In this document: one piece after another, positions 1 to 40,169 of the stretch
Position numbering within the stretch: position 1 is the first letter of the stretch
How the letters are laid out: every line of letters begins with the position of its first letter
Assembly: GCA_020854115.1 (NCBI GenBank)
Contig: JADZGC010000013.1
Coordinates: forward strand, 1 to 40,169
Direction: 5' to 3'
Source: a bacterium
GTDB taxonomy: Bacteria; Patescibacteriota; Saccharimonadia; CAILAD01; GCA-016700035
Length of the DNA: 40,169 nt
Translations under genes and position numbers: made by a program
Notes under the pieces: model-generated
What the model saw: the letters and a program-made list of their open reading frames with translations, nothing else
What the model was told of the DNA's origin: nothing
Database searches by the model: none

Positions 1-36
1 CCGCCATTTAGGAAATATCCGAACGGAACTCTCTGG
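1..36 (+). repeat. Direct repeat copy 1 (tRNA-Ser 3' end plus flank)
   Basis: Bases 1-36 match 634-669 at 32 of 36 positions (28 of the first 30). Both copies begin with CCGCCA, which in the second copy is the 3' end of tRNA-Ser, and share GAAATATCCGAACGGAACT. It may be an attachment-site-type repeat, a duplicated tRNA flank, or an assembly artefact. Confidence 0.8.
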
Positions 37-242
37 GCGAGGCGGGTGAATTATCTGAGGCCGTACTCAAGCACTTTAATCGACAACGCAAAACAAAATC
101 ACTCGAGGACGATCCCATCCCAAAAGAACTAGCAGGCGTCATTATCGTCGCGCTACTGATCACACGACAATTTGATCTAGACTTTACTAATATTATACGA
201 GATAAGGTTGAGTATCTTGAGCAAAGAAAAGCTGATGACTGA
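12..242 (+). pseudogene. MazG-like nucleotide pyrophosphohydrolase, 5'-truncated fragment
   Basis: An open frame runs from base 12 to a TGA at 240-242. It contains LGEAGELSEAV near its start, which resembles the E-x-GEL metal-binding helix of MazG-type NTP pyrophosphohydrolases, and an acidic region further on. These enzymes hydrolyse NTPs to NMP and pyrophosphate. No usable start codon is seen, and an in-frame TAG lies at 9-11, immediately upstream. The roughly 20-30 residues that normally precede the GEL helix are therefore missing. The bases in their place (1-36) are a copy of sequence found after tRNA-Ser at 634-669. The frame overlaps the downstream alkyltransferase start by 8 nt, so the two were probably co-transcribed. 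The family call is moderate; truncation is directly visible, but could reflect an assembly junction at the window edge. Confidence 0.55.
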
Positions 243-537
243 TAGGCACATACCGGAAGGCACACCATTCCAACGCTTAGTCTGGTCTGAGATCGCGAAG
301 ATACCGAAGGGGAGTGTCATCACTTATAAGCAGCTAGCGGAGAGGGTAGGGAAGCCGCGAGCCTATCGAGCAGTTGCTGCAGCTTGTGGCGCCAATCCAA
401 CGCCCGGTCCTATTCCCTGCCATCGCGTGATCGCTTCTGATGGGAGTATTGGGGGATATAGTGGCCCTGGAGGCATAGTCGCAAAACGCCAACTTCTCGA
501 GGCAGAGGGAGTGCATATCCCTCAAAATAGGGTATAA
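235..537 (+). CDS. ogt: Methylated-DNA-[protein]-cysteine S-methyltransferase (MGMT, catalytic domain only)
   Basis: A 100-residue protein consisting only of the C-terminal, DNA-binding and catalytic domain of O6-alkylguanine-DNA alkyltransferases. It transfers an alkyl group from O6-alkylguanine to its own cysteine and so repairs mutagenic lesions directly. The active-site PCHRV motif is present with the acceptor at Cys62, followed by the conserved GGYSG segment. A cysteine, not tryptophan, at this position distinguishes it from alkyltransferase-like (ATL) proteins. The ATG at 235 is chosen over a TTG at 208: it overlaps the MazG-like stop by 8 nt and begins just before the conserved PFQRLVW. 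The usual N-terminal RNase-H-like domain of Ogt/Ada is absent, as in other minimal versions. Its stop codon lies inside the -10 box of the tRNA-Ser promoter. Confidence 0.9.
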   Translation: MTDRHIPEGTPFQRLVWSEIAKIPKGSVITYKQLAERVGKPRAYRAVAAACGANPTPGPIPCHRVIASDGSIGGYSGPGGIVAKRQLLEAEGVHIPQNRV

Positions 538-538
538 T
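533..538 (+). promoter_or_regulatory. -10 box of tRNA-Ser promoter
   Basis: TATAAT at 533-538 ends 11 nt before the first base of tRNA-Ser and overlaps the TAA of the alkyltransferase gene. No clear -35 was found. Confidence 0.6.
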
Positions 539-549
539 TACTGAGTTCT

Positions 550-669
<120 letters not shown>

Positions 670-680
670 ACTCGAACTTT

Positions 681-713
681 ATGAGGGCCAAAAGCGGGCT
701 TCCCTCATTTTTA
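681..713 (+). terminator. Rho-independent terminator after tRNA-Ser
   Basis: ATGAGGG (681-687) pairs with CCCTCAT (702-708), followed directly by a T-run. It would end tRNA-Ser transcription and insulate the restriction-modification cassette. Confidence 0.75.
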
Positions 714-804
714 ATTTGATTGATTTCAATATATTTGTTATCATAGTATTGATGATTGCTAAATGCCAATATCTTTATACTATCATTATATGGAAGAAAA
801 GAAA

Positions 805-1011
805 ATGAATCAAGTCAAAACAATAGGCCAAAAAATCAAAGCATGGAGAAAAAAGAGAGACATTACTCAAGACGCTTTAGCTAAAAAGGCGGACATTCCC
901 TATACGACTTTGGCTAAAATTGAGAGTGATGTCATTCAAAATCCCTCTTTACAAACGATAACAAAAATCGCCGACGGCCTCGGCATTTCTTTAGATGATT
1001 TAGTGAAATAA
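805..1011 (+). CDS. XRE-family HTH regulator of the RM cassette
   Basis: A 68-residue Cro/CI-type helix-turn-helix protein. The fold is visible as an ITQDALAKKADIPYTTLAKIE helix pair followed by LQTITKIADGLGISLDDLVK, the standard HTH_3 pattern. The protein is essentially one DNA-binding domain, the size of restriction-modification controller proteins. It is the first gene of a tightly packed AT-rich set (next ATG 4 nt after its stop), so it probably controls the cassette; that is inference. The ATG at 805 is preferred because GGAAG sits 8 nt upstream. An in-frame ATG at 790 would add five residues and lies 8 nt after a TATACT box (776-781). Confidence 0.85.
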   Translation: MNQVKTIGQKIKAWRKKRDITQDALAKKADIPYTTLAKIESDVIQNPSLQTITKIADGLGISLDDLVK

Positions 1012-1015
1012 AACT

Positions 1016-1618
1016 ATGAAAGGAATTATTTACATCATGACAACAGCGGTCTCAGGTCTAATAAAGATAGGCCAAACCGGTACTAATAATTATCAGGAGC
1101 GCATGCGCTTCCTTGAGGCCAACGGCTACTACAATGTTTCCGGTTTAAAGAGATTTTTCGCGATTGAACTTGAGGATTACAACGATAAAGAGAATCTTTT
1201 AAAGGAAATTTTTAATAAACATCGTGTTGGAGATAGTGAATTATTCGCCCTTGATTATGATTTAGTGCGACAACTTTTACTGTCGTTTGATGGCAAAGTG
1301 ATTTATCCAAAAGATGTAAACAAAGAAAAAGAATTTGACGAGGTTTCTAGGGCAAGAGAACAAGGATCAAGGTTTAGTTTTTATAAAAAAGGGATTAAGA
1401 ACGGCGAAGAAATTGTTTTTATAGCTGATAAAGAAATCACTGCAAAAGTAGTTGGCGAGCGCGAAGTGGAATATGGTGAACAAGTTTGGAAACTCGCGCC
1501 TTTGACATACAAAATATATGAGCAAAAAGGAGAGCTGAATAATAGTGGCGCGTACCAAGGTGCCGCTTATTGGCAATATAATGGTAAGCGATTAAGAGAT
1601 TTGCCGGATATTAACTAA
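1016..1618 (+). CDS. GIY-YIG/T5orf172-like protein with RAMA/DUF4357-like C-terminus
   Basis: A 200-residue protein. The N-terminus (IIYIMTTAVSGLIKIGQTG, then Q-ERM-FLEANGYYNV) matches the start of GIY-YIG nuclease-like domains of the T5orf172/MUG113 group, with the IKIG strand and a following helix carrying R. The C-terminal part (LTYKIYEQ..., then AYQGAAYWQYNGKRL-DL) resembles the small 'WxYxGxxL' domains attached to adenine methylases and restriction proteins (RAMA or DUF4357). It sits between an XRE regulator and the methylase fusion, with 4 nt and 8 nt gaps, so it is an accessory of the RM operon. It could be an extra nuclease or a DNA-modification reader. The role is not established here, and GIY-YIG catalytic completeness was not verified. 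Confidence 0.65.
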   Translation: MKGIIYIMTTAVSGLIKIGQTGTNNYQERMRFLEANGYYNVSGLKRFFAIELEDYNDKENLLKEIFNKHRVGDSELFALDYDLVRQLLLSFDGKVIYPKDVNKEKEFDEVSRAREQGSRFSFYKKGIKNGEEIVFIADKEITAKVVGEREVEYGEQVWKLAPLTYKIYEQKGELNNSGAYQGAAYWQYNGKRLRDLPDIN

Positions 1619-1626
1619 ATAAAACT

Positions 1627-3660
1627 ATGAAAAACATTTTAAACATCATTAAAGACTCAAATTACAGCCTCTCTTTGTTCGATCAAAAGCTAGTTGATGA
1701 GCTGGAAAACAAAATCACTCTCAAAGACGGCAAACCATATGTTGTTTGTGCTATTCGCGATAAAGAAATTGTTTTGAAGCCAGAAGAAGTCGTCCGTCAG
1801 CTTTACGCAATGAAACTGCTTGAAGATTACGGCTACCCTAAACAAAGAGTCAAATTTGAACACGCAATACATTTTGGCCGTGAGGTAAAATCCGCCGATA
1901 TTGTTATTTTTGACAAAGACCGCCCGACTGTTGAATACATCATCGTTGAAATCAAAAAGCCAAAACTCCAAGACGGGAAAAACCAGCTTCGTTCCTACAC
2001 CAACGCCACCGGCGCGCCGATTGCGGTTTGGACTAACGGCGGTCAAATCTCACACTACAACCGCAAGGACCCAAATTATTTTGAAGACATTACCGACATT
2101 CCAAAAGCCGATCAGACGCTTGAAGATATTTTGAAAGAAAGATTTACCCTCAAAGACTTAATCATCAAGGATAAAATCCCAAATGAGGGCAAATCGCTCA
2201 AAACCATTATTCAGGAAATGGAAGATGAAGTTTTAGCGAACGCCGGAGTAGATGTTTTTGAGGAAGTTTTTAAACTAATTTTTACCAAACTTTACGACGA
2301 ATTACAGAGCAAGAAAGACAAAATGCGTCTGGAAATTTATCTTGAAGACAAATTAAGCAAAGAAGATCGAGGAGATTACGACAAAGTAAAAGAAATTTTA
2401 GCAAAAGTTGATGATTCCAGTTTCAGAGTTTTGGAATTTAGAAACACCGGACAATCAGAAAGCGAACTCAAAAAGAAAATTCAAAAACTTTTTGACGAAG
2501 CCAAAGCCAAATGGCCAGGTGTTTTTGATGAAGCCAGCCAGATTCAGCTTTCACCCTCTCATCTTTCCGTCAGTGTTTCCAGTTTGCAGGATATAAAACT
2601 TTTCAATTCCAATTTGCAGATTATAGATGAGGCCTTTGAATACTTGGTTAATAAGTCGTCAAAAGGCGAAAAAGGCCAATATTTCACTCCTCGCCATGTA
2701 ATTGATATGTGCGTCAAAATGCTCAATCCCAAAGCGGGCGAATACATGGTAGATACAGCCGCCGGTTCTTGCGGATTTACCGTTCACACTATTTTTCAAA
2801 TCACCGGACACTTATTTCAAAACACAGACATTTCCGAAGAAGAAAAAGAAAATGTGCTTAAAGTATTTGGCATTGATTTTGACGAAAAAGTCGTGCGCGT
2901 GGCTCGCACCCTAAACTTGATCGCCGGGGATGGCAACACGAATGTTTTACACCTCAACAATCTTGATTATGAACGCTGGAACGAATCAATCCAAAACCGC
3001 GACTGGTTGGAAGTATACGGAGCGGGTCTAAAACGCCTTGAAGCTCTACAAAAAGATAAAAGCTCGTACAAAGAATTCAATTTTGATATTCTCATGGCAA
3101 ATCCGCCATTTGCCGGAGACATCAAAGAATCCCGCATAATCCACAAATATGATCTCGGTTACAACGACAAAAACAAACCTAAATCAAAAGTCGGACGCGA
3201 TATTTTGTTTATTGAAAGAAACCTAAACTTTTTGAAGCCGGGTGGAAGAATGGCGATTGTTTTACCGCAAGGCCGTTTTAATAACACTTCAGACAAAGCA
3301 ATCCGCGAGTATATCTCCGAAAAGGCTAGAATCTTGGCAGTTGTCGGACTTCATGTAAACACTTTCAAACCGCACACGGGAACAAAAACCAGTGTGCTTT
3401 TTGTGCAAAAATGGGATGACAAACTCTGCCCCAAGCAAGAGGATTACCCGATTTTCTTTGCCGTGTCGGAAAAATCCGGCAAGGATAATTCCGGCGAGTA
3501 TGTATTCGTCAAAAATGGCAACAATCAGCCGAAACTGGATAAAAACGGCCACTTGATAATTAACCACGACCTGCACAATCACGACGGCGAATTAGAGGAC
3601 GGCGTGGCGGAAAAGTTTATTGAGTGGGCGAAATCAGACCATTTATCTTTTTGGAAATAA
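1627..3660 (+). CDS. hsdM: Type I-like HsdM adenine methyltransferase fused to an N-terminal HsdR_N nuclease domain
   Basis: A 677-residue fusion. Residues 1-170 resemble the HSDR_N endonuclease domain: ADIVIFD (about residue 90) and VEIKKPK (about residue 107) supply the D...ExK signature of PD-(D/E)xK nucleases. After a helical linker, residues 330-640 are an N6-adenine methyltransferase: GQYFTPRHVIDMCV, SAM-binding DTAAGSCGF (about 376) and catalytic NPPF (about 492). The HsdS subunit follows after 3 nt. No DEAD-box HsdR translocase is seen in the window. Cleavage and methylation therefore appear to share one chain guided by a separate specificity subunit, more like type IIG/IIB logic than classical type I. 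The gene is AT-rich compared with the housekeeping genes, consistent with transfer. The domains are clear; nuclease activity is inferred. Confidence 0.9.
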   Translation: MKNILNIIKDSNYSLSLFDQKLVDELENKITLKDGKPYVVCAIRDKEIVLKPEEVVRQLYAMKLLEDYGYPKQRVKFEHAIHFGREVKSADIVIFDKDRPTVEYIIVEIKKPKLQDGKNQLRSYTNATGAPIAVWTNGGQISHYNRKDPNYFEDITDIPKADQTLEDILKERFTLKDLIIKDKIPNEGKSLKTIIQEMEDEVLANAGVDVFEEVFKLIFTKLYDELQSKKDKMRLEIYLEDKLSKEDRGDYDKVKEILAKVDDSSFRVLEFRNTGQSESELKKKIQKLFDEAKAKWPGVFDEASQIQLSPSHLSVSVSSLQDIKLFNSNLQIIDEAFEYLVNKSSKGEKGQYFTPRHVIDMCVKMLNPKAGEYMVDTAAGSCGFTVHTIFQITGHLFQNTDISEEEKENVLKVFGIDFDEKVVRVARTLNLIAGDGNTNVLHLNNLDYERWNESIQNRDWLEVYGAGLKRLEALQKDKSSYKEFNFDILMANPPFAGDIKESRIIHKYDLGYNDKNKPKSKVGRDILFIERNLNFLKPGGRMAIVLPQGRFNNTSDKAIREYISEKARILAVVGLHVNTFKPHTGTKTSVLFVQKWDDKLCPKQEDYPIFFAVSEKSGKDNSGEYVFVKNGNNQPKLDKNGHLIINHDLHNHDGELEDGVAEKFIEWAKSDHLSFWK

Positions 3661-3663
3661 ACT

Positions 3664-4836
3664 ATGCAATATTCAGTGGTAAATTATCGGGATTTGGAAA
3701 AAGGATCATTAAGGTTTGATTCAGAATATTATCATCCTCAAAATTTACTTTTATCACAAACATTGAAATCAAAAGGCCATAATCAAATTGACGATTTTGC
3801 TTTTGTGACGGACGGTATTCATGCATCTATAGATTTTGATGAAAACAGTAAAATCAATCTTTTGTCTGCGAAGGCTCCCAAAGAAAATTATTTTGATTTA
3901 TCAGGCACGGGCTTTATTTCTAAAGTCCAAGATGAAAAAAATAAAAGGACGAGATTAAAAGAAAATGATATTGTGGTTTCAACTGTTGGAACTATCGGGA
4001 ATTGTGCTGTAGTAGATAAAAGCATTCTACCGGCAAATTCCGATCGTCATGTAGGTATTATCAGAATTGAAAAAAGCTATCAGCCGTATTTTATTTCATC
4101 TTTTCTACTTTCAAAGTACGGAAGATTCCAAACGCTCCGAGAATCAACAGGAAATGTCCAGCTAAATCTTTTTATTTATAAGATAAAGGAAATTACTGTA
4201 CCGAATTTGTCGCAAAATTTTCAAAAATTAATTCAAGATGTTTGTTTTGAGGCTCACATTTTAAAGACATATTCAGTAAAGCTCTACTCCCAAGCCGAGC
4301 AATTATTGCTTTCTGAGCTGGGACTTTTGGACTGGCAGCCAGAACATCAGCTTGCTTTTGTAAAAAATTATTCAGACACACAACAAGCCGATCGTTTTGA
4401 CGCGGAGTACTTTCAGCCGAAATACGAAGAAATTGTTGAAGCGGTGAAAAAATATAGGAACGGGTTTGATGAGCTGGGAAATTTGGTGAAAATCAAAGAC
4501 AGAAATTTTACGCCAAAAGACAATGAACAATACAAATATATTGAACTTGCCAATATTTCATCAAACGGCGAAATCAACGGCTACACGGAAAATTTTGGAA
4601 ATGAATTGCCGTCAAGGGCACGCCGTAAAGTGCAAAAAGATGATCTGATTGTTTCGTCTATTGAAGGATCGCTTGAAAGTATTGCTTTAATAACGGAAGA
4701 CTGGAAAAACGCCTTATGCTCTACCGGATTTTTTGCAGTCAATTCAGATAAAATAAACTCCGAAACCTTACTTGTTTTGTTGAAAACGAAAGTTGGCCAA
4801 CTGCAACTAAAAAAGGTTGTAAAGGAACAATTTTAA
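3664..4836 (+). CDS. hsdS: Type I restriction specificity subunit HsdS (main frame, both target-recognition domains)
   Basis: A 390-residue open frame with two target-recognition-like halves. The first ends near ENDIVVSTVGTIGN and is followed by a helical spacer (SEQLLLSELGLLDW). The second begins at DRFDAEYFQPKYEEI and contains KDDLIVSSIEGSL. HsdS dictates the DNA sequence recognised by the methylase-nuclease partner. The frame ends at TAA 4834-4836, just before the usual GTI-I-L-IVLP stretch and terminal coiled coil, which continue uninterrupted in the -1 frame to 5063. The shift falls at A6 in CTA-AAA-AAG (4807-4815). It may be programmed -1 frameshifting, a phase-variable tract, an inactivating mutation or a sequencing error. 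The stop of hsdM is 3 nt upstream. Confidence 0.88.
   Translation: MQYSVVNYRDLEKGSLRFDSEYYHPQNLLLSQTLKSKGHNQIDDFAFVTDGIHASIDFDENSKINLLSAKAPKENYFDLSGTGFISKVQDEKNKRTRLKENDIVVSTVGTIGNCAVVDKSILPANSDRHVGIIRIEKSYQPYFISSFLLSKYGRFQTLRESTGNVQLNLFIYKIKEITVPNLSQNFQKLIQDVCFEAHILKTYSVKLYSQAEQLLLSELGLLDWQPEHQLAFVKNYSDTQQADRFDAEYFQPKYEEIVEAVKKYRNGFDELGNLVKIKDRNFTPKDNEQYKYIELANISSNGEINGYTENFGNELPSRARRKVQKDDLIVSSIEGSLESIALITEDWKNALCSTGFFAVNSDKINSETLLVLLKTKVGQLQLKKVVKEQF
4809..4815 (+). promoter_or_regulatory. A AAA AAG slippery heptamer (possible -1 frameshift site)
   Basis: Read in the hsdS frame the heptamer is A-AAA-AAG, the same as the classical dnaX slippery site. Slippage by -1 gives KKGCKGTILTAIGKDEL and joins the HsdS C-terminus at 4815-5063. 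A 12-nt palindrome (AGTTGGCCAACT, 4791-4802) lies just upstream. I found no convincing downstream stem-loop. Confidence 0.5.
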
Positions 4837-4871
4837 CCGCTATTGGCAAAGATGAATTATCAAAAATCGTT

Positions 4872-5063
4872 TTGCCGAAAATAGATTCAAAAACGCAGGA
4901 CGAGATCAAGCAGAAAATCGCCAAAATGTATGAAACTAAGAAATTATCCAAATCTCTACTTGAAATCGCCAAACGAGGCGTGGAAATGGCAATAGAAAAA
5001 GACGAACAAGAAGCGGAAAAATGGATTGAGACTAAATTGACGGAATTAGGAATTGAAATTTAA
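4872..5063 (+). CDS. HsdS C-terminal coiled-coil segment in the -1 frame
   Basis: In this frame the reading continues from the A-run as GTILTAIGKDELSKIVLPKIDSKTQDEI and then a charged helical tail, which is the normal C-terminal helix of HsdS needed for contact with HsdM. It begins before the nominal TTG at 4872, with the same frame open from about 4812, and is not a credible separate gene. It should be read as the end of hsdS, joined by frameshift or by one missing A. Confidence 0.8.
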   Translation: MPKIDSKTQDEIKQKIAKMYETKKLSKSLLEIAKRGVEMAIEKDEQEAEKWIETKLTELGIEI

Positions 5064-5083
5064 AAAAGAATTTGCCGCCAAAG

Positions 5084-5223
5084 AGCAAAATCAGTTATGA
5101 TTTTGCTAGCGGGCTTCGCCCGCTAAAAAACTTGAAATCGTCCAATCCGAAAGGGTCGCTTCTCCGCCAGAGGCGGACAGGTGCGGCGGGCGGAAAGGGG
5201 GTTCGGGTGGAATTCCGCCCGCC
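5084..5223. repeat. Cluster of four perfect hairpins closing the RM cassette
   Basis: Four inverted repeats in 140 nt: AGCAAAATCA/TGATTTTGCT (5084-5107, loop GTTA); AGCGGGC/GCCCGCT (5108-5124, loop TTC, then A6); TCCGCC/GGCGGA (5163-5177, loop AGA); and GGCGGGCGGAA (5185-5195) with TTCCGCCCGCC (5213-5223). The first two may act as terminators. TCTCCGCCAG at 5161-5170 also repeats the tRNA-Ser 3' end (631-640). The rest of 5064-5343 shows no gene I can support. Confidence 0.75.
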
Positions 5224-5343
5224 CTACAAATTTTGGGCGAAATCAGTTCGAATTTTTTCGAAAGCACACCGCCAGAATCAATACAGCCTAGCGGCTTTTT
5301 TATTTGCCTGCCAACCACCGCATCCGGTACGCTTAAGGGATCT

Positions 5344-7278
5344 ATGAATCTCGTGTCGTATCTTATCGGTGGCCTATGGGTTGTGCTTATGAGCCTAGCT
5401 ACTTGGAGTCTTACTCGAAAGCTCCAAGTCCGACTTACACGCTTAGAAAAAATTGCGACCACAATCGTTCTCAGCGTTGCTTTCTCGAGCTGGTTGAGCT
5501 TCATGCTGTGGTACGTGCTTGGTAAGCAGATCGGCACGGGCCTCCTCGCTCTCATTGCACTACTTATTTCATTCCGTGACCACACATGGTATCAACAGTT
5601 CTTTCGATCACTCAAGGTACAGCAAGTCCGGCAATACGCCCAGTATCATCGCGCAAAGATACTCATTGCAGCTACCTGTACGATCGCAATCGCTGTCCTT
5701 GCCTACAATTACGCTTTCCCGATCAAAGATGGCGCGTGGTACAGTAGCGGTCCGAGTTGGGGCGACACCGTCTTGCACACCTCGCTGGCTAGTTATTTTG
5801 TCGAGAATGGTGTGCGTGAGCTTGTCCTTCCTGTCTACCCTCAAGCATCACTCTCCTATCCGTTCCTGATCGATCTGCATCTTGCACAACTTTTTTACAT
5901 CACAGGTAGCTGGCAAGTTGCGCTCTTCTGGCCGACCTTCATCCTACTGCTCAGCTTGCTCATCGGCAGCTACCGTATAGGGATGCGAATCACTCACGCA
6001 CGAGCCGGAGGGATCATGTGGTCAATTCTCCTGTTCTTCAATGGTTCCGCAGGGGGGCTGATGCTCCTTATAAACCACCTTACGACCGAACTCCCTAATC
6101 AACTCATAGACTATACCAATGCCGGTATCGCGAACCCGAGCACGCAGCTATTCTTCAACAACATCACTACCTCCGAGCTCTTACCGCAGCGCACCCACTT
6201 GATAGGTATCAATGTAGTATTCATTGTTCTCTTGCTGCTCTTGAGTGCCTACAAGCGCCCAGATACAAAGCTGCAGATAGCAACGGAGCGATCAGTCCTG
6301 TATAGTATCGCGGTAATTGTCGGTCTCCTCCCGCTCCTCCACGTACATTCATTTTTTGTTGTCGGACTCAGCCTGATCATCGTCATGCTTGTCCGATGGT
6401 GGCAGTCTAAGCATATTCCTCTCTTCTGGATTCGTGCTGCAGTCCTTAGCCTTGCTATCGCAGCCCCACAGCTCTACTGGCAGTTCAGCTCCAGCTTCTC
6501 ATCCTCATTCTCGCGCTGGCATGTCGGCTGGATGGCAGAGCAGGGGACAAATATACTGTGGTTTTGGTTTCTCAACCTCGGTATTTTGCTGCCGGCGATA
6601 GCATACGGCATCTGGCTAGCTACAAAACGTGTGCGCAATAACGGCTGGGCACTACTCCTCGCAAGTGTCGGTGGAACACTCTTCATCGCATGCAATGTGT
6701 ACGTTTTCCAGCCCTACATTTGGGATAATATGAAATTCATCACCTACGGGTATCTATTCTTGCTCCTACCACTCTGCTGCACACTCGTAGTATTGTGGCA
6801 GCGTGGCCGAGTAGCTAGGGTTATTATCTCTCTTGTGGGGGTAATGGTTATTATTCCCGGGGTCCTGTCCATTGCACGTCAATATATCGTGTGGGACCGA
6901 CTCTTTTCGACTGACGACATTACGGTAGCCAACTATGTGCGCGAGAATACCGAGCCAGATGATCTCTTTCTCACCCCAAGCCGCCACAACATGCCCGTCA
7001 CCGCGATAGCCGGACGCAAAACCTTACTCGGCTACGAAGGTTGGCTCTGGACATACAACATCGACTATAGTCATACCAAAGAGGTAACTCAAAAGATCTG
7101 GCGCGGTGATCCTGCTGCACAAAACCTGCTCAAGGATTATGGCGTCGACTACATCGCAATCTCGGAAGATCAAGCACTCGAAGCGAACATATCGATCGAT
7201 TCACTCAATAAAGCCTATGATCAAGTATACTCTTCAAACGGATGGTATATATTTCGCACATATAATCTCACTCAATGA
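5344..7278 (+). CDS. Polytopic membrane protein, GT-C glycosyltransferase-like
   Basis: A 644-residue integral membrane protein with about a dozen hydrophobic segments spread from residue 5 to about 530 and a soluble C-terminus. The first large loop holds SWGDTVLHTSLASYF, an acidic loop placed as in GT-C enzymes, which use polyprenyl-phosphate sugars at the outer membrane face. The C-terminal part has ENTEPDDLFLTPSRHNMPV, AGRKTLLGYEGWLW and LLKDYGVDYIAI, a pattern I associate with large GT-C/PMT-like membrane proteins. Substrate is unknown. The ATG at 5344 (preceded by AAGGGA) is preferred over an upstream start at 5233, because the extra residues would come from the hairpin region. It is monocistronic in appearance. 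GT-C assignment is moderate; membrane topology is firm. Confidence 0.7.
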   Translation: MNLVSYLIGGLWVVLMSLATWSLTRKLQVRLTRLEKIATTIVLSVAFSSWLSFMLWYVLGKQIGTGLLALIALLISFRDHTWYQQFFRSLKVQQVRQYAQYHRAKILIAATCTIAIAVLAYNYAFPIKDGAWYSSGPSWGDTVLHTSLASYFVENGVRELVLPVYPQASLSYPFLIDLHLAQLFYITGSWQVALFWPTFILLLSLLIGSYRIGMRITHARAGGIMWSILLFFNGSAGGLMLLINHLTTELPNQLIDYTNAGIANPSTQLFFNNITTSELLPQRTHLIGINVVFIVLLLLLSAYKRPDTKLQIATERSVLYSIAVIVGLLPLLHVHSFFVVGLSLIIVMLVRWWQSKHIPLFWIRAAVLSLAIAAPQLYWQFSSSFSSSFSRWHVGWMAEQGTNILWFWFLNLGILLPAIAYGIWLATKRVRNNGWALLLASVGGTLFIACNVYVFQPYIWDNMKFITYGYLFLLLPLCCTLVVLWQRGRVARVIISLVGVMVIIPGVLSIARQYIVWDRLFSTDDITVANYVRENTEPDDLFLTPSRHNMPVTAIAGRKTLLGYEGWLWTYNIDYSHTKEVTQKIWRGDPAAQNLLKDYGVDYIAISEDQALEANISIDSLNKAYDQVYSSNGWYIFRTYNLTQ

Positions 7279-7363
7279 TGCTGGTTGTGCTTGAAAAATA
7301 CTGACTTTTCCTCATAATAAGCACGTTCGTAGAACGCATATTCATCTAGCGCAAAGGATCTCC

Positions 7364-8017
7364 ATGACCAATAAATCCAACGACCTCAAACTCGCTGTCT
7401 TCGTGTCGGGCACAGGCTCGCTCCTCGAGCACATGCTCAAAAACGGGCTCGATGTATCGCTGGTCGTGGCTGAACAGGAATGCCGAGGGCTCAAGGTCGC
7501 CGAAGCAGTCGGGGTCGAGACACTTCTCTGGCGTCGTGAGGACTTCGGCTGGACAGAAGATTCACGTTGGCAAGATAAGCCAATGCGTGGCGAGTACTCG
7601 CAGATGCGTCGCGATTTCTCCAAGGCACTCGCACGGCATCTCAACAGCCAAGGCATCAATTTGATCGCCATGGCTGGCTTCGAGACAGTCCTGAGCGACG
7701 AGTTCTTCGACACCTTCAAGGGGCTGATCCTTAATAGCCACCCAGCACTCCTGCCTTCCTTCAAGGGTGGGCATGCGGTGCGAGATGCGCTCGAGTTTGG
7801 CGCCAAGGTCACCGGCACCACGATTCACGTGGCGACTGCCAAGGTCGACGATGGCACTGTCATTGGCCAATGGGCGGTCGAGATCAAGCCGGACGACGAC
7901 GAAGCCTCACTGCACGAACGCATCAAGCAGATCGAGCGCGTCAGATACTACGAGATCCTGGATCGCATGCTACGCGGAGGTATCCAAGTCTACTTGCCCG
8001 ACTACGAAGGAAAGTAG
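7364..8017 (+). CDS. purN: Phosphoribosylglycinamide formyltransferase-like protein (PurN family)
   Basis: A 217-residue formyltransferase-fold protein. VFVSGTGSLLEHML replaces the usual GxGSN phosphate loop. The LNSHPALLPSFKGGHAVRDAL segment carries the catalytic Asn124 and His126, and KVDDGTVIGQ carries the catalytic Asp (about 162). PurN transfers a formyl group from 10-formyl-THF to GAR in purine synthesis. An insertion around residues 63-95 (W-rich, charged) is unusual. No other purine gene is nearby, and reduced-genome CPR bacteria often lack the pathway, so it may act on another amine or be a relic. AAAGGA lies 5 nt before the ATG, and a strong terminator follows at 8031. Confidence 0.85.
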   Translation: MTNKSNDLKLAVFVSGTGSLLEHMLKNGLDVSLVVAEQECRGLKVAEAVGVETLLWRREDFGWTEDSRWQDKPMRGEYSQMRRDFSKALARHLNSQGINLIAMAGFETVLSDEFFDTFKGLILNSHPALLPSFKGGHAVRDALEFGAKVTGTTIHVATAKVDDGTVIGQWAVEIKPDDDEASLHERIKQIERVRYYEILDRMLRGGIQVYLPDYEGK

Positions 8018-8030
8018 ACGCCACAAAATG

Positions 8031-8058
8031 AGCCCCACGATATTTCGTGGGGCTTTTT
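8031..8058 (+). terminator. Rho-independent terminator after purN
   Basis: AGCCCCACGA (8031-8040) pairs perfectly with TCGTGGGGCT (8045-8054), followed by T5. The structure lies between two convergent genes. Confidence 0.9.
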
Positions 8059-8060
8059 GC

Positions 8061-8678
8061 TTACAAGAGACCGTCGATGTATCGCATGACCTCAGCGACC
8101 TTCGCCTCGAAGTCATCAGTAGCAGCGATGCGCACCTGATGCGGATGCTCTGCGTAAGCTTGCCAGATCCGCTCATCGACCGCGATCGCTTCATCTACCG
8201 TCTCGTAGCGAGCCTCGTTCGTTTCCGAACCAAACTGCTCAGGGTAAAGCTTTGCGAGCGTGTCGAGATGAATCACCAAATCGTACATACCCATCAGCTC
8301 GTCAAAGTTAGCGCCAAACATCCTTGCTAGCTCCCGACCGGTGATGCCGAGGTAGCCCGCGTTATCAAAGACCCCACGATCATGACCGATCAGTACCTGA
8401 CCACCAGTCTGCGCTCGGACCCGAGCCAGTCGCTCAAGTCCCTGCTGGGTATGGAAGATGCTGTGTTGAAGCGTGTCCATCCAAGCACCTGTCTGTAGAT
8501 CGACGAGATCACGCTTTGGCCAGAGATGCGTCAGAAGTACTGTCGCCACCTCGGGCACCACGATAATCCTGTCGCCATACACTTGCTCGATGCGCTTGAG
8601 GATCGTCGACTTGCCGCTCTGCGGGCCACCCTTTAGGACAAAAGTCTTGGTTTTAGTTTTTACCTGGGTTATGCTCAT
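8061..8678 (-). CDS. P-loop ATPase/kinase of the AAA_28 (NadR/Ttd14-like) type
   Basis: A 205-residue P-loop protein with Walker A GGPQSGKST (residues 17-25), VLIGHDRGVFDNAGYLG as the Walker B/DRG segment typical of AAA_28 kinases, and MYDLVIHLDTLAKLYP further on. The fold suggests a nucleotide or small-molecule kinase. Its start overlaps the last 4 nt of the upstream CYTH gene (ATGA), so the two are translationally coupled. In animal Ttd14 proteins an AAA_28-type domain and a CYTH-type domain occur in one chain; here the same pair is split into two ORFs in an operon. Substrate is unknown. Confidence 0.8.
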   Translation of the reverse strand: MSITQVKTKTKTFVLKGGPQSGKSTILKRIEQVYGDRIIVVPEVATVLLTHLWPKRDLVDLQTGAWMDTLQHSIFHTQQGLERLARVRAQTGGQVLIGHDRGVFDNAGYLGITGRELARMFGANFDELMGMYDLVIHLDTLAKLYPEQFGSETNEARYETVDEAIAVDERIWQAYAEHPHQVRIAATDDFEAKVAEVMRYIDGLL

Positions 8679-9202
8679 GCCTTTTCCTCCTTGTTTGGGA
8701 TGCCAAATAGCGCCAGATTCTTATTCTTGTAGCGCTTGTCGTCCGTCACCTCGATAGCAGAGCCAAAGCCAGGATAGAGCCGTGAGTCACGAATGTGGAC
8801 CAGCGTCTCCGCCAGTTCCTCCTCGGTCTTACCGGCACGGATACAATATTCTGCCTCGACTATCACCAGGCCTTCGAGTGCACCTTCGTACACATCGAGC
8901 TCCCATTTACGCATGTCGCCCGGCACTGTGTATCGAGTCTTCGTAATGACATGATCGGTCGCCGCAAGGAGCTGCGCGAAGACCCATGCAGGTATCTCAA
9001 CTTCCCACTCACTGCGCGCGATCGTGCCGTCGGATTTGACAGTCATCCATGAAGTCGTACCGTCGCTCCGAATTCGCAGTTCGCCCGGATCAGTGAGAAT
9101 ATACGCCTGTGTGAGTCGTTGTGCTGGAAACGCACTCAGCCACTCCTTGGTCGGCGGTTCAAGTAAGCGCCATTTACGCTCGACTTCGATTTGATCCGTC
9201 AT
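8675..9202 (-). CDS. CYTH-domain (triphosphate tunnel) phosphohydrolase
   Basis: A 175-residue CYTH protein. The diagnostic ExExK metal-triphosphate motif is at the N-terminus (E6-V-E8-R-K10), followed by alternating charged strands (ELRIRSDG, SEWEVEIP, KWELDVYEG, LVIVEAEY) that build the tunnel. Members hydrolyse inorganic triphosphate, thiamine triphosphate or nucleoside triphosphates. The start at 9202 has GGAGACGACA immediately upstream; a longer frame to 9319 runs into hairpin DNA and is rejected. It is translated just before and coupled to the P-loop kinase, suggesting joint action on one phosphorylated substrate (inference). Confidence 0.88.
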   Translation of the reverse strand: MTDQIEVERKWRLLEPPTKEWLSAFPAQRLTQAYILTDPGELRIRSDGTTSWMTVKSDGTIARSEWEVEIPAWVFAQLLAATDHVITKTRYTVPGDMRKWELDVYEGALEGLVIVEAEYCIRAGKTEEELAETLVHIRDSRLYPGFGSAIEVTDDKRYKNKNLALFGIPNKEEKA

Positions 9203-9300
9203 TGTCGTCTCCTTTTTTCTCAAGGTTCTGTTTTTAGCATAGGACTCAGATAAGTCCAGATATACCAATTTGTTTTGAGTTATTGAGTTGGCTGACTTTC

Positions 9301-9375
9301 GCCGGGGTGACCGGCTCATCAGGCGGGACTATCCCGCGAGTCAGGTGGGGAGGGGGCGCTGTGTGCGCCCCCTCC
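9301..9375. repeat. Three consecutive GC-rich hairpins
   Basis: GCCGG/CCGGC (9301-9315), GCGGGA/TCCCGC (9323-9337) and GGAGGGGGCGC (9349-9359) with GCGCCCCCTCC (9365-9375, loop TGTGT) lie in a row between the end of the zinc-ribbon gene and the CYTH promoter region. They probably terminate the minus-strand zinc-ribbon transcript, although a good T-run is missing. Confidence 0.7.
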
Positions 9376-9388
9376 GCGGGCAGGAGGC

Positions 9389-9955
9389 CTAGAGGTCGAG
9401 TATCTTGCGGCAGTCCTTGCAGATCCGCTTGAAGTCTCGTCCGTAGCCCTTCATGCCAGCCTTAGGCTTCAGCTCCCCGCAGAGTTGGCAGGTTGCTTTT
9501 CGACCGCAGGGCTTTTGGGGGGTCAGGCTGACCTTGGGGCTCGCTTGGCGGTTAAGTTGCGGTGCGATTCGTACCTGCCCTTCAGCTTCTTCTTGCTGTC
9601 CCCAGACCTCCTTTGTCTCTGCTGTCCTCAGCCAGTTGCGCGGCATCTCGCTGTGGTGCTGCTTGGCGGCTCGCACCCAGTCAGCCATCTCCCTGCGGAG
9701 GGTTGCCGGGTCGAGCGTGAGGCTCTCGGGCTTCGTGTCTTCGAGCGCCTGGTAGCGCTTCTCGGTCAGGTTACCCCAGAAGTGGTGAATGTAGGTGAGG
9801 AGGTCGAGCGCGGCCGGCTGGCCGTCGCGAGTTCCGTGAGCCCGCAGTAGGCTGTACCCGTAGGTGTAGGCGCCGTAAGCGCGGTCGCTCTTGTAGTCTC
9901 GGCCCTTGATTCGCTCGAGGTGGTCCAGGCTGAGGGCTTCTGTGGTGGTGGTCAT
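9389..9955 (-). CDS. Uncharacterised zinc-ribbon protein
   Basis: A 188-residue soluble protein that I do not recognise. The body (residues 10-110) is helical and rich in Y, R and W. The C-terminus has CQLCGELKPK...RICKDCRKILDL, a CxxC...CxxC zinc-ribbon or treble-clef-type pattern. GGGAGAAACGG before the ATG at 9955 supports this start over 10009. The gene is visibly richer in GC and CTG/GAG codons than its neighbours and is flanked by strong GC hairpins on one side and AT-rich DNA on the other, which suggests acquisition. It is divergent from the TrmB-like regulator and may be its target. No function is assigned. Confidence 0.7.
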   Translation of the reverse strand: MTTTTEALSLDHLERIKGRDYKSDRAYGAYTYGYSLLRAHGTRDGQPAALDLLTYIHHFWGNLTEKRYQALEDTKPESLTLDPATLRREMADWVRAAKQHHSEMPRNWLRTAETKEVWGQQEEAEGQVRIAPQLNRQASPKVSLTPQKPCGRKATCQLCGELKPKAGMKGYGRDFKRICKDCRKILDL

Positions 9956-10043
9956 CCGTTTCTCCCTTGTCCAGGTGCGCCGCGGGGGTGTTCCCGAGGT
10001 CTGAAGCATTATGTCATACTTTGTTTATTTTGTAAATATATAT

Positions 10044-10117
10044 ACAACAGTATATTCATTTATATCTGTTGTTTATTTGTATTTTTTGTCGTAATTTGTC
10101 CGACAATATGCTATAAT
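10044..10117 (+). promoter_or_regulatory. TrmB-gene promoter (extended -10, leaderless) with candidate operators
   Basis: TGCTATAAT ends at 10117, exactly 6 nt before the ATG at 10124, implying a leaderless mRNA. Upstream are ACAACAG (10044-10050) with its inverted copy CTGTTGT (10066-10072), and TTGTC-C-GACAA (10096-10106) just before the -10. These are candidate operators for the adjacent regulator. The flanking 9956-10123 is very AT-rich. Confidence 0.55.
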
Positions 10118-10123
10118 TGAAGC

Positions 10124-10900
10124 ATGAATGAAGACACACTCATCCAGCTCGGACTTAACCAAGCCCAGGCTAAAATCTACCTACTCCTCATCCAAAACGG
10201 CCTGATGACGCCACCGAAGATCGCAGAGCTCGCACAAGAAAGCCGCACAAATGCCTACACTGTCCTCGATAAGCTCGAAGAGCTTGGACTCGTCAAGCGC
10301 ACCCGGTCAGGTAAAAAACTTGCCTATGAGCCGGAGAATCCGGTCGCGCTCGAGCGCCTCATGGAAAAACGACGCAAAGAAGTCCACCAAGCTGAGCAGC
10401 GAGTCAAAGAGTCTATGCCCGCGCTGCTAAACTATTTCTACACCTATCAGAATCGACCTGGAGTGCGCTACTTCGAAGGTAAAGATGGCATCATGGAGCT
10501 CTATCTCGATCAGCTGCGAACCAAGCAAGATATTTATTTCATCAGATCAGATGGTGACATAAACTTACTCGGCCCCAAGATCTACGACATCATTAATAAG
10601 CGTCACGAGCTCGGCCTAAAAGTGCACGGCATAGAAGCCGCAGAAGCAGATGTTATCAAATATGCTCGTGAAAATGACCAAAGATTAGGACGTGAGATGG
10701 CTTGGTATCCACCCAACACCTATGACGAACCTGTAAATATCTATACCTACGGCAATAAGGTGGCCATCATCTCCTATGCCGAGGAGACAATTGGTGTGCT
10801 TATCGAGTCGCCCCAGATAGCCGCTGCGTTTAAACAGCTCCACGCGATAGTCAAGGTTGGAGCCGAGACACTCCTAGAGTCAGCTACTTCTTCGCAATAG
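10124..10900 (+). CDS. TrmB-family transcriptional regulator
   Basis: A 258-residue protein. Residues 1-75 form a winged helix: LIQLGLNQAQAKIYLLLIQNG, KIAELAQESRTNAYTVLDKLEELGLV, then a basic wing. A coiled segment (80-105) follows, and then a sensor domain starting RYFEGKDGIMELYLDQLRTKQD, typical of TrmB proteins in CPR genomes. TrmB regulators bind DNA in response to sugars or other ligands; the ligand here is unknown. The gene has a leaderless extended -10 promoter with inverted repeats that may serve autoregulation. Its last 17 nt overlap the end of convergent comF. Confidence 0.88.
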   Translation: MNEDTLIQLGLNQAQAKIYLLLIQNGLMTPPKIAELAQESRTNAYTVLDKLEELGLVKRTRSGKKLAYEPENPVALERLMEKRRKEVHQAEQRVKESMPALLNYFYTYQNRPGVRYFEGKDGIMELYLDQLRTKQDIYFIRSDGDINLLGPKIYDIINKRHELGLKVHGIEAAEADVIKYARENDQRLGREMAWYPPNTYDEPVNIYTYGNKVAIISYAEETIGVLIESPQIAAAFKQLHAIVKVGAETLLESATSSQ

Positions 10901-11543
10901 CCACACAGTAAATAGGTCCCGAACCAGCCGACTTGAGAGTCTTGGCACACTCGGTCACCGTCGCACCGGTCGTAATCACATCGTCGATCAATAAAATGCG
11001 CTTGCCAGCCAATACCTCACCATTCTTGGCTACAAAATTATCTTTCACCTGTCGCCACCGAGCCTGTTTCCCAGCTCCAACCTGAGGTATGTGTCGTGTA
11101 CGTTCCAAGAGCTCGACATACGGCTTACGCGTCAGGCGTGACAATTCGCGAGCGATGAGCTGTGGTGCTACATAGCCTCGCTGTCGCTTGCGCTGCGACG
11201 TGTCCGGCACGAAGCTAATCACGTCATAAAACGACAGGGGAGTATCCTTGATCACCGCCGCTATCGAGCGAGCAATATCTTCGCGCCCTTCATATTTCAA
11301 TCCATACACAACCGTCTCCGCTGTCGTATCAAAGCGCCAGAGCATCGTACAGCGGCGGATTGGCGTACGCCACTGACAGCGCGCGCAGACCCGCTCGTCC
11401 TTAGTAGTGGCATTGCACAAGTAGCAGGTACTCGTGCGTTCAATAAGGCTATGTAACTGACAATCAGTACACACGCCAGCCCCCTCATCGTTGCACAAAA
11501 TACAACGGTCTGGAGCGATTAATCTGGAAAATAGCTTCAACAT
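10884..11543 (-). CDS. comF: ComF family phosphoribosyltransferase-like protein
   Basis: A 219-residue ComF homologue. The N-terminus has a double zinc-finger pattern (CILC...CTDC, CYLC...CARC). The C-terminus has a type I phosphoribosyltransferase PRPP loop, KRILLIDDVITTGATV, preceded by RKRQRGYVAPQLIARELS. ComF is needed for DNA uptake in naturally competent bacteria, probably helping to bring single-stranded DNA into the cytoplasm. It stands alone here, divergent from hsp20, whose -35 box overlaps its start codon. Confidence 0.93.
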   Translation of the reverse strand: MLKLFSRLIAPDRCILCNDEGAGVCTDCQLHSLIERTSTCYLCNATTKDERVCARCQWRTPIRRCTMLWRFDTTAETVVYGLKYEGREDIARSIAAVIKDTPLSFYDVISFVPDTSQRKRQRGYVAPQLIARELSRLTRKPYVELLERTRHIPQVGAGKQARWRQVKDNFVAKNGEVLAGKRILLIDDVITTGATVTECAKTLKSAGSGPIYCVAIAKK

Positions 11544-11544
11544 C

Positions 11545-11574
11545 TTGATTATTCTCTAAAAACCTGGCTATAAT
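11545..11574 (+). promoter_or_regulatory. hsp20 promoter
   Basis: TTGATT (11545-11550) and TATAAT (11569-11574) are 18 bp apart, about 43 nt before the ATG. No CIRCE-like inverted repeat is seen. Confidence 0.7.
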
Positions 11575-11617
11575 ACGTGCTAAGATCGGTGATAGTAAAG
11601 GATAAGGAGTTTTGCAT

Positions 11618-12064
11618 ATGGCACGACGGAACAACCCAGACGAAGAAATCCTGCAAGACGAATTTCTCGATGATACCACCAACACGCCAGATGAGTGGAT
11701 GGGGGATCAAGATCTTGAGGAGTTTGAAGGTCAGCTTGCAGTTGACGTCTATCAGACAAAAGATTCAGTAGTAGTGAAGGCACCGATTGCCGGTGTCCGG
11801 CCAGAAGACATTGATATCGCAATCAGTGAAGATGTGATGACCATTCGCGGTGATCGCAAGGAAGAAACAGTAGTTGAGAAGGAGCATTATTATGTCCAAG
11901 AATGTTTCTGGGGCAGTTTCTCACGCTCGATCATCTTGCCTACTTCTACGATTGCCGAGAAGGCACAAGCTACTCTGAAGGACGGCGTACTTACAGTCGT
12001 CGTACCAAAGGTAGTCCAAGAAGACAAGATCAAGAAGATCAAAGTGAAGCCAGTCGGCAGCTAA
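11618..12064 (+). CDS. Hsp20/alpha-crystallin small heat-shock protein
   Basis: A 148-residue small heat-shock chaperone. After an acidic N-terminal arm comes the alpha-crystallin domain: DVYQTKDSVVVKAPIAGVRPEDIDIAI, DVMTIRGDRKEE, CFWGSFSRSIILP, and ATLKDGVLTVVVPK with the conserved G-x-L strand. It binds unfolding proteins as oligomers. The ATG at 11618 follows AAGGAG by 8 nt; a TTG at 11612 is less likely. It has its own sigma70-type promoter and ends in an 18-bp terminator. Confidence 0.95.
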   Translation: MARRNNPDEEILQDEFLDDTTNTPDEWMGDQDLEEFEGQLAVDVYQTKDSVVVKAPIAGVRPEDIDIAISEDVMTIRGDRKEETVVEKEHYYVQECFWGSFSRSIILPTSTIAEKAQATLKDGVLTVVVPKVVQEDKIKKIKVKPVGS

Positions 12065-12077
12065 CACGCCGAATAAA

Positions 12078-12118
12078 CCATATCAAAAAAGCCGCGACAA
12101 GCGGCTTTTTTGATATGG
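12078..12118. terminator. Bidirectional terminator between hsp20 and the pilin genes
   Basis: A perfect 18-bp stem (12078-12095 with 12101-12118, loop GACAA). The arm carries A6 on one side and T6 on the other, so it can act for the plus-strand hsp20 and the minus-strand pilin gene. Confidence 0.92.
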
Positions 12119-12133
12119 GGCTGGAGATTAGGA

Positions 12134-12514
12134 CTATAAGAACTGATCAAGTACGAAGTTGACAATAGCGTAGGCGAGGAGTGACACAACCAAGCCGATA
12201 GCTGCATACAAGATCGTGTCCTTAGCGGCAGCGGTATTCTTCGGATCACCGCCAGACAGTACGTAGCGCAGGCCGCCGACGATGATGACGATCACTGAGG
12301 CTACACCTACGATGAAGAGTAGCGTATTGACAGTAGCTTGCACGCCACTCTGCACAGTCAAGCCGCTACCCGTATTACCACACTCTGCGCCGCCATATAT
12401 ATCGATTGGACCACAGGCAGCCATTGCAGAACGAACAAGTGTAGTAGGCAATGCAGCAAGAGTAATGCCAATCGCAGTAGCTTTTGACAGGAAGTTTGTA
12501 GCAAATTGATACAT
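12134..12514 (-). CDS. T4SS pilin-like protein (TrbC/VirB2 type), copy 1
   Basis: A 126-residue precursor. A signal peptide ends near SAMA-ACGPID. The mature part has two hydrophobic helices, VNTLLFIVGVASVIVIIVGGLRYV and TILYAAIGLVVSLLAYAIVNFVL, joined by the short polar loop SGGDPKNTAAAK. This is the layout of TrbC/VirB2 conjugative pilins and the T4SS pilin family common in CPR bacteria. The ATG at 12514 has AAGGAG 7 nt upstream. Copy 2 lies 16 nt upstream, and the helix-coding DNA of the two is nearly identical (82 of 85 nt). It probably polymerises or forms a membrane channel for the adjacent secretion system. Confidence 0.88.
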   Translation of the reverse strand: MYQFATNFLSKATAIGITLAALPTTLVRSAMAACGPIDIYGGAECGNTGSGLTVQSGVQATVNTLLFIVGVASVIVIIVGGLRYVLSGGDPKNTAAAKDTILYAAIGLVVSLLAYAIVNFVLDQFL

Positions 12515-12530
12515 GATAATCTCCTTATTT

Positions 12531-12905
12531 TTATCTAAACTGACCAAGTACGAAGTTCACGATCGCATAAGCCAGTAACGAGACTACAAGTCCAATGGCA
12601 GCATACATGATCGTGTCCTTAGCGGCAGCGGTATTCTTCGGATCGCCACCAGATAGTACGTAGCGCAGGCCGCCGACGATGATGACGATCACTGCCGAGA
12701 TACCTGTAATGTAGAGCAAGATATTAATTGCTCGCTGAACCGCTGTTTGGGTAGATACTGACTGGGGACCGCAAGCGATACCACCAAGCGTACCTTGATC
12801 TATGCCGCCACAGGCAGCATGTCCATGCCCAATAACTAAGCTTGAACCAATTATGATAGTCAACAGTACAAAGCCGACCGCATACAGAGATCTAAGTTTC
12901 TTCAT
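12531..12905 (-). CDS. T4SS pilin-like protein, copy 2
   Basis: A 124-residue paralogue of the neighbouring pilin, with a signal peptide ending near GHGHA-ACGG and the same two-helix mature part with a GGDPKN loop. Its N-terminal half differs from copy 1, while the DNA for the loop and helices is almost the same, suggesting a recent duplication or gene conversion. The start at 12905 is chosen because TACAAT (12912-12917, minus strand) lies exactly 6 nt upstream, indicating a leaderless transcript. No Shine-Dalgarno is visible. A 12962 start would read through the upstream terminator hairpin. Confidence 0.87.
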   Translation of the reverse strand: MKKLRSLYAVGFVLLTIIIGSSLVIGHGHAACGGIDQGTLGGIACGPQSVSTQTAVQRAINILLYITGISAVIVIIVGGLRYVLSGGDPKNTAAAKDTIMYAAIGLVVSLLAYAIVNFVLGQFR

Positions 12906-12941
12906 ACCGATATTGTACCCTATAGGCACTATATATAACAA

Positions 12942-12964
12942 AAATGCCCCATGGAGGGGCATTT
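12942..12964 (-). terminator. Terminator after pilin gene 3
   Basis: AAATGCCCC/GGGGCATTT, a 9-bp stem with loop ATGGA, followed by TTTTGTT on the minus strand. It separates pilin 3 from pilins 1 and 2. Confidence 0.85.
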
Positions 12965-12982
12965 ATTGATGGTAGATATCCC

Positions 12983-13357
12983 TTAAGAGAACTGACCAAG
13001 TACGAAGTTTACAATTGCGTAGGCGAGCAGTGCTACGACAATTCCGATCACCGCATAGAGGATGGTGTCCTTAGCAGCCGTAACATTCTGCTGGTTGCCA
13101 GCCGAGAAGACATAACGAAAACCACCAATGATGAGCATGATGACGGCCACAACGCCTATGGCGAAGAGCATGGTGTTGGTGACGACCTGGATCTGACTGA
13201 CGAGATCATCTTGCTGTTCCGCGGTCTTTGCGCTATTCGCACCCTCCGAGATCCCACCGACCGCCGCATGAGCTGTGCCGGTAAGTGTAGTTACTACAAC
13301 TGCGTTACCAGCGAGTGAGAGAGCACCTTTTTTCAATAAATCTTGAGCATTCGCCAT
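12983..13357 (-). CDS. T4SS pilin-like protein, copy 3
   Basis: A 124-residue pilin-like precursor with a signal peptide ending about GTAHA-AVGG and two membrane helices (TMLFAIGVVAVIMLIIGGFRYV and TILYAVIGIVVALLAYAIVNFVLGQF) flanking SAGNQQNVTAAKD. It is more divergent than copies 1 and 2; the loop lacks the GDP motif. AGGAG lies upstream of the ATG. It is a separate unit, as a terminator follows directly and a 112-nt gap precedes it. It probably encodes another subunit of the T4SS surface structure. Confidence 0.87.
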   Translation of the reverse strand: MANAQDLLKKGALSLAGNAVVVTTLTGTAHAAVGGISEGANSAKTAEQQDDLVSQIQVVTNTMLFAIGVVAVIMLIIGGFRYVFSAGNQQNVTAAKDTILYAVIGIVVALLAYAIVNFVLGQFS

Positions 13358-13469
13358 GATTGTTTAGTATCTCCTAAATAATTGCTTTTACTTATGGGCA
13401 CTAATACTGCGCCGTTGCACATATTCTACGTCAGCTTCTTGGTATAAGCAAGTTATGCTTACGAAATAA

Positions 13470-13991
13470 TTATCGTAGCTGACTATTTATAAATACGAGT
13501 CCACCACTCCCAACCAACGCAACCACGATACCTATCGCAGCATATAAGATTGCGTCTTTTGCGATCTTCGTCTTCCCAGGATCGCCAGCAGAGTATACAT
13601 AAAGCATACCGGCAATGATCATAATGATCACAGCGGTAATACCAATAACATACATGAATACCTGGATTGAGTCTGTTATCAACGGTACAATGTCATACTT
13701 ATCAGTCACGCGGGGGAATATAAACTCAACCAACGAACGGGCAAGGATTGCCACAGCAAAGCCTACAGCAGTGTAGATAATTGACTGGAGCGCTTGCTTG
13801 GTCTTATCGGGTCTACCTACCGAGATTACATACTGGAAGCCGCTATACACCATCATAAATGAACCAATAACACCAACGAGGTATGTAAGGAAGCGAAATA
13901 TATTGTTTAACAGCTCTGGTAACGTGCCTGGCCCTTGTTGTAGTGTGCCCGGCACTCCTATAGCCGCTATGAGTAATTGCATCGCCCTCAT
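13470..13991 (-). CDS. Tandem two-domain T4SS pilin-like membrane protein
   Basis: A 173-residue protein with two pilin-like units in one chain. Unit 1 has GVIGSFMMVYSGFQYVISVGRPDKTKQALQ plus a second helix. Unit 2 has IGITAVIIMIIAGMLYVYSAGDPGKTKIAKD plus TILYAAIGIVV-like helix AILYAAIGIVVALV. Each repeats the helix-(S-G-x-P-x-K)-helix layout of the single-unit pilins. No classical signal peptide with an AxA site is evident. AAGGAG precedes the start at 13991, and the upstream gene ends 5 nt before it, so the two are co-transcribed. A fused pilin dimer could be a pilus-base or adaptor subunit (inference). Confidence 0.8.
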   Translation of the reverse strand: MRAMQLLIAAIGVPGTLQQGPGTLPELLNNIFRFLTYLVGVIGSFMMVYSGFQYVISVGRPDKTKQALQSIIYTAVGFAVAILARSLVEFIFPRVTDKYDIVPLITDSIQVFMYVIGITAVIIMIIAGMLYVYSAGDPGKTKIAKDAILYAAIGIVVALVGSGGLVFINSQLR

Positions 13992-13996
13992 AAATC

Positions 13997-14839
13997 TTAT
14001 GCTCCTTTAATGATTACACCCAATAGACTAAAGATAAGGGTACCACTTCCGACTATGAGGAGTGTGAGTACCGCGTAGGCGATAAGCTTTCGAGCTTGGG
14101 CAATTGCATTTGGATTACCTTGTGACGTCATGAAGCGTATGCCCGCTACAATAATGGTAATAATCGACAGGGCACCGCCAACGAACTGTAGATGCTGCAC
14201 CAAAGCAATCATGAGAGCTGGGATCGTGTCTTTATTAAACACGGTAACGTCCACGCCTAAGATTTTATTGTCGCCGGTAACTCCGGTGATTGTCAAAATA
14301 ATTCGTGCCGTCCAGAACGCCGCTATACTAGTAACTGCGCTGACTATACGCCTCTTGGATGACTTAATAGCTTCGGGTGATGCGCCAGAAACGCCCATAC
14401 CTACAACGCTTAGCATAATAATTACCGCAAAGAATACAGTAGACAAGTTGACGAGCCAATCTGCCCCCCTCTCAATGATAACCTCAATAATGTTTCGACC
14501 TGGATCAGCACCCTGACAGAGAAACTTAACGAAACTCCCGCCGTCTTGACTAATTATCCTATAGTTCGGATTGGTCGCCTCTCCACAAGTCGCACGCAGT
14601 GCTACAGGTGAAGGAGCTGGGGTGGCACCAGGCCAAGTACTCTGATTATTACAGTCTATTCCTGGCGCTACCGGACCAGCTCCGCCACCAGGGCACCCAG
14701 CGGGGGTATTTACTGCATGCGCTACGTGTTGATTTCCAGGAAATAAAACTAGCCCAAACACCAACAGAAAGCTTGCAACAATTAATAGCTTACGTATTGT
14801 CTGAATAATTCCTGGAATACCGGGAGAGCGCTTTTGCAT
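13997..14839 (-). CDS. Large pilin-like membrane protein with signal peptide and two helix-loop-helix units
   Basis: A 280-residue protein. A basic start and hydrophobic segment (residues 16-35) form a signal peptide ending near VAHA-VNT. A Cys- and Pro-rich region follows (CPGG, DCNN, TCGE, FLCQ; four cysteines, possibly two disulfides outside the cell). Two units resembling T4SS pilins come next (SGASPEAIKSSKRR and TSQGNPNAIAQARK loops between hydrophobic helices). It starts a minus-strand operon with the two-domain protein at 13470-13991. Its ATG lies 6 nt after a minus-strand TATAAT, so it is probably leaderless. It is divergent from the VirB6-like gene with only 39 nt between starts. Confidence 0.75.
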   Translation of the reverse strand: MQKRSPGIPGIIQTIRKLLIVASFLLVFGLVLFPGNQHVAHAVNTPAGCPGGGAGPVAPGIDCNNQSTWPGATPAPSPVALRATCGEATNPNYRIISQDGGSFVKFLCQGADPGRNIIEVIIERGADWLVNLSTVFFAVIIMLSVVGMGVSGASPEAIKSSKRRIVSAVTSIAAFWTARIILTITGVTGDNKILGVDVTVFNKDTIPALMIALVQHLQFVGGALSIITIIVAGIRFMTSQGNPNAIAQARKLIAYAVLTLLIVGSGTLIFSLLGVIIKGA

Positions 14840-14878
14840 ATCATCATTATAGCTAAGTTTGCTATAATTTGGAGGATA
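14840..14878. promoter_or_regulatory. Compact divergent promoter of the T4SS region
   Basis: In 39 nt there are two -10 boxes: TATAAT on the minus strand (14846-14851), 6 nt before the pilin ATG, and TGCTATAAT on the plus strand (TATAAT at 14863-14868), 10 nt before the VirB6-like ATG. GGAGG at 14871-14875 is so close to both the -10 and the ATG that the plus transcript is leaderless or nearly so. Confidence 0.65.
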
Positions 14879-17275
14879 ATGAAGAGCATAAGCAATATTA
14901 ACTCACCGTTCTCGAAAGCACTCATTGCTATATGGCTCATCGTGGTTGGATTTTTCGTATTTGTGCCCAATATTGCTAGAGCTGCCGACATTACTTCTTC
15001 GATTAGTGATGTTTCAAATAGATCAGATAATTCTTGCGAATGGATTGCCGACTCAAAGATAAGTTGTGAAGGCTATGACTTCTACTTCGTCGTGACATAT
15101 ACGGTGCAAGCTGATAAAGCGGTTTTCAGAAATATGGACGAAAACGGCAATCCTGGGAATGTCTACCTTACTGTAGCGAGGACTGGAACAGCTGCTAAGG
15201 GCATACTGACAACCAGCAATACTGGAGCAGAAACTCCAGATGATGTTTCGGTGGAACTTACAGCGAATGGGAAGATGTACGAACGCCGCATGTACGCACC
15301 CACCAATGACTTAAAGGATATTGACTGGTCAGATAGTTGGGGTGGAGCCAATTATGACAAAGCCACCGGTAAATATACTGAAAATGGAGACGCTTGGTTT
15401 CTGTGTGGACTCCTGTCTCGCGAAGGACATACATGTATAAGACAGACTACCGGGAATACTATGACTATCGATTCGGTACAGGGAGATAAGATAGAAGAAA
15501 TCTATCGCTCTATAAAAGACGGCATTGATTCAGCGGCAAATTGTAGTAGTAACTCACTCAGTTTTATCTTGTGCCCAATGCTTGATGGAATGAGAGAAGC
15601 TCTGGAGTTTCTTACTGGCAGTGGTAATGCGGGTGACAAAGGCTTTCTCGGTGACCTCTTGAATGTAAATCCATTAACCAACGGCCCGACAACACTAGAC
15701 CGAAACGGTGACACAATCGACAACTATACGTACAAAGTTTGGGCTAGCATACGAGATGTATCCTTAGGTCTTATCATTATATTTTTTGTAATTATTGTCT
15801 TTGGAAATGGTATAGGAATGGATGCCTATACCGTCAAGCGTAGTTTACCTAGACTGGCTTTTGGTGCGCTCTTCACATTTGCTTCGTTCTTCATCCTGCA
15901 AACCCTTATCGATATTAGCAATGTGTTTGGCAATGCTGTCCCGGACCTTATTCTTCGAGCCAGTGGGATTGGCGCAGGAGCCTTCGCGTTTAACTTCAAT
16001 CTTGGTGCAGGTGGCGGATTAGCAGCTATTGTACTCTTACTTATTCTCTATTTTCTCGCATTCATTGCGGTACTAATCGGGATTGCTGGACTTATCGCGC
16101 GACAGCTTATCATATATGCGCTTATATTAACGGCTCCTCTCGCATGCGTAATGTGGATCTTGCCAAATACCGAGAAGTTATTTAAGAAATGGTGGTCAAA
16201 CCTGATCAAAGTCCTGATGATGTACCCGATTGTGACTGGCATGCTGGCCATATCGGTTCTTTTCCAAAAGATTGTAGGTAATGACGACGGCGCCCCGTTT
16301 GCAGTTAGGCTTGTCGGCATGGCTGCTCCACTTATTGCGCTCATGGCAATCCCGAAGACATTTAAGATGGGTGGCGAGCTATTCGCGGCTGGCGCTGGAT
16401 TCCTTGCAGGAAGAGCAAGTGCAGGAATTGATTTTGCTAAAGGAGGAGTTAAGAAGGGTGCGAAAAGTGCGGCTAGTAGCCTGCCAAAAAGAATGGTATC
16501 AAGTGACAGGGGGCAAAAAATCGCAATGGGTCTTGGAGCTACACCCATTATTAGATCGTTCGGTGGCAAAACAGCTGCAAGAAAAGCGGCGCAATTAAAG
16601 TCTGGCCGGCTAAATGAGGCAGAGTCACTTGTGAAGGACATGTCGTCAGATCAGCTAATGTCAATCGCAAATAGAGGTAACTTCCAGGAGCGCACGGCCG
16701 CTATAGGTCAATTAGCAAAGATGGGTGACAGAAAAGCCCTAGCTAAATTAAGTCAATCAGGCGGTGCTACAGGCATGGCATATAATGCGGCCAGTGGGCG
16801 TTATGCTGGAGATTTTGGAAAAAATGTAGATCTGCGACGAATCGGTGGTTCATACACAGACATGTCAAGTTTGTCAGACGACGCACTATCTCAGCTCTCA
16901 GCGGATGCGTTTGGCTCGAATGTTATGTCAGGTCGAATAACTACGGGACAAATGACACGACTCGCAAACAATACTAGGGCCCAAAACAATATGTCATCTG
17001 AGTCATTAGCAATGCTAAGAGCATACCAAGCCGGTACATCCGAACCACAGTCTCAAGGAAATGTTGAAGCTGTCATGCAATACCTTTCAAAAGAGAGTAC
17101 TGCACCAGACTATAAAGACATTACTGTTGGCGATAAAACGGTTAATCGTGCCGCCCCACAAATTGGCACTGGTACCACGGCATACCGTGCAGGAGTAAGA
17201 GTCAGGAGAACTGGTGAAGCAGTAAGGAATGCGCCCTCTAAGGCGGCCGACAAGGTACGTGATTTCCTTAACTAA
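14879..17275 (+). CDS. VirB6/TrbL-like T4SS inner-membrane channel protein
   Basis: A 798-residue protein. A signal peptide or TM (residues 13-33) is followed by an extracellular domain with several cysteines (about 35-285). A block of about six membrane segments (290-510) contains LGLIIIFFVIIVFGNGIG, RQLIIYALILTAPLACVMWILPNTEKLFKKWW and a glycine-rich helix, the pattern of TrbL/VirB6 conjugation proteins. The last 290 residues are basic, Gly/Ala/Ser-rich and probably cytoplasmic. It would form the inner-membrane conduit through which substrates are moved by VirB4. It is first in the plus-strand T4SS operon. PrgI follows after 17 nt. Confidence 0.85.
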   Translation: MKSISNINSPFSKALIAIWLIVVGFFVFVPNIARAADITSSISDVSNRSDNSCEWIADSKISCEGYDFYFVVTYTVQADKAVFRNMDENGNPGNVYLTVARTGTAAKGILTTSNTGAETPDDVSVELTANGKMYERRMYAPTNDLKDIDWSDSWGGANYDKATGKYTENGDAWFLCGLLSREGHTCIRQTTGNTMTIDSVQGDKIEEIYRSIKDGIDSAANCSSNSLSFILCPMLDGMREALEFLTGSGNAGDKGFLGDLLNVNPLTNGPTTLDRNGDTIDNYTYKVWASIRDVSLGLIIIFFVIIVFGNGIGMDAYTVKRSLPRLAFGALFTFASFFILQTLIDISNVFGNAVPDLILRASGIGAGAFAFNFNLGAGGGLAAIVLLLILYFLAFIAVLIGIAGLIARQLIIYALILTAPLACVMWILPNTEKLFKKWWSNLIKVLMMYPIVTGMLAISVLFQKIVGNDDGAPFAVRLVGMAAPLIALMAIPKTFKMGGELFAAGAGFLAGRASAGIDFAKGGVKKGAKSAASSLPKRMVSSDRGQKIAMGLGATPIIRSFGGKTAARKAAQLKSGRLNEAESLVKDMSSDQLMSIANRGNFQERTAAIGQLAKMGDRKALAKLSQSGGATGMAYNAASGRYAGDFGKNVDLRRIGGSYTDMSSLSDDALSQLSADAFGSNVMSGRITTGQMTRLANNTRAQNNMSSESLAMLRAYQAGTSEPQSQGNVEAVMQYLSKESTAPDYKDITVGDKTVNRAAPQIGTGTTAYRAGVRVRRTGEAVRNAPSKAADKVRDFLN

Positions 17276-17292
17276 AATTAATACCATAATAT

Positions 17293-18120
17293 ATGGCACA
17301 ATATAAAGTCCCTCAAAACGTAGAGTCCGAAGACAAGCTACTTGGTCCTTTGACCATGAAGCAGTTTATCTATGCAGTCATTGGACTGGCATGGGGTGGG
17401 CTGTGGTATATGATTCTCCGCGCTGGTGGAGCCGCTGGGCTTGTGCTTGCGATCTTCGTCATCCTACCGGTATCCGGCTTCATGTTCCTCCTAGCTTTCG
17501 GGCGCCGCGAAGAACAAAGCTTCGAGAACTACCTCATCGCCCTCATCCGCTTCACTGTCGTCCCGCGCAAGCGTGTCTGGATGAAGGACACATCTGTGGA
17601 GCACGCCATCGTCGACGCGCCACCACCCCCGAAGGTACAGGAACTCACCGCCGCCGACTACGCGCAGGTCCAAAGCCGTCTGCGTCAGCTCGCGATGGTA
17701 GTGGACACACGTGGACACTTGAAGAACGAGGAAGTACAGGCACTCGATCCTACCAACCAAGCTGCTACATTCTCACAACGTGTCTTCACACCACCAAGTC
17801 TGCAGCAAGAAATAGCACCAAGCCAGCTACAAAAAGGGGATGACATCATCTCGCAAACAGAATCAGGTCAGAAGATTCAAGATGTCGGCCGAATGCTACA
17901 AAATGTTGAGCACGACGTACGCGACCAAGCTAGACAAGCCATGACTCAAGCAATCCAAGACCCATCTGCGGTACAAACACCGGCACAACCCTCCCAGCCA
18001 CAACTGAGTGATGATATACTTAAAAAGGTTATGGATACTACTGACCTATCAGTAGCCCAGGTTGCTCAGGCAGCCAACCGTGGCCAACTCCAGGCCGGAC
18101 AGCCCGTCAGTTTCCGCTAA
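17293..18120 (+). CDS. PrgI-family T4SS membrane protein (VirB3-like)
   Basis: A 275-residue protein. The N-terminal 95 residues match the PrgI family: YKVPQNVESEDKLLGPLTMKQFIYAVIG, two membrane helices (about 25-65), a FGRREEQSFENYLIALIRF segment and the VPRKRVW basic motif. PrgI takes the VirB3 position in Gram-positive-type conjugation systems and works with VirB4. The remaining 180 residues are Q/P-rich, low complexity and cytoplasmic. A terminator-like hairpin follows, so VirB6-PrgI and TraC-VirB4 may form two units. Confidence 0.9.
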   Translation: MAQYKVPQNVESEDKLLGPLTMKQFIYAVIGLAWGGLWYMILRAGGAAGLVLAIFVILPVSGFMFLLAFGRREEQSFENYLIALIRFTVVPRKRVWMKDTSVEHAIVDAPPPPKVQELTAADYAQVQSRLRQLAMVVDTRGHLKNEEVQALDPTNQAATFSQRVFTPPSLQQEIAPSQLQKGDDIISQTESGQKIQDVGRMLQNVEHDVRDQARQAMTQAIQDPSAVQTPAQPSQPQLSDDILKKVMDTTDLSVAQVAQAANRGQLQAGQPVSFR

Positions 18121-18182
18121 GACAGCAGCCGCCCTCCAAAAGACAAATCTTCAGAACAAAAACGTACACATAGAACCAAGAT

Positions 18183-18217
18183 AGAAACAACCACACTGTA
18201 TCGGGCTGTTTCTTTTT
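18183..18217 (+). terminator. Terminator after the PrgI gene
   Basis: AGAAACA (18183-18189) pairs with TGTTTCT (18207-18213), followed by TTTTGTT. Confidence 0.65.
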
Positions 18218-18323
18218 GTTATGATGATATATTCGTCACTTATAGTACCGAGCATATGAGGTGCTCGTAAGTCCGATAGGTAGTCAAACGACCTAAAAGT
18301 AGAAAGAGGGTAGAGAATCAAAG
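18216..18323 (+). promoter_or_regulatory. Promoter and structured leader of the TraC/VirB4 operon
   Basis: A possible promoter is TTGTTA (18216-18221) with TATAGT (18241-18246). The leader holds the hairpins CGAGCA/TGCTCG (18249-18267) and TAGGT/ACCTA (18277-18295) ahead of the ATG at 18324. AGAAAGAGGGTAGAG supplies a weak ribosome site. Confidence 0.4.
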
Positions 18324-19178
18324 ATGGCTGACTCCGTCCAGCAAGCGCCCATTTCAGCACAAGAAGCTGAATACCAGAAATCAATTACGCCACCAAAACA
18401 GGTGCAGGATCAGCGTATGAGTACGCAGAACCACCTGATGTTTACTGAGATCAAAGACGGTATCGTTGTGATGCGTGACGGTTCGCTGCGCATGATCGTA
18501 CTCGCTAGCGCGCTCAACTTCGACCTCAAGAGCCCGCAGGAACAAGACGCGATTGAGTTTGCCTACCAAGGCTTCTTAAATGGACTTCACTTCCCAATTC
18601 AGATCGTGATTCGAAGCCGTAAGCTCGAGCTTGATGGCTATCTCGACAAGCTCGAAGTCCTGCAGGCCAATGAAAATAATCCTCTCATCTCTGGTCTGAT
18701 GGAGGACTATATTTACAATATTCAGGGCCTACTCGAGCAGGTCAATATCATGAATAAGGAATTCTACATCGTCGTGCCATACTTCATCGAGGCCGGGAAG
18801 AAGGTGAAAGACAACGCTGGTGTGAAGTTTGCCTCTCTCTTCCAAAGCAACACTGATCAAGTCCAGACCACTGAGATCTTCGAACAACGTAAGCGTGACC
18901 TTATCCAGCGCACCAACCTCGTCGCACAAGGTCTCGGTCAGATGGGAATTCGTGCAGCAGTCTTAAGCACGCAAGAAGTTATCGAGCTCTTCTACACCAG
19001 CTACAACCAAGAAGAAGCTATGACACAAAATCTCACCGATATCGATCAGATGACCACCCCAATCGTCGAACGCGGCAACCCAATGCCTCAACCTTCAGTG
19101 GCTCAAACGCAACCTGGACAAACTCCCGGGCAACCACCCATGCCACCCCAAAACCCACTCATGGGAGGAGGGCAGTAG
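18324..19178 (+). CDS. TraC/VirB4 N-terminal-domain-like T4SS protein
   Basis: A 284-residue protein corresponding to the N-terminal domain of TraC/VirB4 ATPases, encoded separately. It has MFTEIKDGIVVMRDGSLRMIVLASALNFDLKSPQEQDAI, then FAYQGFLNGLHFPIQIVIRSRKLELDGYLDKLE, the start pattern of TraC-like proteins, and ends in a P/Q-rich tail. No Walker motif is present. The next gene, VirB4, starts at a GTG that overlaps its stop, so both are made together and probably assemble. It likely anchors the ATPase to the membrane channel (inference). Confidence 0.8.
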   Translation: MADSVQQAPISAQEAEYQKSITPPKQVQDQRMSTQNHLMFTEIKDGIVVMRDGSLRMIVLASALNFDLKSPQEQDAIEFAYQGFLNGLHFPIQIVIRSRKLELDGYLDKLEVLQANENNPLISGLMEDYIYNIQGLLEQVNIMNKEFYIVVPYFIEAGKKVKDNAGVKFASLFQSNTDQVQTTEIFEQRKRDLIQRTNLVAQGLGQMGIRAAVLSTQEVIELFYTSYNQEEAMTQNLTDIDQMTTPIVERGNPMPQPSVAQTQPGQTPGQPPMPPQNPLMGGGQ

Positions 19179-21199
19179 TGGCGAAGAAGCAACAGATAGA
19201 CCCGCAGGCGCTTGAGCAGCAAGAGGCGGATCGCGTATATCGTGAGGGCGTCCTTAGTCTCCGCGACATTATTGCACCAAGCTCATTTACGATCGAAAAC
19301 AACTACCTCATCATTGGCACGCGCTATGTACGAACGCTCTTCGTATACGGCTATCCACGCACGCTCTTTACTGGATGGCTTAGTCCTATTATTAATCTCG
19401 ATGAAGTCATCGATATATCAATCAATATTATGCCGGTCGAGAGCCGCGTGATCCTCGAAAACCTCAAGAAAAAAGTAGGGCAGCTTGAAGCAAGCTACCA
19501 GATCAATGCCGAGAAGGGGAAGGTCCGTGATCCTGGACTTGAAGCCGCGCTGTCTGACGCTGAAGAGCTACGCGATCAGCTGCAAGTGGGGGAGGAGCGA
19601 TTCTTCCGTTTTGGGCTGTATTTCACTATCTACGGTAAAGACCTCGAGGAACTTGATCTCGTACAACGCAAGATCGAATCCATCCTTGGTACCAGCCTCA
19701 TCTACACCAAGCCCGCCAGTGTACAGATGGAGCAAGGCTTCAACTCTACGCTTCCGATCGGCACTGATCAGCTTGGCATCTATCGCAACATGAATACCGG
19801 CTCACTCTCGACCAGCTTCCCATTCACAACCGCTGAGCTGTCGCGCAATGAAGGAATTCTCTACGGGTTGAACCGTCACAATAACGGGCTCGTACTCTTC
19901 GATCGGTTTAGCCTTGAGAATGCAAACATGGTTGTCTTCGCGAAGTCTGGAGCGGGGAAGTCCTTTACGGTGAAGCTCGAGTGCCTGCGATCCCTCATGA
20001 TGGGTACTGAAATAATTATCGTCGACCCAGAAAACGAGTATAAGACCCTCTGTGATGCTGTCGGTGGTAGCTTCGTCAAGCTATCACTCACTAGTAATAC
20101 CCATATCAACCCCTTTGATCTCCCGAAGATCGTCGATCCCGAAGAAGCCGACAATGCTCTGCGTGCCAATATCATCATGCTCGAAGCTCTCATTCGTGTG
20201 ATGTTTAACGGACAGCTCAGTGACGCCGAGATGGGGGATCTCGATACCGCTATCATTCAAACGTATGCCAACAAGGGCATAACCAACGACCCGCTCACGC
20301 ACAACGTCGAGCCGCCAGTTATGAATGATCTCTACAATACACTCGTGCAGATGGGGAATTATGGCTCAGGTACAGGGCCACAGATCGCTGCTCGCTTACG
20401 TCGCTTCACCGAAGGTTCTTTCTCGGGTATTTTCTCCCAGCAATCAAACGTTAATCTTGATAACCGTATGGTGGTCTTCAATATCCGTGACCTCGAAGAT
20501 GAGCTCAGGCCAGTCGGCATGTTCATCGCCCTCAACTACATCTGGAATCGTATCAAGACCGATCGCAAGAAACGCATCCTCGCCGTAGACGAGGCCTGGC
20601 AGCTCATGCAATATCCTGACTCAGCGCAATTCCTCTTCTCGATCGCTAAACGCTGCCGTAAGTACTACACCGGCCTGACAACAATCACGCAGGATGTAGA
20701 AGACTTCTTGCAAAACCGACTAGGCCGCGCGGTGGTAAACAACAGCTCGCTCCAACTTCTGCTCAAACAAAACCCTGCAGCTGTCGACATCATTTCGCAG
20801 ACTTTCAAACTCACAAGTGAGGAGTCGGCTCGCTTAAGCCAATTCCCAGTAGGTGAGGGGTTGTTCTTCGCAGGCTTAAATCATGTCATTATTCGAATTC
20901 TCGCAAGCCCCATGGAAGAGCAGCTCATCACCACTAATCCGCACGATATCCTCGAGAAACGCATGAAAGAGCAGAATGATGGGGTGGCAGCCGAGGGAGC
21001 GCAGGTCATTAATAACTACGGCGAGCAGAGCAACCAAGGAGGTGGTCAGACACCCGCAACACCACAGATTGACCCAAATCCACCTCAAGAGCAAGTATCA
21101 GTCCCAGCTGAGGCCCCAGATCTAGTTCCCGCACAAGCTACCGAGATGCAGCCAGACCAAGAATACGCAGCCCCATTATTTGGAGAGGATGAGGAATAG
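19178..21199 (+). CDS. virB4: VirB4-type conjugation ATPase
   Basis: A 673-residue VirB4/TraC-family ATPase. An N-terminal domain (1-220) is followed by the motor: Walker A FAKSGAGKSFTVK (about 253), EIIIVDPENEYKTL, Walker B RILAVDEAWQLM (about 470) and the TTITQDVEDFL sensor region. VirB4 powers substrate transfer and pilus assembly in type IV secretion. The final 70 residues are Q/P-rich. It starts with GTG overlapping the preceding TAG, with GGAGGAGGG just upstream. No VirD4 coupling protein is visible in this window. Confidence 0.95.
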   Translation: MAKKQQIDPQALEQQEADRVYREGVLSLRDIIAPSSFTIENNYLIIGTRYVRTLFVYGYPRTLFTGWLSPIINLDEVIDISINIMPVESRVILENLKKKVGQLEASYQINAEKGKVRDPGLEAALSDAEELRDQLQVGEERFFRFGLYFTIYGKDLEELDLVQRKIESILGTSLIYTKPASVQMEQGFNSTLPIGTDQLGIYRNMNTGSLSTSFPFTTAELSRNEGILYGLNRHNNGLVLFDRFSLENANMVVFAKSGAGKSFTVKLECLRSLMMGTEIIIVDPENEYKTLCDAVGGSFVKLSLTSNTHINPFDLPKIVDPEEADNALRANIIMLEALIRVMFNGQLSDAEMGDLDTAIIQTYANKGITNDPLTHNVEPPVMNDLYNTLVQMGNYGSGTGPQIAARLRRFTEGSFSGIFSQQSNVNLDNRMVVFNIRDLEDELRPVGMFIALNYIWNRIKTDRKKRILAVDEAWQLMQYPDSAQFLFSIAKRCRKYYTGLTTITQDVEDFLQNRLGRAVVNNSSLQLLLKQNPAAVDIISQTFKLTSEESARLSQFPVGEGLFFAGLNHVIIRILASPMEEQLITTNPHDILEKRMKEQNDGVAAEGAQVINNYGEQSNQGGGQTPATPQIDPNPPQEQVSVPAEAPDLVPAQATEMQPDQEYAAPLFGEDEE

Positions 21200-21201
21200 A
21201 T

Positions 21202-24200
21202 ATGATCCCCTGGCTACACACTAGCAATCCTTCTAGGGCTCGCCGGCACAACCTAAGATCTCCTTCTTTTGGCCACGAGCGATCTACTGGTGGTAGCCTA
21301 TCAGACAAAGTCAAGAATGATAGCACAACATCACTCAACCCCACAAGTACCGGAAATACCAATCCTAATGGTTCGGGTCTGCCATCTGTAAACGAGGGTC
21401 GAGGCAAGGGAGCCGTAAGTAAGGGTGTCGACAAGGGCCTAGAACAAATAAAGAATAAGTCAAAGGGCACTCCTGTAGGAGAGGCTGCGAATCTCGCAAG
21501 TAAGGTAAAAAATACTAGTCAAACCGCAAAAAGAGAAGGAGCAGTTGCGGCAGGAGCTGATGTAGCTGCTGCCGCTGCTCGAACAGGGTTAGCCGCAACC
21601 GGCGTTGGTAAAGCCGCCAATGTCGCAATGAATGCCGCAAAAAAGCTTGGTCAGACGGTAGGTATCAATATAAAGGATAGGTACTTCTTGTATGTAGTAA
21701 TCTTCATGAGTACCTGGCAGTTTATTCTTGTTTTTTTTGTTATTATGGTCGCCGCGTCTCTATTTGGATCACCATCCAAGCTCCTAAAAACAGGCTGGTC
21801 GATTGCTAAACATTACGTAGGCCTTTCGGTGTCGACCCAGATAGACCAGGGAGTTGCTGGCAAAATGGCTTACGAAATCCCTGTTGGTAAGGATGGTCGA
21901 GCATTGGCGGCAGCCACAAACTACAATCCTGCCAGCATGCCAAAAGAGGGGACTCTAGAATACCGACTCGCAAAGATAGATTGGGAAAAAGCAAAATTCC
22001 AGTCAGTTAAACCTGATTCAAATTGCGAGATCAAAACATCCAAAGTCGTGGGGCCAGATGGTCAAGAACGAAGCGTTATTGATTCTGTAACTATTAAGGG
22101 CCAAGTCTTAAACCTAGAAGGTATTGCTAGATCAAATTGTATCGACAAAACCTATCCGATATTTAATACCATTATGCGCTCAGAATATATTCGAGAGAAC
22201 CTCAATAAAAAGCTAGGGATTAGGTATGCCTATGCTGCCCCCAGGGATAGTACTGAGATACGTGGCAAATCAGATGCACAAATCAAAGAAACGCTACGCA
22301 AGAAAACATTGAGTAGAGTATGGCAGAGTAGCGGTAAGGGTGTTGAAGGTGTAGCACCAACCACAGACGACGATACGCCCCGAAATACAAACTCAAATGT
22401 AGATAAATATATCTACCCAACAGACACTATACTTCCTTTTAGTGTTGCAAATTGCGCAAACAATTACGAGTTTCCAGAAAAGCCATCTTGGGACAACGCT
22501 ATCGCAAAAGCCCGTCACGATCTTATTTGTGGGGTACCGCCGGATCAGATTATATTTTATGCGCACATACCTCGTGAGAGTGATGCCGAGAGCACAGATC
22601 CAGCGAAAAAAGCCCGGGCACAAGCGGCCGTACTAAATACCGTATGTCAGATTTATAATCGCTATACAACAGAATTAACCGACACGGCATCAAAGAACTA
22701 TAAACAGGCTGTCAAAGATCGTATTAAGTCCGAAGCAAATGCTGCATTCTCAATTATTACTTACGATGATACAGCGAAAACATATTTTCCAAACATTAAG
22801 GAGTGGGGCACTGACTCTTATAAGGTGTTGGGTCTAGGGAAATCACAGCAATACAACTACGCGGTAAATGGTCGTCTTGCAGGCGAAACGATTTCCCCAG
22901 ATGCACTATCTAAGATATTTGGCGGTCCAAATATTCGTGGTGAAGGAATATATGCCGACACTCAAAGCAGCCGTATGATAGCAACATTTAGGAGAGTTGC
23001 AGCTGAAAACTGTACAGGGTCTGATAGTATTAACTTCACAGATCTGGCAAACGGAGTGATAGACAGGAGCTATCTAAATATATTTTACTTAACAATATAC
23101 AAAGTGCTATTTCGTGGAAGTGTAGCAAATCTAGACAGCTACAAAAGAGCAAAAGACGGAACCATAATAAATACAATTGCTGCCATGAACAAAGTAACTA
23201 TAGAGGATGTTATGAAGCGCCTCATACTTACCGCGAGTAATAACGGCACTTCTGGCGTCGAAGAAGGACCAGCAAATTTCAACAGACAGTCTATTGGCGC
23301 CCTAGCGTACAAAAACAGTCTCATTATTTCTATGGGCGGACAATTCTTCAATCAAAACGAAGCCATAGCCGCTGAAAATATATCGAACTCCATCATCGCG
23401 TATGAAGATCAATACCAGGGTCTTCTTGGGCGGATCTTCAACAGGAATAATCCTCGCTCCATCTACAGTAGGCTGCAAGTTGCCTTTACAGATTATCCAA
23501 AGAATATTCCATCAAATGTGGCTAGTCTTTTTGGAAATCTCTTCAACCCTGCACGCAATATGATTAGTGGTCGAGATTCGCTCGCATACACTCTCACCGG
23601 CAAGAGTAATGTTGCCCAAGCAGCATCAAGTCATGAGATAAATAATCTCCATATCGATCCTGCAGGCTTCCCGCCAGGATTTTACGAGGTACCAATTATC
23701 GAAAATGCACGAGCAATCGAAAAAATCATAGAACAAAATCCTACAGCATCAAGCACAATGTACCAATGGGAGCTTTGTATGCGTGAATTTATACCTGATC
23801 GTTTCCATCTCAACAATCCAGACCCAGATAATGAGCAGCAAAAGAGCTTATATAATAATTTCTGTAAAGAACTTTATGACACACAATCTCCTGGATCTAA
23901 TGGTGCCCCCAAGAAACTGTCCAATACTTCTGTGATCCAGCGTTTCACAAATAACCCCGGCAGTATAAATCTCGCCAAGAACAGTCAGGATAGGAGAGAC
24001 CTCTCGTTCATGTTCCGTGTATATCACTTCAACATCCTACAAACTGATGCACTACTCTACCTGTCAAATCCAGCGCAAGAGGACCCCACATTTAACGCTA
24101 ATAGTAGCGGTCCCGCAGAATCTGGAGAAGACGATACACCTGTCACAACAACAACCCCGACTGGCGACAGAAATGCGCCGTGTCCACCAGGCACCGCTGA

Positions 24201-24627
24201 TGCTGGCACAGGCACGAGATATGGTGTTGGCAGGATATTTGAATATTCTATGCGACTCTGTAAGGTAAATAATACGATCGTTAGCGTTACGATGGCAGCA
24301 AATCTACTTAATCTTTACAACGCCGCTGCTGCTGAAGGTATTAATCTGAGCGGTGGTGGATATCGTTCATTCGATCAGCAAGTTGCAGTTCGCAGAAAAA
24401 ATAATTGCGCAGACCTCTATACAGCCCCATCATCTTCATGTTCGCCACCTACAGCAATACCAGGCAAGTCTATGCATGAGGCTGGCGAAGCTGTAGACTT
24501 CTCGCAAGGAGGGTCGACACTGACTCGCTCATCTGGTGGATATCTCTGGATGAAGTACCACGCAAATAAGTATGGATTCTATAATCTGCCTAGTGAGCCA
24601 TGGCATTGGTCGAGTAATGGAAGGTAA
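21202..24627 (+). CDS. Large T4SS-associated membrane protein with C-terminal VanY-type carboxypeptidase domain
   Basis: A 1141-residue protein. Residues 1-155 are Gly/Ala/Ser/Lys-rich and presumably cytoplasmic. One membrane segment (about 160-190, FLYVVIFMSTWQFILVFFVIM) is followed by a very large extracellular part with scattered cysteines and a TTTTPTG linker. Residues about 1020-1141 form a VanY/LAS metallopeptidase domain with SMHEAGEAVDF (about 1089) and EPWHWS (about 1131), which supply the Zn ligands and catalytic Glu. Such enzymes trim D-Ala from peptidoglycan stems. It follows VirB4 by 2 nt, so it is made with the T4SS and may open or modify a wall where the apparatus passes. The middle 800 residues are unrecognised. 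Confidence 0.85.
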   Translation: MIPWLHTSNPSRARRHNLRSPSFGHERSTGGSLSDKVKNDSTTSLNPTSTGNTNPNGSGLPSVNEGRGKGAVSKGVDKGLEQIKNKSKGTPVGEAANLASKVKNTSQTAKREGAVAAGADVAAAAARTGLAATGVGKAANVAMNAAKKLGQTVGINIKDRYFLYVVIFMSTWQFILVFFVIMVAASLFGSPSKLLKTGWSIAKHYVGLSVSTQIDQGVAGKMAYEIPVGKDGRALAAATNYNPASMPKEGTLEYRLAKIDWEKAKFQSVKPDSNCEIKTSKVVGPDGQERSVIDSVTIKGQVLNLEGIARSNCIDKTYPIFNTIMRSEYIRENLNKKLGIRYAYAAPRDSTEIRGKSDAQIKETLRKKTLSRVWQSSGKGVEGVAPTTDDDTPRNTNSNVDKYIYPTDTILPFSVANCANNYEFPEKPSWDNAIAKARHDLICGVPPDQIIFYAHIPRESDAESTDPAKKARAQAAVLNTVCQIYNRYTTELTDTASKNYKQAVKDRIKSEANAAFSIITYDDTAKTYFPNIKEWGTDSYKVLGLGKSQQYNYAVNGRLAGETISPDALSKIFGGPNIRGEGIYADTQSSRMIATFRRVAAENCTGSDSINFTDLANGVIDRSYLNIFYLTIYKVLFRGSVANLDSYKRAKDGTIINTIAAMNKVTIEDVMKRLILTASNNGTSGVEEGPANFNRQSIGALAYKNSLIISMGGQFFNQNEAIAAENISNSIIAYEDQYQGLLGRIFNRNNPRSIYSRLQVAFTDYPKNIPSNVASLFGNLFNPARNMISGRDSLAYTLTGKSNVAQAASSHEINNLHIDPAGFPPGFYEVPIIENARAIEKIIEQNPTASSTMYQWELCMREFIPDRFHLNNPDPDNEQQKSLYNNFCKELYDTQSPGSNGAPKKLSNTSVIQRFTNNPGSINLAKNSQDRRDLSFMFRVYHFNILQTDALLYLSNPAQEDPTFNANSSGPAESGEDDTPVTTTTPTGDRNAPCPPGTADAGTGTRYGVGRIFEYSMRLCKVNNTIVSVTMAANLLNLYNAAAAEGINLSGGGYRSFDQQVAVRRKNNCADLYTAPSSSCSPPTAIPGKSMHEAGEAVDFSQGGSTLTRSSGGYLWMKYHANKYGFYNLPSEPWHWSSNGR

Positions 24628-24631
24628 GGAT

Positions 24632-26035
24632 ATGAAAAGAGTACTTAGAGCCCTACTATGCCTAATAATAACCCTTACTCCATCCATTGCTTCTGCTGCC
24701 ACCCCAAATCCTGCCGCAAAAGTTTCCCCTACGTCCAGCATCTCTGATCAACGACGTAATATTGAACGCAACCCCTTCTATGATGAGACAGCAGAAGTTG
24801 ATACCGATGCAGTTTGTAATTCTTTAGGATTATACGATCAAGGCCAAGCTTCACCATCAGCTTCGGTAGCACCATCCGCAAGTCCAACTCCAGATACAAC
24901 AGCAATCCCTGCGGGTACAGCACCTTCAGTCGATCAAATTCGTGCGAAGCTCCTTGCAATTAAGAATGTTGGTGGAGCTGCTCGAGTAGAATCGATAATC
25001 AATCATCTAGACTGGTACCAACAAGCAGGTCAAGAGGGAGATGTGCCCTGGCAGATGCTTGTGGGCATACATTTTCGTGAAGGACTACATTTCGATAATC
25101 CGAGCAACGGACAAGGTGCCTTTCAGCTATATTCTGCCTGGAGGGCTGGCGCAAGCTTTCCACCTGGGCCAATCACTAAAGAGGAATGGGTACGCCAGGC
25201 AAAGATAGCCGCCGCAACACTAAAGGGTGGTGTGAATAGCTCACCATCTCCAATAAACGTAGGTAAAACGCTTAATAAGGACACTACAGACACAAATCTT
25301 ATTAAGGACGTAATGTGGGCATATAACGGTAAGGGAGCTAGAACAAAAGCCTGGGCACTTGAATATGCAACCGAGCTAGGGTTTAACCCGCCAGATCATT
25401 ATCTCTTCGAAGGTTCTGCGTATGTTATGAATTTCTGGGATGCAGTACGCGACGGCATGAGACAATGTGCGGTCGATGGATGTTCCAGGACAAACAGCTC
25501 AGCCAACCCAGGGGCTTTCCTCTTCTATGCCGCACTCAGTGGCTACACTGGCGGTGGCGCGAATAGTAATGGCTGCGAACAGACAGGTGGTGGTTCTACC
25601 ACAGTCCCCAATGGCGATAAGATCCTAGAGATTGCACTAGCTGAAGTTGGCCATAGAGAATGGGATGAGAGAGTACTTGAATATACAACGGGCCGTCGAG
25701 AGAATTGGTGTGCAGACTTCGTGAGCTGGGTATTGAAGCAGGCAGGCACCCCATTTACTGGTGGTGGTGCGGGCGGCTGGCAAATCCCAGCGGTAAGTAA
25801 TGTGATGGAGTATCTAAGAACAAAAGGCGAGTTCCACCCGAAGGATGATGGATATATACCTCAGCCTGGTGATATATTTATCTTCAAGAGCGGAGGTCGC
25901 AGTCACACCGGGTTTGTGACAAAATATGAGAACGGTAGATTCTATACAGTAGAAGGAAATGCATCAAATCAAGTAAAAACAAGTAGTTACGACATGAACT
26001 ACTCCGGTCTGACCGGGTTTGGACACCTTAAGTAA
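24632..26035 (+). CDS. Secreted lysozyme-like plus CHAP peptidoglycan hydrolase (VirB1-like role)
   Basis: A 467-residue exported protein. A signal peptide (MKRVLRALLCLIITLTPSIASA) and a Pro/Ser-rich linker precede a lysozyme/transglycosylase-like domain (about 105-280) with PWQMLVGIHFREGLHF, where Glu149 is the candidate catalytic acid, and GQGAFQLYSAW. A C-terminal CHAP domain (about 325-467) has Cys360 in NWCADFVSWVL and His in SHTGFV. It can therefore cut both glycan and peptide of peptidoglycan, the job of VirB1 or of bifunctional conjugation hydrolases. Start 24632 has AAGGTAAGGAT upstream and lies 4 nt after the VanY gene. Confidence 0.88.
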   Translation: MKRVLRALLCLIITLTPSIASAATPNPAAKVSPTSSISDQRRNIERNPFYDETAEVDTDAVCNSLGLYDQGQASPSASVAPSASPTPDTTAIPAGTAPSVDQIRAKLLAIKNVGGAARVESIINHLDWYQQAGQEGDVPWQMLVGIHFREGLHFDNPSNGQGAFQLYSAWRAGASFPPGPITKEEWVRQAKIAAATLKGGVNSSPSPINVGKTLNKDTTDTNLIKDVMWAYNGKGARTKAWALEYATELGFNPPDHYLFEGSAYVMNFWDAVRDGMRQCAVDGCSRTNSSANPGAFLFYAALSGYTGGGANSNGCEQTGGGSTTVPNGDKILEIALAEVGHREWDERVLEYTTGRRENWCADFVSWVLKQAGTPFTGGGAGGWQIPAVSNVMEYLRTKGEFHPKDDGYIPQPGDIFIFKSGGRSHTGFVTKYENGRFYTVEGNASNQVKTSSYDMNYSGLTGFGHLK

Positions 26036-26742
26036 TGACTCAATCAAAACTTTTTAGAAACGTTATCATATCCCTAGTGGCGCTCATAGCTGCCGTTGGT
26101 ATTGGATATATATACTATCAATCAACAAACCTACTCTTGTCGAACTCGAATGTTGACTCAGGTACCATTCCAAGTTCGACTATAAGCATTCTTCTAAACT
26201 TCAATAAGGATATTGACCCATCGCAAAATCTCGACGAAGTAGTGACTGTAAGCCCATCCCTACAGAGACAATCAATACGCGTGAATAAAAAACAGCTAGA
26301 AATAATCTACGACTACCTTGATGCAAATATTGATTATGAAATTAAACTAAAGAATTTAAAGAGTACTGATGGATTATTTTTGTCTCAGTCGATAAAATTC
26401 AAGACCTCCTATGTACCATATAATCTCCAATCTAAGGATCAACAAAAGCAAGCCCTAGAGGATACAAATAAAGAGTTACGTAATTTCCCAATCCTCAATG
26501 AATTACCATACGAAGAGGAGCGCTTTAAGATAGAGGGTGATATCTCCGCAGATCAGCAAAGTATTGAATATACAATTACCTTATTTGCAATTCTTAATAG
26601 AGAGGATCAGACGGCCCAATACCGCGCCGACCTAAAGGCCTTTAAGGCAGCTTCCCTAAAATGGCTAACCGATCAGAATGTAGACGTAAGCAAAGCAAAG
26701 ATTACCTACATCCCAGAGGATCCTGATAGTATTAGCCAATAA
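26035..26742 (+). CDS. Single-pass membrane protein with SbsA/Big_5-like Ig domain
   Basis: A 235-residue protein of unknown function. One N-terminal membrane helix (8-28) is followed by a beta-rich region, SSTISILLNFNKDIDPSQNLDEVVTVSPSL...NIDYEIKLKNLKSTDG, which resembles Ig-like SbsA/Big_5 domains, and an alpha/beta C-terminal part. The start codon overlaps the previous stop (TAATG), so it is the last gene of the T4SS operon and possibly a VirB8-like or structural surface component; this is inference from position. The last 11 nt overlap the end of the convergent dciA-like gene. Confidence 0.7.
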   Translation: MTQSKLFRNVIISLVALIAAVGIGYIYYQSTNLLLSNSNVDSGTIPSSTISILLNFNKDIDPSQNLDEVVTVSPSLQRQSIRVNKKQLEIIYDYLDANIDYEIKLKNLKSTDGLFLSQSIKFKTSYVPYNLQSKDQQKQALEDTNKELRNFPILNELPYEEERFKIEGDISADQQSIEYTITLFAILNREDQTAQYRADLKAFKAASLKWLTDQNVDVSKAKITYIPEDPDSISQ

Positions 26743-27007
26743 TCCTCACACTCACACGAAGTATCTCACGGCCAGTTATCTTTCTGAGTGATCGCTCAAT
26801 CTGTATGTGACGCAGTCGAATCTCACTCGCCTCAGAGCCATTCGTAACAGTCACGCCGACAATATTGTTCTTATATCGCACCGACTCCACCTCAACGTGG
26901 GCTTGTGAGCGCACCACCTTGCGAACTTGTTCAAAAAAACCCAAAAGATCATCGGCGCGTTCAAAATTCCTATACTCCATAACATTCCCAATACTCTCAA
27001 AGCCCAT
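26732..27007 (-). CDS. DciA/DUF721-like protein
   Basis: A 91-residue protein placed directly after recF (recF TAA is immediately followed by this ATG). DUF721/DciA, the ancestral loader of the replicative helicase DnaB in bacteria without DnaC/DnaI, is often found at this position. The C-terminal QIERSLRKITGREILRVSVRI fits the conserved tail of the family. Sequence similarity is short, so the call rests partly on context. Confidence 0.55.
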   Translation of the reverse strand: MGFESIGNVMEYRNFERADDLLGFFEQVRKVVRSQAHVEVESVRYKNNIVGVTVTNGSEASEIRLRHIQIERSLRKITGREILRVSVRIIG

Positions 27008-28057
27008 TTATTTTCTCCTCGTCAGATCAATTGTTTGCGCAGGAAGCTCAAGTCGCCTGTCGATATCTGCCGTAGTAATGACAGTCTGTACATCCTTCAG
27101 AACGTCAACTAAGAGATGGCGCCGGGACTCATCAAGCTCGCTAAAAACATCATCTAGGAGTAGGGTAGGGGTCATTCCATCGCGCTTCTCGCGAATATAT
27201 AACACTTCACACAATTTCAAGGCAAGTAGTGTGGTACGATTTTCGCCGCGCGAAGCGGTTTCATGAAATAATACTTCATTGCGATATAGTTGCCAGTCCT
27301 CACGATGGGGGCCGGTTGAGGTTGTGCCGATGGCGATGTCGCGCGCACGATTATCATGTAAGCGACGCAGGAAGTCACTAGAGCGTTCTTTGTAGCTCAG
27401 ACTAGTACGAGGGCGTTCGCCAGCGATATGCTCAATGTAGCGCTGTAGCTGCGGCTCAAGCCATACGAGTGCTTGCGAGCGAGCATTATAAATTGCTTCG
27501 GCCGGCTCAGCAAGCTGGGTATCGAGAATGAAGAGTTGATCTTCAAGCCGCCTGACGGGGGATCGCTTATTCTGGTAGAGTAGTGCATTCCGTTGTTTGA
27601 TAAGCCGGCGATAGAGTATGAGCGAGCGTCTATATGGTTCACTCGTCTGCGCAAGCAGCATATCCATATACTGCCGACGAAGTGCCGGAGTACCACCGAG
27701 TAATTGTAAGTGTCCAGGTTCAAATAGCACCACCGGATGTAATCCGAGGAGTGTGTGTCGACTAATACCGACCTCATTACGCAGAAAGCGCTTCTGACGC
27801 CGAGGCAGCAGTCGATATACTACCGAGAGAATCTCATCTTCGTATTCGGCATCAACTCGAAAACCGTCTTGATGCTCAGTAATGAGAGTGCTATCATCGG
27901 CACGAAATGATTGCCCAGTAGACGCAACATAAATCGCCTCAAGAATATTTGTCTTGCCGGTCGCGTTTGGACCCAGTATCACCGTCACGCGTTCTTCAAG
28001 CTCGAGAGTTAACGTCTCATACGAGCGGAAATGTGTAAGGTGCAAGCGCTTTAACAT
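27008..28057 (-). CDS. recF: DNA replication and repair protein RecF
   Basis: A 349-residue SMC-like ABC ATPase: LTHFRSYETLTLELEERVTVILGPNATGKTNILEAI (Walker A at residues 29-36), the RRQYMDMLLAQ segment, TSTGPHREDW (RecF signature) and LLLDDVFSELDESR (Walker B). RecF helps RecO and RecR load RecA at gaps. It lies 8 nt after dnaN with AAGGAG before its start and is followed with no gap by the dciA-like gene, as in the classical dnaA-dnaN-recF order. Confidence 0.97.
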   Translation of the reverse strand: MLKRLHLTHFRSYETLTLELEERVTVILGPNATGKTNILEAIYVASTGQSFRADDSTLITEHQDGFRVDAEYEDEILSVVYRLLPRRQKRFLRNEVGISRHTLLGLHPVVLFEPGHLQLLGGTPALRRQYMDMLLAQTSEPYRRSLILYRRLIKQRNALLYQNKRSPVRRLEDQLFILDTQLAEPAEAIYNARSQALVWLEPQLQRYIEHIAGERPRTSLSYKERSSDFLRRLHDNRARDIAIGTTSTGPHREDWQLYRNEVLFHETASRGENRTTLLALKLCEVLYIREKRDGMTPTLLLDDVFSELDESRRHLLVDVLKDVQTVITTADIDRRLELPAQTIDLTRRK

Positions 28058-28065
28058 ACAGCTCC

Positions 28066-29169
28066 TTAGCTACGCAGAGGCATAATCAAGTGCAGACTTT
28101 GTTGATTGTCCCTTGGTTGTAAGGGGACAACGACACAGGGATCAAGCTTCTCATTGAGACGGATCTCCACTTGTGGCTCAGAGTAAGCGCCTAATGCATC
28201 AAGCAAGAACCGGGCATTTAGCGAGATCTCAGTTGCATCACCCTTCAGCTCGATCGGGACTTCAGATGTATTTTGTCCTACCTGCGCTGCCTCGGCGTAA
28301 ATTTTCATCAAGCCTTGCTCTGCCGTTACGCGGACTGTATGAGCGCTCTCGCGCGCAAACACTCCGGCAAGCCTAGTTGCTGCCATCAGCTCATCACGCT
28401 GACAGGTGAGAGTTGTTTTGGATTCGGTGGGGATAATCTGGGTATAGTTTGGAAAATTACCTTCAATGAGTCGCGAGATAAGGGTAATGTCTCCAGATGT
28501 AAACTTAATCTCGTTTTCGCCAACTATCAGCGATACTTCCTCTTGTTCATCAGGGTTGATCAGTCGAATCACTTCCTGGACCGTACGGATCGGCAGGATA
28601 GATTGAAAGCTCGGTATATCCTTCAACACAACTTTTTCTTCTGCAAGACGATAACTATCAGTTGCTGCAAGCGTCAGTGTAGACTTATCTGTATGAATAT
28701 ACACGCCTGCGAGTACAGGACGTGACTCATCAAGTGATGCTGCCTTAGATACGCGCTCAAGCAGGTCTTTAAATAATTGCCCTGGTAGTGTGATAGATTG
28801 TTTCGCATCGACGGTCGGTATAGCCGGGAACTCCTCGCTTGCGATACCTTGGATACTTGCCTGTGTATGGGCTGCGGATATCTCGAGGGTGTCACCATTA
28901 CTGACGAGTTGCAATTTATCACTTTGCAGACCCTGTACCACCTCATTCAAGAGGCGAGCGGGGACCGAAGTGCTTCCGGTTTGCTCGATTTTACAACCAA
29001 TCGATACGGTCAGAGCTATCTCGAGATTTGTTGCTGACAGGGTGAGTGTGCCATCATGCGCATCGAGAAGAATATTAGCGAGTATCGGTAGACTCGTCCG
29101 TGAACCGACTACTCGACTCACCACATTAATGGCTTTTGCAAACTTTTCTTGTGAGAGTGAAATCTTCAT
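28066..29169 (-). CDS. dnaN: DNA polymerase III sliding clamp (beta subunit)
   Basis: A 367-residue beta clamp with the three repeated clamp domains: MKISLSQEKFAKAINVVSRVV...LPILANILLDA at the N-terminus, RPVLAGVYIH and ATDSYRLAEEKV in domain 2, and HLIMPLRS at the C-terminus (the usual end is MPMR-L). It forms a ring that tethers polymerase III to DNA. It follows dnaA across a 353-nt gap that is the candidate replication origin, and precedes recF. Confidence 0.97.
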   Translation of the reverse strand: MKISLSQEKFAKAINVVSRVVGSRTSLPILANILLDAHDGTLTLSATNLEIALTVSIGCKIEQTGSTSVPARLLNEVVQGLQSDKLQLVSNGDTLEISAAHTQASIQGIASEEFPAIPTVDAKQSITLPGQLFKDLLERVSKAASLDESRPVLAGVYIHTDKSTLTLAATDSYRLAEEKVVLKDIPSFQSILPIRTVQEVIRLINPDEQEEVSLIVGENEIKFTSGDITLISRLIEGNFPNYTQIIPTESKTTLTCQRDELMAATRLAGVFARESAHTVRVTAEQGLMKIYAEAAQVGQNTSEVPIELKGDATEISLNARFLLDALGAYSEPQVEIRLNEKLDPCVVVPLQPRDNQQSLHLIMPLRS

Positions 29170-29522
29170 AATTTCTTAAAATCCCCCTGTCCTTTATTTC
29201 TTATATATATTAATGGTAGTGGTGGTATTGGGCTGTGTGGACAGTGGGGAAAAGCTCCGAAAAGCGCTTCTTTGATCTGGAGAATATTTTGTTGTAACTG
29301 TGGAGAGGGTGTACATAAGGTCGGGGAGGCGGAGGGGAGAGAGATGGGGAGAGTTTTGAACCCTGTAGCTACGCTGTGCAAAACCACCCACTTGTCCGCA
29401 ATTCATCCTTAGCTTGTCTACAAGTCTTCCCCGTATAACCCACAAACTTTTCCGCAGATGTTTCCCCAAGTTATCCACAGAACTGTGGACAAAAACCGAA
29501 CCATCTTCTCGGTCTGATAGGC
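29170..29522. other. Candidate chromosomal origin (oriC), dnaA-dnaN intergenic region
   Basis: This 353-nt gene-free region holds a perfect DnaA box TTATCCACA (29471-29479), a facing near-box TGTGGACAA (29484-29492), and weaker matches TGTGGACAG (29236-29244), TGTGGAGAG (29299-29307) and TTGTCCGCA (29392-29400). An AT-rich stretch with TTATATATATTAAT (about 29191-29214) at the dnaN side could be the unwinding element. The centre is G-rich on the plus strand. Confidence 0.7.
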
Positions 29523-30923
29523 TCATGAGCTAAAAACCCTTTCCTGCGTAATGCGTTGTCGCACGTCCTGAATATCGCGGATAATCTCGTCTTTTTTAGA
29601 CACCATCGTCTCGATTTTTTCGTATCCATACATGATTGTTGTGTGGTCGCGTCCACCTAGATGTGAGCCAATCTGAGGAAATGACAAGTCAAGCTCGCTC
29701 CTTAGGAGGTACATCGTGATTTGGCGAGGCATGACGATATCCTTACTACGCTTCTTGCCAAGGATATCGTCAGCGCTCACTCCGTAGTAGCGAGCCACCT
29801 CACTAATAACCTGTTTAGGACTCATCTTACGTCGAGTCGATGTGGGTTGACCCTGCCCGAGCACTTCTTCTACTACTTCAAGGGTGGCTTGGAGGTTGTG
29901 AAGCTCGCAATACATCAGCACTCGATTGAAGCCCCCTTCGAGCTCGCGGATATTGGCAGAAATCTTATCAGCAATCGCTTCAGCTACTTCCATCGTAATA
30001 GCGAAGCGCTTGGCCTCGGCCTTTGACTGAATAATTGCCACACGAGTTTCGAGGTCTGGCGGCTGCATATCCACAACCATCCCCCATTCGAAGCGACTAC
30101 GGAGGCGTTCTTCAAGTTCAGGAATCTCCTTTGGTGGACGGTCAGAACAGATCACAATCTGTTTATTGGACTGGTGAAGGCTGTTGAAAGTGTGGAAAAA
30201 CTCTTCTTGGGTGGTTTCTTTCTTCTTAATGAATTGAATATCGTCGACAAAGAGCACATCGACTTCTCGGTATTTATTTGTGAATGCTTCTGATTTACGC
30301 ACTGAATCCACAAATGATTTATAAAACTCTTCGATAGTAATGTAGAGAAGCTCTAGGTTTGGGTTAAGGCGCTTTATCTCACCGTACATTGCCCACATCA
30401 AGTGGGTTTTGCCAACACCAGCTGGACCGTACAAGAAAAGCGGATTGTAGTTCGTGCCTGGCTTCTCTGCTACGAGTTGGCCGGCAGAGTAGGCGAGGCG
30501 ATTAGATGATCCGACGACGAAGTTTTGAAAGTTGTATCGCCCTAAGAGATGGTTTTGCTTGTCGAAAATATTTGACTGAGGTTGAGGAGTGTCGATATTC
30601 TGATCGTTTGGGGACGTGAAGAGTGCTTCAGGTTGGGAGTGTAACTTTTTCTTAGGCGCAGTTACTACCTTATAGATAAGTTTTGTGAGCTTCGGAAAGT
30701 GAATACGTAAGGAGTCGATAATGGTTGTCTCGAAACGAGCCTTGATCTGCGCACTCGAGAAAGGATTGGGGACTGAAATCGTAGCCTCTGATTCATCTGA
30801 TGAAATAGCCATCAGGTTTGTAGGCTGCAAAAAAGTCTTGAAGCTATGACTCGTGACTGAGACTTCAAGCTCTCCTAAAACGCGTTGCCAAATAGAACCT
30901 AGGTCTGGGGCTGGTGCACCCAT
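29523..30923 (-). CDS. dnaA: Chromosomal replication initiator protein DnaA
   Basis: A 466-residue DnaA. Domain I (IWQRVLGELEVSVTSHSFKTFLQPT) is followed by a low-complexity linker, the AAA+ domain (LYGPAGVGKTHLMWA at about 170, VDVLFVDDIQF at about 230) and the C-terminal DNA-binding domain with GGRDHTTIMYGYEKI. DnaA binds DnaA boxes at oriC and melts DNA. The ATG at 30923 is chosen because AGGAGG lies 5 nt upstream; a GTG at 30929 is too close to that site. DnaA boxes directly upstream suggest autoregulation. Confidence 0.97.
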   Translation of the reverse strand: MGAPAPDLGSIWQRVLGELEVSVTSHSFKTFLQPTNLMAISSDESEATISVPNPFSSAQIKARFETTIIDSLRIHFPKLTKLIYKVVTAPKKKLHSQPEALFTSPNDQNIDTPQPQSNIFDKQNHLLGRYNFQNFVVGSSNRLAYSAGQLVAEKPGTNYNPLFLYGPAGVGKTHLMWAMYGEIKRLNPNLELLYITIEEFYKSFVDSVRKSEAFTNKYREVDVLFVDDIQFIKKKETTQEEFFHTFNSLHQSNKQIVICSDRPPKEIPELEERLRSRFEWGMVVDMQPPDLETRVAIIQSKAEAKRFAITMEVAEAIADKISANIRELEGGFNRVLMYCELHNLQATLEVVEEVLGQGQPTSTRRKMSPKQVISEVARYYGVSADDILGKKRSKDIVMPRQITMYLLRSELDLSFPQIGSHLGGRDHTTIMYGYEKIETMVSKKDEIIRDIQDVRQRITQERVFSS

Positions 30924-30956
30924 CCTCACCTCCTTTTGTTATACCTATCTTAGCCT

Positions 30957-31023
30957 TTATCCACAGGCTTTGCCAACCCTTTATCCACATACTATCCCCA
31001 ATTTTGTAAAGGTCTGTGGATAT
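30957..31023. promoter_or_regulatory. DnaA boxes upstream of dnaA
   Basis: Two perfect TTATCCACA boxes (30957-30965 and 30981-30989) and an inverted near-match TGTGGATAT (31015-31023) lie between dnaA and rpmH. They may serve dnaA autoregulation or as a second part of a bipartite origin. Confidence 0.75.
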
Positions 31024-31049
31024 GTGGAGAGGATGCAGGGCTTAAGGGG

Positions 31050-31079
31050 TTGCCAAAACAGGTACTTTACAGGTATAAT
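31050..31079 (+). promoter_or_regulatory. rpmH promoter
   Basis: TTGCCA (31050-31055), an 18-bp spacer and TATAAT (31074-31079). Only 9 nt separate the -10 from the rpmH ATG, so the leader would be about 3 nt or absent. Confidence 0.75.
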
Positions 31080-31088
31080 ACGTCGGAT

Positions 31089-31223
31089 ATGAAACGGACG
31101 TATCAGCCCAAAAAACGCCGTCGCCAGCGAGTGCATGGCTTCATGGCACGTATGAAGACCCGAGTCGGTCGAGCCGTATTAAAGCGCCGCCGACTGAAGG
31201 GTCGCGCCCGCGTGGCTATTTAG
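31089..31223 (+). CDS. rpmH: 50S ribosomal protein L34
   Basis: A 44-residue, highly basic protein beginning [19 protein letters not shown] and ending [13 protein letters not shown], the full L34 pattern. It is the short first gene of the conserved rpmH-rnpA-yidD-yidC-khpB order and is divergent from dnaA. It has its own strong promoter and appears nearly leaderless. Confidence 0.95.
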
Positions 31224-31234
31224 TTAGGAGGGGA

Positions 31235-31576
31235 ATGCTAGCACGCGCCTCGCGCTTGCGACGTAATCGAGATATAGTTCGCGTGCTCAAGCGCGGGCGG
31301 ATTTTGCGTACGAGTCACCTCAAACTCTATGCATTATCAAGTAGTCTACAGAACTCTCGAGCAACCGTAGTAATCTCAAAAAAAGTTGATAAGCGGGCGA
31401 CAGTACGTAATCGTAATCGACGTCGTGTTATTGAGATAGTGCGTGAGTTATTGCCCCAACTCCAGGGTCACTTTGATATACTGATATATATCAACGCAGA
31501 CCTTAAGGATGTAGGTTCGGCTGATCTGCGTCGGGAAGTGGGAGAAGGATTGAAGAAGCAGGGAGTCTTACTATGA
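31235..31576 (+). CDS. rnpA: Ribonuclease P protein component
   Basis: A 113-residue basic protein with an N-terminal MLARASRLRRNRDIVRVLKRG and the RNR signature in ISKKVDKRATVRNRNRRRVIEIVRE. It is the protein cofactor that helps RNase P RNA bind and cut pre-tRNA 5' leaders. TTAGGAGGGGA before the ATG is a strong ribosome site. It overlaps yidD by 4 nt. Its RNA partner rnpB is not in this window. Confidence 0.95.
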   Translation: MLARASRLRRNRDIVRVLKRGRILRTSHLKLYALSSSLQNSRATVVISKKVDKRATVRNRNRRRVIEIVRELLPQLQGHFDILIYINADLKDVGSADLRREVGEGLKKQGVLL

Positions 31577-31836
31577 AGTCGGTCATACTATTCTCGATCC
31601 GAATATATCAAAAGACTCTGTCGCCGGATCATGGTCCCGCCAAAGTGTTTTATCCATATGGCTGTTGCCGCTATTATCCGACGTGCAGTGAGTATGCTCA
31701 TGAAGCGATCGATAAGCACGGGGTAACAAAAGGCAGTATTCTGGCCGCGAAGCGAGTCTCTCGATGCCACCCTTGGGCAATGGGCGGATATGACCCCGTA
31801 CCTCAATCATTGATGACTAATAAGGAAGGATCATAA
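31573..31836 (+). CDS. yidD: Membrane protein insertion efficiency factor YidD
   Basis: An 87-residue protein with the YidD core: IRIYQKTLSPDHG, CCRYYPTCSEYAHEAIDKHG, and RVSRCHPWAMGGYDPVP, including the conserved Cys and HP-GG-DPVP elements. YidD assists YidC-dependent insertion of membrane proteins. It overlaps rnpA by 4 nt and yidC by 1 nt (TAATG). Confidence 0.95.
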   Translation: MKSVILFSIRIYQKTLSPDHGPAKVFYPYGCCRYYPTCSEYAHEAIDKHGVTKGSILAAKRVSRCHPWAMGGYDPVPQSLMTNKEGS

Positions 31837-32648
31837 TGCTCGAAGCAATCTTCGTAAAACCGTTCGCAAATATACTGTTCTTACTCTATAACTACATACC
31901 AGGGCATGATTTCGGGATCGCAGTTATCCTGGTGACTGCCGCAATTCGTCTGGCATTGTGGCCGATCCTTGCCCGACAACTTCATTCCCAGCGTAAGCTC
32001 CAAGCATTACAGCCAGAAATTGCGAAGCTTAAAGAACAGGCAGCTGGCGATCGGCAAAAAGAAAGTCAGATGCTTATGGAGCTATATAAGGAGAAAGAAA
32101 TTAATCCACTGGCTTCATGCTTGCCACTACTTATTCAATTTCCCTTTTTGATTGGGCTGTTTGTAGTGTTTTCTAAGAGTTCTGCTGGTATGGCTGGTTT
32201 TGAAGGATACTTATACGAGCCGATAAAAAACCTGAGCTTCATCAAGGAAGTTCTCGCTCAGCCGGTACTATTTCAGGCAAAACTCTTCGGTATTGTAGAT
32301 CTAGCAAGTAGTCAGAATATCATTCTCGCGATCCTGGCTGGTGCATCACAATATTTCCAAGTGAAGCAAATTACACCAAAACAAGTTGATCCAAACGACC
32401 CAACGGCCGCAGCGAACCGCATGATGATGTATATGTTCCCGCTCCTGACCGGATGGATTGGGTATACCACTGTTGCTGCACTTCCTCTCTACTGGGCAGT
32501 CTCAAACGGCGTAAGTATTCTTCAGCAAACTTTGACGGCTTCTGAAGAAATTGAGAAGATGGAGGAAGCACAGGTGGTGACAAAAGTTCGATCGTCGAGC
32601 GATCGGGAAAAAACTACCAAGAAGAAACGTAAAGGGGGCAAGAAGTGA
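31836..32648 (+). CDS. yidC: Membrane protein insertase YidC/Oxa1
   Basis: A 270-residue YidC of the short Gram-positive type without a large periplasmic domain. It has about five membrane segments, with the conserved GIAVILVTAAIRLALWPI, the charged cytoplasmic hairpin (QRKLQALQPEIAKLKEQ...ELYKEKEINPLASCLPLLIQFPFLIGLF), and a lysine-rich tail. The arginine in TAAIRL matches the position of the essential hydrophilic-groove Arg. It ends in a TGA that overlaps the khpB GTG. Confidence 0.95.
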   Translation: MLEAIFVKPFANILFLLYNYIPGHDFGIAVILVTAAIRLALWPILARQLHSQRKLQALQPEIAKLKEQAAGDRQKESQMLMELYKEKEINPLASCLPLLIQFPFLIGLFVVFSKSSAGMAGFEGYLYEPIKNLSFIKEVLAQPVLFQAKLFGIVDLASSQNIILAILAGASQYFQVKQITPKQVDPNDPTAAANRMMMYMFPLLTGWIGYTTVAALPLYWAVSNGVSILQQTLTASEEIEKMEEAQVVTKVRSSSDREKTTKKKRKGGKK

Positions 32649-33115
32649 TCGAAGACGACCATATCGAAGCTGGTAAGAAGGTATTGCATGACATCCTTGA
32701 TGCTATGGGTTTTGATGAATATACCGTCTATGAAGACCAGCTTGAGAGTCGTCGCATTCTATCGGTAGCCGTTGATGACCACGCGCTCCTCATAGGCCGC
32801 AAAGGAGAAAACCTCCAAGCACTTCAGCAGTTGATGAATGCATTATTGAGATCCGACATACACGACGCCCCGTTTATTACTCTTGATGTGTCGAACTACA
32901 AAAAAGATCGCATAGAGAAGATTATGCGTATCGCAGAAGATGCGGCTCATAAAGTCCAGCAGTACGGTAAAGAATTCCAGCTTAAGCCAATGTCGGCTTT
33001 TGAACGTCGTATCGTACACATGGTTCTTGCGGACAAGGATGATCTAGAGACCGAGAGTGTTGGACAAGATCCCCGCCGCAAGGTGATCATTAAACCAAAG
33101 ATTACTGCCCAATAA
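32645..33115 (+). CDS. khpB: RNA-binding protein KhpB/Jag (KH and R3H domains)
   Basis: A 156-residue protein with a type II KH domain (ALLIGRKGENLQALQQLMNALL, the GxxG loop GRKG) and a C-terminal R3H domain (KPMSAFERRIVHMVL). The N-terminal Jag domain is absent or reduced. KhpB binds RNA and affects cell division and wall growth in Gram-positives. It starts at a GTG overlapping the yidC stop and ends 4 nt before convergent vanW. Confidence 0.93.
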   Translation: MIEDDHIEAGKKVLHDILDAMGFDEYTVYEDQLESRRILSVAVDDHALLIGRKGENLQALQQLMNALLRSDIHDAPFITLDVSNYKKDRIEKIMRIAEDAAHKVQQYGKEFQLKPMSAFERRIVHMVLADKDDLETESVGQDPRRKVIIKPKITAQ

Positions 33116-33119
33116 ATAT

Positions 33120-34889
33120 TTAATCTGCCACAGGGAAGTCTAGAGCTGACTTGTAGGTGGTGTAGAACGTATCGGTTTTTACTACCTGGCCGTTGACGAT
33201 TATATCGCGATAGAAGACAGTTCTCGATGGTACATTGGGGTCACTATTGCCATAGATGAAGAATGGTCCGCGCAGATTGCCGCTCTTTTTCTTGGTGCCA
33301 TAAAAGCGGAACTTAAGTGTGGTACCTTGCAGGTCGGTCTGGATTAATATGTGATGATCGGTGTCATTTTTAAACTTAAAGTCTACTTGAGGGTAATAGA
33401 TAGTTGCATCGACACCAGGCACACCATAGGGTGCGGTGTAATATGAGACCGCAAATGAGTGGTTCACTCGCTCGATGATCGGTAGACCCGCGAGTAGGGC
33501 TGCTCGAAATGCGGTTGAGCTGACCTGGCACAAGCCGCCGCCATAGGCACTCTCTTGGCGTCCTTCGAGAATAACACGGCCTTCAGCGTAGCCTTGCTCC
33601 GGACCTACTTCACCCAATAATTCACCAAAGCTAAACACCTCGCCTGGCTTCAGGAGTACTCCTTGGTAACGCGCTGTGCCGACGCGAATATTCTGCAAGC
33701 GATTTCTTGATGATCCAGGAAAATACGTGACGCCCTCAGATAGTAATTCTTTGATCCCCAGGTTATCGATGTTTTCATCGGAAACCTCGGCTTTTGTGAT
33801 TGCGACAACTAAATCAGTGGGGGCGTTTGCTTGAGTCTCAGATAGCGCGGTGCGGATCTTTTGGGCACTTGCACTCATTTCAAGGGCGATGCCATCACGC
33901 GATTGTTGAAAGATAGTTGCTCGATCGCCGCTGATGCTTAGTTTGGCATCGACTGGTGCCTGGTTGATTTGTTGTGCGATCGCCGCAAGGCTCGCCTGTA
34001 TCTTTGTTTCAGAAAAATCAGCTTGGTGTTGTGAGGTGCGGGTTTGTGCGTAAGCCCGATAAAGTAGATCTTCTTTATCGGGTATAACAGCTACACCATC
34101 CACCCAACTTGCGATTTCTTGAGCGCCAAATGACCATGTTTTGTCATTGTATTTTACGACTAATGGTTGTTGCCTGAAGCGTTCAATCGTTGCTCGCTTT
34201 GCGCTCAGATCACCTTCAGTCACGACTGGATTCAGTGAGTATGTAGCAAGCTCGATATCAATTCTATCAAATGTGCGTGCAGCCTCTTGAATTCGCGCTA
34301 CGGTGCGAGGGAGGGAAACTCTTTTTCCAGAAATTCCTGGGGTTATTGAGATGATTGATTCATTGACGACGAGCTGTGGGTCGATCACGGCTGTGTTGTA
34401 TGTATCGATGGTTGACGACAGGGCCTGGGTGATAGCGCCCTCATTGAGGGCAATCATCTCGGTGCTTGGTTGAGACAGACCGATGAGTAGTTTGAACTCA
34501 TCATAGATTTGCTGACCAATCCACCCTTGCCGACCGACACTATATAACTCGTTGATCACGGGCTCGCTTACGTGTGAGAGCCCAAGATCCTTGGCCTTGA
34601 TGCGAATAGGCTGATCGGATGTCGTTCGGATAAGAACCGTCTCGGCGCCTTGATATTTCTCGCTCATGGACGCGATCAGTGTTGATGCCTCGACCTTACT
34701 GAGTCCACCGAGATAGATGCCGTAGGCTTGAGCTCCCGGCAGAATCTTGCCCCGATACGCGAGTCGAATAACTCCGAGCGTAAAGAAGAAACCGAGCACA
34801 AGTACTAATCCAGCAATAATCAACCAGTGACGCCGGTTTGATTCATTGGCATAGGGCAATGCAATAGTGTCTTCGTGAGAGTGCTTCAT
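33120..34889 (-). CDS. VanW-family protein with N-terminal PG-binding-4-like repeats
   Basis: A 589-residue single-pass membrane protein. A helix at about 27-45 is followed by two extracellular domains of the PG_binding_4 type and the VanW domain (about 390-560): LKPGEVFSFGELLGEVGPEQGYAEG, YGGGLCQVSSTAFRAALLAGLPI and HSFAVSYYTAPYGVPGVDATIYYP. VanW occurs in glycopeptide-resistance clusters and in many wall-related proteins; its reaction is unknown. It is probably a peptidoglycan-attached surface factor. A minus-strand TATACT lies about 20 nt before the start. It is convergent to khpB. Confidence 0.9.
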   Translation of the reverse strand: MKHSHEDTIALPYANESNRRHWLIIAGLVLVLGFFFTLGVIRLAYRGKILPGAQAYGIYLGGLSKVEASTLIASMSEKYQGAETVLIRTTSDQPIRIKAKDLGLSHVSEPVINELYSVGRQGWIGQQIYDEFKLLIGLSQPSTEMIALNEGAITQALSSTIDTYNTAVIDPQLVVNESIISITPGISGKRVSLPRTVARIQEAARTFDRIDIELATYSLNPVVTEGDLSAKRATIERFRQQPLVVKYNDKTWSFGAQEIASWVDGVAVIPDKEDLLYRAYAQTRTSQHQADFSETKIQASLAAIAQQINQAPVDAKLSISGDRATIFQQSRDGIALEMSASAQKIRTALSETQANAPTDLVVAITKAEVSDENIDNLGIKELLSEGVTYFPGSSRNRLQNIRVGTARYQGVLLKPGEVFSFGELLGEVGPEQGYAEGRVILEGRQESAYGGGLCQVSSTAFRAALLAGLPIIERVNHSFAVSYYTAPYGVPGVDATIYYPQVDFKFKNDTDHHILIQTDLQGTTLKFRFYGTKKKSGNLRGPFFIYGNSDPNVPSRTVFYRDIIVNGQVVKTDTFYTTYKSALDFPVAD

Positions 34890-34939
34890 GTGGGGGTCTC
34901 TTCATCTAAAGTATAGCGAGTTTTTGGCTATAGGACGAA

Positions 34940-34981
34940 CAAAATAAAAAAATAGGACCCTCATTAATTACGAAGGCCCTA
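34940..34981 (-). terminator. Terminator after the LGFP-CHAP gene
   Basis: On the minus strand a 10-bp stem (34953-34962 with 34972-34981, two G-T pairs) is followed by a long T-rich run. It lies 28 nt after the LGFP-CHAP stop. Confidence 0.8.
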
Positions 34982-35008
34982 ATAATGATTTATGGACCGG
35001 TCAGTATC

Positions 35009-36019
35009 CTATCGAGGCCAAGCTCCGTCGAATCTTGCCCACCCAAGGTATGCATTCTTGAGTCCGGTCACACTATGCTGCCAGACTGGCAGGCGTTGGC
35101 CGTTAAATCCTTGCGTTGAGATGACCTGTCCGTTTCCGATCGATAGCCCAACGTGTCCGGAATAAAACACGAACACCCCGGCCGGCGGGTTGGTATCGGT
35201 GTGAATCTGGCCACGCGCCAAACGAAATGCGTAGTGTTCGTCTGATGACCAGGCTCGACCACGCGTTCCAAAGGCGACTTCTACGAAGCCTTCACAGTAG
35301 CCCGACCAGGGTCGACCAAACTGGTCGCTCCAAGTTGGGTCCGGGGAGTTTTTCTCGGCGATCACCCAGCCAACGGCTGCCTGCTCTCGGGGTGTCATAA
35401 GCTGAAGTGGCCGCACGCCTTGATCGCTGCGCCAGGTAAGTGACCCGCCCTCGAAGTCCTGGCGCACGAATGAGTTCCAATGGTATTCGTCGCTCTTCGG
35501 ATAGCCGAGATAGCTACCGGGGCCGCCAATCGAGATGTAGTAGCCACGCATACCATGGTGCACACTGTAGGTCTGTCCGACTCGATCTCCTCGCATGAGA
35601 AATGTCGGCCCCCACCAGCCGCCATCGAAGTCTTGATTCCAGCCAGCGCCCCAACGATACGACTCGTTTTGTGGGTAACCTACCTGGTTGCTGCCGACGC
35701 GCGCCACATACCACCAGCGCGTGTTGATCACAGAGTAAACGCGATGTGTCTGGCACCCTGGGGACATGAGTGCGGCATCGATGTACTTGCCGCCACCAAA
35801 GTCCTGGATACAGCCACTGTTCCATCTATGCACGGCATTCTCAGGGTAGCCGATTGCTGCTGCACCTCCGATGCGATTGTAGGCATCAACCCAGGGTTGC
35901 GCCCAAGAATTCTCGCCGATCTCACTTGCAGAAGCAACTTGTGGGGTCATGACGCTGCTGAAGACCACGCCGAGAACGACTACTAACAGCCAGCCTCGGC
36001 TCACCCTCCGGAATTTCAT
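35009..36019 (-). CDS. Secreted LGFP-repeat, CHAP/NlpC-P60-type cell-wall hydrolase
   Basis: A 336-residue exported protein. A signal peptide (to about SVMTPQVASA) is followed by three LGFP-type repeats, seen as IGYPENAVHRWNSGCIQDFGGG, VGYPQNESYRWGAGWNQDFDGG and LGYPKSDEYHWNSFVRQDFEGG. The C-terminal domain (about 215-336) is a CHAP or NlpC/P60-like peptidase with Cys242 in GYCEGFVEV and His289 in GHVGLSIG. LGFP repeats are known from Corynebacteriales wall proteins, where they bind the arabinogalactan-mycolate envelope. The protein may therefore bind or digest an actinobacterial host wall, or have come from such a host. The ATG at 36019 has AAAGG 9 nt upstream; a GTG at 36028 is possible. 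It is divergent from the GT4 gene. Confidence 0.88.
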   Translation of the reverse strand: MKFRRVSRGWLLVVVLGVVFSSVMTPQVASASEIGENSWAQPWVDAYNRIGGAAAIGYPENAVHRWNSGCIQDFGGGKYIDAALMSPGCQTHRVYSVINTRWWYVARVGSNQVGYPQNESYRWGAGWNQDFDGGWWGPTFLMRGDRVGQTYSVHHGMRGYYISIGGPGSYLGYPKSDEYHWNSFVRQDFEGGSLTWRSDQGVRPLQLMTPREQAAVGWVIAEKNSPDPTWSDQFGRPWSGYCEGFVEVAFGTRGRAWSSDEHYAFRLARGQIHTDTNPPAGVFVFYSGHVGLSIGNGQVISTQGFNGQRLPVWQHSVTGLKNAYLGWARFDGAWPR

Positions 36020-36125
36020 AAGGTACACCTTTCGAGAAACGAATAGGAATCATTTGCATCCTAGACACTTGTAGCGAATGGCGCAAGCACAGCTGAATTC
36101 AAGCCGCTCCATGCTTGTCTTCAGG

Positions 36126-36131
36126 TATAAT
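36126..36131 (+). promoter_or_regulatory. Leaderless -10 box of the GT4 gene
   Basis: TATAAT ends 6 nt before the ATG at 36138, so transcription would begin at or beside the start codon. No Shine-Dalgarno lies in between. Confidence 0.6.
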
Positions 36132-36137
36132 GGTGGC

Positions 36138-37298
36138 ATGGCTAGAATCGTTGTTGATGCTCGCTGGCTCAAGCAAACCGGCATAGGGCGATATATAGAA
36201 AACATACTGATCGAACTTGTTGCATTGAAGTCGGGTCATGAATTCGTCTTACTCTTGCGTGAAGAAGATGTCGCTGTGCTACCGAAACAATTACGTGAGT
36301 TAGAGTACAAGATCACAAGCGTTGGCTGGTATACGCCCCAAGAACAGATAGTCTTACCGCTCATCCTGAATGAGCTCAAGCCCGACTTAGTGCACTTCGC
36401 AAACTTTAATATTCCATTGCAGTACTACAAGCCCTTTGTCGTAACGATTCACGATCTTACTATGCTGCGTTTCAAGAATATCCGAGGGGGATTGTTGGCC
36501 CCGTTTACATATACCTTGAAAGATGTTGTGATGCGTCATGTACTCAAAACGGCGGCAAAGCGGAGTAAGATACTCTTCACACCGAGTAAATTTGTCATGG
36601 ATGACGTAGTCCAGCGATATCGTGTACCGGCAGACAAGGTAATGGTCACATATAATGCGGCCGATATCCCTATGAAGGATGGTACGGTGAATCTTAAAAA
36701 AATGGGCATTCACAAGCCTTTCATTCTCCATGTCGGAAATGCCTATCCGCACAAAAATATTGCTCGCTTGATCGAGGCACTACCACATATCAATCAAGGA
36801 AGAAGTAAGCCTGTTCAGCTCGTTATTGCTGGAAAAAAAGACGACTTTCATAATGCTCTCGAAAAACAAGTTGTGAAACAAAAGATGCAGCAGGATGTGG
36901 TCTTTACTGATCGGGTGAGTGACGAAGAGTTGGTGGGACTCTATCGGGCGGCCAAGTTGTATGCATTACCTTCATTGTCCGAAGGATTTGGCATCCCAGG
37001 GCTTGAAGCAATGAGTTACGGGTTGCCGGTAGTGAGTTCGGATGCTTCGTGTATGCCGGAGATTTATGGTGATGCCGCGGCATACTTCGATGGACGCAAT
37101 GTCGAACAAATGGCTCGTGTGTTGAGCGAAGTGCTTGATGATCCAAAAAAGCAAGCGACCTTAATTAGACACGGAGCAGCTTGCGTGAAGCGTTATAGCT
37201 GGAAGGACTCAGCAGAAGTTGTTCTGCGGGGATATGAACAGGCACTTAAGGCGTCCAAACAATCACACCCCATCAATCGGCTGCTTGGCAGGCAATAG
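36138..37298 (+). CDS. GT4-family glycosyltransferase
   Basis: A 386-residue GT-B fold glycosyltransferase. The N-terminus MARIVVDARWLKQTGIGRYIENI holds the acceptor-side glycine loop. The C-terminal half has FILHVGNAYPHKNIARLIEALP and the sugar-nucleotide site PSLSEGFGIPGLEAMSYGLPVVSSDASCMPEI (E-x7-E). Such enzymes transfer hexoses from NDP-sugars in capsule, glycolipid or glycoprotein assembly. Specificity cannot be read here. The ATG at 36138 rather than 36078 is supported by the leaderless promoter at 36126 and by the conserved N-terminus. It ends 2 nt from the convergent glycoside-hydrolase-like gene. Confidence 0.93.
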   Translation: MARIVVDARWLKQTGIGRYIENILIELVALKSGHEFVLLLREEDVAVLPKQLRELEYKITSVGWYTPQEQIVLPLILNELKPDLVHFANFNIPLQYYKPFVVTIHDLTMLRFKNIRGGLLAPFTYTLKDVVMRHVLKTAAKRSKILFTPSKFVMDDVVQRYRVPADKVMVTYNAADIPMKDGTVNLKKMGIHKPFILHVGNAYPHKNIARLIEALPHINQGRSKPVQLVIAGKKDDFHNALEKQVVKQKMQQDVVFTDRVSDEELVGLYRAAKLYALPSLSEGFGIPGLEAMSYGLPVVSSDASCMPEIYGDAAAYFDGRNVEQMARVLSEVLDDPKKQATLIRHGAACVKRYSWKDSAEVVLRGYEQALKASKQSHPINRLLGRQ

Positions 37299-37300
37299 CG

Positions 37301-38386
37301 TTATTTTTCGAGTGAACTTATATAGTTCCAGTACTCGGTGTGACCCTGGAGCTTCATGGCGTACCACCACTCCGCACCCCAGAGGTCAAAGCGCTTGATA
37401 TTTGTCTCGCGAGCGTAGAGTATATTGTCCTGAAGCTTTGTTAGGCTCATTGATTTTTGTGCTTCTTCGTGTGAGATATGTTCATTACCGCGAGGCCCCC
37501 ATGCTTCCGCCTGGAGCTCGTGGATGGTTACGGCAGTTCTTGGATGGAGGTATTCGACAATAGCTGCCTTCCACCAATTGTATATGCCGCGTTGTGGGTA
37601 AACATAATAGCCAAAAGTACCATTCCAGACTGTGCGATACATAGAGAAGCCATAGTATTCGGTCATTGGTCCAATGATTGGCCACCCCCATTGATTTGAT
37701 TGGGTGAGCATTATTGGTGTTGTCTGATCGATCAATCGCACTGTCGCGAGCTCTCTGCGCAGTGCTTGTGTGGTCAGATTCTGAGTCGGGCATTCACCGA
37801 AGGAGTGGAGAAGAAACTCATTCTCTAGTTGCCAGGCTTCGAGGGCTGGATGATCTTTGTAGCGCTCCACAACTACGGCGAGCATTTTGTTGGCTCGCTC
37901 GGCGACGAGATCTGCGTTATTGCGATCAAGCCAGGAAGGATAGTAGCATTCGGGTACACGGATAAGCTTCTGGCCAATCACAAGTTTGACTTTTGCGTTG
38001 CGTTTCGCAGCTTCATCGAGCATCCAGTCTACTTCTGCAAAGTTGTACTGATCAGGCTGAGGCTCTATCTGATCCCAATATGCTGGCAGGCGAAGGTGCT
38101 TGAATTGTAGTTCATCCAGGACTGCTACATAGGCTGCGCGCCAATCCATACCGTAGCGTTCGGCTTGGTAGGGTGAGAAGCTTACGCCGATTACTTCTGG
38201 TTGATTTCGATGCCTCAGGAAGAATCCGGCCATTAATATTGCGCTGACCGTGAGAAGTGCGGCGACTATGATACCAAGCTGTGTAAGTCTGGTTCGCCAG
38301 CTCGCTCGCCTCTTGCTTGGTGCGCGTTCGGTTGCTAGGTCTGGCTGTGGCTGGTGCTTGTGTCTAGTGATGGGTGTGTTGGGCAT
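37301..38386 (-). CDS. Membrane-anchored GH-A clan (cellulase-like) glycoside hydrolase
   Basis: A 361-residue protein. After a basic cytoplasmic N-terminus and one membrane helix (about 33-53), the body looks like a TIM-barrel glycosidase: FKHLRLPAYWDQIEPQPDQYNFAEVDWMLDEA, AKVKLVIGQK, and WQLENEF (probable acid/base Glu after Asn, as in GH-A). A later HELQAEAWGP supplies a candidate nucleophile Glu. The exact GH family is not clear. It would cut polysaccharide outside the cell. Its start overlaps the end of the upstream hydrolase gene by 23 nt, so the two are co-expressed. Confidence 0.75.
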   Translation of the reverse strand: MPNTPITRHKHQPQPDLATERAPSKRRASWRTRLTQLGIIVAALLTVSAILMAGFFLRHRNQPEVIGVSFSPYQAERYGMDWRAAYVAVLDELQFKHLRLPAYWDQIEPQPDQYNFAEVDWMLDEAAKRNAKVKLVIGQKLIRVPECYYPSWLDRNNADLVAERANKMLAVVVERYKDHPALEAWQLENEFLLHSFGECPTQNLTTQALRRELATVRLIDQTTPIMLTQSNQWGWPIIGPMTEYYGFSMYRTVWNGTFGYYVYPQRGIYNWWKAAIVEYLHPRTAVTIHELQAEAWGPRGNEHISHEEAQKSMSLTKLQDNILYARETNIKRFDLWGAEWWYAMKLQGHTEYWNYISSLEK

Positions 38387-39425
38387 AATTCTTGGTCGAG
38401 AGTTCTATGATCACTGGATAAGACAATGTTGTATTTGCCCCGACTTGCAGCGGGTCAATGAGGTCGTGATTTAAGTTCTCACTCTTCGGAAAACGATAAG
38501 CAGATACGTCTACTCCATTATTGCGCCATTGGCGAGCCAGCGCATCGGTCGTATCATTGTTGACCGCGGCATCATTCTCATTTGTAATGACGACGACATG
38601 CGTAGATCGTGGGTTGCGTCCTTTTTCGAAGAGTGCCTCGGTGATACGCAGGTACTGTCCGACCGGCTGTGATTGCCAGCCAAAATAGGCACTGGTTGGA
38701 CCATCAAGATTCTTCTGTTTGTCGCTCCACCATACAAACTGATTTGGAATACTGAGGAGCGCTCCGGTTACGAGACGAGTAAGTGGGGCGGGTACTCCTG
38801 TCGGTGTAAATATTGGATCAATGATGATGGCTTGATGTATGTCATCGCGCTCGGTGACGACATAGGCAGCTTCATTGGCGCCAGCTGACAGCCCCATGAT
38901 GTCGATATCCTCACCCAGACCCGCTGCGATGTCGATTGAGTGATTTAGGTCGCGCAGCGTATCTTCAGCAGTCAGGCGAGAGAAGGTTGGTGCCATGCGA
39001 TCGCGCATGCCATGCTCAGGTACGCGGGTGATGAGGACAGCATAGCCCATGTCGTGATATATTTTTGCAAGCTCATCAAATTGGCGTGGGCAATTTGTAA
39101 GACCGTGACGAATGACGAGTACACGCTCGACTCGGGCCGGCTGCTTGAGGTATCGGTAACTGCAGTCTGGATTTAGGTCGCGATTGGTCTTATCTGCTGC
39201 AACCAGCGCTTCAGCAGCCTGGTCGGCCAGGACATAATCGTCATAGGGATTGTAGATAGACGAGAGTGACGCGGTATTGAGTGGGCGTAGCTGACACCAG
39301 ACAAGGAATACTAGTAGTAGGAGAAGTAGTATAGCGGCGATGGCCCCAGCTACTTTGAGCATCTGACGTTTTTTGTCTTGGCGAACTACTGTCTTGGTTC
39401 GGGATGGTTTCTTAGCCTTAGTCAT
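38364..39425 (-). CDS. Membrane-anchored alpha/beta hydrolase
   Basis: A 353-residue protein. A lysine-rich start and one membrane helix (about 25-45) precede an alpha/beta hydrolase domain: VLVIRHGLTNCPRQFDELA (oxyanion loop), VPEHGMRDR, and the nucleophile elbow DIMGLSAGANEA (G-x-S-x-G). A late Asp (TNENDAAV) and His (ENLNHDL) complete the likely triad. It may be an esterase, lipase or acyltransferase facing outward. A minus-strand TATACT box (39436-39441) is 10 nt from the start, so the mRNA is nearly leaderless. It is the first gene of a two-gene unit with the GH-like protein. Confidence 0.85.
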   Translation of the reverse strand: MTKAKKPSRTKTVVRQDKKRQMLKVAGAIAAILLLLLLVFLVWCQLRPLNTASLSSIYNPYDDYVLADQAAEALVAADKTNRDLNPDCSYRYLKQPARVERVLVIRHGLTNCPRQFDELAKIYHDMGYAVLITRVPEHGMRDRMAPTFSRLTAEDTLRDLNHSIDIAAGLGEDIDIMGLSAGANEAAYVVTERDDIHQAIIIDPIFTPTGVPAPLTRLVTGALLSIPNQFVWWSDKQKNLDGPTSAYFGWQSQPVGQYLRITEALFEKGRNPRSTHVVVITNENDAAVNNDTTDALARQWRNNGVDVSAYRFPKSENLNHDLIDPLQVGANTTLSYPVIIELSTKNYAQHTHH

Positions 39426-39473
39426 AACTAGTATTAGTATAGCAGTTTGTGGGGTGCGCTGAAGTCATCAGGA

Positions 39474-39503
39474 TTGACGCCCTATCTGGTATAAGGGTAT
39501 AAT
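39474..39503 (+). promoter_or_regulatory. tRNA-Asn promoter
   Basis: TTGACG (39474-39479), an 18-bp spacer and TATAAT (39498-39503). The tRNA begins 44 nt further on, so the precursor has a roughly 37-nt 5' leader. Confidence 0.75.
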
Positions 39504-39581
39504 TGCGTGGTCTTTTGGCGAATGCGCCCGAAGAAGTAAATACATAATCCGGGGTAGCTCAGCGGTAGAGCAGTTGGCTGT

Positions 39582-40128
39582 ACGATACACCACTGGTATA
39601 CAGTAATATGTATGCCAGATCGTCGAACATATGCAGATCGTGCTGATTATTTGAAGCAAGCTGTGTCGAAGCGTCGAAAGACAATTCGCTCAAGACTCAT
39701 TCAATATAAAGGCGGTAAATGTTCTCGCTGTGGATATGATAGATGTATAGAGGCCCTAGAATTGCATCACAGAGATTCTTCAAAGAAAGACTTCGGGCTT
39801 TTAGCTCATGGGCTTACGCGTGCGTGGGAAAAAGTAAAAGCCGAAGCAGACAAATGTGATCTTCTCTGTGCTAATTGCCATCGTGAAATCCATAGCAAAG
39901 TGCAGCCTACTTGAGTACTCAAGTAGTGAACATAGGGTTAATTGCGGGAAGCCTAAACTTGCTAATGTAGGTATGGTAATCCGCAGCCAAGCCGAGGGTG
40001 GGATAAAGGTCTTCGGAAGGTTCAGAGACTAGAAGGTGAGCCCAACAATAATCCTTCAAACAGCGCCCTACATCCGTTTTATCGGATGATGAGATAGTCC
40101 ACTCTTACGCGAAAGCGCGAGGTAGGTG
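39582..40128 (+). ncRNA. Self-splicing group I intron in tRNA-Asn
   Basis: A 547-nt intron ending in G, as group I introns do. P1 is clear: exon GGCTGT (39576-39581) pairs with the guide GCAGCC (39902-39907), ending in the required U-G wobble at the 5' splice site. P3 is GGGTT with AGCCC. P4 is TGCGG with CCGCA. P7 is GACTA (40027-40031) with TAGTC (40095-40099), inside the conserved TTCAGAGACTAGA and GAGATAGTCC blocks. A GAAA-capped hairpin (about 40108-40117) fits P9. The order resembles the compact tRNA introns of Azoarcus and cyanobacteria (IC3-like). The HNH ORF occupies the P1 loop. A perfect 20-nt palindrome at 39907-39926 is probably P2. Confidence 0.93.
39612..39914 (+). CDS. Intron-encoded HNH homing endonuclease
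   Basis: A 100-residue HNH nuclease. After a basic helical N-terminus come the zinc knuckle C37SRC40, the ELHHRD core (His52-His53) and C86ANC89HREIH, the usual HNH layout with two CxxC pairs. Such enzymes cut intronless alleles so that the intron is copied in by repair. The ORF lies inside the P1 loop. Its codons 97-99 (Val-Gln-Pro) include the internal guide sequence, and its TGA lies in the following palindrome, so protein and ribozyme share bases. No good ribosome site is visible. Confidence 0.92.
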   Translation: MPDRRTYADRADYLKQAVSKRRKTIRSRLIQYKGGKCSRCGYDRCIEALELHHRDSSKKDFGLLAHGLTRAWEKVKAEADKCDLLCANCHREIHSKVQPT

Positions 40129-40169
40129 TAACCAATTGGTCGCCGGTTCGAATCCGGCCCCCGGAGCCA

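Follow-up and report, generated by a model that had tools for sequence, protein, structure and literature searches.

The window analysed here, a 40,169-nt stretch of DNA from a tiny, Saccharibacteria-type bacterium of the class Saccharimonadia (Patescibacteriota), carries a type IV secretion system (T4SS) followed by three further genes (21202-26742). The features are listed below, with the evidence for each in brackets.

12134..14839, minus strand: five T4SS pilin (VirB2-like) genes with 7 pilin domains, a divergent array (PF18895 T4SS_pilin, E 7e-22 to 4e-8)
12134-12547, 12531-12962, 12983-13357, 13470-13991 and 13997-14839, minus strand: the individual pilin genes (PF18895, each above cut-off)
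14879..17275, plus strand: VirB6-like polytopic membrane protein (position, TM segments, phmmer matches in relatives)
17293..18120, plus strand: VirB3/PrgI (PF12666, E 3e-14, above cut-off)
18324..19178, plus strand: TrsD-like protein (NF041427, E 0.001, below cut-off; class-wide position just 5' of virB4)
19178..21199, plus strand: VirB4 ATPase (NF045971, E 2.7e-113, above cut-off)
21202..24627, plus strand: predicted giant scaffold protein, 1141 aa (directly 3' of virB4)
23203..23787, plus strand: module that the giant shares across the class, roughly residues 668-862 (profile A10, E 5e-56)
24283..24612, plus strand: VanY/LAS-type zinc peptidase tip of the giant (PF02557; motifs SMHEAGEAVD and EPWH)
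24632..26035, plus strand: P0002, a predicted secreted lysozyme-like/CHAP hydrolase (CHAP PF05257; PHROG endolysin profiles)
26035..26742, plus strand: TM-anchored Ig-like protein (AF2 and Foldseek; homologues close the slot in relatives)
27008..30929, minus strand: recF-dnaN-dnaA, convergent neighbour outside the operon (recF and dnaN named by inspecting translations)

The locus is the oriC-linked T4SS of Saccharimonadia, and the recF-dnaN neighbourhood marks this position; dnaA (29523-30929) was assigned from position only. It corresponds to the MPF_FATA-type T4SS of Patescibacteria in its monoderm-type VirB4 (with a P-loop_TraG match, E 5e-27, beside the NF045971 match), in the VirB3/PrgI, VirB6 and TrsD genes beside virB4, of which only PrgI scores above cut-off, and in the VirB2-like pilin array, which holds all 7 PF18895 matches of the whole genome. 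VirB6 and TrsD were assigned from position, membrane pattern and weak profiles. The VirB6-like protein has no Pfam match and a weak one in NCBIfam, and its gene, whose likely ATG lies at 14879 in an ORF opening at 14834, recurs in relatives at the same position with several TM segments and phmmer matches. We detected virB4 in 56 of 61 related genomes, and the order VirB6-VirB3-TrsD-VirB4-giant-hydrolase(s)-recF is kept across many families of the class.

A preliminary description of this DNA had reported a T4SS operon that carries peptidoglycan-hydrolase genes of its own, a claim that domain searches support, and its tight spacing is confirmed by the coordinates: a 2-nt gap separates the end of VirB4 (21199) from the start of the giant (21202), a 4-nt gap separates the end of the giant (24627) from the signal-peptide ATG of P0002 (24632; another in-frame ATG lies upstream at 24572), and the last base of P0002 (26035) is the first base of the ATG of the Ig-like gene, a 1-nt overlap. 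Across the operon, predicted promoters and terminators were no more numerous than in shuffled sequence.

The giant consists of a basic, Ala/Gly-rich N-terminus, a single TM segment (about residues 161-190), a core (190-962), a linker and the VanY tip. Its core has no relative in PDB, Pfam, PHROG or NCBIfam, in agreement with the earlier statement that about 800 residues belong to no recognisable family; the significant PDB matches of the giant's profile are M23 peptidases and are due to the tips of its relatives. The suggestion that these residues form a contact module gained no support from the structure prediction proposed as a check, which failed (AF2, residues 150-1141, 8 sequences), giving no usable fold at pLDDT 35, and we therefore make no claim about the fold. 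Profile A10, built on the module, matches 37 non-redundant proteins, 33 of them encoded directly after virB4, two at slot positions 5 and 6 and two on contigs without virB4; neither the core nor the module was found outside Saccharimonadia among 192 genomes drawn from the phylum. By these profile matches the giant belongs to a class-wide scaffold family encoded almost only directly behind virB4. An AxA motif, possibly a processing site, follows the module in many, though not all, giants. We also considered the giant itself as a monoderm VirB1 and rejected this, as Pfam/NCBIfam-type domain searches found no glycosidase domain of the SLT/lysozyme type or any other in it, VanY being the sole domain.

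The VanY tip (PF02557, residues 1028-1137) matches with E 8.6e-11 and 42.2 bits (45.9 bits in another search) against a cut-off of 25, and shares with the VanY/LdcB/LAS metallopeptidases the zinc motifs SxHxxGxAxD and ExWH, with H1092, D1099 and H1135 as candidate zinc ligands alongside E1132. Profile score and motif together place it among the VanY-type zinc peptidases, whereas the NCBIfam VanY_BG and LdcB models score far below cut-off. Unlike typical PF02557 enzymes, it ends a giant T4SS-linked protein, and the closest relatives found are domains of other Saccharimonadia proteins. The VanY family also covers L,D-carboxypeptidases and endopeptidases, and the motif does not define specificity, so that the D,D-carboxypeptidase activity proposed earlier is not supported; carboxypeptidase activity by itself would in any case make no holes in a wall.

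P0002 combines an N-terminal signal peptide, and is therefore probably Sec-exported, with a lysozyme-like domain and a C-terminal CHAP domain. Its label as a lysozyme-like/CHAP enzyme holds firmly for the CHAP half (PF05257, residues 356-443, E 3e-12; PHROG phage endolysin profiles, E 4e-12; candidate catalytic residues C360, H425 and E441/N443) but is weaker than implied for the lysozyme-like half (candidate catalytic Glu E150), which has no Pfam match, SLT included, and for which a four-sequence profile gave weak matches to goose-type lysozyme (E 0.0065) and MltF (E 0.15). A link between this half and Phage_lysozyme2 found no support (hhalign probability 0.7%). The Ig label of the last protein was likewise stronger than warranted by Pfam, where Big_5 stays below the cut-off (E 0.023), but its AF2 model (pLDDT 73) comprises a TM segment, an Ig-like sandwich and a small C-terminal beta-beta-alpha-beta domain, and Foldseek matched CopC/SbsC-type Ig folds (E about 1e-4 to 1e-3). 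The model and these matches led us to reject VirB8 for this protein, the model showing no NTF2-like fold after its TM segment. Its homologues sit last in the slot of relatives.

Across related genomes, 41 slots, defined as the interval from VirB4 to recF, were fully bounded, with the same recF neighbour in all 41. At least one hydrolase-type domain was present in each of them (above curated cut-offs in 38), and hydrolases behind VirB4 are therefore not a matter of chance. The commonest enzyme is Phage_lysozyme2; of the 29 genomes possessing it, 24 have it in the slot. GDSL esterases, GH3 and DNase-I-superfamily domains also occur in slots, the last, with QE/GDFN motifs, on three giants. The giants end in VanY (8), M23 (10 to 12), M74 (1 to 2) or other tips, and some have no recognised tip. 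Tip type changed at least five times on a VirB4 tree of 11 labelled genomes whose branching is partly unresolved. The window's VanY tip is 58% identical to the VanY of a different slot gene in one relative (G011) and 50% identical to the VanY of G034, a genome of a different order; its identity to the tips of relatives is 45-58%, whereas the scaffold cores of the same relatives share only 22-26%. The catalytic tip is thus, as these identities and the tree indicate, swapped between relatives while the scaffold is kept. What the sequences themselves show is the order of the genes, their domains, the intactness of the catalytic motifs, the conservation of the scaffold and the exchange of tips.

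Part of this was known from Southlakia epibionticum ML1, whose T4SS (SEML1_0006-0019) likewise lies near dnaA, comprises a VirB3/VirB4/VirB6/TrsD-like set with a VirB2-like pilin array, and has peptidase and lysozyme homologues immediately 3' of virB4, a likeness drawn from description, not residue by residue. The T4SS is essential there for epibiotic growth on the host (Wang et al. 2023, PMC10633639), as are the peptidase and lysozyme homologues, already published (Quinonero-Coronel et al. 2025, PMC12102498). Already on record are thus the kind of locus and its essential role in S. epibionticum, neither of which the preliminary description mentioned, as well as the presence of hydrolase homologues behind virB4; we add the class-wide scaffold, hydrolases in all bounded slots, tip exchange and the DNase-I-superfamily domains on three giants. 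A conserved scaffold family with swapped tips is not described in the accessible portions of these two papers (PMC10633639, PMC12102498). For most classes, the same portions term VirB1 homologues "not highly associated with VirB4"; here, by contrast, hydrolase-type domains occur in every bounded slot, the majority from other families. Phage endolysins and tail lysozymes share the CHAP match, the Phage_lysozyme2 of the slots and the exchange of catalytic modules; unlike them, the slot is chromosomal and T4SS-linked with an anchored scaffold, and the operon has no phage genes.

How the T4SS of epibiotic Patescibacteria, essential in one species, crosses two walls is the question at issue here. 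We consider it on balance probable that 21202-26742 encodes a modular cassette, dedicated to the T4SS, that opens cell wall where the producer meets its host; its target would probably be the wall of the host and perhaps also the producer's own. The giant would be bitopic, with its basic N-terminus inside, a single TM segment and some 950 residues on the outer side. Its conserved core would probably dock on or beside the T4SS and hold the zinc peptidase at its outer end; the lysozyme-like/CHAP enzyme with its signal peptide and the Ig-like protein with its anchor would complete the set. By cutting glycan strands and stem peptides locally, the cassette might let the T4SS channel or pilus pass through the wall at the cell-to-cell junction, and the own wall is likely to be opened too while the machine assembles. 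That the core docks, where the enzymes act, what they cut and that tip exchange reflects host wall chemistry are what we infer; we take the host wall to be the target behind the exchange because tips are swapped between relatives while the scaffold is kept.

A possible but less probable explanation is that the set, like VirB1, opens only the producer's peptidoglycan for T4SS assembly, as with TraG of pIP501 and PrgK of pCF10. VirB1-type enzymes of monoderm conjugation, which are also multidomain, serve the machine's own wall (PMC12102498); with TraG, PrgK and TcpG of pCW3 the locus shares peptidoglycan hydrolases encoded with VirB4, at the slot position matching virB1, and P0002 may have their two-domain glycosidase/CHAP layout in one exported protein (PMC12102498), clear for CHAP and indicated by a weak profile match for the lysozyme-like half. 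With a signal peptide and TM anchors, the enzymes come first to the producer's own surface, and the organism encodes its own transpeptidases and therefore very likely builds a wall of its own, which counts against the host-wall reading. The monoderm systems, however, lack the additional 1141-aa membrane-anchored scaffold with its zinc-peptidase tip and its core of no known family, and no Pfam SLT family matches P0002 in its lysozyme-like half. Own-wall assembly would need neither tip exchange among close relatives on a conserved scaffold nor the DNase-I-superfamily domains on three scaffolds, which do not fit it alone, and CHAP enzymes are kept by all genomes, mostly encoded outside the slot. 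This comparative pattern, tip exchange and nuclease-like domains included, favours an outward-facing, partner-directed role, in keeping with the earlier proposal of a machine perforating a neighbour's wall, although its restriction to the neighbour's rather than the own wall is not supported.

That the hydrolases instead serve as effectors or gather food, being displayed at the surface to free DNA, nutrients and pieces of wall from the host, with the channel secondary, appears improbable: the variety of hydrolases found in the slot, along with GDSL esterases, GH3 and DNase-I-superfamily domains, would suit such food gathering, as would the lack of most biosynthesis in Saccharibacteria (PMC10633639), but both the scaffold and its position go with VirB4, P0002 probably takes the Sec route, given its signal peptide, and a TM-anchored giant is unlikely as a secreted effector. 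Least credible by far is that three general envelope-maintenance genes came to lie between virB4 and recF by happenstance, for although small intergenic gaps alone are no proof of common function and gene order near oriC tends to be conserved, the scaffold module is almost confined to the slot and no bounded slot lacks a hydrolase, though the families differ.

The proposed wall-opening cassette sits with a secretion machine of a type that is elsewhere required for life on a bacterial host, and a T4SS-tied scaffold with exchangeable wall-cutting tips provides named genes and residues for tests. The kept scaffold and exchanged enzymes suggest a tool that may open the host's wall. The actinobacterial hosts assumed earlier are not supported: relatives in the same order are MAGs of uncultured organisms, some of them lake-derived, and no host is known for them. 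More tentatively, and in our view rather doubtful as yet, the slot could be the host-range cassette of Saccharimonadia, in which a conserved T4SS-docked scaffold presents exchangeable enzymes where the cells touch and the enzyme set decides which host walls a species can open; host specificity becomes testable from genome sequence, by comparing slot content with host wall chemistry. The enzymes concerned would be zinc peptidases, in some cases accompanied by nuclease or phosphatase domains of the DNase-I superfamily.

In the 790-kb source genome, the T4SS locus of the window adjoins replication-initiation genes and contains the following features:

12134-14839, minus strand: array of five pilin genes (PF18895), divergent from the VirB6-to-Ig run
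14879-17275, plus strand: VirB6 (position, membrane pattern, matches in relatives)
17293-18120, plus strand: VirB3/PrgI (PF12666)
18324-19178, plus strand: TrsD-like (weak profile match, position)
19178-21199, plus strand: VirB4 (NF045971)
21202-24627, plus strand: giant protein (P0001)
24632-26035, plus strand: lysozyme-like/CHAP protein (P0002)
26035-26742, plus strand: Ig-like protein (P0003)
minus strand, convergent on the T4SS run: recF and dnaN (by inspection) and dnaA (by position)

The oriC-linked position and pilin array of such loci, and the lack of a relaxase in most of them, have already been published. The spacing first given for the genes behind VirB4 (2 nt, 4 nt and a 1-nt overlap) proved exact on coordinate check.

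The giant begins with about 160 basic, Ala/Gly-rich residues, followed by a single transmembrane segment (about 161-190; hydropathy maximum 2.5, no second comparable segment), a core, a linker rich in Thr, Ser and Pro, and the VanY tip. The preliminary description left about 800 residues unrecognised, and these correspond to the core of about 770 residues, which matches no known family; structure prediction of the giant gave no usable fold (AF2, pLDDT 35). The tip retains the LAS motifs SMHEAGEAVD (H1092, D1099) and EPWH (E1132, H1135). The 'D,D-carboxypeptidase' of the preliminary description is the name of the family, and that activity is putative; PF02557 also covers L,D-carboxypeptidases and endopeptidases. 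P0002 opens with a putative signal peptide (by inspection: MKRVLRALLCLIITLTPSIASA), continues with a lysozyme-like stretch (candidate Glu E150) and carries a CHAP domain (C360, H425, E441/N443); of its initial naming as a lysozyme-like/CHAP enzyme, the CHAP part stands and the lysozyme label is only weak. P0003 combines a transmembrane segment, an Ig-like domain and a small alpha/beta domain.

VirB4 was found in 56 of 61 related genomes, mostly MAGs (the same order is represented by UBA4664 MAGs and an LBMAG Saccharibacteria bin, among others). The DNA behind virB4 was taken from about 50 genomes, with genes called mechanically by script, and 41, the window included, had the complete stretch from virB4 to recF (the slot). 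At least one hydrolase-type domain was present in all 41 slots, and in 38 a domain of a peptidoglycan-tied family scored above its curated cut-off; the weak slots were G007 (Glucosaminidase, 22.9 bits, cut-off 30.2), G032 (C39-like cysteine peptidase) and G046 (M23, 25.6 bits, cut-off 28.7). The families include Phage_lysozyme2, M23, CHAP, VanY, M74, Glucosaminidase, Amidase_2, SLT/SLT_2, GH3 and GDSL esterase, among others. Among the 29 genomes that encode Phage_lysozyme2, 24 place it in the slot, whereas CHAP proteins (about 390 residues) occur in every genome, mostly outside the slot. GDSL/SGNH esterases are fused to SLT or Phage_lysozyme2 in some slot enzymes (L041:8762-10513, L050:8833-10770, L152:5158-6882) and could remove O-acetyl groups that shield a wall from lysozyme. 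The slot of G044 (L068:2049-14069) seems duplicated, with a giant of 1059 aa, a GH3+Phage_lysozyme2 protein of 999 aa, and after these a further giant-like gene bearing M23 and one more lysozyme. In many MAGs of rumen and gut Saccharibacteria (L085-L149), the first slot gene encodes a smaller protein of about 300-490 aa that is not of the giant type, and the slot often holds a gene of exactly 505 aa.

A scaffold profile grown from 11 same-order giants and iterated reached slot genes of other families via one module (P0001 residues about 665-860). In the gene set, the module profile A10 matched 37 non-redundant proteins. Of these, 33 are encoded directly behind virB4, two occupy slot positions 5 and 6, and two lie on contigs without virB4. 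Neither A10 nor the core profile matched outside the class among 192 genomes drawn from the phylum. Because the module is tied to the virB4 slot and class-limited, the giant is a T4SS-linked component of Saccharimonadia rather than a chance neighbour. In many giants, the module is followed by an AxA signal-peptidase-like motif (in P0001 at about residues 805-807; window 23614-23622) and then by a YGxxxxGF(T)xxE-like block; the motif may be a processing site whose cleavage would free the catalytic end.

Within the order, giant cores share 22-26% identity over the longer alignable stretches and their ends differ: the window, G005 and G009 have VanY; G002, G003 and G015 have M23, as does G011, whose giant is partial; M74 ends the giant of G004 and, weakly, that of G006; no tip was recognised in G007, a congener of G009. 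Mapped on a VirB4 tree that combines these genomes with outgroups, 11 labelled genomes require at least five tip changes (four without G007), a rough count because some inner branches are unresolved. The window tip shares 58% identity with a VanY carried by another slot gene in G011, whose own giant is M23-ended, 55% with a G015 fragment and 50% with G034 from another order, but 36% (over 64 residues) with G005, which belongs to the window's order; the cores stand at 22-26% by comparison. Catalytic domains are generally more conserved than scaffolds, so the tip/core identity gap alone is no proof of exchange; the order of closeness and the changed carrier gene are stronger signs that the tip has had a separate history. 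The three giants of G054, G055 and G057, all from one family, have one or two Exo_endo_phos domains (DNase I superfamily; motifs QE and GDFN) that separate the module from the M23 tip:

L157:2841-7289, giant with DNase-I-superfamily domains
L166:5324-9895, giant with DNase-I-superfamily domains
L156:6277-9948, giant with DNase-I-superfamily domains

The scaffold is therefore able to carry more than wall enzymes. Similar EEP-M23 proteins are also encoded elsewhere in G054 and G055.

Monoderm T4SSs require local wall opening, the VirB1 function (PMC12102498). Here this function is most likely shared between the membrane-anchored scaffold with its peptidase and a second, secreted enzyme. In the cultured epibiont Southlakia epibionticum, the T4SS is reported to be essential for growth on the host (PMC10633639), and so are the peptidase and lysozyme homologues behind virB4 (PMC12102498). 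Given this essentiality and the outward display of exchanged enzymes, the host junction is the likeliest site of action. Host-directed use of the wall enzymes, with or without self use, is the reading we moderately favour, and action on the producer's own wall alone appears rather unlikely. We infer the docking of the giant to the T4SS, the site of action and the substrate. Hydrolase homologues behind virB4 are in print for one species, S. epibionticum (PMC12102498). That paper, which searched with VirB1 profiles, reports VirB1 homologues as 'not highly associated with VirB4' in most classes; the slot enzymes here are mostly of families other than VirB1. No description of the scaffold family or of tip exchange was found in the literature searched, mostly open-access main texts, so priority for both is not certain.

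At the contig end (39550-40169), a tRNA gene contains a group I intron, matched by Rfam RF00028 at 39858-40121 (80 bits). A small ORF in the intron's 5' part (39612-39914), with no Pfam match, reads as an HNH endonuclease (CxxC ... HHRDSSK ... CANCHREIH).

Follow-up and report, generated by a model that had tools for sequence, protein, structure and literature searches.

Group I introns of bacterial tRNA genes are known in tRNA-Leu(UAA), tRNA-Arg(CCU), tRNA-Ile(CAU), and tRNA-fMet (PMC3984707, PMC4033280, PMC8450103). Like the element described here, these introns lie in the anticodon loop of essential tRNAs and some carry endonuclease ORFs, but they occupy other tRNAs and positions, whereas our intron splits tRNA-Asn(GUU) between anticodon bases 35 and 36 and holds an HNH-like ORF in its P1 loop. 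CPR tRNAs with group I introns have been mentioned (PMC8172020), and, within the same phylum, essential rRNA genes of CPR bacteria also host group I introns with homing endonucleases (PMC11270868), although rRNA and LAGLIDADG proteins there take the place of tRNA-Asn and HNH. As of 2014, the only phage introns on record were in protein genes (PMC3984707), and a 2018 survey placed all the group I introns it found in archaea in rRNA genes (PMC6125680). In collaborative homing, an intron shields its host gene against a neighboring endonuclease; in the F-CphI/psbA intron of cyanophages, a free-standing endonuclease sits beside an intron-bearing target (PMC6083498). Three loci described below (L221, L224, and L233) resemble that arrangement, but F-CphI is an Endo VII-type enzyme with a phage protein-coding target, and the tRNA-Asn system also has an embedded state. 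Phage T4 SegB, a homing endonuclease (cited in PMC10448857), is likewise encoded in a tRNA region and drives inheritance of that phage region, but no intron is involved and the enzyme is not known to belong to the same family. Our literature search found no paper on a group I intron in bacterial tRNA-Asn or on an HNH association with it; a 2025 preprint by Nakagawa et al. ("A Novel Insertion Site...", 10.1101/2025.07.03.662931) may cover the site. The intron is a known kind of element at a site that we did not find described, and what is most likely new to the literature is the association of an HNH family with tRNA-Asn in three arrangements.

The window, by which we mean the whole 40,169-nt stretch of DNA analyzed, is a complete contig and comes from a member of the Saccharimonadia (phylum Patescibacteriota) and contains the two halves of a tRNA-Asn(GUU) gene separated by 547 nt (Table 1). 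The initial annotation had placed the insertion at 35/36 with a single possible junction, and this held: T39581/T40129 is the sole position pair that rebuilds tRNA-Asn from both halves, and ARAGORN reads the joined exons as a 75-nt tRNA-Asn(gtt) with all stems. At the unspliced locus ARAGORN calls no tRNA, and the program therefore overlooks the gene in its unspliced form. Upstream lies a sigma-70-like promoter match, which is suggestive only, as ∼0.9 such matches are expected by chance in the region. The contig stops exactly on the encoded CCA of the tRNA.

Table 1. Coordinates of features at the split tRNA-Asn locus (window numbering)
Feature	Position	Strand	Evidence or remark
Sigma-70-like promoter match (suggestive only), TTGACG-18-TATAAT	39474–39503	+	11/12 consensus positions
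5′ exon of tRNA-Asn(GUU), up to and including anticodon base 35	39548–39581	+	ARAGORN on joined exons
P1 5′ strand GGCUGU, U39581 in U-G pair	39576–39581	+	Pairs with 39902–39907; folds once ORF is removed
Group I intron, 547 nt, final G	39582–40128	+	RF00028, 80.2 bits; unique junction
HNH-like ORF, 100 aa, in P1 loop; end overlaps P1 3′ strand and P2	39612–39914	+	PHROG 2255, E 4.1e-27; guide in frame within ORF
RF00028 match extent; initial part poorly aligned, over ORF sequence	39858–40121	+	Covariance model
Internal guide sequence GCAGCC (P1 3′ strand)	39902–39907	+	GCAGC guide also in relatives
P2 hairpin	39908–39925	+	Compensatory changes in 6/6 P2 pairs counted in alignment
P3 5′ strand (partner 40065–40070)	39933–39938	+	Compensatory changes in 3/6 pairs
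P7 5′ strand GACUA (partner UAGUC, 40095–40099)	40027–40031	+	Paired in 100% of cells; one relative has GGCCA/UGGUC
P9 hairpin, GAAA loop	40102–40123	+	Compensatory changes in 6/7 pairs
Terminal G of intron	40128	+	G in all HNH-bearing split tRNA-Asn relatives, though search did not require G
3′ exon of tRNA-Asn(GUU), anticodon base 36 to encoded CCA	40129–40169	+	ARAGORN on joined exons

The group I core proposed from the letters of the sequence was borne out by a search with the Rfam covariance model RF00028 (Intron_gpI), which gave a full-model match of 80.2 bits (E value of 5.5e-19; gathering score, 50 bits), the only one in the whole genome. P3, P4-P6, P7, P8, and P9 are all present, and the intron ends in G40128, as had been proposed. 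We measured helix covariation on an alignment of 14 related intron cores. Across the 46 pairs of helices P2 to P9, 95.3% of cells were paired, compared to 31 to 47% in slid controls, and 30 of these pairs showed compensatory changes. For P7 this was the case in one of five pairs, with GACUA/UAGUC replaced by GGCCA/UGGUC in a single relative.

P1 was found as it had been annotated, with six pairs and a U-G wobble at the splice site; when the ORF is excised in folding, the helix extends to eight pairs and P2 follows directly. We looked among the relatives for P1 changing in step with the variable anticodon stem and saw no such pattern: the guide is fixed, and some relatives form only four or five pairs. 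The conserved loop sequence CUGU/UAA (insertion at the slash) seems to determine where the intron inserts. By eye, no clear P10 pairing with the 3′ exon was visible beside the guide. An alternative P1 close to the 5′ splice site, pairing CUGU with ACAG at 39600, was rejected because it lacks the U-G pair and relatives have the guide GCAGC after the ORF. A protein-spliced (BHB) tRNA intron of archaeal type was likewise discarded, since the insert holds a full group I core.

To survey the site, we used a DNA pattern that picks up tRNA-Asn 3′ halves without their own 5′ half before them, and a script then sought the 5′ half upstream. In the scan of named genomes, at least 34 other genomes carried inserts of 184 to 630 nt at position 35/36 of tRNA-Asn. 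The hosts among the matches listed span many Patescibacteria lineages, Omnitrophota, cyanobacteria (Microcoleus, Tychonema, Hormoscilla, and an Oscillatoriaceae), and one Pacearchaeota archaeon, and RF00028 was confirmed at the split locus in 14 of the 15 loci checked. Among 380 sampled genomes of the phylum, at least 24 split tRNA-Asn genes were verified, evenly divided between those with (12) and without (12) an HNH ORF. Viral contigs contributed nine loci with split tRNA-Asn and the same guide, GCAGC, that is common to relatives of the window intron. The initial annotation had implied that an ORF-bearing tRNA-Asn(GUU) intron is a rarity; given this spread over phylum genomes, cyanobacteria, Omnitrophota, viral contigs, and one DPANN archaeon, that view does not hold. 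In a tree of intron cores, the nearest to the window intron are one Saccharibacteria intron and ORF-less introns of its own class, a placement by which the host would also probably be a saccharibacterium.

The archaeal member (L068, positions 929 to 1351) is a group I intron in a Pacearchaeota tRNA-Asn that scores 78.8 bits and contains a truncated HNH ORF. Its contig neighbors are archaeal, namely TYW3 and a KH protein closest to arCOG04150, the latter just under the model cut-off. Archaeal splits of 14 to 46 nt were set aside as presumed protein-spliced introns. A 578-nt split in a Diapherotrites tRNA-Asn (L065) was excluded because an RF00028 match was absent; by eye, this insert holds a 184-aa LAGLIDADG-like ORF.

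The product of the window ORF matched phage HNH endonuclease families, PHROG 2255 and further ones. With the Pfam HNH model it fell under the cut-off, while the best relative reached an E value of 2.6e-4. A sequence search of the PDB gave weak nuclease matches alone, and a structure model (pLDDT 79) had its best PDB fold matches among Endo VII/HNH nucleases, although these were weak (E of 0.1 or worse). The ORF is intact and keeps the Cys, His, and Asn-His residues that are conserved in the family. In ORF-less introns the guide is found +5 to +36 from the splice site, but in the HNH-bearing introns of the phylum it is found at +312 to +354. Since the guide is far downstream only when the ORF is present, the ORF sits in the P1 loop. 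Each of the 26 HNH-bearing introns examined has its guide within the ORF; 24 of them keep it in a common frame, in which it is translated into a conserved tail, Q-L-P or Q-P. Free-standing homologues end without that tail. On strongly supported branches of the intron-core tree, ORF presence changes at least seven times by gain or loss. The HNH protein tree is weakly supported and does not separate movement of the HNH gene into the intron from movement out of it.

We searched the 380 phylum genomes with an alignment of the intron ORFs and inspected the surroundings of each homologue. All 35 close homologues, including that of the window, are at tRNA-Asn. The large majority (29) lie inside an intron at 35/36, three of them truncated or disrupted (L232, L234, and L235). 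Three others (L221, L224, and L233) sit a short distance upstream of a tRNA-Asn whose intron lacks an ORF, and the remaining three, one of them a remnant (L246), are in the same position relative to an intact tRNA-Asn (L217 and L231 being the other two). A free-standing HNH gene beside an intact tRNA-Asn must be inactive, spare its own tRNA gene, or be kept in check by other means. Viral relatives at 82 loci formed 32 clusters at 75% identity, of which 30 had a tRNA in the stretch examined. The nearest tRNA was tRNA-Asn in 19 of these 30, whereas the tRNA content of those loci would predict 4.9. Two further viral clusters adjoin a split tRNA-Asn (L315 and L324), and the L315 intron scores above the Rfam threshold; an HNH gene was close by at the viral split tRNA-Asn loci L315, L324, L357, L413, and L418.

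Taken together, the locus is best explained as, and very probably is, a mobile group I intron with an HNH homing endonuclease dedicated to tRNA-Asn; this reading draws on sequence comparison, and splicing, cleavage, and homing are steps that we infer. The precursor would be transcribed and the intron would fold, with U35 positioned in P1 through pairing to the guide GCAGCC. Guanosine would then attack after U35, and exon joining would give a mature tRNA-Asn with its anticodon restored. The HNH-like protein would most likely cut intronless tRNA-Asn genes near 35/36, and repair from an intron-bearing copy would install the intron, which would then hide the target and protect its carrier. The overall picture points to a selfish element specialized on one essential gene.

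The alternative that survives best, though we still regard it as unlikely, is that the intron splices but the HNH protein no longer works as a homing endonuclease, being worn out or having taken another role such as a splicing aid, and that the intron is mainly inherited vertically. This would fit homologues that are truncated or contain stops (L068, L094, L234, and L235), the absence of the ORF from the other seven verified introns of the class, and the position of the window core closest to those of its class-mates. Set against this are the intact window ORF with its conserved residues, the conservation of the protein sequence over distant hosts, and the tracking of tRNA-Asn by homologues in phages too. 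As the window has the sole ORF-bearing intron among the eight verified split genes of the class, recent mobility here is only a possibility.

A distinctly less probable reading of the HNH data is that the family has a general preference for tRNA clusters and does not target tRNA-Asn. The phage relatives do sit in tRNA arrays, and more distant HNH proteins adjoin tRNA-Cys, tRNA-Trp, and tRNA-Pro. However, the Patescibacteria homologues are at tRNA-Asn without exception and mostly within its anticodon, and the excess of tRNA-Asn in the phage clusters was computed against the tRNAs of the same loci. We lean toward the view that phages, Patescibacteria, other bacteria, and DPANN archaea share a circulating HNH family specialized on tRNA-Asn, which takes three arrangements: beside an intact gene, beside an intron-bearing gene, and within the P1 loop, where its last codons also serve as the guide. 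If this is true, a single gene would show in nature the steps that join an endonuclease and a ribozyme into a mobile intron. With one endonuclease family found at one target as a free-standing, an adjacent, and an embedded gene, it becomes possible to test in what order mobile introns arise.

The initial annotation had also raised the possibility that the ORF-bearing host gene is the sole tRNA-Asn, and the genome-wide search agrees. The genome (790 kb in 21 contigs) is 99.5% complete; no second tRNA-Asn was found in the assembly, and the remaining tRNA genes cover the other 19 amino acids. In a survey of 117 genomes of the class, a split tRNA-Asn was verified in 8 and the intact pattern was found in 81; 7 of the 8 genomes with a verified split lacked a hit for the intact pattern. 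Across the phylum sample, just two genomes (G258 and G261) matched both the split pattern, as candidate splits, and the strict intact pattern; the latter misses many real genes, such that its 87 matches in 380 genomes are not a prevalence. Because few genomes match both patterns, the split copy is normally the sole tRNA-Asn found. That the split gene is a dead tRNA, with Asn codons read by another tRNA absent from the assembly, could be argued from the number of contigs and from a contig that terminates exactly at the tRNA, but we judge this very improbable because no second tRNA-Asn was found in a nearly complete genome with tRNAs for all other amino acids, and also in view of the intact exons and intron core and the same lack of an intact pattern match in most class genomes with the split gene. 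With an essential and apparently single-copy tRNA resting on a ribozyme, all Asn decoding in this organism would depend on splicing.

In this phylum, endonuclease genes may adjoin tRNA genes more generally. In three genomes of the window's class (G364, G289, and G315; loci L241, L243, and L247), a more distant HNH ORF lies tail to tail with tRNA-Cys(GCA), its end within ∼0 to 10 nt of the tRNA 3′ end, and other such ORFs extend over the 5′ end of a tRNA-Trp (L240 and L242) or tRNA-Pro (L245) gene. Separately, contig C16 of genome G000 has a run of three tRNAs at 39602 to 39942, comprising a second tRNA-Phe, an odd tRNA-Cys(aca), and an unassigned tRNA, which possibly derives from a mobile element.
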